Translations under genes and position numbers: made by a program
Notes under the pieces: model-generated
Seen by the model: only the letters and a program-made list of their open reading frames with translations
What the model was told of the DNA's origin: nothing
The model's database searches: none
Shown here: positions 1-49,709 of the stretch, piece after piece
Numbering within the stretch: position 1 is the stretch's first letter
Layout: every line of letters begins with the position of its first letter
Assembly: GCA_028532905.1 (NCBI GenBank)
Contig: JAQQAM010000063.1
Coordinates: 1-49,709 of the forward strand
DNA: 49,709 nt
Origin: Spirochaetales bacterium
GTDB taxonomy: Bacteria > Spirochaetota > Spirochaetia > DSM-2461
Direction: 5' to 3'

Positions 1-785
1 TCCGATCTAAACTGGATAAAGTTTATCCTGATAAATCCGCCGGTATAGGCGAAACACTGATGACTGTAGAGAACTTCGGTCTGGAGGGAGCGTTTCAGGA
101 TCTTTCCTTCGAGCTCAAAAAGGGTGAAGTACTCGGTATCTTCGGTCTGGTGGGATCGGGAATCGATGAACTGTCCAAAGCTCTTTACGGGGTTATGCCT
201 GCAGACAGCGGAGTCGTCCGGAAGGGTGGAGAAGAGATAAGACTGAAGTCCTCTCTGGATGGCGTAAAAAACGGATTATATCTGATTCCCGGCGATAGAA
301 GGGAAGAGGGACAGATCGGGACTGAATCAGTCAGCTTTAATATGACCCTTTCCAAGCTGAAGAAAGCGTCCACAGCTGCACTCGTCAGTGGAAAAAAAGA
401 AACCAGGGACAGCCTGTCTCTGATTGATAAACTGGATGTCAGACCCAAGGATCCTGCCAAAAAGGTATCTCTTCTCAGCGGAGGCAATCAGCAGAAAGTT
501 GTTATTGCCAAGGGTTTGTATACAGATTCAGATGTCTACATTTTCTGTGAGCCTACCGTAGGTGTGGATGTGGGAGCTAAAGCCGGTATATATCAGCTCA
601 TCAGGGAGCTTTCTGAGGAGCATGGTGTTATTGTGATCGGTTCAGACTGTGAGGAAGTCCTGGGTGTCTGCGACAGAGGAATTGTCCTTTATAAGGGGAA
701 AGAGGTTCTCAATAAACCTGCCTCTGAACTGAAGCTGGATGAAATGCTCCTGTATGGACTCACAGGTGGAGGACGGAATGAATAA
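1..785 (+). CDS. Sugar ABC transporter ATP-binding protein (RbsA/MglA class), 3' part
   Basis: The reading frame is open from base 3, so the gene begins upstream of the window and only the second nucleotide-binding domain is present. That domain has the degenerate P-loop GLVGSGIDE usual for the second half of ribose-class ATPases and the signature LSGGNQQK. The Walker B region reads YIFCEPTVGVD, with Cys where Asp is usual before EPT. This ATPase would energise import of a monosaccharide or similar solute on the cytoplasmic face of the membrane. The stop codon overlaps the start of the next permease by 8 bases, so the genes are co-translated. The substrate is unknown because the binding protein is not in view. 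Confidence 0.93.
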   Translation, partial: RSKLDKVYPDKSAGIGETLMTVENFGLEGAFQDLSFELKKGEVLGIFGLVGSGIDELSKALYGVMPADSGVVRKGGEEIRLKSSLDGVKNGLYLIPGDRREEGQIGTESVSFNMTLSKLKKASTAALVSGKKETRDSLSLIDKLDVRPKDPAKKVSLLSGGNQQKVVIAKGLYTDSDVYIFCEPTVGVDVGAKAGIYQLIRELSEEHGVIVIGSDCEEVLGVCDRGIVLYKGKEVLNKPASELKLDEMLLYGLTGGGRNE

Positions 786-1752
786 AATCAAAGAAAATTT
801 TTCAATCATAGCTTTTTCTATTCTGACCTTGATTGTGTTAGTTGTTTTCGGGATATTCAGTGAGCAGTTTCTGACTGTCGGTAACTTTCTGAAAGCTTTT
901 AAGCACCTGTCCATCACAGCCATATCGGCTCTGGGATTAACATTTGTGGTGAGTATAGGACACAATGATATGTCTTTTCATTACTTCAGCTGTTTCTCAG
1001 CCATGACCATGAGCTGGCTCATCGGGCTTGGGTTCGCTCCGGTTCCTGCCATTCTTCTGGGACTGCTGCCTGCGGTTCTTTTCGGAATTGTAAACGGAGT
1101 GGCCATTGGAACGTTTAAGCTTCCTGATATGATCGTAACCATTGGTCTGGGATCGGCAGTGTACGGTCTGGCTTATATCTACAGCGGCGGTTCCTATATA
1201 TACAGGAATTTTCAGAAAAGCGGAATTATGGAACTGAATAATGCTGTTGTCCTGGGTCTGCCCCTGCCTGTTATCTTTCTGATTCTCCTGTATGTGGGAG
1301 CCTGGGTGCTTCTGCACCGGTCTGTTCACGGCAGACGGTTCTATGCCATCGGAGGGAATAAAAAAGCGGCTCTCTACTCGGCTGTACCGGTTAAAGCATA
1401 CATAATTGCTGCATTTATCATCTGTGCCGTATTGAGTTCTTTTACCAATATGATTCAGATAGCCGCTCAGGGTAAGGGATATCTTAAAGGCGGCCTCATG
1501 CTGCTCATGCCCTCATGGGCTGCCGTATTTGTGGGGATATCCATATTCAAGAAGCCCACTGTATACGGAACATTTCTCGGAGCCTTTCTGATCTCCATAA
1601 TGCAGAACGGGTTCACTCTTCTGGCTGTACCTTTCTACTTTATGGATTTTGTCATCGGAGCCGTTCTCATCCTCTCTATCATCATTTCCAGCCTGGAGAT
1701 GAGCTCAGGCAGTAAAAAAGTTAAAAAGGGAGCTCAAAATGGTGCCAGCTAA
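778..1752 (+). CDS. Sugar ABC transporter permease (RbsC-like)
   Basis: A hydrophobic protein of 324 residues with about eight to ten membrane segments, of the BPD_transp_2 family that forms the pore of ribose-class importers. I place the start at the ATG at 778. It follows a GGTGGAGG ribosome site and overlaps the end of the ATPase in the pattern ATGAATAA; the longer reading from 739 lies inside the ATPase gene. The segment GLTFVVSIGHNDMSF occupies the position where the family has its conserved G-x-D-LS loop, here changed to GHNDMS. It pairs with the next permease, so the channel is probably a heterodimer. Confidence 0.93.
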   Translation: MNKIKENFSIIAFSILTLIVLVVFGIFSEQFLTVGNFLKAFKHLSITAISALGLTFVVSIGHNDMSFHYFSCFSAMTMSWLIGLGFAPVPAILLGLLPAVLFGIVNGVAIGTFKLPDMIVTIGLGSAVYGLAYIYSGGSYIYRNFQKSGIMELNNAVVLGLPLPVIFLILLYVGAWVLLHRSVHGRRFYAIGGNKKAALYSAVPVKAYIIAAFIICAVLSSFTNMIQIAAQGKGYLKGGLMLLMPSWAAVFVGISIFKKPTVYGTFLGAFLISIMQNGFTLLAVPFYFMDFVIGAVLILSIIISSLEMSSGSKKVKKGAQNGAS

Positions 1753-2701
1753 AACAATAGTTAAAACCCTGTTCAAACCGAATCTTATATTACTGTGGGT
1801 TCTGTTTCTCATGGTGTTCTTTTTTTCAACACAGTCAGCAGCCTTCCGTTCAGTTGAGAACCTCATGGAAGTTCTGCGATCCTGCGGCATCATCGCACTG
1901 ATGGTTCTGGGGGTTACATGGATTGTCGCCAGTGGTGAAACGGATATCTCCTTTCCTGAGATTGCCGGATTTGCCAGTATGATGACAGCTCTGCTTGTCA
2001 AAAACGGTATGATCTGGGGAGCGGCTGCTGTGCTTGCCGTCCTGTCGGGAATCCTCTACGGATTGTTGAGCGGAACCCTGATTACCCGTTTCAGGTTCCC
2101 TGCTCTAATTGCCACGATTGCCGTGGGCAGCCTTGCCAAGGCTGTGGCTAATATGATCAATAAGGGACAGCCTCTGTATCTTCAGAGTATAGACCCGACG
2201 GTTCAGTTTCTTGTGTACGGAAAGGTTCTCGGAGTTCCTGTTCTCTTTATTCTTGTTGTGGTAGTGTATCTTCTGGCTGCCTGGATTCAGGATTACACGA
2301 CCACCGGCCAGCATCTCTATGCTCTGGGTGAAAACAGGAAAGCATCGCTGGAAGCCGGGATCAAAGAGAAAAAAATCATTATGAGTTTCTTTGCCCTGTC
2401 GGCTCTGCTGGCTTCTTTCAGCGGTGTTCTTCTGGCAGCCTCTTTCAGTTCCGGTCAGCCCCGAATCGGAGGTTCCTTCTTCATTGACGGATTAACAACT
2501 GTTTTTCTGGGAGCCATGATTATCAAAGCGGGAAAACCCAATGTTCTGGGAACTTTGATCGGAGCCATTATCATTTCTGTATTGAGTAATGGAATCACCT
2601 TGATGGGTGTTCCATACTATATCGGATCCATCATTAAGGGATTGTTGATGATTGCCGGTGTTGCCGTTATTGTTCTCTCCAAGAGAGGGATTATCAAGTA
2701 A
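1739..2701 (+). CDS. Sugar ABC transporter permease (RbsC-like), second subunit
   Basis: A 320-residue integral membrane protein of the same BPD_transp_2 family as its upstream neighbour. Its start overlaps that gene by 14 bases behind the ribosome site GGGAG. The conserved loop reads VASGETDISFPE, a variant of the usual G-x-D-LSVG. The C-terminal part has LTTVFLGAMIIKAGKPNVLGT, matching the family's region for coupling to the ATPase. It is the last gene of the partial operon and is followed 22 bases later by a strong terminator. The substrate cannot be told from the sequence. Confidence 0.93.
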   Translation: MVPAKTIVKTLFKPNLILLWVLFLMVFFFSTQSAAFRSVENLMEVLRSCGIIALMVLGVTWIVASGETDISFPEIAGFASMMTALLVKNGMIWGAAAVLAVLSGILYGLLSGTLITRFRFPALIATIAVGSLAKAVANMINKGQPLYLQSIDPTVQFLVYGKVLGVPVLFILVVVVYLLAAWIQDYTTTGQHLYALGENRKASLEAGIKEKKIIMSFFALSALLASFSGVLLAASFSSGQPRIGGSFFIDGLTTVFLGAMIIKAGKPNVLGTLIGAIIISVLSNGITLMGVPYYIGSIIKGLLMIAGVAVIVLSKRGIIK

Positions 2702-2723
2702 GTTAAAAGGCTGGATCAGATTC

Positions 2724-2753
2724 GCCGGACAGTCATTAATGTCCGGCTTTTTT
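2724..2753 (+). terminator. Rho-independent terminator of the first ABC operon
   Basis: A perfect 8-bp stem, GCCGGACA (2724-2731) with TGTCCGGC (2740-2747), closes an 8-base loop and is followed directly by six T residues (2748-2753). It lies between the last permease and the convergent isomerase gene. Confidence 0.93.
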
Positions 2754-2767
2754 GATTAATGGGTTCT

Positions 2768-3598
2768 TCAGATTATAGATCTCAGAAAAGACAGGGATTT
2801 CTCAGTCTCTTTTACAGAATCTCCGGTACCTTCGTATTCAATGGAGAGAAAACCTTCATAGCCTTCAGCTTTGAGAAGGGACAGCATATCCTTCAGAGGA
2901 ATACAGCCTTCTCCTGCAGTAATGCCGGTCATGACTCTTCCATTTGCGGATCTCTGAATCCGGGAAGGATCTGCTTCGGCATGGTCCTTGTATAAAGGAT
3001 TAGAATCCGTAATGAAATCTTTAATGTGTACATAGGATATCCATGGCATCTGTTTGTTCAGAGCTTCTATGGGATCTTCGTCTGCCAGTAGGGGATTGGC
3101 TGTATCAAAGTTAAGCCTGAGATTGGGATGGGAGCAGTTTTCCATATAAAAAAGCATTTGATCTGAATGACAACTGTATGGGCCAATATTTTCCAGTATT
3201 AAAGTTAATCCTCTTTTTTCCGCCTCAGATACAGCTTCACAAATTCCTGCTGCAATATTCTTTTGGGCTTCATCGTTCCTGCTCTGGGAGCCGCCTCCCA
3301 GAATCCTTACAAACGGGGCCTTCAATTGTTCTGCTGTTTTCATGTCTTCCAACAGTTTTAGTGCGTCAAATTGACTGGTTGAAAAATCACTGAGGATGGT
3401 ATAACAGGATACAAACATGTTTCTGTGATTCAGCTTTTTGATAATATCATCAAGATTATTCTCCTTTTCCATGTAATAGCTGAGAAGCTCTACATACTTC
3501 AAGTTATTGGCTGCCGCCCAATCAATAAACGTTTCCTGAGTGAGTCCACCGGACTGTACTGTTCTGTCCAGTGACCACATACTGGCTGATAATTTCAT
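2768..3598 (-). CDS. Sugar phosphate isomerase/epimerase (xylose isomerase-like TIM barrel)
   Basis: A 276-residue soluble protein of the AP endonuclease 2/xylose isomerase-like TIM-barrel family. Members interconvert or epimerise sugars, keto-sugars or inositol derivatives with a divalent metal. Expected metal-site segments are visible in order: ILENIGPYS (Glu), NFDTANPL (Asp), YVHIKDF (His) and LSIEYEG near the C-terminus (Glu). The start ATG at 3598 has an AAGGATC ribosome site. It is transcribed toward the first ABC operon and ends just past that operon's terminator. It probably acts on the sugar taken up by one of the neighbouring transporters, but its substrate is not predictable. The 276 bases between it and the SorC gene hold both promoters. 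Confidence 0.9.
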   Translation of the reverse strand: MKLSASMWSLDRTVQSGGLTQETFIDWAAANNLKYVELLSYYMEKENNLDDIIKKLNHRNMFVSCYTILSDFSTSQFDALKLLEDMKTAEQLKAPFVRILGGGSQSRNDEAQKNIAAGICEAVSEAEKRGLTLILENIGPYSCHSDQMLFYMENCSHPNLRLNFDTANPLLADEDPIEALNKQMPWISYVHIKDFITDSNPLYKDHAEADPSRIQRSANGRVMTGITAGEGCIPLKDMLSLLKAEGYEGFLSIEYEGTGDSVKETEKSLSFLRSII

Positions 3599-3821
3599 AT
3601 ATGATCCTTAAAGATAGTGATGTTATGATGAATTATATCATAGAACTATTCGACTGTGGTAAGTAAGAACACATAGTTTCAAAGCGGTTGAAGGGCAGGA
3701 TGAGTTCATCACATATTGATTTTATTTTCTACTTTTTATAGATTTTAGACCGTAAATTCTTTCAAATTGATCATTCTCATCTTTTGCAGACTGTCGAAAA
3801 AGCTCCAGAATGGAATGCATC

Positions 3822-3858
3822 TGGCAAAACGTTAACAATTGTGATATCATATGTAACA
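3822..3858 (+). promoter_or_regulatory. Candidate promoter and operator of the SorC regulator gene
   Basis: A -35-like TGGCAA (3822-3827) lies 17 bases before a -10-like TATCAT (3845-3850). The sequence ATCATATGTAAC (3847-3858) overlaps the -10 and matches the CATATG-centred palindromes upstream of the second dhaK and of the binding-protein gene. This placement suggests autorepression by the SorC protein. The promoter is only moderately close to consensus. Confidence 0.5.
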
Positions 3859-3874
3859 CTTAAGGAGCGGTATT

Positions 3875-4831
3875 GTGGATAACCATAGTGAAATCTTGAA
3901 ACTGGTTGAAGTAGCCAGGATGTATTATGAACAGGAACTGAATCAATCGGAAATTGCCAAGACACTGGGTGTGTCCAGACCTCTTGTAAGTAAAATGCTG
4001 CAGCGCTGTAAAGATCTCGGTATTGTAAATATTGAAATCAGATCTCCTCTTGAAGGGAATGAGGGGCTGCTGAATAAAATGAAGATGAAATTTGATCTGC
4101 TGGATGGTTTGATTGTTCCGGCCAACAGGAACAATATGAACCTTTCCATGAAGAACTTCATATCACAGGCTTCTCTTTTCCTGGAGCGGCGTCTTTCAGA
4201 TCAGGTTTCCATCGGTCTGGGATGGGGCAGTGTCCTGGCAGATCTCGTCGATGTGTTCAGTGCCGGAGAGCTGAATACAGAAAAGTCAATCACCGTTTGT
4301 CCCCTCATCGGTTCTATGTCCTCTCCTTCCAAGGGATTTCATCCCAATGAACTGTCCCGCAGATTTGCAGAGAAAATTCAGGGTGAAGCTTTATATCTTC
4401 ATGCCCCAGCTTTTCCGGGCAATAAAAAGAACTTTGAAGTCTTTCAGCAGACCGATGAGTATAAATCAATGGATACGGTCTGGCAGAAGCTGGATACGGC
4501 AATCATTTCCATTGGAACCTATCCTTCTGTGCCGGATCAGGCCACAGCCATACGCTTCGGAAAAACTCTGAAAGAAAAACATGCCGTGGGAATGCTCCTT
4601 TCCTATTTTTACGATGTAAACGGCAATATCATTGAAGGGGAAAATGATTATGCGGTCAGAATACCCCTGGATTATTTAAGAAAAGTAAAAAAAGTAATAC
4701 TTGTATGCTCAGGCAATATGCGTGCGAATTCCATATTGGGGGCTCTTAAGACAGGGCTCATTACTCATCTCGTGACTGATGACTTCGCGGCAAAAAGCGT
4801 ATTGGAACTGGAGAGCGATCTCAGCGAATAA
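3875..4831 (+). CDS. SorC-family transcriptional regulator (LsrR/EryD-like)
   Basis: A 318-residue cytoplasmic regulator. An N-terminal helix-turn-helix (about residues 8-45, including LNQSEIAKTLGVSRPLVSKML) is followed by the SorC sugar-phosphate-binding domain, with IGLGWGSVLADLV typical of the effector pocket. The family includes LsrR, SorC, DeoR of Bacillus and EryD, which bind phosphorylated sugars. The start is a GTG preceded by TAAGGAG at the right distance. It opens an island with DhaK, DhaL, LsrG-like and LsrF-like genes, so its effector is probably the phosphorylated product of the kinase. A palindromic motif in its own promoter recurs before two other transcription units of the island. 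Confidence 0.93.
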   Translation: MDNHSEILKLVEVARMYYEQELNQSEIAKTLGVSRPLVSKMLQRCKDLGIVNIEIRSPLEGNEGLLNKMKMKFDLLDGLIVPANRNNMNLSMKNFISQASLFLERRLSDQVSIGLGWGSVLADLVDVFSAGELNTEKSITVCPLIGSMSSPSKGFHPNELSRRFAEKIQGEALYLHAPAFPGNKKNFEVFQQTDEYKSMDTVWQKLDTAIISIGTYPSVPDQATAIRFGKTLKEKHAVGMLLSYFYDVNGNIIEGENDYAVRIPLDYLRKVKKVILVCSGNMRANSILGALKTGLITHLVTDDFAAKSVLELESDLSE

Positions 4832-5106
4832 ACAGCTCTGGAAATTCAATAATCCCCCATGCTTATTAGAATGATAAATAAAATCCCATTCTGAGGGATA
4901 AATATGTTAAAATCAGCTGATCATTCTATTCCGGATATTGTGTCGGAGAGGATGACAGCGGGAATACAATCTCCCAATCAATGATGTCCCTGGATGAACC
5001 TCCGCTTTAGCATTTTTAGTACCGGTGTTGCGTCCATATCTATAAATCGTCTTTCGTTGTTAGCCTAAAAAGGAATATACAGAAGCTGCATCAATAGGGG
5101 GAGATT

Positions 5107-6111
5107 ATGGCAATGAAAAAATTTCTCAATGATCCTGATAATATCGTCAGGGAACTCCTTGAGGGTTTGTATCTATCCAATCAGGAACGTTTGAAGCTTC
5201 TGGATAACAATCTGGTCGTCAGCCGCAGTCTGGGAGACCGCAAGAGGGTTCATGTAGTCATACTGGGAGGGTCAGGGCATGAGCCCGGTCTTTCCGGATA
5301 TGTCGGACGGGGCATGCTTGATATCAGCGTTCCAGGAGATATCTTTGCCGCTCCCGGTCCCGAGCTTTGTTATGAAGCGGTCCGACTGGGTGTGGAAGCT
5401 TCCGGCGGAGAAGGTGTCCTGCTGGTGGTCCTGAATCATCCTGCCGATATGATGAGCGCCGACATCGTTATGGAACGGGCTTGGGCGGAGAATCTTAATG
5501 TCAGAAAAATAGTAACACGGGACGATGTTTCTGTAGCGGGACAGAGCCCGGAAGAACGCAGAGGTCTTGTCGGCTGCATCCCTCTGATTAAAATAGCCGC
5601 ATCTCTTGCTGCAGAAGGAAAACCTTTATCTGAAATCTATGACTGCTGCCTGGATTTTTTAAGCGGACTGGCAACTGTCACAGCGGCACTTCGCGGGGCG
5701 ACTCATCCTCAAAGCGGAACTGTGCTTGCGTCTTTAGAGGATGATGAAATGGAAATCGGTACAGGACAGCATGGAGAGGCCAGCGGTCAGAAAATGGCCC
5801 TTAAAAGCGCTGATGATACAGCGGAAATGATGCTGTCCATGCTTCTGGAACATGTTTCTTTCCGGAAGGGCGATAAGGCGCTGGTTCTTGTCAGCGGTTC
5901 CGGTTCTACAACTCTTATGGAACTTTTAATTATTTTCAGAAAAGTCTTCTCTCTTTTAGAGCAGCAGGGAATAGAAATCGGCGCCAGATGGGTGGGAGAA
6001 ATCATGACCGTACAGGAAACCGCCGGATTTCAGCTGTCTCTTGCACGAATGGATCGCCGTTTTCTCTCCTGCTGGGAATCTGAGTGTGATACGCCTTATT
6101 ACAGGGTGTAG
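5107..6111 (+). CDS. DhaK-family protein, first paralogue (kinase subunit or DhaQ-like sensor)
   Basis: A 334-residue protein of the dihydroxyacetone kinase K-subunit family. DhaK holds its ketone substrate as a covalent hemiaminal on a histidine, and the nucleotide comes from DhaL. The substrate-site residues are all visible: GGSGHEP with His58, NHPADMMSA with Asp114, and GTGQHGE with His222. The start ATG follows AGGGGGAG. It stands alone between the SorC gene and a second dhaK (6352), with 275 untranslated bases in front of it and only one dhaL in the island. It may share that DhaL for another substrate. Alternatively it may act as a ligand sensor, as DhaQ does in Lactococcus. The sequence alone does not decide. 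Confidence 0.9.
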   Translation: MAMKKFLNDPDNIVRELLEGLYLSNQERLKLLDNNLVVSRSLGDRKRVHVVILGGSGHEPGLSGYVGRGMLDISVPGDIFAAPGPELCYEAVRLGVEASGGEGVLLVVLNHPADMMSADIVMERAWAENLNVRKIVTRDDVSVAGQSPEERRGLVGCIPLIKIAASLAAEGKPLSEIYDCCLDFLSGLATVTAALRGATHPQSGTVLASLEDDEMEIGTGQHGEASGQKMALKSADDTAEMMLSMLLEHVSFRKGDKALVLVSGSGSTTLMELLIIFRKVFSLLEQQGIEIGARWVGEIMTVQETAGFQLSLARMDRRFLSCWESECDTPYYRV

Positions 6112-6193
6112 CAGCAACTAATCTCTTCATCTTACCTCTTCTTCTCTATTCACCGACATACCCTGGAAATGTAAGCTTTTTTTTATCACATCG

Positions 6194-6220
6194 ATTACAT
6201 ATGTAATATCAAATGTAATA
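6194..6220 (+). promoter_or_regulatory. Candidate SorC operator before the second dhaK
   Basis: ATTACATATGTAAT (6194-6207) is a perfect 14-base palindrome. It is followed by a related half-site, TATCAAATGTAATA (6207-6220). The same CATATG-centred core occurs before the SorC gene and twice before the binding-protein gene. A TTGACG hexamer at 6237-6242 may be the -35 box of the promoter, which would put the operator just upstream of it; the -10 box is unclear. Confidence 0.55.
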
Positions 6221-6351
6221 AAAATGAAAATAATGCTTGACGGATTGAACTAACTGGGTAAAAAATAGAATTACAAAGTCTTATTTAACCCTGCAGAAAG
6301 CAGAGACAGTAAGAATTAATTTTCATGACATATGATAACAGGAGAGAAAGG

Positions 6352-7338
6352 ATGAAGAAATTTATCAATGACCCGAACAACCTGACAAATGAACTTCTGC
6401 AGGGAATGGCTCTTGCCTACCCCCGGAAAGTTAAGATTGTAGATGAGAAACTTGTCGTACGTGCTGAAGCTAAATCATCAGATAAAGTCGCTGTTGTTTC
6501 GCTCGGCGGAACAGGTCATGAGCCTGCAGTGCAGGGATTTGTTGGAAAAGGAATGCTGGACGTCTGCGCCGCCGGAGATATCTGGGCCGCACCGGGACCC
6601 CCTACACTGCTGGCAGCCATGAAAGAAGTCAACAGGGAAGCCGGTATGCTTCTTGTTACCCTTAACCATGCCGGAGATGTAATGAGCGCCAACATGGCCA
6701 AACAGATGGCAGAAGCGGAAGGGATCAAAGTTGTAGAGATCCTTACTACCGAGGAAGTCCGCCCGACTGCTGATGAAGAAGGCCGAGGTTTAGGAGGATG
6801 TTTTTTCATCTACAAAATCTGCGGTGCTGCTGCCGAACAGGGCAAATCCCTTGATGAAATTGCTGCTCTGGCAAATAAAATCAATGATAATATGGCTACA
6901 ATTGCTGTTCTTTCCGAACTGGCCACCCACCCATCAACTGGAGGTGTCTGCGGGACTTTAGGCGATGATGAAATGGAAATTTGTGCCGGACAGCACGGAG
7001 AGGGCGGCGGTGTCGTAATGCCCATGGCTTCATCCAAAGAAACTGTCAAAATCCTTGCTGATAAAATCGTTGAGAAGAAAGGTCTTAAATCAGGAGACGA
7101 AATCATCCTGATAATCAACGGCTCCGGCAAAACAACTCTTATGGAGCAGTATATCGCATTTAAAGATGCTTCAGACTACTTTACAGATAAAGGAATCAAA
7201 ATCGTCGGCGGACATGCCAGCGAAGTTCTTACTGTTCAGGAAGCCGGCGGATATCAGATGATTGTTCTGAAAGCTGATGCTGAAATCAAAGAACTCTGGG
7301 AAGCTCCCTGCGATACTCCGGGATATACCGTTCAGTAA
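6352..7338 (+). CDS. Dihydroxyacetone kinase subunit K, second paralogue
   Basis: A 328-residue DhaK-family protein. I choose the ATG at 6352 because GGAGAG lies about eight bases upstream and the protein then starts MKKFINDPNN like its paralogue; an in-frame ATG at 6325 has no such site. Substrate residues fall almost at the E. coli numbers: GTGHEP with His56, NHAGD with Asp109, and AGQHGE with His215. With DhaL (7856) it should form a two-subunit kinase for a short-chain ketose or dicarbonyl. No DhaM phosphotransferase subunit is present, so the donor is either ATP or a DhaM encoded elsewhere. Genes for an LsrG-like protein and LsrF follow, suggesting that it replaces the LsrK step. Confidence 0.92.
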   Translation: MKKFINDPNNLTNELLQGMALAYPRKVKIVDEKLVVRAEAKSSDKVAVVSLGGTGHEPAVQGFVGKGMLDVCAAGDIWAAPGPPTLLAAMKEVNREAGMLLVTLNHAGDVMSANMAKQMAEAEGIKVVEILTTEEVRPTADEEGRGLGGCFFIYKICGAAAEQGKSLDEIAALANKINDNMATIAVLSELATHPSTGGVCGTLGDDEMEICAGQHGEGGGVVMPMASSKETVKILADKIVEKKGLKSGDEIILIINGSGKTTLMEQYIAFKDASDYFTDKGIKIVGGHASEVLTVQEAGGYQMIVLKADAEIKELWEAPCDTPGYTVQ

Positions 7339-7375
7339 TCACACATGTTTAATTAACCATATTTGGATTATTCAG

Positions 7376-7410
7376 CTACCGGCAGAGTCATGAGATTGCC
7401 CGGCCGGTAG
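7376..7410 (+). other. Intergenic stem-loop between dhaK and the LsrG-like gene
   Basis: CTACCGG (7376-7382) pairs with CCGGTAG (7404-7410) across a 21-base loop. There is no T tract, so it is not a simple terminator. It may mark an RNA processing or stabilising element inside the operon. Confidence 0.35.
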
Positions 7411-7438
7411 TTCATTTCAATTTTCTAAGGAGATTATT

Positions 7439-7777
7439 ATGGCTACTGTAACACTTCTGCCCTATTGGAAAGCTAAAGAAGGGAAACTTGCTGAAGTAAA
7501 GGCTCTGTGTCCTTCTCTTGTTGATCTGATTTCTAATGAAAAAAATTGTACATATGTTTCTTTTGCCTTCAAAGAAGACACAATGCTTGTTCGCGAAGGA
7601 TATGAAGGCGCTGCCGGCGTTCTGGAACATCTTGATATTGCCGGACCTCATTTCGGTCCTCTATTTGATGCTGCGGATCTTCAGAAACTTGAGGTTATTG
7701 CCAGTGCTGAGGATATCAAAGCTCTTCAGGAGCCTCTCAAAGATCTGAATCCAACATTTTATTCTGTTGAATTCTAG
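7439..7777 (+). CDS. LsrG-like antibiotic biosynthesis monooxygenase (ABM)-fold protein
   Basis: A small 112-residue protein of the ABM/YgiN dimeric alpha-beta barrel fold. The central stretch VREGYEGAAGVLEHLDIAGPHF is typical: a strand ending in E-x-Y followed by a helix and a histidine near the active cavity. It starts at an ATG behind AAGGAG. In E. coli the ABM protein LsrG isomerises phospho-DPD before LsrF cleaves it. Here an ABM gene lies in the same operon as a clear LsrF homologue, so the same isomerase role is a reasonable inference. It is longer than E. coli LsrG (96 residues), and ABM proteins have varied activities, so the exact reaction is uncertain. Confidence 0.78.
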   Translation: MATVTLLPYWKAKEGKLAEVKALCPSLVDLISNEKNCTYVSFAFKEDTMLVREGYEGAAGVLEHLDIAGPHFGPLFDAADLQKLEVIASAEDIKALQEPLKDLNPTFYSVEF

Positions 7778-7855
7778 GTACAAACTATTTTGAAAAGAAG
7801 TAAACAGGTGCTGTGTGAGCAGCACTCTGATATTAAAAGGATAAGGACAAGGTAA

Positions 7856-8485
7856 ATGTCTGTTTTTACGAAAACACAATTTGCTGCCATGCTGAAAGCA
7901 GCAGCAGCGAAAATTGCAGATGAGCACGAATCACTTTCGGCTCTTGATGCTGCAACCGGAGACGGGGATCACGGCGTAACGATTCACCGTACTATGCAGG
8001 CTGTTGATGCGGCCACTGACGAGAATGTTGACAAACCGCTCAGTGACTTTGTCAAAGCTGTCGCTATGAAAGTCATGATGTGTGACGGCGGTTCTACCAG
8101 TCCCCTGCTGGGATCCTTTTTCATGGGATTCGGTAACGCTGCTCCTGCAGACGAGCTGACACCAGAGCAGACTGCAGCTTTTTTCGAGGCTGCTCTTGCG
8201 GGGTTTTACGGAATCAGTAAAGCTGAACTTGGTGATAAGACTATGATGGATTCTATGCGCCCTGCTATCGAGACTCTCGCCAGTGAACTGACAGATGGCT
8301 CAGGCGATATTAAAGCAGCCTTCGATGCTGCTGCCGCCGCTGCTGCCGAGGGCGCTGAAAAGACGAAAGAATATGTCGCAAAATTCGGCCGGGCCCGCAC
8401 AATGGGTGAGCGCGCTATCGGACACCAGGATGCCGGTGCCACGAGCATCATGCACATCTTCAACGCTTTTGCGAGTACCCTCTAA
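7856..8485 (+). CDS. dhaL: Dihydroxyacetone kinase subunit L (nucleotide-binding)
   Basis: A 209-residue protein, the normal DhaL length. The magnesium-binding aspartates are in LDAATGDGDHG (Asp31, Asp36, Asp38). Further family motifs follow: GGSTSPLLGSFF, LGDKTMMDSM, and GRARTMGERAIGHQDAGATS near the C-terminus. It carries the ADP/ATP and transfers phosphate to the ketone held by DhaK. It is the only DhaL in the window and so must serve one or both DhaK paralogues. The start ATG follows AAGGACAAGG. An alanine-rich stretch around residues 150-170 is a surface helix and not a sign of damage. Confidence 0.95.
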   Translation: MSVFTKTQFAAMLKAAAAKIADEHESLSALDAATGDGDHGVTIHRTMQAVDAATDENVDKPLSDFVKAVAMKVMMCDGGSTSPLLGSFFMGFGNAAPADELTPEQTAAFFEAALAGFYGISKAELGDKTMMDSMRPAIETLASELTDGSGDIKAAFDAAAAAAAEGAEKTKEYVAKFGRARTMGERAIGHQDAGATSIMHIFNAFASTL

Positions 8486-8559
8486 CACTTGTAAAAGATG
8501 TTAGCCCCTTACTTATAACAAATGATCAATTTTTACTACATATTACTGAGGAGACAATA

Positions 8560-9432
8560 ATGGCTGATTTAGACGACATCCGGGATGGAAATAATTTTGG
8601 AGTCGGTATCCCTGTGGAAGGACAGAGTTTTTATATCAAGGGACACGACCACGCAGGCTGGGGGTTGAAAAACCGCCTGGCTAATATGTTCAATAAAAAA
8701 TCAGGGAATTCTGTCATGCTGGCATTCGACCACGGATTCCTGATGGGACCCACTTCGGGGCTTGAGCGGGTGGATCTTAATATTCTGCCACTTGCACCCT
8801 ATGTGGATGTCATGATGGGCTGCAAAGGGATGATTCGCTCTACAGTACCTGCTGACTGCGAGACCCCTATCGCTCTTCGGGCTGATGCAGGGACAACAAT
8901 CCTTACGACCATGAATGACAATGTCGTTATGGACATAAATGAAGCCCTTGCTATGAATGCCCAATGTATGGCTGTCATGCTTTCCGTGGGGTGTAAAGAT
9001 ACGGAAGCTACAACTGTGAAGAATCTTTTTACTCTGGCAGATAAAGCAAATCCTCTGGGAATGCCTGTAATGGGAATCACGGCTGTCGGCAAAGATATGG
9101 TTCGGGATGCCCGTTATTTTGGTCTGGCGTCACGTGTCTGTGCCGAAAACGGTGCCAACATCGTTAAAACATACTATACCGAAGGGTTCGAAAAAGTTGT
9201 TGCTGGCTGTCCGGTTCCGGTTGTTATTGCCGGGGGGAAAAAGCTTCCTGAGCTTGAAGCCCTTGAGCTTTCCTACAAAGCCATAAGCTGTGGTGCTGTG
9301 GGTGTCGATATGGGACGTAATATCTTTCAGTCTGAAGATCCTGCTGCTATGGCTCAGGCTGTGGCCGGAGTGGTTCATGACGGACTTACACCTGAACAGG
9401 GTCTGGAGAAATTTAACGACCTTAAAGGGTAA
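8560..9432 (+). CDS. lsrF: LsrF-type class I aldolase/thiolase (DhnA family)
   Basis: A 290-residue TIM-barrel protein strikingly like E. coli LsrF from the first residues (MADLDDI) onward. It shares VMLAFDHGF, TSGLERVDLNI, GVGIP-type early sequence, VAGCPVPVVIAGGKKLPE and VDMGRNIFQS. The Schiff-base lysine sits in NIVKTYYTEGFE as Lys203, the same number as in the E. coli enzyme. LsrF passes the acetyl part of 3-hydroxy-2,4-pentanedione 5-phosphate to CoA, yielding dihydroxyacetone phosphate and acetyl-CoA. Its operon partners are DhaK, DhaL and an ABM protein. It starts at an ATG behind GAGGAG. A related phospho-diketone or ketose substrate is possible. Confidence 0.93.
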   Translation: MADLDDIRDGNNFGVGIPVEGQSFYIKGHDHAGWGLKNRLANMFNKKSGNSVMLAFDHGFLMGPTSGLERVDLNILPLAPYVDVMMGCKGMIRSTVPADCETPIALRADAGTTILTTMNDNVVMDINEALAMNAQCMAVMLSVGCKDTEATTVKNLFTLADKANPLGMPVMGITAVGKDMVRDARYFGLASRVCAENGANIVKTYYTEGFEKVVAGCPVPVVIAGGKKLPELEALELSYKAISCGAVGVDMGRNIFQSEDPAAMAQAVAGVVHDGLTPEQGLEKFNDLKG

Positions 9433-9590
9433 GCAGTCAGAGCATCCAGCTGCCGGTCGGAGAACCTGTTGATGTAATCGGGAGTCCGTCCAATGGGGGA
9501 GGGTTAGTCAAAGTCATATAACAGTGTCTCTATGATTTTATAGATAATGACGATGTGATGTTTCATTTTGACTGACGTAGAAAAGGACAT

Positions 9591-9649
9591 GACATATGTA
9601 ACTTATGGGTAAATAAAAGCTTGACATATGTGATTTAGTGGCGTACGAT
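9591..9649 (+). promoter_or_regulatory. Strong promoter with two candidate SorC operators
   Basis: A near-consensus promoter, TTGACA (9621-9626), 17 bases, TACGAT (9644-9649), drives the binding-protein gene. GACATATGTAAC (9591-9602) and GACATATGTGAT (9623-9634) share the CATATG core with the sites at 3847 and 6194. The second copy covers the -35 box, the place expected for repression. Confidence 0.68.
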
Positions 9650-9663
9650 TTTTTTATCGTACG
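9642..9663 (+). repeat. Perfect inverted repeat covering the -10 box
   Basis: CGTACGAT (9642-9649) and ATCGTACG (9656-9663) are exact inverted repeats across six T residues. The left arm contains the -10 hexamer TACGAT. This could be a second operator or a hairpin at the 5' end of the transcript. Confidence 0.6.
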
Positions 9664-9669
9664 AATAGA

Positions 9670-9688
9670 CAACTGAATTTTTCAGTTG
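9670..9688 (+). other. 5' untranslated stem-loop before the binding-protein gene
   Basis: CAACTGAA (9670-9677) and TTCAGTTG (9681-9688) form an exact 8-bp stem with a three-base loop, 16 bases before the GGAGGA ribosome site. A 5' hairpin like this commonly stabilises the mRNA of an abundant binding protein. Confidence 0.5.
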
Positions 9689-9714
9689 CAGTTTGTAAAA
9701 AATCGGAGGAAAGA

Positions 9715-10764
9715 ATGAAGAAGATTTTATTGGTTCTGATGGCATTGGTGATGACCGGAATGGTATTTGCTGCCGGACAGCAGGAAGCGGCTCCAGTAGA
9801 TACAAGCGGTAAGACCGTCGTTAAAATGGGACTTGCTATGCAGAGTAAGATGGCTCCTGCGTTCCATGCCTGGGAAGATTACCTGTATGCAAGAGTTCAG
9901 ATTGAAGCTGAAGAACGTGGTTATGTTGTTGACTGGTCTGCTACCAATGCTAATGGTGACTCCACAAAGCAGGCTAACGATATCAAAGACCTGCTGGCCA
10001 AAGGCAGTGAAGTTGTCTTCGTTCCCTGTAATGACTCCCAGGCAATCCTGCAGTCAGTTGAGGAAGTTCACAATGCAGGTGCTCTTTATGTTTCCTACTG
10101 CCGGGCTGTCTCTCCCGAAGCTGCCGGCAATCAGGTTCCCGACACAACTATTAACTTCAGTTCTGAAGAACAGGCCTATGTGGGTGTTATGAAAATGTTT
10201 GAAATCATGGAAGCCGACGGGATTGTACCCACAACAATGATCGATGTACATGGCCAGGTTATTGATGAAAACGCTATCAATAGAGAAAAAGGTCTGAGAA
10301 GAGCCCTTGTAGATGCAGGTTATCCTGATCTGAAAGTTGTTGTCTGTGACAGCGGTGCCTGGGAACCCGATGTAGCCCGTGACAGTGTAGATGCTGCTCT
10401 TCAGGCCCACCCGGAAGCAAACTGCCTCTATACTTCATCTGACTTCATGATGCCTGGTATTCAGACAGCACTTGAAAATAACGATAAATGGTACCCCCGT
10501 GGGGAAGAAGGACATGTTTACATTGCCTCTTCAGATATTTTCCCCATCGCTATTGAAATGCTGCAGGCTGGATATATCACCACAGCTGTTGACCAGGGCT
10601 GCTATGAGTTTGCAGTAAATGCAGCAAAATCCGCTTTCGACCTGCTGGAAGGTAAAGAAGTGGAAAAAATGCAGCTGACCCTTGGAACAATGGCTACCGT
10701 CGATAACATCGATGAGATTTTAGCGGATGATTCGATATTTCTCTGGGGTAATGACTATAAATAA
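9715..10764 (+). CDS. Sugar ABC transporter substrate-binding protein (periplasmic, PBP type 1)
   Basis: A 349-residue exported binding protein of the ribose/galactose type. The signal peptide has a KK start, a hydrophobic core and ends around VFAAGQQEA; there is no lipobox cysteine at that point. The mature part shows the paired Rossmann-like lobes of family PF13407, with KDLLAKGSEVVFVPCNDSQAI and later YIASSDIFPIAIEML. It starts at an ATG behind CGGAGGAAAG. It lies downstream of lsrF under its own promoter with CATATG operators, so it probably captures the compound degraded by the island. It is not recognisably closer to LsrB than to other sugar-binding proteins. A GC-rich hairpin follows the gene. 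Confidence 0.9.
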   Translation: MKKILLVLMALVMTGMVFAAGQQEAAPVDTSGKTVVKMGLAMQSKMAPAFHAWEDYLYARVQIEAEERGYVVDWSATNANGDSTKQANDIKDLLAKGSEVVFVPCNDSQAILQSVEEVHNAGALYVSYCRAVSPEAAGNQVPDTTINFSSEEQAYVGVMKMFEIMEADGIVPTTMIDVHGQVIDENAINREKGLRRALVDAGYPDLKVVVCDSGAWEPDVARDSVDAALQAHPEANCLYTSSDFMMPGIQTALENNDKWYPRGEEGHVYIASSDIFPIAIEMLQAGYITTAVDQGCYEFAVNAAKSAFDLLEGKEVEKMQLTLGTMATVDNIDEILADDSIFLWGNDYK

Positions 10765-10787
10765 AATGGTCTGATTTACATCAAGGA

Positions 10788-10816
10788 CAAGGCGAGGTGT
10801 CAATAACCTCGCCTTG
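10788..10816 (+). terminator. GC-rich hairpin after the binding-protein gene (partial terminator)
   Basis: An 11-bp perfect stem joins 10788-10798 (CAAGGCGAGGT) and 10806-10816 (ACCTCGCCTTG) over a 7-base loop. Only CTTTCAATTT follows, not a clean T tract. It would reduce read-through into the permease genes or protect the 3' end of the binding-protein mRNA. Confidence 0.65.
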
Positions 10817-10888
10817 CTTTCAATTTGCTGGCGACATTATTACAACTGAGAAATATTCAATTTTATAGATGTACAAAAAGAGGATAAA

Positions 10889-11860
10889 ATGGTGCTGGAT
10901 AGAATAAAATTTTTTGGTCAAAGAAATAAACAGCTGCTGGGTATGCTTGGTGCCATAGCTGTTATGCTTCTTGTTCTATCAATTTCTGTAGAAAATTTTA
11001 TGACCTGGACTAATATAACAAACCTGCTGGCTCAAGTAGCACCAATAGCCTTTATGGCTACAGGAATCACATTCGTTCTCATTACAAAGGGGATGGATAT
11101 TTCCGGACCTGCTGTAATGGCGGCGTCATCTGTTATTGCCGTTGCTTTTATTACAAGCTTTAAAGTCATAACTGCCGTGCATTTGATATCAGGTTGTATG
11201 ATTCTTTTATTAGCGGGCGGTTTTTTTGGATTCATCAATGGATTGGCCATTGCTAAATTAAAAATGGTCCCACTGGTTGTTACACTTTCCATGATGACCG
11301 TTGCTACAGGTCTGGCAACAGTGCTTGGCGGAGCACGCGGATTACCAACTATTCCATCTGCATACGCTAACTTTTTCAACAAGTATACAGTAATTGTTAT
11401 GGTAATTCTTATTTCTTCGGCTCTGGATTTCTTACTGACAGGAACATCTTTCGGAAGGAAAGTTTACTACATAGGGAACAAAGAAGAAACGGCAAGAATT
11501 TCCGGTATCAATACAGATAATGTAATCTTGATTGTCTATATCATCTGCGGTATTTGTGCTGCACTGGCCGGCATTGTTAATGTTGCCATCATCTCAACTG
11601 CCCGAGCCTCTATGGGGCCGCAATCCCAGATTCTGGATGTTGTCAGTGCGGCTGTAATCGGCGGTGTTTCTGTTCAGGGTGGAAAAGGCCGAGTCCGTGA
11701 TGCCTGCCTGGGTGCCTTTCTAATAGTAGGTGTCAATAATGTTATGAATCTGATCGGTGTCTCAGATTATTTTACAACCCTGATCAAAGGCAGCATTATC
11801 ATCTTTGCCATGGGTATCAGTTCATTTCGACAATTCTATTTTTCAAGAATAAGAGCATAG
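10889..11860 (+). CDS. Sugar ABC transporter permease (RbsC-like)
   Basis: A 323-residue BPD_transp_2 membrane protein. The conserved loop is ITKGMDISGPAVMAAS, with the family's G-x-D-(L/I)S element. The C-terminal coupling region is VSAAVIGGVSVQGGKGRVRDACLGA. The start ATG follows AGAGGATAAA. It is the first of three tightly spaced genes (permease, ATPase, permease) that complete the importer served by the upstream binding protein. Confidence 0.93.
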   Translation: MVLDRIKFFGQRNKQLLGMLGAIAVMLLVLSISVENFMTWTNITNLLAQVAPIAFMATGITFVLITKGMDISGPAVMAASSVIAVAFITSFKVITAVHLISGCMILLLAGGFFGFINGLAIAKLKMVPLVVTLSMMTVATGLATVLGGARGLPTIPSAYANFFNKYTVIVMVILISSALDFLLTGTSFGRKVYYIGNKEETARISGINTDNVILIVYIICGICAALAGIVNVAIISTARASMGPQSQILDVVSAAVIGGVSVQGGKGRVRDACLGAFLIVGVNNVMNLIGVSDYFTTLIKGSIIIFAMGISSFRQFYFSRIRA

Positions 11861-11868
11861 GGGAAAGT

Positions 11869-13413
11869 ATGGAAAAGAAATCACCTCTTCAACTTAAAAA
11901 TATCAGCATGACATTTCCCGGTGTTAAGGCTCTTAACAATGTAAGCTTTACGGCCCATCAGGGTGAAGTGTTAGGTCTTGTGGGTGTAAATGGGGCTGGT
12001 AAATCTACCATGATGAATATTTTGGGCGGGCTGCTGCAGCCGGATAAAGGCTCAGAAATAATCATTAACGGGGAATCCGTTAAAATTAAGAATCCCAGAG
12101 TTGCCGAAGATTTAGGAATCGCCTTTATTCAACAGGAAGTCGCTGCTTTTGAAACTATGAATGTTTATGAAAATGTTCTTGCCAGCGATTTTGACAAGTG
12201 GCGTAAAAACAGGTCTCCGTTCTTAAACAAGAAAGCAATGAAAGAGGAAGTGAGAAAACATCTTGCGACTCTTGATTGTTATATTGATGTGGACACGCCG
12301 ACTCACTCGCTGACTGTCGGTGAGAAGCAGATGGTTCAGATTGCAAGAGCCCTTAGTCAGGGGGGGCAGATACTGCTTTTCGACGAGCCTACAGCGTCTC
12401 TTTCTGATCATGAAACTCAAAAACTCTTTGAAATTATCAACAATTTAAGAACCCAGGGATACATTATTTTCTATATCTCTCACTATCTGGATGAGATTTT
12501 TGAGATGTGTGACAGAGTTGTTGCCCTTCGGGATGGCCAGAAGACGGGAGAAGCTCCCATTTCAGAAATTAACAAAGAAAAACTGGTTGATATGATGATT
12601 GGACATTTTGTCGAAACAACAGAGCGTAAAAACTCCAGAGATAAAGACGATATCATCTTACGGGCAGAAAATATTACAGGTGTCAAATTCCCCAGGAATA
12701 TAAGTTTCGACCTGCATAAAGGTGAAATCCTCGGAGTCTGGGGTCTCCTGGGGTCCGGCAGATCTGAGTTGTTTAACACATTGCTTGGTTTTGACAAAAT
12801 GGTTGAAGGAACAATTTCATTTAATCAAAACGGGGAGCTTTGTGAAATTAACCATAAAGATTTATATCAGCATGTTGGTTATCTGACTGAAGGAAGACAT
12901 CATAATGGTGTTTTCCTGGATATGACTATTGCTGAAAACATTACAAGTTCTGATCTTGATCGTTTTGCTTCAAAAGGCATCGGCATTCTGAACAACAGGA
13001 AAGAGAAAGAAGAATCCCGTAAATATATGAAGCAGGTAAATGTAAAAGCTGTTGATGAGAACATGATTGTCAGCAAGCTTTCCGGTGGAAACCAGCAAAA
13101 AGTGATTATATCTAAATGGATGCTTAAAGATCCGGATATTCTGTTTATGGATGAGCCGACAAAAGGTGTTGATGTCGGTGCAAAGGCGGAAATCCAGAAT
13201 CTGATCTTTGATAGATCTGAAAAAGGTGTCTCTTTCGTAGTTGTTTCATCAGAACTGGAAGAGATTATGAACCTTTGTGACCGGATTATTGTTATTGCAG
13301 AAGGAAAACTTGTTGGTGAAGTAAACAGGGATGATTTTTCTAAAGAGGCACTTATGGCTGGTATCGTAAAGCAGGAGGAAAAAGTTGAAAACGAACAAGT
13401 TCAAGTTGGATAA
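11869..13413 (+). CDS. Sugar ABC transporter ATP-binding protein (RbsA class)
   Basis: A 514-residue double ATPase. The first domain has Walker A GVNGAGKST, a modified signature LTVGEKQMVQIARAL and Walker B ILLFDEPTASL. The second has the degenerate P-loop GLLGSGRSE, the signature LSGGNQQKVIISKWM and Walker B ILFMDEPTKGVD. It powers uptake by the two permeases on either side. The start ATG lies eight bases after the preceding stop behind GGGGAAAG, and its end overlaps the next gene by 29 bases. Confidence 0.96.
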   Translation: MEKKSPLQLKNISMTFPGVKALNNVSFTAHQGEVLGLVGVNGAGKSTMMNILGGLLQPDKGSEIIINGESVKIKNPRVAEDLGIAFIQQEVAAFETMNVYENVLASDFDKWRKNRSPFLNKKAMKEEVRKHLATLDCYIDVDTPTHSLTVGEKQMVQIARALSQGGQILLFDEPTASLSDHETQKLFEIINNLRTQGYIIFYISHYLDEIFEMCDRVVALRDGQKTGEAPISEINKEKLVDMMIGHFVETTERKNSRDKDDIILRAENITGVKFPRNISFDLHKGEILGVWGLLGSGRSELFNTLLGFDKMVEGTISFNQNGELCEINHKDLYQHVGYLTEGRHHNGVFLDMTIAENITSSDLDRFASKGIGILNNRKEKEESRKYMKQVNVKAVDENMIVSKLSGGNQQKVIISKWMLKDPDILFMDEPTKGVDVGAKAEIQNLIFDRSEKGVSFVVVSSELEEIMNLCDRIIVIAEGKLVGEVNRDDFSKEALMAGIVKQEEKVENEQVQVG

Positions 13414-14347
13414 TATTTTTCAGTATTCGACTTATATCGTGTTAGCACTGATATTTATTGTTTTTACAATTGGTTCGGATAAGTTTCTGACACATAAAAA
13501 TGTATATACCACAATGTTCAATGGCGGACCACTGATTTTAATTACCTGCGCTGTGACATTTTCTCTTCTGGTAGGAGTTATTGACCTGTCTGTCGGTGCA
13601 ATGGGTTATGCTTCCGGATGTTTAGCCGGGATACTGATTAAAAACTATGATGCTCCCATAGTACTGGCATTTTTAGCAGGTATCGCACTGGCTACATTCA
13701 TCGGGTGGATTAACAGTGTGTTCATTGTGAAATTAAAAATGAATGCCATGCTGGTCTCCATGGGAATGATGTTAATCATCAGAGCGATTGCAAAAATAAT
13801 TACCCATGATAAAACCATCAGCTTATTCAGTCTTTCTTTCTTAAGACAGGCAAAAATAAAAGCATTGGGTGGTTTTCCCATATTGCTGCTGGTCGTTTTC
13901 TTCATTGTACTTGTCTGTAATATTGTTTTAAAACAAACACCCTTCGGGCGAAAGCTGCTAGCTGTCGGAAGTAATGAAACAGTGGCGAAAAACGTTGGAA
14001 TCAATACTGACCGTATCAAGAGTGCAGCTCTTATCATCTGTGGTGCCATATGCGGTATTGCCGGTTGTTTCTGGGTTATCACACTGGGCTCGGTTGTAGT
14101 CACCGGATTAGTCTCTTATGAGTTTTTGGCAATTGCTGCTGCCGTGCTTGGCGGTACAAGTCTGCTTGGTGGAAGAGGATCATTTTATCCGGGCAGTTTC
14201 ATAGGAGCCCTGATCCTGCTCTTTATTGCTTCCGGTATGGCAATTATGGGTATATCACCCTATGCCATACCCTTTGTACGCGGTGTGATTATATTCATTG
14301 CCATGTATGTTGATTCTCTCAGGCACAAAGCGATGATGCTTGCATAG
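13385..14347 (+). CDS. Sugar ABC transporter permease (RbsC-like), second subunit
   Basis: A 320-residue membrane protein of the ribose permease family. The start is a TTG at 13385, supported by GCAGGAGG just upstream, and it overlaps the ATPase gene by 29 bases. The conserved loop LLVGVIDLSVGAMGYASG is the classical form of the family motif, and AAVLGGTSLLGGRGSFYPGS marks the C-terminal coupling region. With the permease at 10889 it probably forms a heterodimeric channel. Confidence 0.93.
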   Translation: MKTNKFKLDNIFQYSTYIVLALIFIVFTIGSDKFLTHKNVYTTMFNGGPLILITCAVTFSLLVGVIDLSVGAMGYASGCLAGILIKNYDAPIVLAFLAGIALATFIGWINSVFIVKLKMNAMLVSMGMMLIIRAIAKIITHDKTISLFSLSFLRQAKIKALGGFPILLLVVFFIVLVCNIVLKQTPFGRKLLAVGSNETVAKNVGINTDRIKSAALIICGAICGIAGCFWVITLGSVVVTGLVSYEFLAIAAAVLGGTSLLGGRGSFYPGSFIGALILLFIASGMAIMGISPYAIPFVRGVIIFIAMYVDSLRHKAMMLA

Positions 14348-14368
14348 ATTTAATAAAAGGAGATCATC

Positions 14369-15145
14369 ATGAGTATACTTGATCAGTTTAAACTCACCGG
14401 AAAAGTGGCTGTTGTCACAGGAGCAGGGCAGGGAATCGGAAAACGTGTAGCCCTGGCTTATCTGGAGGCCGGTGCAAAAGTTGTTTTAGCAGCAAGGGGA
14501 GTGGATAATGATAATCTTGCCAGGACTGCGGCAGAGTTTGAGGCTCAGTTTCCCGGATGTTCCATGGCATTTGCCTGTGATGTGACATCTCAGAGTTCGG
14601 TTGATGCCCTTGTTGACGCGACAGTAGAACGTTTCGGGCGTCTGGATATCGGGGTCGCCAATGCCGGTATTGTTACATTGAAGGGTCTTGAAAAGATGGA
14701 TCTGGAGGAGTTTGAGCGCATTCAGAAAGTGAATGTCTCCGGTGTCTTTCTGACGGCACAGGCCTGTGCCAGAAAGATGATCGATCAGGGCGAGGGGGGC
14801 AGTATTATTGTAACCGCATCCATGAGTGGATCGGTTATAAATACTCCTCAGAAGATAGGTCATTACTGCACATCCAAAGCCGCTGCCCGGCAGCTTGCTA
14901 AGGCTATGGCGGTGGAGTTTGCTGAATATAATATCCGTGTTAACAGTATTTCTCCCGGATATATTATGACCGAGCTTGTTGAACCTTTAACTGACTTCCA
15001 TGCCTTATGGGAGCCGCAGATACCAATGCGCCGTCTGGGCAATCCGGAAGAGCTTATGGGTCTCTATCTCTATATGGCCTCAGATGCATCAAGCTATATG
15101 ACCGGTTCAGATGTGATTATTGATGGTGGATTTACTTCAGTTTGA
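14369..15145 (+). CDS. Short-chain dehydrogenase/reductase, likely polyol or sugar dehydrogenase
   Basis: A classical SDR of 258 residues. It has the cofactor loop TGAGQGIG (17-24), the NAG motif (98-100) and the catalytic triad Ser153, Tyr166 and Lys170 in YCTSK. The C-terminal PGYIMTELVEP and the ending IIDGGFTSV are typical of family members acting on polyols and ketoses, such as arabitol, sorbitol or threitol dehydrogenases. It starts at an ATG behind AAGGAG, 21 bases after the permease, so it is part of the transport operon. It may oxidise an imported polyol to the ketose that the DhaK/DhaL kinase then phosphorylates. Confidence 0.9.
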   Translation: MSILDQFKLTGKVAVVTGAGQGIGKRVALAYLEAGAKVVLAARGVDNDNLARTAAEFEAQFPGCSMAFACDVTSQSSVDALVDATVERFGRLDIGVANAGIVTLKGLEKMDLEEFERIQKVNVSGVFLTAQACARKMIDQGEGGSIIVTASMSGSVINTPQKIGHYCTSKAAARQLAKAMAVEFAEYNIRVNSISPGYIMTELVEPLTDFHALWEPQIPMRRLGNPEELMGLYLYMASDASSYMTGSDVIIDGGFTSV

Positions 15146-15290
15146 TACTTCGTTTCTGTTAATGACTTTAATCCGGAAATGAGAAATATTTGAATATGCA
15201 GGCGGCAGCATGGAATGCCGTAAGAACTATTAAACCAGCTCAATTATAAGACTCTACCGGGTTTGTGATTGACTTTCTATAGGAGTTTAC

Positions 15291-16061
15291 ATGAATAAAC
15301 CGATTGTAATTATCGGAATGGGACAACTGGCAGGTGTTCTTGCCACAGCTTTTTTGCGGAACGGCCGCCCTGTCTTTCCCATTATACGGAAAATGAAAAT
15401 GTCAGAAGAGGTCAATGCGGTACCAGATCCTGAAATGGTGATCGTTGCCGTGGCCAAAAAAGACCTTAAAGCTGTCATGGAAGACATTCCGGAACAGTGG
15501 CGTGATAAACTCGTCCTGATTCAAAATGAATTGCTTCCCGGCGACTGGACAACCTTTGATATCACAGATCCGACTATCCTGTCTGTCTGGTTTGAAAAGA
15601 AGAAAGGCATGGACTACAACCCCGTTCTTCCCTCTCCCGTATTCGGCCCCCACGCTGATTTGATTGCCGAGTCTCTCCAGGCTATTGAGATTCCCTGCCG
15701 TGTTGTAGGCAGTATGGATGATATGATTTCCGAACTGGTGGCCAAAAATGTTTTTGTAATTACCATAAACATCTGTGGACTGGCATTGCCTGAGGGAACT
15801 ACAACATCCATGCTGTGGGAAAAGGATCGGGATCTGGCAGCAGCTGTGGCGGATAATGTAATTGATATTCAGGAACATATCACAGGACGTAAGTATGACC
15901 GGTCTCAGCTCATGGAAGGACTGGAGAAGGGATTGTACGGCGACCCCGCCCATAAATGCAAGGGACGTTCTGCCCAGGGTCGGTTGGATCGTATCCTTGA
16001 AATTGCTGACAAGACCGGATTGAGGATTAAGTCCATTAGAGAGCTGGCCGTTGGAGGGTAA
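15291..16061 (+). CDS. NAD(P)-binding Rossmann protein (6PGDH/ketopantoate reductase-like), substrate unknown
   Basis: A 256-residue cytoplasmic protein opening with a dinucleotide-binding fold, VIIGMGQLAGVLATA. The variant GxGxxA/G fingerprint and the following acidic or basic positions suggest NAD(P). The C-terminal half is helical and resembles the 6-phosphogluconate dehydrogenase or ketopantoate reductase superfamily rather than SDRs. The start ATG follows TAGGAG. It is separated from the SDR by 145 bases with no clear terminator, so it may be the last gene of the island. I do not recognise the specific family and infer only an oxidoreductase role in the same pathway. Confidence 0.7.
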   Translation: MNKPIVIIGMGQLAGVLATAFLRNGRPVFPIIRKMKMSEEVNAVPDPEMVIVAVAKKDLKAVMEDIPEQWRDKLVLIQNELLPGDWTTFDITDPTILSVWFEKKKGMDYNPVLPSPVFGPHADLIAESLQAIEIPCRVVGSMDDMISELVAKNVFVITINICGLALPEGTTTSMLWEKDRDLAAAVADNVIDIQEHITGRKYDRSQLMEGLEKGLYGDPAHKCKGRSAQGRLDRILEIADKTGLRIKSIRELAVGG

Positions 16062-16208
16062 TCTTCACTGCCATCTGTGACAGGATCTCTTAATTCCTCT
16101 TAGTTTCCGGTGAAATATATGATCATCCCCCTTATAGTTCATTTTTCCGGAAAATGTTTAAATCATCTGTCCCCTTCAGGGGATTTAACCGGATTATTGA
16201 GGAATCCC

Positions 16209-17864
16209 ATGACAAACGAATGGACCCCTAAACTCATTTCTCTTCTCAGAGAAGGAATCTCTGCACAGCAGTTAAAAAAAGATCTCAGCGCCGGCCTCAT
16301 CGTCGGAATCATCGCCCTGCCTCTGGCCATTGCCTTCGCGATTGCCTCGGGAGTTTCCCCGGAGAAGGGGATTCTCACTGCAGTGGTTGCCGGAATGGTT
16401 ATTTCAATGTTCGGAGGCAGCCGGGTACAGATTGGCGGACCTACCGGTGCATTTATCGTTATTGTTCTGGGTATACTCCGTGATTACGGCGCTGACGGAC
16501 TTCTTGCTGCCACTTTTCTGGGAGGCATCATTCTGGTGCTAATGGGAGTTCTCAGACTGGGACAGCTGTTAAAGTATGTTCCCCAGACTCTGATTAATGG
16601 TTTTACCAGCGGTATCGCTGTGATTATTTTCACATCTCAAATTCGGGATGCTCTGGGTCTGAATGCTGCGGATATTCCTGATGCCTTTCTGGAAAAATGG
16701 GGATATTACCTGATGCATCCGGGGGAAGCCAATTTCCTGGCGGTGATTCTCACAGTTCTGAGCCTGGGCATCATGATAGGACTTCCCCGACTGACCAGAA
16801 AAATCCCCCCCGCCTTTGCAGCCATCCTGATCTGCAGTTTGATTACCCTGGCAGCTGATCTGCCTGTTGAGACCATCGGCAGCCGCTTTGGAGATCTGTC
16901 AGCCTCTTTTGTCAAACCGGCTCTGCCCCGTTTCGGCCGTGCTGACTTAAAAACACTGCTGCCGCCAGCCTTTACGATAGCCCTTCTAGGGGCCCTGGAA
17001 TCCCTGCTGTCCGCGGTGGTGGCCGACGGGATGATCGGCGGGAAGCACCGTTCCTATATGGAGCTGATTGCCCAGGGGATGGCCAATATGGTCTCTCCTC
17101 TGATCGGAGGACTGCCTGCTACCGGGGCTATTGCCAGAACGGCGGCCAATATTAATGCAGGAGGACGGACACCCGTTGCCGGGATCATTCATGCTCTGAC
17201 CCTGCTGCTGATCTATCTTGTGGCCATGCCTGTTGTCAAATATATACCTATGGCCGCACTGGCAGGGATTCTTATAATGGTTTCCTGGAATATGGCTGAT
17301 TTCCACGGGTTTATTTCTGTTCTGAAGATTAACCGCTATGAAGCGGCCGTACTGCTGCTCACCTTTTGTCTCACCATCCTGACAGACCTGACAGTCGCGG
17401 TTCCCCTGGGATTCCTTCTGGCTTTGATTCTGTTTATGAAACGCATGGCCGATGGTGTGGAACTCACGCCCCTGATGCAGAGCAAGAGTGAAGAAAGCCG
17501 CATGTTCAGCCGAGAATTGGGAGAGATCCCGGAGCATGTCCTGTTCTATGAACTGAGCGGTCCCATGTTTTTCGGTTCAGCTCATCACCTTCTGAAGCTT
17601 TCAAAAGATCTGCAATCCAGTCACAGTATTCTGATCCTCCGGTTCCGGTATGTTCCCATTGTAGATGCTTCGGGGCTGGCCAGGTTAAAGCAGCTGGTTT
17701 CCGATTTGTCTGATAGGAATATAAAGGTTCTTTTTTCCGGTGTGAATGAAGAACTTAAAGCCAAGTTTATCCGAAACGGAATCCTTCAGGAGGTTTTTAT
17801 TTTTGAGACGGCTGCTGAGGCTCTGAGTTATGGAGAATCCTGTTGTGGTAATATGGATCTCTGA
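16209..17864 (+). CDS. SulP-family anion transporter with C-terminal STAS domain
   Basis: A 551-residue SLC26/SulP transporter. About ten to twelve membrane segments (residues 20-410) begin with DLSAGLIVGIIALPLAIAFAIASG, the family's hallmark first segment. A STAS domain (about 430-545) with VPIVDASGLARLKQL follows. I place the start at the ATG at 16209 (MTNEWTPKL), behind TTGAGGAA; the reading from 16110 lacks a ribosome site and adds an unconvincing N-terminus. Family members carry sulfate, bicarbonate or dicarboxylates across the inner membrane. No partner here fixes the substrate. It converges with the chemoreceptor gene with only five bases between stops. Confidence 0.93.
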   Translation: MTNEWTPKLISLLREGISAQQLKKDLSAGLIVGIIALPLAIAFAIASGVSPEKGILTAVVAGMVISMFGGSRVQIGGPTGAFIVIVLGILRDYGADGLLAATFLGGIILVLMGVLRLGQLLKYVPQTLINGFTSGIAVIIFTSQIRDALGLNAADIPDAFLEKWGYYLMHPGEANFLAVILTVLSLGIMIGLPRLTRKIPPAFAAILICSLITLAADLPVETIGSRFGDLSASFVKPALPRFGRADLKTLLPPAFTIALLGALESLLSAVVADGMIGGKHRSYMELIAQGMANMVSPLIGGLPATGAIARTAANINAGGRTPVAGIIHALTLLLIYLVAMPVVKYIPMAALAGILIMVSWNMADFHGFISVLKINRYEAAVLLLTFCLTILTDLTVAVPLGFLLALILFMKRMADGVELTPLMQSKSEESRMFSRELGEIPEHVLFYELSGPMFFGSAHHLLKLSKDLQSSHSILILRFRYVPIVDASGLARLKQLVSDLSDRNIKVLFSGVNEELKAKFIRNGILQEVFIFETAAEALSYGESCCGNMDL

Positions 17865-17869
17865 GCTCC

Positions 17870-19783
17870 TCATTCCAGAGACTGCACAACACTCAGCATC
17901 TTATCAATATTGTCCATCAGGCCTTTGATTTTTATGGTATGGCTGGACAGCTGCTGCTCCACGTCTTTACTGGAATCGGTTAAACGGAAGAAATAGTCGT
18001 TTATTTCATTACTCAGCTCGTTGGCCCTCTCCTGGTTGGAACTGATGCTCTTCACCTGACCGTTGAGGGTCTCCATCCTGTTGATGACATCGGTTACCGC
18101 ATCTTTACTGGCTCTCACCTGTTTATCCGTTTTGTCTGCCAGATTTTTTACCTCTTTGGCTATGACGGAAAATCCTCCCCGGGACTGCCCCGCCCGGGCT
18201 GCTTCGATGGAGGCATTGAAGCCCAGGATATTAGTTTGTCCGGCAATATCGACTATATCGTAAAGTATCTTTTCCACCACATCCGCACTTTTACCGAGAT
18301 GGGTCAGTTCTTTTGAGATTACTGATCCCTTAGACCGGGATTCTTCGATATTTTCATAAAGCTCAGTAAAATTATTATTGATCATTTCCATCAGCTGATC
18401 ATTGCTTCTGGCATTGCGGCTGCTCCTGTCGATAAACTCAGCCATTGTGTTGATGCATTCTCTGCTGGATTCCCAAACCTGGTCTTTGATCATCATTATC
18501 TGATTCTGCTGATTCAGTTTGCGGAGGAGAAAGAACTCTTTAAAACCGGAATAATGCATTATGAAATTATCAATATAGGCATCATGGAACGATTCATTCT
18601 CCTTGATCCGGTATAGAAACAGGGCGGTCAGGGTCTGATTGATATTGACTCCCAGAAGTTCTCCGAATGTTGAGAACCCGGCAATGGGAAGGTCAGAAAA
18701 GCAGTTCACATCTGCCAGGCTCGGTCCGTTGACCAGACGGCGGAGGATACAGTCGTTAAAAAGTCCGCCCAGGACACGGCCGTTTTTCCCTCTCTGAAAT
18801 TCTCTGTAGTCCTGTTCAATGGATTTTAAAAAATAGCTGTGTTTCACAAGAACAAGCTCATCTCCGAAAGCAAGATCGCAGTAAAAATGGATTGTTCTGT
18901 TGTCAAAATCGATCCCGGAGATGGAGCGCACATATATATCATCATCAATTGTAATGGCGAAGCTGTATGACTGGAGTTTCTCTTCAAGATCAGTTTCATC
19001 ACATTGGAAATAAGCACTCAAGTGGCTGATCACATCCGTTAATTCTCCTGTTTCCCGATGAATGATGCTCCTGATATAGCGCTGGGAGGGAACAGCTTCT
19101 CCAACGGTCATACAGAAGGAGGTTTTTTCGAAGTTCTGGGATTTGAAGACCCCCATTTTGATATCATCCCTAAAGCGGATTAGGGTCATGACAGCTTTGT
19201 TCTGAACAACCTCCCGGTTGTTGAAGATATAGGTGTTTTTGAAGTCCAGCAGGCCTCCGGCAGATCCACCCATTGTCAGGCAGGGGACCTTTCCTGAGGT
19301 ATAAAGGGCTTCCATGAAAAAACTTTCACACCGGGACAATCCGTCAATCAGGGTATAGGCCACACAGTGCCTGTGGTTTAAAGGAAAGGCAGGAGTAAAG
19401 CTCGCAAAGTCTTTTTGAATCAGCCGGATTCTTTCATCTGACTGTAAATCGGGATCATACAGTTCCATGGTGTGGATATCGATGTCGGCAATGATTGACT
19501 CTGAAAAACCCTGCAGAACAATCTCTGACCGGTCCGGATCATCAGCAAGATACAAAGGCCTTGATTCATTTCCATTCCGGGAACATAGTTCCCCTGCCGT
19601 AGATGTAAGAATGAGGACTGCGGATCTGCATTTTCTTTTCAGGGTTTCTGCGGTGGTTTTAAAATCGAGTCCCGGGGGAATATAGCCCAGAATGAGCCGG
19701 GGTGTTCCCCCGAAAATTTCTTCCATCTCCAGGCTCGGTACCTCATCCACTGACAAAAGTACCTGGTACACATCGTCTTTCAT
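17870..19783 (-). CDS. Soluble FIST-domain methyl-accepting chemotaxis-type receptor
   Basis: A 637-residue protein with no membrane segment or signal peptide. Residues 1-390 are a FIST sensor domain (N and C parts, including MGGSAGGLLDFKNTYIFNNREVV and LPIAGFSTFGELLGVN). A coiled-coil signalling domain follows (about 440-637). It has the chemoreceptor hairpin region IAGQTNILGFNASIEAARAG, where the canonical hairpin reads E-x-INLLALNAAIEAARAG, so the core is diverged but clear. FIST domains are proposed to bind small ligands such as amino acids. This protein would signal from the cytoplasm to CheA or a related kinase. It lies downstream of the LacI fusion gene, 124 bases apart. Confidence 0.9.
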   Translation of the reverse strand: MKDDVYQVLLSVDEVPSLEMEEIFGGTPRLILGYIPPGLDFKTTAETLKRKCRSAVLILTSTAGELCSRNGNESRPLYLADDPDRSEIVLQGFSESIIADIDIHTMELYDPDLQSDERIRLIQKDFASFTPAFPLNHRHCVAYTLIDGLSRCESFFMEALYTSGKVPCLTMGGSAGGLLDFKNTYIFNNREVVQNKAVMTLIRFRDDIKMGVFKSQNFEKTSFCMTVGEAVPSQRYIRSIIHRETGELTDVISHLSAYFQCDETDLEEKLQSYSFAITIDDDIYVRSISGIDFDNRTIHFYCDLAFGDELVLVKHSYFLKSIEQDYREFQRGKNGRVLGGLFNDCILRRLVNGPSLADVNCFSDLPIAGFSTFGELLGVNINQTLTALFLYRIKENESFHDAYIDNFIMHYSGFKEFFLLRKLNQQNQIMMIKDQVWESSRECINTMAEFIDRSSRNARSNDQLMEMINNNFTELYENIEESRSKGSVISKELTHLGKSADVVEKILYDIVDIAGQTNILGFNASIEAARAGQSRGGFSVIAKEVKNLADKTDKQVRASKDAVTDVINRMETLNGQVKSISSNQERANELSNEINDYFFRLTDSSKDVEQQLSSHTIKIKGLMDNIDKMLSVVQSLE

Positions 19784-19907
19784 TGGAGTCTGATTCCTTA
19801 TTTTTTAATTATATTTTTTATTAGATGAGACTAATTTATAGCAGTTTCTGTTAATGCGCAAACACTTTTTTATTATCTGTGGGAGAGTCTTCTGGAAGTG
19901 AGCTGAA

Positions 19908-22142
19908 TCAGATGATTTCCTCAAGCTCCCGGTGGATACTCTGTGCAGCATCTGAGGAAGAAATCTCACCTTTAATGCATTGATGGATGTATTTTCCCAG
20001 AATCTGTTCAAACTGCCGTTCTTTAAAAGTTCCGTTTTTACCTCGTGGAACATTCCTTTTTCGACTTTTCTGGAAGCTTTCAAATGATTTTGACAGCCAG
20101 GGATAGATGAAGTTTAACTCTGATGACTCATACAGGTAGGTTGTGGGATTGGAGCCTCCCAGGATCATATAGGGAACGGCTATTTCTTTGCTGGAGACCC
20201 AGTTTAGAAATTCAAAAGCCAGATCTTTGTGGGATGACTCGGTTTGTATCCCCAAAGACCATCCGCCCATAAGCGACACTCCTCCCGGAAGGGTTTCATA
20301 TCCAATCCGCCCGACAATTTTGGAATGCTGTCTGTTTGTAATTCCTGTAGCGTGGGCCACGAAAAGCACCATCATGGCCGACTCCCCTTCAGAGAAAGCT
20401 TTAACCTGTTCGTCCCACCAGTAATCGGGAGCACCAGGAGGTGCATATTTGAAACTTTCAATGTAGTTTTCAATCCCTTTCATGGCTTCGTCTTCTGTCA
20501 CAGCAATGGAGCCATCATCTTTGATTACATTCCCACCGAATCCCCAGATTCGAGGCAGTACTTCGCAGACCGCTCCGGAAGAATCCTGTCCCCCCAGTGT
20601 GGTTCCATAAGTTGTGGGGGAGTCCATATTGAATTCTTTGGTGAAAAAGCGTGCTACGGCATTAAACTCACTCCAGTTGCGGGGAGGTCTGAGTTCTGAG
20701 CGGTACATTTCATAGTAGTGGTTCTGAATGTCCTTATTTTCGAACAGATCCTTCCGGTAAAACAAAAGTTGTGAGCCGAAAATAAAAGGAATGGCGTAGT
20801 AGGAGCCATTATAGAGGGCATAGTTTTCCAGAGTTCCGGGTATATTTCTGGTGTTGAAGCCTTCCACCCTGGATATGTAGTCATCCAGATTCAGGAGCTG
20901 CCCGCTGTTCACATTCTCCTCCATCCAGGGAAGGTCTATCTGGAGAATGTCGAAATCTCGGGCTTCTTCAGGGTTGGTGACTTTATCGTAGAGTTCTTCA
21001 TAGGGGTACTGATAGATTTCTGTATTGCAATTGAATCTGTAGTCGAAGTCTCTGACCATGGATATCAGAGATTGGGATATTTTGTCTTCCAGTGTAGCAA
21101 TTTTCAGAGTACTTCTGGCTTTACCTGATTGGAGGGGAGCTGTGCTTCTGGTAAAAACTTTATTATCCAGAAAGATTTTTTTTGTTTCGAAGAAGACGGG
21201 ATTCTCAATGTTTTTCAGCAGTAATTCGGCAGCCTTTTCTCCAGACCGGATAGATTGTCTTGATATGGTGAGCATCTTGTTTCTTTGTTTTGACCAGGAT
21301 TCGTCCCCCAGCTCTATAATTTCCGGATTAATACTGAGGTAGCCGGCTGTAAAATCAAGGGCTTTGTCAACGCTTTCCGCCAGAGTCGCGGAGGTGCAGA
21401 TGACCACTTCGGGAATAAATGAGGACTGGAAAAGCTCGATGGCTCCTCTGAAACCGCTTTCTTTGTTGTTATCGGTGATGATTATGGATGGAACTGTTTC
21501 ATCTTCTGAGATGTGCAGGGCTGTTCTGTAACCATCCATACAGTCTCTTTCGGATGTGAACTCACCTGGTCCGCAAATCAGGGCAAAACTGCTTTTGCCT
21601 TTTGCTGTAAATTTCTGGATGATTTCGATTATTGTCTCTTTATGATGGAAACCGATGAAATTGTAGTTAAGGGATTTGTTGTCAGAACCGGGGGGCAGAT
21701 CTCTTTCTATAAAGCAGACCGGGATGTTTTCATTGAGTTCCCGAATGGTTTTCAAGGTCTGTTCCGGATCGCTGGGACAGGCGAGTATCGCGTCCACTCT
21801 CTGCTGTATGACCATATGAATTATTTCGTTTTCTTTACGGGGATTTTCCTGAGTAATGTATAGGCTGACGAAATACCCGGCATCAGTAAGCTTCCGTTCT
21901 AAGCCGTTATATATCAAGGCATAATGCTGATCTGTGATAAAAGGGAGAAGGACGGCCACCACCATTGATTTTTTACTTTTTAGATTGCGGGCTGCTGCAG
22001 TGGGCACGTATCCCAGTGTTTTGACAGCGTCCTGTATCCGTTCTACTTTTTCTCTGCTCACATGGGCTTTCCCGCTGAGAACATTTGAAACGGTACCATG
22101 AGAAACGCCTGCCAGTTTCGCTACATCTTTAATCGTTGCCAT
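19908..22142 (-). CDS. LacI-family regulator fused to a MalE-like solute-binding domain
   Basis: A 744-residue single open frame, about twice the usual LacI length. Residues 1-55 are a LacI helix-turn-helix (TIKDVAKLAGVSHGTVSNVLSG and the hinge YVPTAAARNLKSKKS). Residues 60-335 form a LacI/PBP1 effector domain. From about 345 to the end runs a family-1 extracellular solute-binding domain. Its marks are YAIPFIFGSQLLFYRKDLF, PRNWSEFNAVARFF and GGWSLGIQTE followed by AFEFLNWVSS. No signal peptide or membrane segment separates the parts, so the binding domain must be cytoplasmic. It is divergent from the URO-D/ABC operon and probably controls it, sensing perhaps two ligands. The sequence runs through the junction with no break. 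Confidence 0.93.
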   Translation of the reverse strand: MATIKDVAKLAGVSHGTVSNVLSGKAHVSREKVERIQDAVKTLGYVPTAAARNLKSKKSMVVAVLLPFITDQHYALIYNGLERKLTDAGYFVSLYITQENPRKENEIIHMVIQQRVDAILACPSDPEQTLKTIRELNENIPVCFIERDLPPGSDNKSLNYNFIGFHHKETIIEIIQKFTAKGKSSFALICGPGEFTSERDCMDGYRTALHISEDETVPSIIITDNNKESGFRGAIELFQSSFIPEVVICTSATLAESVDKALDFTAGYLSINPEIIELGDESWSKQRNKMLTISRQSIRSGEKAAELLLKNIENPVFFETKKIFLDNKVFTRSTAPLQSGKARSTLKIATLEDKISQSLISMVRDFDYRFNCNTEIYQYPYEELYDKVTNPEEARDFDILQIDLPWMEENVNSGQLLNLDDYISRVEGFNTRNIPGTLENYALYNGSYYAIPFIFGSQLLFYRKDLFENKDIQNHYYEMYRSELRPPRNWSEFNAVARFFTKEFNMDSPTTYGTTLGGQDSSGAVCEVLPRIWGFGGNVIKDDGSIAVTEDEAMKGIENYIESFKYAPPGAPDYWWDEQVKAFSEGESAMMVLFVAHATGITNRQHSKIVGRIGYETLPGGVSLMGGWSLGIQTESSHKDLAFEFLNWVSSKEIAVPYMILGGSNPTTYLYESSELNFIYPWLSKSFESFQKSRKRNVPRGKNGTFKERQFEQILGKYIHQCIKGEISSSDAAQSIHRELEEII

Positions 22143-22206
22143 TTATTCAATCCGCACTTTTTGATTTCGTCATTCTAACAGTCAATCATGAAATTGTATA
22201 TAACTC

Positions 22207-22282
22207 TTGACACGAACCAAAAGTGAGTGTATTAATTATTTATACATAAATTGGAACGTACCAATAAACGATCCAAGGATCG
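22207..22282 (+). promoter_or_regulatory. Promoter of the URO-D/ABC operon with LacI-type operator candidates
   Basis: TTGACA (22207-22212), 17 bases, TATTAA (22230-22235) is a good promoter. Downstream lie TTGGAACGTACCAA (22251-22264), an almost perfect palindrome of LacI-operator style, and CGATCCAAGGATCG (22269-22282), a perfect one. Both fall between the promoter and the ribosome site, a repressing position for the divergent LacI fusion protein. Confidence 0.6.
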
Positions 22283-22312
22283 ATTCATCCGGTGCGAAAG
22301 CAGGAGAAGTTG

Positions 22313-23575
22313 ATGGACGGAAAAGAGAAGGTCATCAGGGCCCTCGAATATAAAGAAGGTCCTGTTCCCATAGATTTCGGAGGATTTCCTACAACAGGAA
22401 TCCATTGCTCCATTGTGGAGAAGATGAGAGATTACTATGGACTGGAGAAAAAGCCGGTCACCATACACGAACCCTATCAGATGCTGGGTCTTATTGATGA
22501 TGATCTGAAAGAGGTTCTAGGGGTGGACAGCGAAATAATCTGGAGCCCCTATACCTTTTATGGATTTAAAAATGAAAACTGGAAAGAATGGAAAACTCCC
22601 TGGGGACAGGTTGTTCTGGTGGCAGGTGATTTTAATGTGACCACATCCGGTTCAGGAGAAATCCTCATGTATCCCGAAGGAGATATGTCAGCTTCTCCCA
22701 GTGCTGTCATGCCCGAGGGCGGGTACTTTTTTGATTCCCTCTCCCGTCAGCATCCTATTGATGATGATAATCTGAATCCCGAAGACAATCTGGAAGAGTT
22801 CGGACCTGTCGGTGATGATGTTCTGTCCTATTATGCGGAACAGGTGGAGAGGCTGTCCGGTTCCTCCCGCTTTATTGTTGCCAATTTCGGAGGAACTGCT
22901 ATCGGAGATATTGCCTGTGTACCGGCTCCTGCGCTGAAGGACCCCAAAGGAATCAGAGATGTTACAGAATGGTATATCTCCACTTCCATCCGGCAGGACT
23001 ATCTGCATGAAGTGTTTGACCGGCAAACGGATCTCGCCATAGATAATCTGGAAAAAATCTATTCTGTTGTTGGAGATGCAATAGGTGCTGCCTATATCTG
23101 CGGGAATGATTTTGGGTCCCAGAACGGTCCACTGAGCTCTCCCGAATCCTTTCGAGAGCTTTACATGCCTTATTACAAAAAGGTAAACGGCTGGATTCAC
23201 AAAAATACCAAATGGAAAACATTTAAACATTCCTGCGGCGGCATCGAGCCTTTTATGGAAGGGATGATTGAATCGGGCTTTGATATTATCAATCCTCTGC
23301 AGTTTTCTGCTGCCGGTATGGATCCGGAGCTGATAAAGGAAAACTACGGAAAAAGAATCGCTTTCTGGGGCGGTGGAGTGGATACTCAGAGGACCCTCCC
23401 TTTCGGGACACCCGAAGAGGTGCGGCATGAGGTTCTGGAACGGTGCCGGATTCTTTCGGATGGCGGTGGGTATATCTTCAATTCAATACATAATATTCAG
23501 GCAATGACGCCAATAGAAAATATGGCGGCTATGTTCGATGCCGTCGGTGAATTTAATAAAGAGAGAGGTTTCTAA
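22313..23575 (+). CDS. Uroporphyrinogen decarboxylase (URO-D)/MtaA-superfamily protein in a sugar operon
   Basis: A 420-residue TIM-barrel protein of the URO-D superfamily, which includes heme-pathway decarboxylases and the zinc methyltransferases MtaA/CmuA. The start is the ATG at 22313 behind AGGAG; a GTG at 22292 has no such site. It has the methyltransferase-type pair His306-x-Cys308 (KHSCGG). At the place where a third ligand cysteine is usual it reads NSIHNIQAMTP, with His393 available. It is the first gene of an operon with a ribose-class importer and RbsD. Its stop overlaps the permease start by one base. Members in sugar operons have no settled function, so I do not assign one. Confidence 0.85.
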   Translation: MDGKEKVIRALEYKEGPVPIDFGGFPTTGIHCSIVEKMRDYYGLEKKPVTIHEPYQMLGLIDDDLKEVLGVDSEIIWSPYTFYGFKNENWKEWKTPWGQVVLVAGDFNVTTSGSGEILMYPEGDMSASPSAVMPEGGYFFDSLSRQHPIDDDNLNPEDNLEEFGPVGDDVLSYYAEQVERLSGSSRFIVANFGGTAIGDIACVPAPALKDPKGIRDVTEWYISTSIRQDYLHEVFDRQTDLAIDNLEKIYSVVGDAIGAAYICGNDFGSQNGPLSSPESFRELYMPYYKKVNGWIHKNTKWKTFKHSCGGIEPFMEGMIESGFDIINPLQFSAAGMDPELIKENYGKRIAFWGGGVDTQRTLPFGTPEEVRHEVLERCRILSDGGGYIFNSIHNIQAMTPIENMAAMFDAVGEFNKERGF

Positions 23576-24534
23576 TGGATCAAAAAAATCCTGGTATTCT
23601 GAAAAAACTGCTGGCCAGAAGGGAAGCCTCTGTACTGATTGCTCTGATTGTACTGTGTGTCGCCCTGTCCCTGATGAGCCCCTATTTTCTAAAGCAGAGG
23701 AATATTTTCAGTGTGCTGAGACAAATTTCCGCCATCGCCATAATGGCTGTGGGGCAGGCACTGATCATTATAACGGGCGGGATTGATCTTTCTGTCGGAT
23801 CTATGCTCGGGCTTATGGGAGTTCTGACGGCTGTTTTTTCCACCTGGCATCTGCCGCCTGTACTGGTTTTTCTGATTGTCATATTCTGCGGAATCCTTAT
23901 GGGATCAATAAACGGACTGCTGGTAACTAAAGTAAATATCACTCCCTTTATCGTTACCATCGGGATGATGAACATTGCCAGAGGATTATCTCTTCTGATT
24001 ACCGGGGGGATGCCCATCCATATAGACAGTTCCATCAATTTCCTGGGCGGTGGCTATTTGGGACCTATTCCCTTCTCTGTCATCATAATGGCACTAATTG
24101 CTGTACTGGGAATACTTTTTGCCTCCCGGACTCTTCCCGGGCGGAATGTGTACGCCGTGGGAAACAATGACCGGGCTGCAGAACTGTCAGGAGTCAGAGT
24201 ACACCGTGTAAAGATCATGGTTTATGCCATCACAGGAGCCCTTTGTGCACTGGCGGGAATCATCATCGGGGGAACATTGAACTCGGCAGATCCCAATTCG
24301 GGGAAAGGTTATGAAATGGATGTCATCGCTGCCGTTATTCTGGGGGGCACAAGCCTTTCCGGAGGGGAGGGAACTATTCAGGGTGTCCTGATTGGCGCCG
24401 CCTTAATGGGGGTTCTGCGGAATGCTTTTGTACTGCTGGGTATTTCTGCTTATCTGCAGATTGTCACCATCGGGGTGGTAATCATTGGTGCTGTCGCAAT
24501 AGACAGTTTTAAAACTATGCAATCTTCTCGGTAA
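23575..24534 (+). CDS. Sugar ABC transporter permease (RbsC-like)
   Basis: A 319-residue membrane protein of the ribose permease family. The classical loop IITGGIDLSVGSMLGLMG and the coupling region AAVILGGTSLSGGEGTIQGVLIG make the assignment secure. It starts within the stop of the URO-D gene (TAATG), so translation is coupled. It is the only permease in this operon, so the channel should be a homodimer as in RbsC. Confidence 0.95.
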   Translation: MDQKNPGILKKLLARREASVLIALIVLCVALSLMSPYFLKQRNIFSVLRQISAIAIMAVGQALIIITGGIDLSVGSMLGLMGVLTAVFSTWHLPPVLVFLIVIFCGILMGSINGLLVTKVNITPFIVTIGMMNIARGLSLLITGGMPIHIDSSINFLGGGYLGPIPFSVIIMALIAVLGILFASRTLPGRNVYAVGNNDRAAELSGVRVHRVKIMVYAITGALCALAGIIIGGTLNSADPNSGKGYEMDVIAAVILGGTSLSGGEGTIQGVLIGAALMGVLRNAFVLLGISAYLQIVTIGVVIIGAVAIDSFKTMQSSR

Positions 24535-24561
24535 TAAACGAGATATTAAATGGAGGAAATT

Positions 24562-25572
24562 ATGTTTAAAAGAAGTTTAGCCATCGTATTGACCATGGTT
24601 ATCGTGTGTACTGCAGCGTTCGCTAATGGTACTCAGGACAGTGGTGCGGGATCTGCCTCTCAGGCAGTCGTACCTGACGGCGGACATGTGGAAGCGGTCA
24701 AGGCAGCGGATGAGGAAATCAGGATTGCTTTCCTTTCCTTTCAGAACAATCCTTTCTGGTTTCCCATTCGGGATGGAGCCAAGGCGGCAGGCAAGTACCT
24801 TAAAAACTACAATGCCACTGTCGACTACATTGTTATGGGCGATGATCTCACTGCCGACCGGGTTATATCGTCTATGGAAGTGGCAATTGCCAAAGAGTAT
24901 GATGCTATTGCCGTTGTTCCCATCTTTGACGGAACAGAAATCGTTATCGATAAAGCCACAGATCTCGGCATACCCGTCGGTTCTTTCATCGCAGCAGGTT
25001 CCAAGCCAAGTAAACAGCTTTTCTTTATCGGGCAGGATGCCTACAGTGCCGGTCAGCAGTGCGGCCAGCTGATTGAAGAGTATACAGGCGGAAACGGTAA
25101 AGTCGGTGTTATTACAGGGTACTTTGGTGCTACACAGCATGAGCAGAGAATGAATGGAGCTCTGGATTATCTAAAAGGTGTCGATGGAATAGAGATCGTA
25201 GGGCAGTATGAAAACAGAGATAAGGCTGAAGATGCATATAACCTGACTCAGGACATGATTACCTCTAATCCTGATATCAAGGTTATTTATGTAACAGCAG
25301 GCGGTCCTTTCGGAGCTGCCAAGGCCGTACAGGATCTGGGATTGACCGGAAAAGTCGGTGTGGTCTGCTATGATCATATTCCTGAAAACATTTCATATGT
25401 CCGTTCCGGTGAAGTGATCGGTGCCATCGACCAGGACCCCTTTGGAGTCGGTTTCGACACACCTGTGTACCTGTTCAATTATCTGGTGGCCGGAGACAAG
25501 CCGGAGGAGAACATTGCTGTGAATCCCACTATGCTGACACCTGCCAATGTAAACGAGATCTATCCGGAATAA
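24562..25572 (+). CDS. Sugar ABC transporter substrate-binding protein (PBP type 1)
   Basis: A 336-residue exported binding protein. The start ATG at 24562 follows GGAGGAAAT; an ATG at 24550 lies upstream of that ribosome site and is unlikely. The signal peptide ends at TAAFANGTQDSG, after which a low-complexity Ser/Ala linker leads into the first lobe (IRIAFLSFQNNPFW). Motifs of ribose/galactose binders include YDAIAVVPIFDGTEIV and VGVVCYDHIPENISYVRSG. It delivers an unknown sugar to the permease at 23575. A GC-rich hairpin separates it from the ATPase gene. Confidence 0.93.
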   Translation: MFKRSLAIVLTMVIVCTAAFANGTQDSGAGSASQAVVPDGGHVEAVKAADEEIRIAFLSFQNNPFWFPIRDGAKAAGKYLKNYNATVDYIVMGDDLTADRVISSMEVAIAKEYDAIAVVPIFDGTEIVIDKATDLGIPVGSFIAAGSKPSKQLFFIGQDAYSAGQQCGQLIEEYTGGNGKVGVITGYFGATQHEQRMNGALDYLKGVDGIEIVGQYENRDKAEDAYNLTQDMITSNPDIKVIYVTAGGPFGAAKAVQDLGLTGKVGVVCYDHIPENISYVRSGEVIGAIDQDPFGVGFDTPVYLFNYLVAGDKPEENIAVNPTMLTPANVNEIYPE

Positions 25573-25593
25573 TTCTAACTGAAGTAAAAAATA

Positions 25594-25629
25594 GCCGGGC
25601 ATTCGTTTCAGCAGAAAGGGGTGCCCGGC
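25594..25629 (+). other. GC-rich hairpin between binding-protein and ATPase genes
   Basis: GCCGGGCA (25594-25601) and TGCCCGGC (25622-25629) form an exact 8-bp stem over a 20-base loop, with no T tract. It lies just before the ATPase ribosome site (GGAGA, 25636-25640). It probably stabilises the upstream mRNA and lowers ATPase expression. Confidence 0.6.
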
Positions 25630-25644
25630 CTGATCGGAGAATAT

Positions 25645-27159
25645 ATGAGTGAGACTGTTATAGAGTTGAAGGGGATAAAAAAAGAGTTCCCCGGAGTTCT
25701 GGCCCTGGATAAAGTACAACTAAAGGTCGGCAAAGGGGAGGTTCATGCTCTGGTCGGCGAAAACGGCGCCGGAAAATCCACCTTGATGAACATCCTGTCA
25801 GGCACCTATCAACCTAATGAAGGGGAAATTCTGTATAAAGGAGCATCTGTAAGATTTCCTGAACCCCGAGATGCCCAGGATGCGGGTATTGCAATGATTC
25901 ATCAGGAACTGTCCCTGTCTCCCTCATTGAGTATTTATGAAAATATTTTTGTGGGACGCCTCTTGAAAAATCGTTTCGGTCTGACGGATATCGCTGCCAT
26001 GATCAGGGATAGTTCTGTTTTTCTGGAAGAGTTGGGTATGGGGACACTGGACCCCAAAACCCTTATTTCTGATTTGAGTGTCTCTCAGCAGCAGTTAGTC
26101 GAAATTGCTAAAGCTGTCTCTTTGAATTCAGACATCATTATCATGGATGAACCTACCAGTTCTCTAACCAGGAAGGAATCTCTTTATCTGTTTAAGATTA
26201 TTGAGGGGCTGAAGGCCAAAGGGGTCTCCGTATTATTTATTTCTCACAGAATGGATGAGATCTTTTCCATCTCTGATAAGATAACGGTTCTCCGTGACGG
26301 TCGGTATATCGATACTCTGGATACAGGGATAACCAATGAAAAAGAGATTGTATCCCTTATGGTGGGACGGTCTCTGGACAAGCAGTTTCACAGAGAAAAG
26401 AAAAAAGAATTCTCTGGCAACCCTTTGCTGGAAGTTAAAGATTTATCGGTTCCCGGATTGTTTGAAAATGTGAATTTTAAGCTGTATTCAGGTATGATTC
26501 TGGGACTGACAGGTCTGGTGGGAGCCGGACGGTCGGAGCTGGTTCAGTCAATATTCGGTGCCGATAATCTGCCTGATGGAGAGATTCTCATTCAGGGTGA
26601 CCCGGCGCAGATTAAAAACGTGAAAGATTCGGTAGGACTGGGTCTCGGGCTTATCCCTGAAGGCCGGAAAACCCAGGGCATATTCCGGGAAATGTCGGTT
26701 CGGGAGAATATCTCCATGACTGTTCTTCAGAAAGAACCGGGACAGTTTCTGATTGACAGAGCCCGGGAGTCGGAGGATGTCGAAGAATATATCCGGAAAC
26801 TGAGAATAAAGACCCCGGGGCCCGAACAGAAAATAAAATTTCTGAGCGGCGGGAATCAGCAGAAAGCCATTCTGGCAAGATGGCTCCTCAGTTCCCCCAG
26901 AATCCTCATTCTCGATGAACCGACGCATGGAATAGATGTAGGAGCCAAGGCTGAGATATATCAGCTGATGGAAGATCTGACCAGAGAAGGAATAGGTATC
27001 CTCCTTATTTCCTCGGAACTGCCGGAAATCATCACCATGTCTGATGAAATCCTGGTCATGTCTGAAGGAAGGATCAACGGCAGCCTGCCGGGTGATTCTG
27101 CCAGTCAGGATGAAATAATGCAGCTGTCCATACCCGGAAAAGAGAGGAGTAAGGCATGA
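25645..27159 (+). CDS. Sugar ABC transporter ATP-binding protein (RbsA class)
   Basis: A 504-residue double ATPase when started at the ATG at 25645 (MSETVIELKG), behind GGAGA; the reading from a GTG at 25621 would begin inside the hairpin. Domain 1 has GENGAGKST, LSVSQQQLVEIAKA and IIIMDEPTSSL. Domain 2 has GLVGAGRSE, LSGGNQQKAILARWL and ILILDEPTHGID. It powers the importer formed with the permease at 23575 and the binding protein at 24562. Its last four bases overlap the RbsD start (ATGA). Confidence 0.96.
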   Translation: MSETVIELKGIKKEFPGVLALDKVQLKVGKGEVHALVGENGAGKSTLMNILSGTYQPNEGEILYKGASVRFPEPRDAQDAGIAMIHQELSLSPSLSIYENIFVGRLLKNRFGLTDIAAMIRDSSVFLEELGMGTLDPKTLISDLSVSQQQLVEIAKAVSLNSDIIIMDEPTSSLTRKESLYLFKIIEGLKAKGVSVLFISHRMDEIFSISDKITVLRDGRYIDTLDTGITNEKEIVSLMVGRSLDKQFHREKKKEFSGNPLLEVKDLSVPGLFENVNFKLYSGMILGLTGLVGAGRSELVQSIFGADNLPDGEILIQGDPAQIKNVKDSVGLGLGLIPEGRKTQGIFREMSVRENISMTVLQKEPGQFLIDRARESEDVEEYIRKLRIKTPGPEQKIKFLSGGNQQKAILARWLLSSPRILILDEPTHGIDVGAKAEIYQLMEDLTREGIGILLISSELPEIITMSDEILVMSEGRINGSLPGDSASQDEIMQLSIPGKERSKA

Positions 27160-27623
27160 AAAAACAGGGATTATTGAATTCGGGACTGCTTAGGGCTCTT
27201 GGCAATCTGACCCATGGAGATATCGTTGTGATCAGTGATGCGGGGATGCCCGTTCCTGAGGGTGCTGAAAAAATCGACCTGGCGATAGTTCCGGATTACC
27301 CGGAAATTACACAAGTTCTGAAGGCTTTTCTGGAGGAATTTATTTACGAAAAGGTTGTGGTCGCCTCTGAGCAGAAAGAGAATAACCCTCTCCTGTATTC
27401 AAAAGTAAATTCCATTATTAAAAGATGTCCCATAACCCTCGCTCCCCACAGCGAATTTCTGGAGGATATGGTCTCCAGAGCGAAGTATGTAATCCGCACA
27501 GGCTCATTCGAGCCCTGGGGAAATATTCTGCTTGTTTCGGGAATCGATGCCCCTCTCTGGTTTGCCAAAGAGGGAGTGAAGGTTCCTGAAGAGTATGAGG
27601 AGCGGGTAAAGGTCAGCCTGTAA
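27156..27623 (+). CDS. RbsD/FucU-family sugar mutarotase (pyranase)
   Basis: A 155-residue protein of the RbsD/FucU family, starting MKKQGLLNSGLLRALGNLTHGD and then VISDAGMPVP, the family's hallmark N-terminus. RbsD interconverts the pyranose and furanose forms of ribose, and FucU acts on fucose anomers. The C-terminal region has YVIRTGSFEPWGNILLVSG, where the family's catalytic Tyr/His residues lie. It overlaps the ATPase gene by four bases and closes the operon, pointing to an aldose as the transported substrate. It ends in an 11-base convergent overlap with the mtlD-like gene, without a visible terminator. Confidence 0.92.
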   Translation: MKKQGLLNSGLLRALGNLTHGDIVVISDAGMPVPEGAEKIDLAIVPDYPEITQVLKAFLEEFIYEKVVVASEQKENNPLLYSKVNSIIKRCPITLAPHSEFLEDMVSRAKYVIRTGSFEPWGNILLVSGIDAPLWFAKEGVKVPEEYEERVKVSL

Positions 27624-28743
27624 GCTTTGCCAGAATCTGATCTGGTGACTGTTCTGCGAACTCATTGCAGAACTGCCGGTCCTGTTCAAACAGGTTCCCC
27701 TGATCATCCACCCCCTGGAAGCAGCAGGCTGCTCTGGCCACATCCAGAATCCCTCTACAGGGAAGGCCGTGTTTTTCTGCCAGTCTCAGAGCTCCTAGAA
27801 TTCTGTCGGAGGGGCTGAGCTTCCGGTATAAATCTCTCCCGACCCGGAAAACTGTGTCTCCCAGAGATTTGTTTTTAAACCGGTACAGAAGGTCATCAAT
27901 GTGTTCTTCCAGAACGGGTCTGGCAAAGGTCCGGGGATATTCGGCATACAGGGCATTCGCCGCTTCTGTCATAACAGCTTTCACTTCCCTGAATATCTCA
28001 TCCGATTCCAGAACTTCCCATATATAGCGGAACTCCGGATTTTTCCGGAAACCCAGATAGGCGCTGGCCGCATGGCCCAGATTGTGGATAAACAGTTTCC
28101 GGTCAACATAGGCCTTGATGTCGTCCACAGCCTTGAGTTCCCGGAAATCCGGAATCTCACCGATAAAGCCGTGTTTATCTACGATCAGGTTGTTGTATTC
28201 TTCTGCATACACCGCCAGAGGATCTTTTGCCAGATCTTCTTTTGTCATAATAGGGACCATTTTCCCAATGCTGGTTTCAACAAGGCCAAGCCTGCTTTCT
28301 AAAGGGTAATCTTCGGGCAGGAGCGACTTCATTTCCCTGCGGACCAGATCCGCCCCGTTTCTTATGTTCTCCGCCAGGATCAGATTGACAGGTGCGGAAC
28401 GTAAAATTAGGGCCTTTGAAATAACCGGCAGAATCCGGGGCAGAATACCGGAACCCACAGACGTGCTGACCATATCCGCTTTGAGGAGTTCCTCAATCAC
28501 CGCTCTTTCCTGGAGTCCGGACACAGCTCTGATATTCTGAATCCTGAGGATCTGATCCTCTTCATCATTCCTTTTAATATGAACCCTGTATTCCCCCCTG
28601 CGGTTCAGTTCATCAATCAATGACTGATTAACATCCACAAAGACGACCTTCCAGCCGTTTCTTGAGAACACCTGGCCTATAAAGGATCTGCCAATGTTTC
28701 CGGCTCCAAACTGGACAAGTGTTTTATCAGAGGAACCGGACAT
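27613..28743 (-). CDS. Mannitol-1-phosphate 5-dehydrogenase-family polyol-phosphate dehydrogenase
   Basis: A 376-residue enzyme of the long-chain polyol dehydrogenase family, closest in layout to MtlD. The N-terminal Rossmann fold has VQFGAGNIGRSF (GAGNIG at 13-18). The catalytic region reads DRKLFIHNLGHAASAYLG, with Lys216, Asn221 and His224. It should interconvert a polyol phosphate and a ketose phosphate using NAD: mannitol 1-phosphate/fructose 6-phosphate, or arabitol phosphate and a pentulose 5-phosphate. It overlaps the lyxose isomerase gene by 17 bases and is last in a three-gene operon with that enzyme and a PfkB kinase. The pentose or hexose version cannot be chosen from the sequence. 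Confidence 0.92.
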   Translation of the reverse strand: MSGSSDKTLVQFGAGNIGRSFIGQVFSRNGWKVVFVDVNQSLIDELNRRGEYRVHIKRNDEEDQILRIQNIRAVSGLQERAVIEELLKADMVSTSVGSGILPRILPVISKALILRSAPVNLILAENIRNGADLVRREMKSLLPEDYPLESRLGLVETSIGKMVPIMTKEDLAKDPLAVYAEEYNNLIVDKHGFIGEIPDFRELKAVDDIKAYVDRKLFIHNLGHAASAYLGFRKNPEFRYIWEVLESDEIFREVKAVMTEAANALYAEYPRTFARPVLEEHIDDLLYRFKNKSLGDTVFRVGRDLYRKLSPSDRILGALRLAEKHGLPCRGILDVARAACCFQGVDDQGNLFEQDRQFCNEFAEQSPDQILAKLTG

Positions 28744-29407
28744 AATCGGAACCTATCAAACGGAAGGGTTTTTCATCTTCTTCGATCTCGGGAAATCTGC
28801 CCACAGGGTTGAAGAAATTGTTGTCATGGCTGTCGTCATTTACCATAGAGACTTCGCCTGTAAGGACGGGGCCCTTTGCCTCTTCTCCACAGAAGGTATG
28901 AAACACTTTTTGAGGGATTGTGACACTTTCACCCGGCAGCAGCCTGACGGTTTCTCCCGCTCTGACCGTTTTGCAGATACCGTCAAAGCTGATTGTCATA
29001 TCCTCTTTGCTGAACTGATCATTCTCATCTGCCTGATAAAAAGTAATAAGAAGGTTACCCCCTCCTCTGTTGATGATATCTTCCATCTTGGACCAGTGGT
29101 AATGCATAGGCGTATACTGTTCTTCCTGGACGATCATGATCTTTTCAGCGTAGGGTTTCTGATAGTTCTCATCCCCCAGTCTGCCGTTGCGCAGTGTGAA
29201 CAGGAGCAGTCCTTCCCTGGAAAAATCATTGTGACCGAAGTCTGTGATGTCCCATCCCAGCTGCAGTTCCAGGATCTCTTTATACTTGTCTTTGCCCTTT
29301 ACCCAGTCTTCTTCGGTGAAATGGGCGAAGGGGGGGAGTTCAAATTTCATATGATTAAAAAACTCCACTGATTCTCTGATGATTGTATTTATTTCTGAAC
29401 GTTTCAT
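28727..29407 (-). CDS. D-lyxose ketol-isomerase (cupin)
   Basis: A 226-residue cupin of the D-lyxose isomerase family (PF07385). Metal ligands are visible as His102 and His104 in MHYHW, Glu109 and His170 in KVFHTF, nearly the same numbers as in the E. coli enzyme. GWDITDFG and LFTLRNG are further family marks. The start is the ATG at 29407 (MKRSEIN) behind GAGGAG. It shares ATGA with the stop of the kinase gene, which rules out the longer reading. The family converts D-lyxose to D-xylulose and D-mannose to D-fructose. The product would be phosphorylated by the kinase upstream. Confidence 0.93.
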   Translation of the reverse strand: MKRSEINTIIRESVEFFNHMKFELPPFAHFTEEDWVKGKDKYKEILELQLGWDITDFGHNDFSREGLLLFTLRNGRLGDENYQKPYAEKIMIVQEEQYTPMHYHWSKMEDIINRGGGNLLITFYQADENDQFSKEDMTISFDGICKTVRAGETVRLLPGESVTIPQKVFHTFCGEEAKGPVLTGEVSMVNDDSHDNNFFNPVGRFPEIEEDEKPFRLIGSDYVRFL

Positions 29408-30522
29408 AATTCTCCTCTGTTCCATTGTTTGATCAGGTTTATTACTTCTTTGAATGATCCGCTGCGGCCGTTTCTTACAAAGAATCCGCTGACCGCATTG
29501 GCAAACTGAAGCCTCTCTTCTGCTTCAAGGTTTAACAGTGAGGCCAGACAGAATCCGGCATTGTACCGGTCGCCGGCACCAGTGCTTTTAACAGGGTTTT
29601 TACAGTAGGGACCGTCTGCCCAGTATTCCCCTTGGGCATCGGCGAATGAGGATCCTTTAACGCAGTGCAGGGCGACAGCTGTTATTCCCAGGGTCTCCCT
29701 GATCCGGGATGCCAGACGGGCTACATCCTCTCCTTCTTCACTGACCGGTTCCAGACCGAACAGGTCCGCCAGAATATTTCCTTCGTTGAGGTTCCCGCCG
29801 AAAATGGTATTTCCGTATTTCTGGAAACCTGAGAGCACTGAAAGCATTTGTCTGATGTCTTCCCGGCTTCTGCTTCTCGGGTCCACCAGATCAATGTAGA
29901 TGACGGGTCTGTGCGTGAGCCTTCTGAACAGCTCATCCTGCAGATACTCCCAGCATTCAGTCATATAGGGGTAGAGGGACCAGTTTGTCAGGGCAATCAG
30001 TCCTGCAGACTCACAGGATGTGAGGAATTTACCGTCTGCAAACTCTTTTTCAAGCAGTTTCCGGTTCAGAGCGGCAAGCTGGCTTACGGATGAAAGCATA
30101 TACTTTCCATCATCAAACTCCAGTGCCATAGTGAGGCCGGGGTCGCAGGATAGAGTGGTAAAAGAATGGCACTGTTTTGAGAAATCCGAGAAGGCCTTAT
30201 TGAGAGGCATGCCTGTGGTTCCAAAGAAATCCACCCTGGCTCCCAGACCTGTCAGTCCGTCGGCAAGGTTGACAGCACAGCCTCCAATTTCTTCTCTTTC
30301 GATTACGATTTCTCTCAGACTGCTCCGGTTGGAGGCAGCTTGAAAAAGTTCTCCAAGGTGCATCATGGTCGGAACGGGCCTGTAGTGATCCAGATCTGTT
30401 CTCTCATCAACAACTTTAATGATCTGATCGATAAAACCGTCAAATGCGCTTACGAACCTATATTCGCTGATCTTGTCATCTGCTTCTTCCAGATGCGTGA
30501 GCAAAGGGTTCAGGTCTTTCAT
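29404..30522 (-). CDS. PfkB-family carbohydrate kinase
   Basis: A 372-residue ribokinase/PfkB-type sugar kinase, somewhat longer than the usual 300-330. The N-terminal sugar-binding part has EEIGGCAVNLADGLTGLGARVDFFG, and the ATP/anion-hole motif is STGAGDRYNAGF with the catalytic base Asp318. An extra N-terminal stretch of about 60 residues precedes the usual first strand. It is the first gene of the leftward operon, with a TACCTCC-complement ribosome site (GGAGGTAA). It is divergent from an AraC regulator, which is the obvious candidate controller. It probably phosphorylates the ketose made by D-lyxose isomerase. Confidence 0.9.
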   Translation of the reverse strand: MKDLNPLLTHLEEADDKISEYRFVSAFDGFIDQIIKVVDERTDLDHYRPVPTMMHLGELFQAASNRSSLREIVIEREEIGGCAVNLADGLTGLGARVDFFGTTGMPLNKAFSDFSKQCHSFTTLSCDPGLTMALEFDDGKYMLSSVSQLAALNRKLLEKEFADGKFLTSCESAGLIALTNWSLYPYMTECWEYLQDELFRRLTHRPVIYIDLVDPRSRSREDIRQMLSVLSGFQKYGNTIFGGNLNEGNILADLFGLEPVSEEGEDVARLASRIRETLGITAVALHCVKGSSFADAQGEYWADGPYCKNPVKSTGAGDRYNAGFCLASLLNLEAEERLQFANAVSGFFVRNGRSGSFKEVINLIKQWNRGEL

Positions 30523-30563
30523 GTTTTACCTCCTGATTCAGTCCGGATATTTCGGATCGGTGT

Positions 30564-30586
30564 CGGGTCGGATACTCCGGGTCGGA
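30564..30586. repeat. Direct repeats in the divergent kinase/AraC promoter region
   Basis: CGGGTCGGA occurs at 30564-30572 and again at 30578-30586, a 14-base period, with related CGGAT copies just to the left. Direct repeats between divergent genes are a common form of AraC-family binding site. No clear sigma-70 promoter could be placed. Confidence 0.35.
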
Positions 30587-30688
30587 CTATGAATAATGTC
30601 ATATTATTATCCTTGTCAGGTGTTTGCTTCAGATTTATTGCTTATAAATGTTGCTTTATTGACAATTTGGGCTGATAATGAGGGTCTT

Positions 30689-31543
30689 ATGAAATATGAA
30701 GATAGATACCATCCTTCGGATCAGCTTGTCTTTAAATCCCTGGAAGAAGGGGAAATCGAGATAACAGCCAACCATCTGGTCAGTGTCCGGGAAAGACAGT
30801 TTGCCCATAATCACAGAGCTCATCTGCATTATCACAATACAATAGAAGTGAATGTGAACCGGGGTGTCTCCGGCAGCCTCTGGATAGAGGGGGAGCATAT
30901 CAATCTGGAGGATATATCCGTTCTTGTGACTCCTCCCGGAGTACTGCATTCCTTTGATTTTTCCCCAGGGGAGGGAACCTTTGATGTACTTCATATTTCC
31001 ATTTCAAAACTCAGACAGTATCTGAACCTGGAACGTTTTTGCGGAAAGGATCTGAGTGAACTTAGAAAAATTAATTACCGGGATCCCGCCTACCTCTCAA
31101 TTGTACCCTTGGTGGATTCCATGAAAGACGTTGATGAACAGGATGTTTTTACCCAGATCAGAATCATTCTTGAAATACTGGGAACCGTTCTTCAGCGGTC
31201 CGAAGGGGATGTCTACTCACAAAAGCCATCTCCTGTATTAAAAAAAGTCATCGATTATACAGAGAAAAACTACATGAACAAGATCTCTCTGGATATGATT
31301 TCATCCTATGTAGGGCTGTCGAGATCCTATTTCAGCCGCTTTTTCAAGAAAGCCACCGGCACTGGATATTTCACGTATTTGACCCTGATGCGTCTGGAGA
31401 GGGCAAAGGAGAAAATTTATTCCGGGGAGAGCGTTTCAGATAGCTGCTATGCCTGCGGGTTTGATAATATCTCCTATTTTATCCAGCTGTTTAAAAAGCA
31501 TAATGATGGTATTTCACCGGGGAAAATCAGGGAGAAACAATGA
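30689..31543 (+). CDS. AraC-family transcriptional regulator
   Basis: A 284-residue regulator when started at the ATG at 30689 (MKYEDRYHPSDQ). The longer reading from 30596 adds a hydrophobic N-terminus unlike the family and runs through the promoter region. Residues 30-120 are a cupin-like sensor (HYHNTIEVNVNRG, VTPPGVLHSFDF). Residues 185-284 carry the two helix-turn-helix units (ISLDMISSYVGLSRSYFSRFFKKATG and VSDSCYACGFDNISYFIQLFKK). It overlaps the histidine kinase gene by ATGA, so it belongs to the two-component operon. It probably also regulates the divergent kinase/isomerase operon. Confidence 0.92.
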   Translation: MKYEDRYHPSDQLVFKSLEEGEIEITANHLVSVRERQFAHNHRAHLHYHNTIEVNVNRGVSGSLWIEGEHINLEDISVLVTPPGVLHSFDFSPGEGTFDVLHISISKLRQYLNLERFCGKDLSELRKINYRDPAYLSIVPLVDSMKDVDEQDVFTQIRIILEILGTVLQRSEGDVYSQKPSPVLKKVIDYTEKNYMNKISLDMISSYVGLSRSYFSRFFKKATGTGYFTYLTLMRLERAKEKIYSGESVSDSCYACGFDNISYFIQLFKKHNDGISPGKIREKQ

Positions 31544-33708
31544 GGCTTATAAAAAGAACAAACCTCTTCCTTATCGGTCTTATTTTTCTTCAGGCGGTTC
31601 TTGCTTATAATTTTCTTACAATCTCTCTTGTGAATTTTTCACAGAGAGAGGGCCGGCGTCTACTGAATGAAGACTTCAAAACCATAGAAAGGCATTACAG
31701 CCAGCTAAAGAATCAGGTCTGGGCAGATCTGGTTCATTTGGATAATACATTCTTTGAACCAGCATCAGAACCGACCCTTCCCCGTATTCTGGAACTGGTG
31801 AATTCAGAAAATCTGGATTATATTATTCTGTCCAGAGAAGAGCTGACAGGAGAAGAGCTGTCCAGAGAAGGGGGGACTTCCGGTGTCTACGGGATCAATT
31901 TAAAGCATCCCTATTCGGACATCCCCTATAAGGAGATTCCTCTGAAGAAGGGGCGATGGCATCCGGCCCTGTCCCTGGAACGGCGTGCTGACGGACTGTT
32001 TCTGGTTGGTGCTTTGCAGGTGGATATAGCTGAAAGCGGTGAGAACCCTTTTGTAGTGAATCTGATCAAAGAGATTGATAACGGCTTTGCAAAGGATCTC
32101 TGCTATAACACATTATCGGGAGTTATTCTTTACTCCGGATCTGTTCCTTTTTCCGGAACATTTGATCCCCGGTACTATTTTGAGGAAATTGAACAGTTTC
32201 ATGCCCGGAACAGAGAGGAGGGGCCGGCCACCTTTTTTGATATAGAGTTCTATGATAAAAGCTATAACATTCTATTGTCAGAACTGGATACTCTCAGCGA
32301 CAGGAATACGGAAGTCAGTATTGCCGTTTTTTCCCCCAATCTGTCGATCAAACAGAGATTTTCCACCATACAGAATCAGTTTCTGATGATCAGTATTCTC
32401 TGCGTCATACTGGCTATGATCATAAGTCTGTTTATTTCCAGATCTATTTCCAGGCCTGTACAGGAACTGGGGCGGGCCATGGATTCTCTGACCAAAGGGT
32501 ACTTCCCAACGGTTAACCCTGTAAAAACAGCAACAGAAATTTCTAATCTGTACAGGGATTTTAATGCCATGGTGGAAAGGATGAAATACAACTCTTCCCA
32601 GCAGATTGCTCTTATTCAGGAAATCACCTTTCTCAAGACATATAACGAGCAGGTTGTTGAGTCCATCCGGGAAGGGATTGCCATTATTGATAAAACTGAG
32701 CATCTGAATCTTATGAACCGGGCATTTCTGGGATTCTGTCCCGAAATTGATCCTTCGGGTAATCCCCGGATTGAGGATGTTCCATTCTGGAATGAGGAGC
32801 TGGCCACCCATCTGGAAAAGGTCAAAAACAGATCCCGGGACAGCTTCTCCACGCTGTGCAGAGTCAAAGAGGGAAAGCTGTATGATGTTAGGCTGTATCC
32901 TCTCAATGACACCGGTTATGACAGATCCACTCAGAACTCTACGGTTATGATGGTCAACGATATTACAGACAAAGACAATATGGAAAGTCATCTGATACAG
33001 CTGGAAAAGCTCAATTCACTATCCATTCTGACTGCCGGTGTGGCCCACGAAATCAATAATCCTCTGGCGTCGATCCTGTCCAATGTGGAAAACCTTTCCT
33101 TTCTGGTAGAGGACGAGGAGGGACAGACCTCCATACAGTGGATTAAAAAAGAGATCAGAAGAATTGCCAATATAGTGAGAAGCCTCTTTACGTTTACAGG
33201 ATCTGACAGCAGGACGTCATCGGGAAAAGAGAGCAGCAGCTTATATGATGCCTGGGTTCCTCAGCTGGATCATTATATGAAGTATCTTCTTAAAGAGTAT
33301 AAAAACGTTGAGTTTGTGAATGCTCTGGGAGAGATTCCTGCCAATCTCAGTATTCCGGGAGATGAAATCCTGCAGATTCTGATTAATCTTTTAAACAATT
33401 CTGTTCAGGCTATTCAGGGGGGAGGATATGTAAAGATTACTTCCTGTATGGAACATTCCGGAACGTATTTTGAACTGAAGGTCATGGATAATGGACCGGG
33501 CATTTCCCCGGATATCAGAAATAAAATATTTGATCCTTTCTTCACAACCAAGCCGGTTGGGAAAGGGACAGGACTGGGGCTTTCCATTGTTTACGGGCTG
33601 GTTAACAAACATGGCGGACGGATTGAATTTGATTCACAAAATGAAGAAGGATCTGTTTTTACATTATTATTTCCTGTGAAAGAGGGCACATCCAATGGAA
33701 CATTATGA
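31540..33708 (+). CDS. Membrane sensor histidine kinase (NtrB/DctB-like)
   Basis: A 722-residue sensor kinase. One membrane segment at about residues 8-28, an extracytoplasmic sensor of about 250 residues and a second segment (about 283-303, [20 protein letters not shown]) lead into a HAMP domain and a PAS-like domain (about 370-485). The dimerisation domain holds the phosphorylated His503 in [17 protein letters not shown]. The ATPase domain has the N box [19 protein letters not shown] and [20 protein letters not shown] is the NtrB/DctB-type H box, fitting the NtrC-type partner that follows with a 14-base overlap. The external sensor probably detects the substrate, or the loaded binding protein, of the ABC system at 35.3-38.8 kb. 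Confidence 0.95.
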
Positions 33709-35107
33709 AAATATTCTTTTAATAGATGATGAAGACGGTTTACGCTTCGGTTTGAAAACTTACCTGACCAAACAGGGATATCAGGTTTTTGACGGCAGAG
33801 ACAGAAAGGATGCCCTGGCTTATGTAAATGCCTATCCCATTCATATCGCTGTTCTTGACATAAGGCTGGAGAATGAAGAAAGGGGTCTGGATTTAATTGA
33901 TCTGCTCAGGGAGAGGAATCCGGATGTTATCATACTCATGGTGACCGGCTATGCACAGCTCGAGACGGCAGTTGAAGCGATCCGGAAGGGGGCAAACGAT
34001 TACCTGGAAAAGCCCCTGGAAAATGACCGTATTCTTGATTCAATCCGTAAGAACATTGAGATATTCAATCTGAGAAAAGAAAACCGGTTGTTGCGGAATG
34101 AACTTAAAAATATAAATCCCTTTCAGCGGATTGTGGCATCCAGTCAGAGTATGAAAGACATTGTTCAGATGGCGGATAAAGTCAAAAATCTTGCCCCCAA
34201 TATTCTGATTACGGGAGAGAGTGGTACTGGAAAGGAAGTTCTGGCCCGGTATATTCATTATACAGGCCTGCGGAAAGAGAACCTTTTTGTGGGTCTCAAC
34301 AGCGCGGCATTATCCGATTCTCTTTTATTAAGCGAGCTGTTCGGTCACCGGAAAGGGGCTTTTACAGGGGCGGTGGAGAACAAAACCGGCAAGCTGGAAC
34401 TGGCTCACAACGGTACATTCTTTCTGGATGAAATTGGTGATATGAATATGGATATTCAGGCCAAGTTCTTAAGGGTTCTGGAAGAAAGAAGTTTTGAACC
34501 TCTTGGCGGGAATGAATCGGTGAATGTAGATGTTCATGTGATTGCCGCAACAAATAAAGATCTTGAGCAATTGATCCGGGAGGGGCTGTTCCGGGAAGAC
34601 CTTTTATACCGTCTGAAGGTTATTAATTTCCACCTTCCCCCCTTACGGGAGAGGGTGGAGGATATTCAGGGTCTGGCTGACAACTTCATTCTGAATTTCA
34701 ACAGGCAGTATGGAAAAAGGATCAATAAACTCTCCCCCCCGGTTCTGGAAATCCTGAAAATGCATATATGGCCCGGAAATATCCGTGAACTGAGAAATGT
34801 TATCAATCAGGCAGTCATTCTGACTGATGGAAATGATATTGATTTAGAAATAATATCCAATCTTCTGGGAAACAGGAAAATCAGAAATATAGACTCCCCC
34901 GGGAACCCTTCAGAATCCATTCCTCCCATTCTGGAAACAGGCAGTTTATCAGAGCGTATAGCACCTGTTGTTCAGTATTATGAGAAAAAGCTGATTATGG
35001 AAACTCTCTCACGTAACAATAATAATAAATCCCGAACGGCGGAGGAGCTTGGTATCACAAGAAAGACAATTGGCCGTAAATTGCAATCCTTCGAAGATTC
35101 TCCTTGA
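33695..35107 (+). CDS. NtrC-family response regulator, sigma-54 activator
   Basis: A 470-residue three-domain activator. The receiver domain (1-120) has Asp11/Asp12, the phosphorylation site Asp55 (VLDIRL) and Lys106. The AAA+ domain has Walker A GESGTGKE (174-181), the sigma-54 contact loop GAFTGA (221-226) and Walker B LDEIGD. A FIS-type helix-turn-helix ends the protein (NNNKSRTAEELGITRKTIGRKL). It is the last gene of the AraC/kinase/regulator operon. Palindromes 4-53 bases after its stop and a sigma-54 promoter 160 bases on suggest that it activates the next ABC operon. Confidence 0.96.
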   Translation: MEHYENILLIDDEDGLRFGLKTYLTKQGYQVFDGRDRKDALAYVNAYPIHIAVLDIRLENEERGLDLIDLLRERNPDVIILMVTGYAQLETAVEAIRKGANDYLEKPLENDRILDSIRKNIEIFNLRKENRLLRNELKNINPFQRIVASSQSMKDIVQMADKVKNLAPNILITGESGTGKEVLARYIHYTGLRKENLFVGLNSAALSDSLLLSELFGHRKGAFTGAVENKTGKLELAHNGTFFLDEIGDMNMDIQAKFLRVLEERSFEPLGGNESVNVDVHVIAATNKDLEQLIREGLFREDLLYRLKVINFHLPPLRERVEDIQGLADNFILNFNRQYGKRINKLSPPVLEILKMHIWPGNIRELRNVINQAVILTDGNDIDLEIISNLLGNRKIRNIDSPGNPSESIPPILETGSLSERIAPVVQYYEKKLIMETLSRNNNNKSRTAEELGITRKTIGRKLQSFEDSP

Positions 35108-35110
35108 ACC

Positions 35111-35160
35111 GGGTCATGGATGTCCCGGAAAAGTGAGACATTCATGTCCCACTGGGACAT
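35111..35160. promoter_or_regulatory. Enhancer-like palindromes for the NtrC-type activator
   Basis: ATGTCCCACTGGGACAT (35144-35160) is a perfect palindrome with a 3-base centre. An ATGTCCC copy at 35120-35126 lies 24 bases upstream and faces GGGTCAT (35111-35117), one mismatch from the inverted half. The sites lie about 110-160 bases before the -24 box, the usual place for activator binding. Confidence 0.65.
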
Positions 35161-35268
35161 GGGTGATCTGATTAATCTTGTCAATAAAAAATTGTATTAT
35201 TCTTTTTTGTTTGTTTTAAATCCTTAGCTGAGAAGCAAATGGGTAGTTTTGTTGTCTGTCGTCTCTAA

Positions 35269-35285
35269 TTGGCATGGAGTTTGTA
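35269..35285 (+). promoter_or_regulatory. Sigma-54 promoter of the third complete ABC operon
   Basis: TTGGCATGGAGTTTGTA matches the -24/-12 consensus YTGGCACG-N4-TTGCW except for a C-to-T change in each box. The spacing is exact: 12 bases from the first G of GG (35271) to the G of the -12 box (35283). Transcription would begin near 35296, leaving a leader of about 40 bases before the ATG at 35336. Confidence 0.7.
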
Positions 35286-35335
35286 ATAGTAGAAGCATTC
35301 CTGTAAAGGAAAACCAAAACAAAGGAGATTTTTCT

Positions 35336-36304
35336 ATGAAAAAATCATTATTGATGTTCTTTACGGCTTTTTTACTCTGTACGTCTGTATTTGCAGAGGG
35401 TCAGAAAGAGGCTGGAGATGAGAAAATTGTAATTTCAGGAATTGTGTTTCAGGATGACCAGTTTTTCAATACCATTCAGAAAGGTATGCAGGCCGCTGCT
35501 GAAGACCTGGGTGTAGAGCTGCTTCTTGCCAACAGCAATAATAAGCAGGACAAGGAAATGGAACTGGTAAATACCTATATAGCCAGAAAGGTGGATGCCA
35601 TTGTTATTTCTCCCTTAAGCGAAACCGCCTCTGTTGCAGCTCTTCAGAGAGCTCATGACAAAGGGATCAAAATTGTCACCTACAATTCACCCCTGAGTGC
35701 TGATTTTCCTGTTTCCTATGTAAACAGCTCTCAGAGCGAACTGGGCTCCGGTTCCGGTAAAGCCGCCAGAGAGTATATTGAAAAGAATCTTGACGGAGAA
35801 ATTCAGGTTGCCACTCTTGCGTTCAAATCTCTTCTTCCTGAAATTTCCGACATGAGAGTCAATGGATTTTTGAATGAAATCACTGACATCCCCGGAGTCA
35901 AAATTGTTTCCCAGCAGGATGCCTGGCTGGCAGAAGATGCTCTTGCCAAAGCCGGTGATATCATCACTGCCAATCCTGATCTGGATATTCTCTATGCTGC
36001 CAATGATGGCGGAACTGTCGGTTCTGTAATGGCGGTGAACAATGCCAATAAAGATATTGTTGTATTCGGCATTGATGCCAGTGAACAGCTGGCCGGTTTC
36101 CTGAAAGACAGTACCGATATTCTTCAGGCCACAACAGGCCAGCAGCCCTTTGAAATCGGATACCAGAGCATTGAGTTTGCTGTAAAAGCCATCAAGGGCG
36201 AGCCTGTAGAACCCACTGTCATTGTTCCCGGTCTGGTATTGGACAGAAGAGATCCTGCCGGCGTTGATCAGTTTCTGACAGATCTTAAGGCTATTACAAA
36301 ATAA
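35336..36304 (+). CDS. Sugar ABC transporter substrate-binding protein (PBP type 1)
   Basis: A 322-residue exported binding protein. The ATG at 35336 (MKKSLLMFFTAFLL) follows AAAGGAG and starts a clear signal peptide ending SVFAEGQKEAG; a longer reading from 35249 would run through the sigma-54 promoter. Motifs of ribose-type binders include FFNTIQKGMQAAAEDLGVELLLANSN and VDAIVISPLSETASVAAL. Its promoter features suggest control by the histidine kinase/NtrC-type pair encoded just upstream. It passes its sugar to the ATPase/permease pair that follows. Confidence 0.94.
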   Translation: MKKSLLMFFTAFLLCTSVFAEGQKEAGDEKIVISGIVFQDDQFFNTIQKGMQAAAEDLGVELLLANSNNKQDKEMELVNTYIARKVDAIVISPLSETASVAALQRAHDKGIKIVTYNSPLSADFPVSYVNSSQSELGSGSGKAAREYIEKNLDGEIQVATLAFKSLLPEISDMRVNGFLNEITDIPGVKIVSQQDAWLAEDALAKAGDIITANPDLDILYAANDGGTVGSVMAVNNANKDIVVFGIDASEQLAGFLKDSTDILQATTGQQPFEIGYQSIEFAVKAIKGEPVEPTVIVPGLVLDRRDPAGVDQFLTDLKAITK

Positions 36305-36327
36305 TTGAGAGTTACTGGGGAAGACGA

Positions 36328-37824
36328 ATGAATACATTAAAACTTCAGACTGAAGGTTTGAGAAAAGTCTACCCCGGTACGGTTGCGCTGGATAACTTTA
36401 CCGTCGGATTTGACGGCGGTAAAGTTCATGCCATAATTGGTAAAAACGGATCGGGGAAAAGCACATTGATAAAAATCATATCCGGTGCTATTCAACCGAC
36501 CAGCGGAACCCTCCGGGTTGACGGTCTTGAAATGGAGATGACTACTCCGTTGGATGCTTTTGAAAAGGGTATTGCCACGGTTTATCAGGAATTGAGTCTG
36601 ATTCCCGATTTAACAGTTGCAGAGAATATCCTCCTGGGAAGACTGGAGCTTCGGGAAGGGTTGGTTAATAAAATCGACTGGAAAAAGTCCTATGCCAAAG
36701 CACAGCATGTACTTGATGAAATGGAAGTCGATATTCCAGTCGATCAGAAAGTCAAATACCTGAGTGTCGGCCAGCAGCAGGTTATTGAGATAGCCAAGGC
36801 CATGAGTTACGGGCCCCAGGTTCTCATGCTGGATGAACCGACATCGGCTCTGGCGGCCCATGAAGTGAACAGTTTATTTACTGTCATCAAGAAGCTGAAA
36901 GAGAAGGGTGTTGCCATCCTTTATATCTCTCACAGGCTGCAGGAATTGAATGAGATTGCAGACACTGTCACTGTAATCAGAGATGGCCATTTTATCGGAA
37001 AAATCGATATGGTCGATTCTACACCGGAAATTATTGTGAACATGATGTTCGGTGAAGTAGAGAAAAAACAGAGACCCCATGATCTTGAAATCAGTGATGA
37101 AACCGTTCTGGAGGTGAAAAACCTTTCGGATAACCGGCATTTTTCAGATATCAGCTTCGATGTTAAGAAAGGGGAAATCCTCGGTATCGCCGGAATGCTG
37201 GGCTCCGGAAGAACAGAGCTTCTGCGGTCAATTTTCGGTGCAGATGAGCTGAAGGAAGGATCAATAACGTTTCACGGAGAAGAGATATCAAAACCGAATC
37301 CTGTTCTTATGAAATCTCTGGGAATGGGTTTGACTCCTGAAAACCGAAAAGAAGAAGGTCTGGTTCAGGTTCTGAGTACAAACGAAAACCTCTGCCTTGC
37401 CTCATTGGATAGAATTGGAAACAACTGGGGTTATGTCACAAAAAAAATGGAAGAGCCCTTTATTGATAATCCCATTAAAAAACTTCAGGCAAAAGTACCC
37501 CGCGGCGATATGCCTGTGTCCTCTCTCAGCGGAGGAAATCAGCAGAAAATTGTTGTTGGAAACTGGTTGAACACCAATCCGACTTTAATGATTTATGACG
37601 AGCCCTCCCGGGGAATTGATGTGCAGGCGAAACAGCAGATTTTTCAGATTATGTGGGATTTAAGCCGGGAAGGAATCTCTTCTCTGGTGGTTTCATCAGA
37701 ACTGGAAGAACTCCTGGAAATCTGCCACCGCATCCTGATTATGAAACATGGTCGTATTGTAGATGAAGTACGTCCGGAAGATCTTAGTATTGAGCAATTA
37801 TATGCTATGTGCATGGAGGCATAG
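36328..37824 (+). CDS. Sugar ABC transporter ATP-binding protein (RbsA class)
   Basis: A 498-residue double ATPase. Domain 1 has GKNGSGKST, LSVGQQQVIEIAKA and VLMLDEPTSAL. Domain 2 has GMLGSGRTE, LSGGNQQKIVVGNWL and LMIYDEPSRGID, the second Walker B ending in the Ser-Arg variant seen in many sugar ATPases. The start ATG lies 23 bases after the binding-protein stop behind GGGGAAG, with no hairpin between them, unlike the other importers here. The permease starts three bases after its stop. Confidence 0.95.
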   Translation: MNTLKLQTEGLRKVYPGTVALDNFTVGFDGGKVHAIIGKNGSGKSTLIKIISGAIQPTSGTLRVDGLEMEMTTPLDAFEKGIATVYQELSLIPDLTVAENILLGRLELREGLVNKIDWKKSYAKAQHVLDEMEVDIPVDQKVKYLSVGQQQVIEIAKAMSYGPQVLMLDEPTSALAAHEVNSLFTVIKKLKEKGVAILYISHRLQELNEIADTVTVIRDGHFIGKIDMVDSTPEIIVNMMFGEVEKKQRPHDLEISDETVLEVKNLSDNRHFSDISFDVKKGEILGIAGMLGSGRTELLRSIFGADELKEGSITFHGEEISKPNPVLMKSLGMGLTPENRKEEGLVQVLSTNENLCLASLDRIGNNWGYVTKKMEEPFIDNPIKKLQAKVPRGDMPVSSLSGGNQQKIVVGNWLNTNPTLMIYDEPSRGIDVQAKQQIFQIMWDLSREGISSLVVSSELEELLEICHRILIMKHGRIVDEVRPEDLSIEQLYAMCMEA

Positions 37825-37827
37825 ATA

Positions 37828-38829
37828 ATGTATACATGGATAAAAGAAAATAATCCTCTGAAAAAACAGATGCTACTTTCCATACTGGTTATACTCTGTA
37901 TTTTTCTTTCATTTGCAGCACCAGGCTTTTTCACAATTAATAACTTTTTGAATGTTCTCAGGAACTCTTCAATGCAGGGCATTATCGCCTTCGGAATGAC
38001 CATGGTCATGATTGCCGGAGAAATTGACCTGAGCGTGGGATCAGCAGTAGCTTTTGCCGGCTGCCTGACAGCCTGGGTCGTCAAGACTTTAACTGCCCTG
38101 GGTATGGGTGCTCCTCTGGCGGTTTTGTGCGGTATCGCTCTGGCTCTGATTGTCGGTTATTCACTGGGTGTCTTTTCGGCATCCGTCAGGAATAAATTCG
38201 GTGTGCCCACTTTCATTATTACCCTGGCTTTAATGACAGCCCTGTCGGGTTTCGCAAACCTGATTACAGGCGGCTTTCCCATTGTTCCCTTTCCCATGTG
38301 GTATAACTTCCTCGGGGGCGGTTATGTTCTGGGTATTCCTGTTCCGGCGATTATGCTGGTTCTGGTTTTCCTGATTGTAAACTTTATTATGACCTCCACC
38401 ACCTTCGGACGCTCAGTATATGCCGTCGGCGGTAATATGGAAGCAGCCAGACTCAGCGGTATTAAAGTCGCCCGCATCAAGATGATCATCATGGGAATCA
38501 CATCTTTGCTTATGGCCGTTGCAGGAGTTATGGTCTCTTCACAGATCATGTCGGGTACGGCGTCCACTGCCAAAGGCTGGGAACTGGATGTTATCTCCTC
38601 CGTCGTTATCGGGGGTACCAGCATGAACGGCGGAAGCGGATCGGTAAAGGGAACCTTTATCGGTATTATATTCCTGGGTGTGGTGGTCAATGGAATGACC
38701 CTGATGAATATCAATGAATACTGGCAGTATGTTGTTAAGGGATTTCTGATTCTGGGAGCCGTTCTGCTGAATGTTATTCATGAGAATAAAAAAATCAACA
38801 GTATTGCAGATGCCAAGGCGGCAGCCTGA
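37828..38829 (+). CDS. Sugar ABC transporter permease (RbsC-like)
   Basis: A 333-residue membrane protein with the classical motif VMIAGEIDLSVGSAVAFAG and the coupling region SSVVIGGTSMNGGSGSVKGTFIG. It is the only permease of this operon and so should act as a homodimer. It is followed by a terminator at 38870, which separates the sigma-54 operon from the mutarotase-like gene. Confidence 0.95.
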   Translation: MYTWIKENNPLKKQMLLSILVILCIFLSFAAPGFFTINNFLNVLRNSSMQGIIAFGMTMVMIAGEIDLSVGSAVAFAGCLTAWVVKTLTALGMGAPLAVLCGIALALIVGYSLGVFSASVRNKFGVPTFIITLALMTALSGFANLITGGFPIVPFPMWYNFLGGGYVLGIPVPAIMLVLVFLIVNFIMTSTTFGRSVYAVGGNMEAARLSGIKVARIKMIIMGITSLLMAVAGVMVSSQIMSGTASTAKGWELDVISSVVIGGTSMNGGSGSVKGTFIGIIFLGVVVNGMTLMNINEYWQYVVKGFLILGAVLLNVIHENKKINSIADAKAAA

Positions 38830-38869
38830 AATCTGGTGATCCTTATGTAAAATTGCAATGTTTTGATAG

Positions 38870-38900
38870 AACCGGACTGCTTTGTCAGATCCGGTTTTTT
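38870..38900 (+). terminator. Rho-independent terminator after the third complete ABC operon
   Basis: AACCGGA (38870-38876) pairs with TCCGGTT (38890-38896), extended inside by CTG/CAG, and the stem runs into six T residues (38895-38900). The next gene starts 15 bases later, so some read-through is possible. Confidence 0.9.
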
Positions 38901-38914
38901 AACAGGGGGAGAGA

Positions 38915-40123
38915 ATGAAAGGGGAAAGAATAAGAGAAGCTGGAAACCGGGAAGCCGTACTGTTGAGCCATGAAAGGCTGCGGGTTGTGATCGATGCAGA
39001 CAAGGGAATGGTTCCCGAACTCAGTACACGGTTCCGGGGTGGATGGATCAATGCCCACTGGCAGCCCTGGTTCCGGTCAAACAGCGGTGCACACTGGCAG
39101 CAGGAAACGCACTCCCCCTTCTGGAAAGTGCCCCTCTTGTATGATATTGCCGGGAATTTCCCCTGTTTTCCTAATTTCGGTCCTGATCAGAGCTATCATT
39201 CCTATTCCCTCCCTCCCCACGGGTATACGGCTTTTTGTAGGTGGACTCAGAATAGCCCGGTTTCCACAGAGGACACGGTCTCTCTGGAAAGCGCTCTGGA
39301 AACAGGGGATCATCCCTTCAGTTATTCCAAAAAGGACCTGCTGATTCAGGGGCAGAATGTCCATTTTACAAAGCTGACGGTCAGAAACAACTCCGGGGAA
39401 ACAGAAGCCTATAACTGTGGCTGGCATAATACGGTAGGCGCCCCTTTTCTGGAAAGCGGATGTCTGATTGATAATAATTCAGAGCAGTATGCAGTGCCCC
39501 CCGAAGGCAGTGAATTTGACAGCACTGGTTCTCTGGCATTCGGAACCTTCACCGACAGTCTGGAAAGGGTTCCTCTGCGGGACGGGGGCACCGCCAACCT
39601 GCGGATTGTACCCGGAGTGACAGGCAACACCGACTTTATCAGCGGAGCTGTTCCCCGGAATTGCCACCTGGGCTGGAGCTCTGTAGTTAATCCCAGACTG
39701 AAACTGATATATCTTTCCTTTTTCAAAGGCCCCGCTTCCCTGGGTGCTGAAGATATCCCGCTGTATTTCTATGATCTGTGGATGAACTACGGGGGCCGCC
39801 CCTATACACCCTGGGCCGCCTGTGACGGTTATACGGATCAGACCTTTTGTCTGGGAGCGGAGAATATAACAGGATACTATGGCAGCGGATTGAATGATTC
39901 TGTAAAGAATCCGGAGTTAATGGGTAATCCCACCCATCTGAACCTGAAGGGGGGAGAAGAGAAAACTCTGTTCTACGGTACTCTTTTTCAGGACTATGAG
40001 GGAGATCTGTTCGACAAAGGCATCCGGTCTGTTGAGGCGGAGCCGGGTTTCCTGATTCTCAACAGCTACAATGGCCAGTATGTGAAGATCAGCTGTGATG
40101 CGGCTTTTGAGAGGCTGGCATAA
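38915..40123 (+). CDS. Aldose 1-epimerase-like (galactose mutarotase fold) protein
   Basis: A 402-residue soluble protein that I read as a member of the galactose mutarotase-like superfamily. Evidence is a beta-rich pattern with LSTRFRGGWINAHWQPWF near the start, LPPHGYTAFCRW (His-Gly turn) around residue 100, and KLTVRNNSGETEAYNCGWHNTVGAPF typical of the mid-sheet strand pair. Such proteins interconvert sugar anomers or bind sugars without catalysis. It starts at an ATG behind GGGGGAGAG, just past the terminator, and shares one base with the AraC gene that follows (TAATG). The match is by pattern only, so the activity is open. Confidence 0.65.
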   Translation: MKGERIREAGNREAVLLSHERLRVVIDADKGMVPELSTRFRGGWINAHWQPWFRSNSGAHWQQETHSPFWKVPLLYDIAGNFPCFPNFGPDQSYHSYSLPPHGYTAFCRWTQNSPVSTEDTVSLESALETGDHPFSYSKKDLLIQGQNVHFTKLTVRNNSGETEAYNCGWHNTVGAPFLESGCLIDNNSEQYAVPPEGSEFDSTGSLAFGTFTDSLERVPLRDGGTANLRIVPGVTGNTDFISGAVPRNCHLGWSSVVNPRLKLIYLSFFKGPASLGAEDIPLYFYDLWMNYGGRPYTPWAACDGYTDQTFCLGAENITGYYGSGLNDSVKNPELMGNPTHLNLKGGEEKTLFYGTLFQDYEGDLFDKGIRSVEAEPGFLILNSYNGQYVKISCDAAFERLA

Positions 40124-41007
40124 TGCCCCGAAAGCAATTTGAGATGCCCCTTGAAGCTCTGCCTCGTCTGAGCCACTTCGGCTTTTCTGATAATGTAAAG
40201 AAATACAGTTACGGCCCCCATTATCATTACGGTTTTGAAATGATCTTCGTGACAAAAGGGCAGGCCGAGGTTGAGTTGTTCAAAGGGAAGGCTCCAGTCA
40301 GCCTGAGGCAGGATGATCTGTGCATTATTTCTCCGGGAATTGTCCATGAGTTTATTTACGACAGGGAAACCATCTCATTTTTCTGGCTGGGATTTCAGAC
40401 GGGGCATCAGGTTGCGGTTTCTCCCTGTCATATGCAGCCTCCCCGCAGGCTGATTCAAAAAGAAACGGAACACAAGGTGGAATACTCCACATTGATAAAC
40501 AAGGAAATAGATGAAATCACCGCCAACATGCAGACAGGAGATTACAATCTGTATCATAAGGTTCCCTATTTTTCACAGATCTTTTCCGATATCAATGAAG
40601 AACTCCACAACCGGGATCAGTACAGTGTAAAAATCGTCTACCAGAAAATACTGGAGATTTTCACAAAGATCGCCAGGATAGCAACAGAGGACAAACGGGT
40701 AGAGAATCCGCCTCTTCATTATTTCAAGAATTACCTTGATTCCCATTGCACTGAAAAGGTGGATTTTCAGTTATTGTCTGAGAAGACGGGCTATTCACAG
40801 GAACATTTATCCAGACTGTTCAAGGTTTCATACGGCCGGTCTCCCAAAAGTTATCACAATGAAAAACGGCTGAATAAAGCCTGCCAGATTCTGTCCCGGG
40901 GAGCCTCTGTTGATTACACAGCCCGTCTGTGCGGCTTTAATTCCCCATCCTATTTCAGTGTCTGGTTCAAGAAGCAGACGGGTCGGCCCCCTCAAAAATA
41001 CCTTTGA
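40123..41007 (+). CDS. AraC-family transcriptional regulator
   Basis: A 294-residue regulator. The N-terminal cupin sensor (about 20-110) includes GPHYHYGFEMIFVTKGQAEVELF and ISPGIVHEFIYD. The C-terminal DNA-binding region (about 195-294) has the two helix-turn-helix units, VDFQLLSEKTGYSQEHLSRLFKVSYG and VDYTARLCGFNSPSYFSVWFKKQTG. It is coupled to the mutarotase-like gene by a one-base overlap, so the pair is a regulator and sugar-handling unit. It converges on the CobW-type gene with a 16-base overlap. Confidence 0.93.
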   Translation: MPRKQFEMPLEALPRLSHFGFSDNVKKYSYGPHYHYGFEMIFVTKGQAEVELFKGKAPVSLRQDDLCIISPGIVHEFIYDRETISFFWLGFQTGHQVAVSPCHMQPPRRLIQKETEHKVEYSTLINKEIDEITANMQTGDYNLYHKVPYFSQIFSDINEELHNRDQYSVKIVYQKILEIFTKIARIATEDKRVENPPLHYFKNYLDSHCTEKVDFQLLSEKTGYSQEHLSRLFKVSYGRSPKSYHNEKRLNKACQILSRGASVDYTARLCGFNSPSYFSVWFKKQTGRPPQKYL

Positions 41008-41891
41008 AGCTTCTGTGCTATTTCATCCCTGTTTTCATCAGAGGTGAACAGCACCATTTTACACTCTCCCCCATAATCTTTCTTCAGTTCGGATGAAAAG
41101 AAGTTCTCCCCGTCAAACTGCACATCTTCCCAGATCTCAGAGTTCTTAATAAGTCCTTTCATGCGGATGATTTTGTCAGAATGGTCCCGGCAGAAGGCCT
41201 GAATACGGTCTTTTTTAACCTTTTGTGCCTGTTCCCTGTCCAGGGTTATGGTCTGAATGTTGTCTTTATGACCGGTCTCATTATTCTGATTATTCAGGGT
41301 GCTGTTGAACAGGAACCTGCCTGCTGCCGGCCGGACAATCTTTATATCCTTATGGCTGCTCCGGATATGATTGTTCACTTCCTCAATCAGGTCTTCCGGA
41401 TAAATATCGGTTTTGGTGAGCTTGATTCCGGGAGAACCCTCAAACTGGCTGTCATAAATCCTGAGTTTCCCTTTCATCTTTTTATACTGCAGGCAGTCTA
41501 CGGTGACTGTAACCGGATCAACCGTGACCCCATCCTCTTCGGAGAAATGTTTCTCAAGAGTCTTTCTCATTTCATCGGGAACTGCCAGGCCTGTTGCCTC
41601 TATATAAATGATACGGGGGGCTTCATTTTTTATGATATCTGAAATTCCTGTAATCAGATCCGCTTTCAGGGAGCAGCACAGGCATCCCCCGGTTATCTCC
41701 ATCATGCTGTATTGCTCATGAATGATGAGGTCCCCATCCAGGGCGACAGAACCGAATTCGTTGATAACCAGGGCAATTCCTGCATCGGGAACAGCCTGAC
41801 TCAGTATCCTGTTCAGGTAGGTCGTTTTACCGCTCCCGAGAAATCCTCCGATAATTTTAATTGTCGAATGTGCCATACTTTTTTGCTGCAT
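40992..41891 (-). CDS. CobW/G3E-family GTPase (metallochaperone)
   Basis: A 299-residue P-loop GTPase of the G3E family. It has Walker A GGFLGSGKTT (15-24), the metal-binding CxCC in GGCLCCSLKADL (Cys70, Cys72, Cys73), and IEATGLAVP and LTKTDIYPE at the nucleotide-specificity positions. Members deliver zinc, cobalt or nickel to enzymes, or serve cobalamin pathways. It overlaps the upstream URO-D-family gene by 35 bases, or 20 if it starts at the Met at residue 6. It probably supplies zinc or supports a corrinoid step for that enzyme. The C-terminal CobW_C part ends with VLFTSDENRDEIAQKLQRYF. Confidence 0.92.
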   Translation of the reverse strand: MQQKSMAHSTIKIIGGFLGSGKTTYLNRILSQAVPDAGIALVINEFGSVALDGDLIIHEQYSMMEITGGCLCCSLKADLITGISDIIKNEAPRIIYIEATGLAVPDEMRKTLEKHFSEEDGVTVDPVTVTVDCLQYKKMKGKLRIYDSQFEGSPGIKLTKTDIYPEDLIEEVNNHIRSSHKDIKIVRPAAGRFLFNSTLNNQNNETGHKDNIQTITLDREQAQKVKKDRIQAFCRDHSDKIIRMKGLIKNSEIWEDVQFDGENFFSSELKKDYGGECKMVLFTSDENRDEIAQKLQRYF

Positions 41892-42906
41892 TAATCATAG
41901 CTCTCATATTGTCTTCCGGGGTTCGCCGTCCCATAGCGCAGCCGCTGGACAGGAAAAGGTGTTTTCCTCCGGTCGCTTCAATAATGGCTTTTGCCTTCAG
42001 GTCTACTGCTTCCGGGGTTCCGTAAACCAGGGGATCGCTGGGATCTATATTACCCATAAGAACAGCCCTTCCGTCAACAATTTCGCTTGCTTTCTTCATA
42101 TCCACCTGCCAGTCCACTTCCAGAATACTGGCTCCTGTACTGACCATGTCTTCAATGATTTCATTTGTGTTGCCGCAAATGTGGAGGCTCCAGGGAATTC
42201 CGTAATCCTGCACCTGTTTACATAATGTAATTTCGTGTTCCAGAGCAAATTCTCTGAACATTTCGGGGCTGATCAGATTAGGTCCGGCATAGGAATCTCC
42301 AATGGATGTGGCATGGGCTCCTGCATCTTTCTGGGCTTTGGCAAATCTGAGGTTCGCTTCCCGGCACCAGTCCAGGGCTTTCCAGATAACCTCCGGTTCT
42401 TCGGTAATCAGTTCCATCATAAGGTTCTGTGTTCCTCTGAGAAGACACAGCAGGTCAAAGGGGCCCTGATCCGAGCGGCCCATAACAAATACCCGGTCTC
42501 CGATATCGGCAATAAGACGTTCTGTGGCTTCCAGCCAGGCGGGAAGTCTTCCGTCTTTCAGTGGATCCGGAAACTCCATGTCACTGAACTGTCTTAAGTC
42601 TGTGACCAGGGGATTATGCTCATCTACAAGAGCCGGTTCATCGGGGTTGTCAAAGATAACGGTGGCTCCGCAGGCTTCTGCCAGTGAGGCGTCATCAATA
42701 TCAATTACACAGCCGTCATAGCCGTATTTATCCTGGCTTATCCTATGGCTTTCTGCCATGAGTCTGCCGTCTTTATTCATATCTCCGATTCGAAAACCGG
42801 CTGTTTCAGCGGCAAACATAAATGTCTGGGGAACCACGGGGACTCTGTCGGGAGTTTCTTTGTTTAATACGGCCTGACACCGCTCCAGTCCTGTCATTTC
42901 TTTCAT
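41857..42906 (-). CDS. URO-D/MtaA-CmuA-family methyltransferase-like protein
   Basis: A 349-residue TIM-barrel protein of the URO-D superfamily that keeps the full zinc site of corrinoid methyltransferases: His242-x-Cys244 in SLHICGNT and Cys323 in SSGCAMGRRTPEDN. Enzymes of this type (MtaA, MtbA, CmuA) pass methyl groups between a corrinoid protein and a thiol. No corrinoid protein gene is in the window, so the methyl partner would be elsewhere. It lies between a membrane desaturase gene (13 bases upstream) and a CobW-type GTPase gene (overlapping). It differs from the URO-D protein at 22.3 kb, which lacks the third ligand. Confidence 0.88.
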   Translation of the reverse strand: MKEMTGLERCQAVLNKETPDRVPVVPQTFMFAAETAGFRIGDMNKDGRLMAESHRISQDKYGYDGCVIDIDDASLAEACGATVIFDNPDEPALVDEHNPLVTDLRQFSDMEFPDPLKDGRLPAWLEATERLIADIGDRVFVMGRSDQGPFDLLCLLRGTQNLMMELITEEPEVIWKALDWCREANLRFAKAQKDAGAHATSIGDSYAGPNLISPEMFREFALEHEITLCKQVQDYGIPWSLHICGNTNEIIEDMVSTGASILEVDWQVDMKKASEIVDGRAVLMGNIDPSDPLVYGTPEAVDLKAKAIIEATGGKHLFLSSGCAMGRRTPEDNMRAMINAAKKYGTFDN

Positions 42907-42919
42907 ACAAATCTCCTTC

Positions 42920-43900
42920 TTATGTGTTTGATTTATGCTTGTTGTGTAATTGTCTTATATCCCTCCAGGTTCTTATGAAGCCTTTGGATGAGGGGGGTAA
43001 ATCGTCTTCAATCAGCTTATGCAGTTTCTTCAGGTTATAGCAGGGCACGGCTGCATACATATGGTGTTCAATGTGGTAGTTCATGTTCCAGTACAGGAAT
43101 CTGAGGAAGGGATTCAGCAGAATTGTCCTGGAGTTTTTCCTGTGGTCATCATTGTCTCCTGTCAGACCGATGTGCTGAGTAGGATTCAGAAAATACAGGA
43201 ATCCGGAACCGTAAAAGGGGGCCAGGGTGACAAGAACGATCATTTCGGGGATGTTGAAATACAGACAAAACAGGAGTATCAGCAGGTGTCCGGCCACTGT
43301 CACCCGTGCCCATGCAATCAGAGCCTTTCTTTCCTCCTGCTTCTCTTCGGGGAACAGGTGCTTTTTCCATTCTGCACTGAAGGCCCCCAGTCCGCTGTAC
43401 ATCTTGCCATCCACTCTCCCGGCAGCCAGGAAGAGGGTTCCCCAGAGAGTTTCCACAAACCCCAGAGGATTCACAATGCCCCGCAGAAGGAACTCTTTGA
43501 ATGTCAGTATGATGGGGAGGATCACTTCCTGATCTTTTTCACTGTTCAGTGTGTAGAAATGGTGCTCCCTGTGGCTGGCACTGAAAAAAACATGATTATT
43601 CCAGCTTAAAAAACTGAAGAGTCTGTAAAAAAAGCGGCTGAGCCCCTTGGATTTGAAAACCGTATTATGGCTCAGTTCATGAAAGCCGTTGAGCATAAAG
43701 GAATAAAAAAAACCGTGAACCAGGAGGATGAGCAAAGCAGGAACCAGCTTCAGGTTATGAAATCCCCATAGGGCTGCTGCCGCTGAAAAGACCAGCAGCA
43801 TAAGGTAGCCCAGTGTCTGGACAAGACCTTTGATATCACTTCTGGCGGAAACAGATTTTAACTCTTCTTTTGTCAATGGCGATTTGTACCATCTGGTCAT
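42920..43900 (-). CDS. Membrane fatty acid desaturase/hydroxylase-family di-iron protein
   Basis: A 326-residue membrane protein with the three histidine boxes of the desaturase family: HELSH (74-78), HREHH (110-114) and HIEHH (276-280), plus QHIG near 242. Four or so hydrophobic segments surround them. Family members are oxygen-dependent desaturases, hydroxylases or ketolases acting on lipids. It is the first gene of a leftward operon, with a CTCCTT-complement ribosome site (AAGGAGG), followed by the methyltransferase-like and CobW-type genes. An oxygen-using enzyme beside a methyltransferase and a metallochaperone is odd, and the substrate need not be a fatty acid. Confidence 0.9.
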   Translation of the reverse strand: MTRWYKSPLTKEELKSVSARSDIKGLVQTLGYLMLLVFSAAAALWGFHNLKLVPALLILLVHGFFYSFMLNGFHELSHNTVFKSKGLSRFFYRLFSFLSWNNHVFFSASHREHHFYTLNSEKDQEVILPIILTFKEFLLRGIVNPLGFVETLWGTLFLAAGRVDGKMYSGLGAFSAEWKKHLFPEEKQEERKALIAWARVTVAGHLLILLFCLYFNIPEMIVLVTLAPFYGSGFLYFLNPTQHIGLTGDNDDHRKNSRTILLNPFLRFLYWNMNYHIEHHMYAAVPCYNLKKLHKLIEDDLPPSSKGFIRTWRDIRQLHNKHKSNT

Positions 43901-44090
43901 ACAGAACCCTCCTTAAGAAGCTGCTTGCTTTTAATATCAGATTAAGGGTGGTTGCAGGATTTGAATATTCGGGAATTTGATTTTTGTTTTTTGGTTTTTG
44001 ATATTTGCAAGTCTAGTCTCATAGCTTGAATACCTGCAATTTGACTCTTATAGGGGCTCTTGAGGGAGTGCGATACAAATGAGGATCTAA

Positions 44091-44110
44091 TATCAGCATT
44101 TTAGCTGATA
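44091..44110. repeat. Inverted repeat upstream of the desaturase operon
   Basis: TATCAGC (44091-44097) and GCTGATA (44104-44110) are exact inverted repeats across six bases, with no T tract. This lies in the 280-base gap between the desaturase and the GntR/LacI-type regulator gene. It may be an operator, perhaps for that regulator. The rest of the gap is AT-rich with no gene seen. Confidence 0.4.
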
Positions 44111-44179
44111 ACATAATTAAGGAAACTGGATTTGAAACTGCATTGATTTTTTTGAGATTTCCCGGAAATAAGCAGCGGC

Positions 44180-45310
44180 CTAATGATTTCCAATATCCTT
44201 GATGGTTCCCCCGTCGTGGATATAGGGCGGAAAGGTATAGGAATAATCATGATTGCGGTAGTCGGGATCTGCCACCATTTTCAGTATGTTCTGACCAACC
44301 CGGACTCCCATTTCAAACCCCGGGTGAATGGATGCTGTAATGTTCCGTTCCTCCCAGTCAGATCCGGAATAGTCGAAACAGACAATGGAATAGTCCTCGG
44401 GAACAGCAATCCCCTTGTCAGAGAAAATTTCCATCATCATATTCAATATCATATAGTTACAGCAGACAACCGCGCTTACCTTGGGAAGGCCCTTGAGGAA
44501 TTTCCAGAGGGTCTTGGGAAAGTTTTTTTTGTCGTAGCTTTCATCAGAGACGCACCATTTGACATATTCATCCTTGAAAACGCAGTCGTATTTGATAAGA
44601 GAACGCATAAAACCATTGTATTTTTCCTGACCCTGATAGTTGTCATACATGAATATGCCTGCGATATGCCTGTGCCCCCTTTCCCGGAGCCGTCTGATCA
44701 GTTCATCCGCGCATCGGGCATCATCAATAATAACTTTGTGATAAGGAGTCCCCATATAATAGTTATTGAAAAAAATCAGGCGTATGTTCTTCTGATCGAT
44801 CCTGGCATAGGAATCAAGATTCGGGTTCAGGATGCTGGCTTTCACTCCATCAACAATCAAACCGTCAAACCCGGTAGAACAGGATTCCAGGCATTTTCTT
44901 TCATTGGAGAGTTTGTTGTCGGTCATGAATATTTTCAGTTCAACCGAGTCTTTATTCAAGGCCTGCTTGATACCGCGAACCAGATTCGAACTGGTGTTGT
45001 AGTCATGGCCCTGGGTAATGAATCCGATCTGGGTTTTACCCTTCTTTTCCTGAGTGTGTTCTTTTAGGGCAGAGCTTTTATTGAAAAAGGATCCACTTCC
45101 CTGAATCGTATAGGCCCGGTTTTCTTCGATGAGTAGTTTCATGGCAGTCCGGACTGTTTCCCTGCTCATTCCGAACTTCCGGCACAGGAAGTTTTCGGAG
45201 GGCAGCTTGTTATTGAGGGTGAATTTATTCTGATCGATATAGATTAAAAGAAAATCATATACTTTGAGATACTTTTTCTGTTTCGGTATAAGGTCTTTAA
45301 TGTCGTCCAG
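44180..45310 (-). CDS. AraR-like regulator: GntR DNA-binding domain plus LacI/PBP1 effector domain, non-standard start
   Basis: The helix-turn-helix reads LPSENFLCRKFGMSRETVRTAM, a GntR-type domain. It is followed by GSGSFF and a LacI/GalR-type sugar-binding domain (KTQIGFITQGHDYNTSS to ASIHPGFEMGVRVGQNIL). This is the AraR architecture. The first in-frame ATG (45169) cuts the helix-turn-helix in half, so translation must begin upstream. The frame is open back to a TAG at 45332 and holds no ATG, GTG or TTG. A CTG at 45310 has GAGGA seven bases before it and gives a 376-residue protein; I use it as the best guess. It follows the sulfatase by about 40 bases. Confidence 0.8.
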   Translation of the reverse strand: MDDIKDLIPKQKKYLKVYDFLLIYIDQNKFTLNNKLPSENFLCRKFGMSRETVRTAMKLLIEENRAYTIQGSGSFFNKSSALKEHTQEKKGKTQIGFITQGHDYNTSSNLVRGIKQALNKDSVELKIFMTDNKLSNERKCLESCSTGFDGLIVDGVKASILNPNLDSYARIDQKNIRLIFFNNYYMGTPYHKVIIDDARCADELIRRLRERGHRHIAGIFMYDNYQGQEKYNGFMRSLIKYDCVFKDEYVKWCVSDESYDKKNFPKTLWKFLKGLPKVSAVVCCNYMILNMMMEIFSDKGIAVPEDYSIVCFDYSGSDWEERNITASIHPGFEMGVRVGQNILKMVADPDYRNHDYSYTFPPYIHDGGTIKDIGNH

Positions 45311-45353
45311 ATGCCCATCCTCAAAAATAAACTAGCAGAGATCTTTCCTGTGG

Positions 45354-46724
45354 TCAAACTGAATCCAGGATACGAACCCTTTTCCGGTCTCCACCGTATT
45401 CCGCTTCCGCAATCCAGTCCAGAAGTTTTTCCCTTAAATCCATCTTGATTTCCAGGTACTCTTCGCAGTCTTTCAGGTCGGATTGCTGATGAGGATCTTT
45501 GTTCAGATCGTAAAGGTAGTCGTCCGCATAGACGTCGCTGTCCTTAAAAAGCCCTCCGTTTTTACCCGGAGCATAGACAGCATAAGTATAATCCGCTGTG
45601 CGGAGAACTCTGCCGACCCGGCTTTCGGAAACCTGGACAAACACTTCATTTTTCCGGAGGGGATTTCCTTCAACCACAGTGATCAAATCTTCTCCGATCA
45701 TGGGAATCTCTTCCTTTTTACCCGCCATGGCAAGCATCGTCCGCGGCAGACTGGTGGTACTCACAAGGTCTTTGATTTCCCTGCCTCCAAGATACTTCCC
45801 TCCCCGGATTACCAGAGGGACTCTGATAGAGGCATCGTGTCCGCTCCGTTTATAGTCATCATAGCCGTTTTTATGGCTGTCGTTGTTTCTGGTTCTGAAA
45901 TGAGATCCATGGTCGGAAGTAAAAATGATGATTGTATCCTCATAGATCCCTTTGTCTTTCAGGGCCTGTATCAGGCGTCCGAAGTTTCTGTCAATGCTCT
46001 CACAGGCTCCCAGATAATCGGGATATTCCTGGCTGGCATCGCCGATCCCGTTGTTCAGATCTTCAGGCAATCGGGAATCCTTATATTTTTCTTTTGAACC
46101 TTCGGGACCCTGGTAGTGACCCGCATTGTTCTGATGATGAGGCTCTATATGGGACACGGTCAGGAAGAAAGGCTTTGTTCCGGATCGCTGATCCAGGAAT
46201 TCCAGAGCGTAGTCTGTAATGCAGTCCGCCCGGTATCCTTTGAAATCAAGTTTGTTCATATGTTCGTCGAATACATAGCCGCCAAAACCGTCGGAAGTGA
46301 ACTCCAGAACATCCGAGGCTCTCCAGAAACCTGTATATCCGCCGCGGTGCTCAAGAGGTATGGGGGCATCATGAAAGTCCAGTCGGGGTTTGGTTTCCAG
46401 TTCTCCATCAGAAGCCAGATGCCATTTTCCCACATAGGCTGTTTCATACCCGGCCGATTCAAAATAGTGTCCCAGAGTTTTACTATCCCCGGGAAGGGCA
46501 ATATTGTTTCTGAAACAGCCGGTGCTTGTGGGATAAAGGCCGGTCTGGAACAGTGAGCGGCAGGGACCGCAGACAGGCTGCGGAGTGAAGGCGTGTTCGA
46601 ATCTCACCCCTTCTGAGGCAAACTGATCAAGTTCCGGAGTGGTATTCAGTTCCTGTCAGTAACAGCCGCATGTGTCGGCTCTCTGCTGATCTGAAAAGTA
46701 AAAAATTATATTAGGTTGAGGCAT
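45354..46724 (-). pseudogene. Type I sulfatase interrupted by an in-frame TGA at codon 23
   Basis: The downstream 417 residues are a formylglycine sulfatase. The CxPxR activation motif appears as PVCGPCRSLFQTG, then YVGKWHL and FTSDHGSHF, with metal and substrate residues. The true start is the ATG at 46724 (MPQPNIIFYFSDQQ) behind GGAGAT, overlapping the tctA-like stop by 14 bases. After CGCY the frame meets TGA (46658-46656), then continues QELNTTPELDQFASEG, the normal family sequence. Sulfatases usually have Gly there, so GGA-to-TGA is a one-base change. The part before the TGA carries the first metal aspartate, so an internal GTG start would yield an incomplete site. Recoding or sequencing error are alternatives. 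Confidence 0.85.
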
Positions 46725-48216
46725 TGGTATCTCCAGTTGTGTTTTCATTCATTTTGCCTTTGATTATGACAAAGAGGGACAGGGCTATAATTGCCAGTAG
46801 GGCAATGCTGATGGGAGAGGACGTAAAAATCCCCCAGCTGCCGTCTGACAGGATCAGGGAGCGCCTGAAATTTTCTTCTGTTATGGGACCCAGAACCAGG
46901 CCGAGAAGAACCGGAATCGCTGGAATCTGAAATTTATTCAGCAGGTAGGCCAGCACGGCAAAGCTCAGGGCTATTTGAATATCAAACATGGATGTTTTAA
47001 CCGAATAGGCTCCGGCAAAGCAGAAAATCACAATGACCGGGGTCAGTATGGCAATGGGAATCTTAATAATCCTGGCAAACAGAGGGGTCAGGAACTTTCC
47101 CTGCAGAAACATAAAGAGGTTGACGAATACAAGCCCCAGCATGATGGCATACATGGTCACTCCGTGATCCACAAAGAGCTTGGGTCCCGGGGTCAGTCCG
47201 TTTATCATAAGGGCTCCCAGCATAATAGCCACAGATCCGTCACCTGGAATTCCCAGAGTCAGAAGGGGGATAAGGGTAGCACCTGTTACGGCGTTATTTA
47301 CTGTTTCCGTGGCGGCTATTCCTTCAATAGAACCATTGCCGAATTCTTCAGGTGTTTTACTCATTCTTTTGGCCCGGTCATAGCTGACGAATGAAGCCAT
47401 TGATGCTCCGGTTCCGGGAATGATTCCGATGATCACACCGATCAGGGAGGAAAGGAGGGCGGGCCTGGCCATTTTTTTGTAATCGGCTTTGGTGATAGAG
47501 TTCAGTTTCTTTTCTTCTTTTTCAAGGTTGACTTTTGCGATAACCTCTGTTTTTTCGCTCTTTTTAAGAACTTCGCTCAAGGCAAAAAGACCGATAAGAC
47601 AGATGACCAGATCAAACCCCGAATAGAGGTTGATGTTGTTGAAGATAAAACGGGTATTGCTGGTCATGGGGTCCAGGCCGATGGTAGCGATGAATAGACC
47701 AAGTGCTCCGGCCATAAGTCCTGTTATGAGTGTTTTTCCGGATACTCCGGCAATGATGGTAAGACCGAAGGCGCAGACAAGAAAGTATTCGGGAGTTCCC
47801 ATCTTCTGAGCAAAGATACTGACCTGCGGAGCCAGGAAAAGAAGAACAACGGCACTGATGATTCCACCAAATGTCGATGCCTGCAGTGCCAGTTTGAGGG
47901 CTTTATGGGTCTGTCCCTTCCTGGACAAAGGGTAGCCGTCCAGCATGGTCGCAGTAGCGTGGGGAGTTCCCGGTGTCCGTATGAGAATTGCTGAAATAGA
48001 TCCGCCGTAGCTTCCGGCGCAGTACATTCCCAACAGGAACATAAATGACTGGATCGCTCCCATGGAATAGGTGAAGGGTAGAAATAAAACAATACATAAA
48101 ATAACTGTCAGACCGGGGATGGCTCCAAAGACCATTCCCAGAAGCAGACCAATATTCATGGCAATAAAATTCGAAAACTGAAACAGTTGCTGAAAACCTT
48201 CAATAAATAAATTCAT
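46711..48216 (-). CDS. Tripartite tricarboxylate transporter large membrane subunit (TctA family)
   Basis: A 501-residue membrane protein of about 11-12 segments when started at the ATG at 48216 (MNLFIEGFQQLF) behind AGAGGA; a reading from 48246 would overlap the tctB-like gene more. Family marks are MFGAIPGLTVILC near the start and GGSISAILIRTPGTPHATATMLDGYP. A second copy of the repeat reads IGIIPGTGASMASFVSYDRAKRMSK. It forms the channel that, with the TctB and TctC proteins, imports a carboxylate driven by an ion gradient. The next gene in the operon is a sulfatase, so the substrate may be a sulfated or carboxylated compound. Confidence 0.95.
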   Translation of the reverse strand: MNLFIEGFQQLFQFSNFIAMNIGLLLGMVFGAIPGLTVILCIVLFLPFTYSMGAIQSFMFLLGMYCAGSYGGSISAILIRTPGTPHATATMLDGYPLSRKGQTHKALKLALQASTFGGIISAVVLLFLAPQVSIFAQKMGTPEYFLVCAFGLTIIAGVSGKTLITGLMAGALGLFIATIGLDPMTSNTRFIFNNINLYSGFDLVICLIGLFALSEVLKKSEKTEVIAKVNLEKEEKKLNSITKADYKKMARPALLSSLIGVIIGIIPGTGASMASFVSYDRAKRMSKTPEEFGNGSIEGIAATETVNNAVTGATLIPLLTLGIPGDGSVAIMLGALMINGLTPGPKLFVDHGVTMYAIMLGLVFVNLFMFLQGKFLTPLFARIIKIPIAILTPVIVIFCFAGAYSVKTSMFDIQIALSFAVLAYLLNKFQIPAIPVLLGLVLGPITEENFRRSLILSDGSWGIFTSSPISIALLAIIALSLFVIIKGKMNENTTGDTNAST

Positions 48217-48229
48217 AGTAGACAATCCT

Positions 48230-48778
48230 CTAAGGCAGCCGGACATGAAGGATGTCTTTGAAAAGAAATCCGATCAGTATGGCCAGAGTGGTAACCAGGA
48301 GATAATACTTCCAGTTTTTGACGCGAAAATAAAACAGCATCAGAATTCCGTAGATCACTGAAGACAGCATGAAGCCCAGTACCGGCATGAGCAGGGAATA
48401 AATGATTAAAAACAACAAAAGAATCAGAGCTTTTATCTCTGTCAGAATATAAACTTCCACATACTCAAGAGGCTCCTTCCTGTATTTTTGCAGTCCTGTT
48501 TTTATAAGGTTTAATAGGGCTCCTCCCATCATGATAAAGGCAAGGATCGAGGGAAAGGTTTGGGCTGTAATGGTTTGATCAGCACGTACTTTGATCTGAT
48601 ACGGCATCAAAATCAGAATCAGAGCGGAGAGGGCCAGGAAAAAAACAGAGCCCGCAATAGTGGGGTATATTCGGAATTCCCTGTTCTCCAGATGCCGGGC
48701 GGTATGGTCGATTGTGTTGTCAATTTTCTGAATCAGGTGTGTAAATGTTGAAAATATTTTGATTTGAGTGGATCTCAT
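48230..48778 (-). CDS. Tripartite tricarboxylate transporter small membrane subunit (TctB family)
   Basis: A 182-residue membrane protein with four hydrophobic segments (about 41-60, 75-95, 112-140 and 150-172), the TctB layout, and a charged N-terminal stretch of about 40 residues. It lies between the tctC-like and tctA-like genes, as is normal for this transporter. It starts at an ATG behind AAGGAT. Sequence is poorly conserved in this family, so the call leans on topology and position. Confidence 0.85.
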   Translation of the reverse strand: MRSTQIKIFSTFTHLIQKIDNTIDHTARHLENREFRIYPTIAGSVFFLALSALILILMPYQIKVRADQTITAQTFPSILAFIMMGGALLNLIKTGLQKYRKEPLEYVEVYILTEIKALILLLFLIIYSLLMPVLGFMLSSVIYGILMLFYFRVKNWKYYLLVTTLAILIGFLFKDILHVRLP

Positions 48779-48800
48779 TGATATCCTTCTTTGGAAACAG

Positions 48801-48828
48801 GCCCCGGAGAGGTTTCGAGTTCCGGGGC
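48801..48828 (-). other. GC-rich hairpin between tctC-like and tctB-like genes
   Basis: GCCCCGGA (48801-48808) and TCCGGGGC (48821-48828) form an exact 8-bp stem with a 12-base loop in the 62-base gap. No T tract follows in the direction of transcription. Its place after a binding-protein gene matches the hairpins at 10788 and 25594. Confidence 0.6.
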
Positions 48829-48840
48829 TGTTGTGAGAAA

Positions 48841-49709
48841 TTACAGATTGCTTTTTACGATAGCGGTTACATCTTCGATGTGTTTGTTGATTTTTTCGAG
48901 ATCCAGGGGATCGACTTCAATCATAAGAGATTTATAAAAATCAACCATTTCCGGTTCTTCGAGAATGGACAGGTAGGCGTCTCTTACTTTGGATATGACA
49001 GTAGGATCTGTTCCCTTTCTGGCAAGAATGAAACAGCGGTTTCTGAAATAACCGGTATATCCGTATTCACCCACACCTTTTACATTTTTAAAGACTTCGT
49101 TATTCACTCCGTTTTCATCAAACATAACAACAGGATTGAGAATTCCGCCTTCCACACTTCCTTTTGCCTGAGACTGATGAGAAATGGCAAATGCAGTTTC
49201 TCCCTTGGCTGCGGCATCGAGAGCCAGGTTGGCACCGTTGTAACTGATCAGTTCCAGGTTCAGTCCCAGCTCCTGAAACAGGGCTTTTGCCAGAAAGGCT
49301 TCGGAACCGGCCATTCCATTGACCGCCACTTTTAGTTTTTTTCCCTTCCCCGTAGGCTTTAAGAGATTCCAGATCTGTAATGCCCAGTTTGGCATCGGCT
49401 GTCATGACGAAAATTGAAGAATACAGGTTGATAACGGGGATGTAGTCGTCGTATGAAAACTGAAGAGCATCGGCACCGTCCACATTGGGGGCAATGGAAA
49501 ATGCTCCTTCCGCTCCAAAAATCAGAGTCTCGGAATTGGGACCGTTTTTCAGGTAGTTGGTGAGTGCTACGTTTCCTCCCGCTCCCAGTTCGTTTGTAGC
49601 CAGTACGGGAACTCCCAGGTATTCAGGTCCGAAAGTGGCTGCTTTTCTGTTGACGATGTCGGCGACTCCCCCCCACTGCCCAGGGACAGACAATGGTCAC
49701 AGGACCTTC
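48841..49709 (-). pseudogene. Tripartite tricarboxylate transporter substrate-binding protein (TctC family), two frameshifts, 5' end outside the window
   Basis: Three frames must be joined to read a TctC-type periplasmic binding protein. From the right edge, EGPVTIVCPWAVGG runs in one frame. At a run of seven C (49668-49674, G on the coding strand) it passes to GVADIVNRKAATFGPEYLGV. At a run of seven T (49336-49342, A on the coding strand) it passes to KLKVAVNGMAGSEAF and on to the stop. Removing one base from each run restores one frame of about 290 codons. The N-terminal signal peptide is beyond the window. The lesions may be real or homopolymer read errors. Confidence 0.85.

Follow-up and report, generated by a model that had tools for sequence, protein, structure and literature searches.

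A desaturase-like oxygenase, an MtaA-like methyltransferase and a CobW-type GTPase encoded beside a sugar-type importer: a possible demethylation module in a Spirochaetales bacterium

We suggest that three adjacent genes of a Spirochaetales bacterium, read here in a window of 49,709 nucleotides (the whole stretch analysed, positions 1 to 49,709 of contig JAQQAM010000063.1), form a module for demethylating a small, imported, methylated compound resembling a carbohydrate or a cyclitol, in which two demethylases, one dependent on O2 and the other on a corrinoid, are encoded side by side. We give this reading a probability of roughly 0.48, slightly short of even odds. The adjacent sugar-type ABC importer would bring in the methylated sugar- or cyclitol-like compound. 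The so-called desaturase, probably a MocD/AlkB-type di-iron monooxygenase of the membrane, would, in the presence of O2, take off the methyl group by oxidation and release it as formaldehyde, while the MtaA-like member of the URO-D family, a presumed zinc methyltransferase, would move methyl to or from a corrinoid protein with no need of O2. The corrinoid protein and its activator, RACo, would be supplied in trans from another contig (C125), the CobW GTPase may deliver zinc to the MtaA-like methyltransferase, and oxygen would thus set the division of labour between the two demethylases.

All three genes lie on the reverse strand, in a tight array; each is an open reading frame with exactly the coordinates given here, and each product has a Pfam match. 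The desaturase-like gene (42920-43900) is separated by a 13-nt gap, which holds a Shine-Dalgarno-like AAGGAG, from mtaA (41857-42906), whose 3' end overlaps cobW (40992-41891) by 35 nt, or by 20 nt if cobW begins at its alternative start, 41876. From this spacing we infer that the trio is co-transcribed; promoter and terminator scans of the locus returned numbers at chance level.

Gene order in several genomes links mtaA to a sugar-type ABC importer. On the forward strand the window encodes a sugar-type periplasmic binding protein (Peripla_BP_4, 160 bits; 35249-36304), followed by an ABC ATPase (36328-37824) and a permease (37828-38829), both read from sequence, and orthologues of all three lie near mtaA in G003, G004, G005 and G041. 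The same strand carries a histidine kinase (31540-33708; HATPase_c 84.3 bits, HisKA 41.4) and a response regulator (33695-35107, read from sequence), the latter with orthologues in the same four genomes. In G003 (L117) a single strand holds the binding protein, ATPase and permease genes and then desaturase and mtaA; in G041 (L250) the importer genes are followed by mtaA alone, 4 nt after the permease gene, and the four proteins are 64, 61, 58 and 76% identical to those of the window. One-strand importer arrays also occur at L136, L142 and L145 (the ATPase of L142 was not called). Between importer and trio, on the forward strand, lie W402 (38915-40123), with no Pfam match and a low-confidence model of galactose-mutarotase-like fold, and an AraC-type regulator gene convergent with the trio (40123-41007; PF12833, 70.4 bits), whose orthologues stand near mtaA in G003 (L117, 66%), G004 and G005 (52% at L118, 43% at L187). 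Members of the W402 family turn up in the vicinity of both MocD and mtaA genes, and also at sugar loci lacking an annotated desaturase: one of the five plasmid loci inspected, out of 32, had one, which weakens W402 as a specific MocD marker.

The desaturase-like protein matches FA_desaturase (PF00487, 106 bits; cut-off 29.7) and its histidine boxes are intact, H74, H78, H110, H113, H114, H243, H276, H279 and H280 being invariant in a 42-sequence alignment, in keeping with the di-iron membrane enzyme first proposed. We regard it as a putative O2-dependent demethylase, MocD/AlkB-like. Its AF2 model (pLDDT 91.5) was aligned by VIA-align to AlkB with Z 12.3 (rmsd 4.4-4.5 over 271-273 residues), a Z reachable by chance for helical models, and to SCD1 with Z 5.8. 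Foldseek listed SCD1 among weak matches (E 0.46, TM 0.38) and did not list AlkB, so the AlkB fold argument depends on one aligner; phmmer against PDB sequences gave matches at chance level only. In a midpoint-rooted tree without outgroup, the protein falls in a clade (support 0.957) that has no MocE-linked leaf and whose sister is the MocD family clade, which we take to be that of the oxygenase of the rhizopine 3-O-methyl-scyllo-inosamine; it shares 30% identity with a MocD-type protein of R. indicum. No MocE-type ferredoxin or reductase gene lies beside it at the window locus. Among its relatives in genome_contigs, 39 of 80 are accompanied by a MocE-type Rieske ferredoxin, either encoded no more than 3 kb away or as a fusion (the one scanned exceeded the TIGR02377 cut-off). 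About 11 kb of the R. indicum plasmid hold genes for Gfo/Idh/MocA, a binding protein, a PLP-type regulator, the desaturase, MocE, an FAD reductase, a PanB-like protein and PurU; inositol genes lie near desaturase relatives at several of the loci read, this plasmid among them, and PurU, of C1-folate metabolism, recurs at one further locus.

These neighbourhoods bear on whether the protein is an ordinary lipid desaturase that lies by chance upstream of an unrelated methyltransferase/chaperone pair. The Pfam name, the membrane location and the weak SCD1 match would all suit such an enzyme, as would the lack of conservation of the trio and the closest named relatives (L037-L039, 49-50%), around which no MocE or URO-D gene was seen over the stretches examined. 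Scores against the NCBIfam lipid desaturases, however, are low and below the equivalog cut-offs (DesB 27.7 of 500 bits, DesA 24.9 of 500), relatives have ferredoxin partners in sugar and inositol loci, the pairing with URO-D genes is repeated, and VIA-align favours AlkB. We hold the chance arrangement to be very improbable; on profile scores and neighbours we reject a lipid desaturase as the main reading, and by its relatives the protein is probably a small-molecule oxygenase. Of the function first imagined, demethylation with a metal-loading GTPase agrees with the context, whereas a membrane compound as substrate does not, given the MocD-type relatives in sugar and inositol loci and the adjoining sugar importer.

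The pairing of desaturase-like and URO-D genes extends beyond this locus. Within 300 bp, it was found at 9 of 30 spirochaete places examined, with same-strand gaps of -4 to +129 nt and URO-D ligand types HCC, HCH, HDH and HCD; the nine are not independent, since two of them (G003, G004) are orthologous to the window pair and a third involves a weak URO-D match (G019:C177, 44 bits). The remaining 21 places, with no URO-D gene within that distance, include all nine of G034. Since a longest-ORF caller performs poorly on GC-rich contigs such as those of G034, the count was made on all six-frame ORFs of at least 100 aa; it leaves out fragments G002:C309, later pieces of G004:C6, G034:C61, G034:C171:95597 and G034:C71:11320, and also G078:C545. 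The URO-D profile was built from own-genome loci with a simple longest-ORF caller; at least two of its seeds (L208, L219) resemble antisense ORFs, whose ligand rows are to be disregarded, and the truncated partner at L080 yielded no ligands. In the window's own genome (5 Mb, 32 URO-D matches), three of the four desaturase-like genes have a URO-D gene no more than 300 bp away, with a chance probability of about 1e-5, or 5.5e-4 for two of three when the window pair is excluded, both on a gene number of 4,700 assumed from genome length. The only Rieske domain found in that genome (C188) is fused to a paralogous desaturase with URO-D genes on both sides; at L080 and L092 URO-D genes are two genes away from a Rieske-fused desaturase. 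A second URO-D protein of the window (22292-23575, forward strand; PF01208, 64.7 bits; ligands His-Cys-His) has a 55% relative in G021 (L142) encoded 3 nt from a desaturase gene. At 5 of 80 named loci a URO-D gene is immediately beside the desaturase relative (L040 and G019:C248 are one contig, and a single MAG supplies L041, L044 and L049). Among the papers listed by our literature searches, none was on this pairing.

The MtaA-like protein matches URO-D (PF01208) at 218.8 bits (cut-off 23.9), and its best PDB relative is the methylcobalamin:CoM methyltransferase 4ay7 (E 2e-29). It falls below every MtaA/CmuA NCBIfam cut-off that it matched (NF004889 184.9 of 244, TIGR01463 179.9 of 235.4, MtaA 158.4 of 400), and 'MtaA-like' is the right name. 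Alignment confirms the full set of three zinc ligands, His-Cys-Cys (H242, C244, C323), also present in aligned close relatives. According to Kountz and Balskus (PMC10418091), His-Cys-Cys favours sulfur or selenium over oxygen substrates and is the ligand set of methyl-corrinoid:thiol enzymes. A methyl-sulfur or methyl-selenium substrate is hence possible for this protein, and the operon could serve a compound such as methylthioribose, with the MtaA-like protein demethylating a thio- or selenoether and the oxygenase as its S-dealkylating or S-oxidising partner. A 35% relative in G019 (L192), 45 nt from a W402-family gene, indeed adjoins Sulf_transp, Se/S-carrier and aminotransferase class V genes, and the own genome carries selD (366.9 bits); sulfur-trafficking genes, however, were not seen in the window locus, the oxygenase relatives stand beside inositol and C1-folate genes, and eight of nine aligned URO-D partners within 300 bp of a desaturase, outside the window orthologue group, are not His-Cys-Cys. 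We think a sulfur or selenium module unlikely.

As originally stated, no corrinoid protein is encoded nearby: none was found within the window, and the genome has four B12-binding_2 matches, all on other contigs (C292, C125 and C207). From their first residues the two C207 proteins read as regulators. The one methyltransferase-type corrinoid protein is on C125, where RACo, PocR and corrinoid genes stand together. A corrinoid protein of the kind looked for beside the trio does exist, though in trans, together with its activator. Among plasmid sequences the best relative of the MtaA-like protein (33%) is flanked on one side by a cobalamin-dependent protein and on the other by an ASKHA protein. 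No match to cytochrome bd or a haem-copper oxidase was obtained in the own genome, which leaves O2 use uncertain. The third protein, as predicted, is a G3E GTPase of the COG0523/CobW type and a putative metal chaperone: it matches PF02492 (119.9 bits; cut-off 20.7), carries the P-loop GFLGSGKT, a CxCC motif (CLCC) and TKTD, and scores just below the cut-off for the CobW C-terminal domain (19.8 vs 22).

The original prediction staked its operon on the three genes staying together in related genomes. All three occur together in this genome only, among the genomes examined (in G005 the contig does not extend into the region before mtaA), and a conserved three-gene system is rejected for want of a second genome with the trio; each two-gene pair does recur, desaturase with mtaA twice more within the genus (G003, G004) and mtaA with cobW in one genome of another family. 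An MtaA-type gene without an adjacent desaturase is found in G041, in G048 and at G019:C68, and the rhizobial MocD loci read have no annotated URO-D gene, so that neither enzyme seems to need the other. This tells against the two acting in series, with the oxygenase product used by the URO-D protein, or with the latter methylating a thiol acceptor after another URO-D demethylase such as that at 22292-23575. Such a scheme would agree with the thiol-enzyme ligand set, with the extra HCN-type URO-D gene within about 11 kb (G003) and 3 kb (G048) of mtaA, and with the finding of no methyl-corrinoid:folate transferase besides MetH in the own genome, where the second Pterin_bind match reads as a dihydropteroate synthase, a finding that also counts against the reading we prefer; we judge the serial scheme improbable.

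The side-by-side demethylation module that we prefer has partial counterparts. MocDEF, of rhizobial 3-O-methyl-scyllo-inosamine catabolism, shares with the window an oxygenase of the same FA_desaturase superfamily (histidine boxes and fold), a sugar-type importer, carbohydrate-type regulators and, in some loci, a W402-family protein; the window oxygenase, in contrast, belongs to another clade, lacks MocE/MocF partners and is paired with a URO-D gene. The soluble methyltransferases MtaA, MtbA and CmuA and the type 1 Mlps are likewise of the URO-D family with His-Cys-Cys ligands (PMC10418091), and COG0523 genes clustered with mtaA, mtaB and mtaC are described in PMC2770081. Unlike these, the window protein is below the family cut-offs and partnered with a predicted O2-dependent enzyme and a sugar importer. 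A type 1 mlp gene cluster combines several Mlps, a corrinoid protein and a Ram/RACE protein (PMC10418091); the window cluster has neither a corrinoid protein nor an activase or Ram/RACE protein. In marine bacteria a P450 oxidatively demethylates 6-O-methyl-D-galactose, an O2-dependent reaction releasing formaldehyde, as in the proposed module; the enzyme is a P450 and not a di-iron membrane enzyme, and the portion of the source consulted mentions no anaerobic partner (PMC10033563).

It is conceivable, though we would advance this only tentatively, that anaerobic spirochaetes have repeatedly built operons in which an O2-requiring (di-iron, MocD-like) and an O2-sensitive (corrinoid/zinc, URO-D) demethylase share one substrate, an imported methylated sugar or cyclitol, allowing demethylation to continue as oxygen fluctuates, with dozens of URO-D enzymes sharing one corrinoid protein. 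Methylated sugars and cyclitols occur widely in plant and algal material, and to our knowledge little is known of how anaerobes strip methyl groups from them. A recurrent pairing of oxygenase and corrinoid-type methyltransferase would offer a function for the large URO-D expansion and to unnamed 'fatty acid desaturases' and, if true, would make an oxygen-switched strategy of demethylation testable.

The genome that holds the window (4.98 Mb in 296 contigs, the window being the whole of contig C63) carries the three genes of the original prediction at the coordinates given there: a desaturase-like gene (42920-43900), an MtaA-like gene (mtaA, 41857-42906) and a CobW-type GTPase gene (cobW, 40992-41891), all on the minus strand and scoring well over cut-off for Pfam FA_desaturase, URO-D and cobW, respectively. 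The first two are 13 nt apart, mtaA and cobW overlap by 20-35 nt, and Shine-Dalgarno-like sequences precede the desaturase-like gene and mtaA; the three are likely co-transcribed. A regulator gene (44180-45169, minus strand) lies 279 nt upstream, and downstream the ends of cobW and of a convergent araC gene overlap. The histidine boxes of the desaturase-like protein and the P-loop and CxCC motifs of the GTPase are intact, as is the His-Cys-Cys (HCC) zinc site of the MtaA-like protein, whose three ligands had been said to be kept. Past the regulator lie sulfatase and tripartite tricarboxylate transporter genes (45354-49395).

The expectation that the three genes would stay together in relatives was not borne out, as all three were found together in no other genome examined. 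The desaturase search (80 genomes including this one, E<=0.001) gave matches in nine, the close ones being in genomes G003 (66%) and G004 (63%). In both, an mtaA orthologue (88% and 79%) adjoins the desaturase and no cobW was found at the locus; G004 has a second, divergent mtaA copy (82%). The second copy in G003 (C1:2286760-2287632) has four in-frame stops and is apparently a pseudogene. In G048, from another family, mtaA (72%) and a cobW gene (34%) share 4 nt, and no desaturase was found beside them. In G041, from yet another, the orthologous genes for binding protein, ATPase and permease are followed after 4 nt by mtaA (76%); no cobW was found after it, and a desaturase comes only 7.6 kb further along. 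In G005, where mtaA stands at the end of a contig, araC and the importer genes accompany it, and no cobW was found downstream. Matches to the mtaA protein occur in 5 of 26 genomes of the order (E<=1e-60) and in 8 of an evenly drawn 392 from the phylum (E<=1e-50). The core is thus mtaA plus the importer, and the desaturase and cobW are alternating partners.

When a URO-D profile was run against six-frame ORFs with a distance limit of 300 bp, a URO-D gene lay that close at 9 of 30 spirochaete desaturase places, among them three of the four in this genome: C63, C188 (one on each side) and C38 (convergent). Given the 32 URO-D matches in the genome, three of four is unlikely to be due to chance (probability about 1e-5; 5.5e-4 without the window pair). 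URO-D is the immediate desaturase neighbour in 5 of 80 named loci, and in two Bacteroidota MAG loci (L080, L092) a TIM-barrel gene stands between them, matching AP_endonuc_2 in both but under cut-off in L092. By ligand set, the partners are of HCC type in the window group and in C38, and of HCH type in C188, L044, L051 and G021:C111, as well as in L092, where the partner is two genes away; G019:C248 and G021:C317 have HDH and L049 has HCD, while in L041 the first two ligands read HD. The window has a second URO-D protein (22292-23575), with which the G021:C111 partner shares 55% identity. At L117, L136 (importer genes identified by reading the sequence), L142, L145 and L250, the genes share a strand with a sugar-type importer. 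The desaturase of C188 (34648-35529 region; L120 12217-13563), flanked by its URO-D genes, is a fusion with a Rieske domain, the only one found in this genome.

According to passages of the respective sources, the mocD operon is needed for L-3-O-methyl-scyllo-inosamine catabolism (PMC3538637) and MocD is an oxygenase converting 3-O-MSI to SI (PMC2593844). A MocE-type Rieske ferredoxin is fused to, or within 3 kb of, 39 of 80 desaturase relatives from named genomes; the single one scanned exceeded the TIGR02377 cut-off (142.1 against 136.15). On rhizobial plasmids, varying sets of neighbours accompany the family, drawn from MocE, FAD reductase, PanB-like, PurU, Gfo/Idh/MocA oxidoreductase, binding-protein and inositol genes. 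The L092 relative is fused to Rieske and reductase domains. A desaturase-rubredoxin-reductase fusion in a Verrucomicrobia MAG (L042 7959-10277) is seemingly a self-sufficient form of the family. The window protein shares the family with MocD, but in a 99-sequence tree it falls in a clade (support 0.957) holding no MocE-linked leaf, and neither MocE nor URO-D genes were found in the inspected stretches around its nearest named relatives (L037-L039). Its predicted model (pLDDT 91.5) aligns in VIA-align best with an algal FtsHi-complex subunit (Z 19.8), then with AlkB (Z 12.3, rmsd 4.5, 271 residues) and SCD1 (Z 5.8, 192 residues); Foldseek returned algal subunits and, weakly, SCD1. It is thus a relative of MocD and not its orthologue, and it probably works as MocD does.

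The MtaA-like protein resembles methylcobalamin:CoM methyltransferase (PDB 4ay7, E 2e-29), yet scores under the MtaA/CmuA cut-offs. The gene of its best plasmid relative (33%) is flanked by those for a cobalamin-dependent protein and for an ASKHA protein, the classical corrinoid setting. In this genome, one free-standing methyltransferase-type corrinoid protein (C125, adjoining RACo and PocR genes) stands against the large URO-D expansion with its varied zinc-ligand sets, and of the two Pterin_bind matches, one is a MetH-like frame of 837 aa and the other reads as dihydropteroate synthase. There is a real argument for a methyl-sulfur or methyl-selenium substrate rather than an O-methyl one: the ligands are His-Cys-Cys, which, in a passage of PMC10418091, favour sulfur or selenium, and the argument is strengthened by sulfur/selenium genes beside a 35% relative and by selD in the genome.

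Next to the importer (35249-38829) is W402 (38915-40123), a protein without a Pfam match whose low-confidence model (pLDDT 60.7) matches galactose mutarotases (best E 4e-10). Since its relatives lie near both MocD-family genes (8 of 80 named loci) and mtaA-type genes (L117, L186, L192), importer and mutarotase-like protein may be the common element, with the demethylase varying. The link to the desaturase is non-exclusive, an annotated desaturase being present in only one of the five W402-family plasmid loci inspected (of 32). The family occurs in rhizobial and spirochaete sugar loci alike, and on Agrobacterium Ti plasmids the match comes in two pieces (58% covered). Elsewhere in the window, a 744-aa protein (19908-22142) has a LacI-type part for DNA binding and sensing, joined to a solute-binding domain (SBP_bac_1).

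We propose that a substrate would be imported by the sugar-type ABC system and demethylated by one of two routes: through the di-iron oxygenase, with release of formaldehyde, or through the URO-D protein, working with a corrinoid protein encoded in trans. Folate-C1 genes beside desaturase relatives are consistent with formaldehyde release. CobW would deliver zinc, a role proposed because COG0523 genes cluster with mtaA genes, as part of PMC2770081 describes. Cytochrome bd and haem-copper oxidase had no matches in this genome, which fits an anaerobe meeting O2 occasionally; we infer both reactions, the substrate and the division by oxygen. The gene families were already known, and no description of a recurrent pairing between a MocD-related oxygenase and a URO-D methyltransferase was found in the open-access literature searched; the pairing is worth a direct test.
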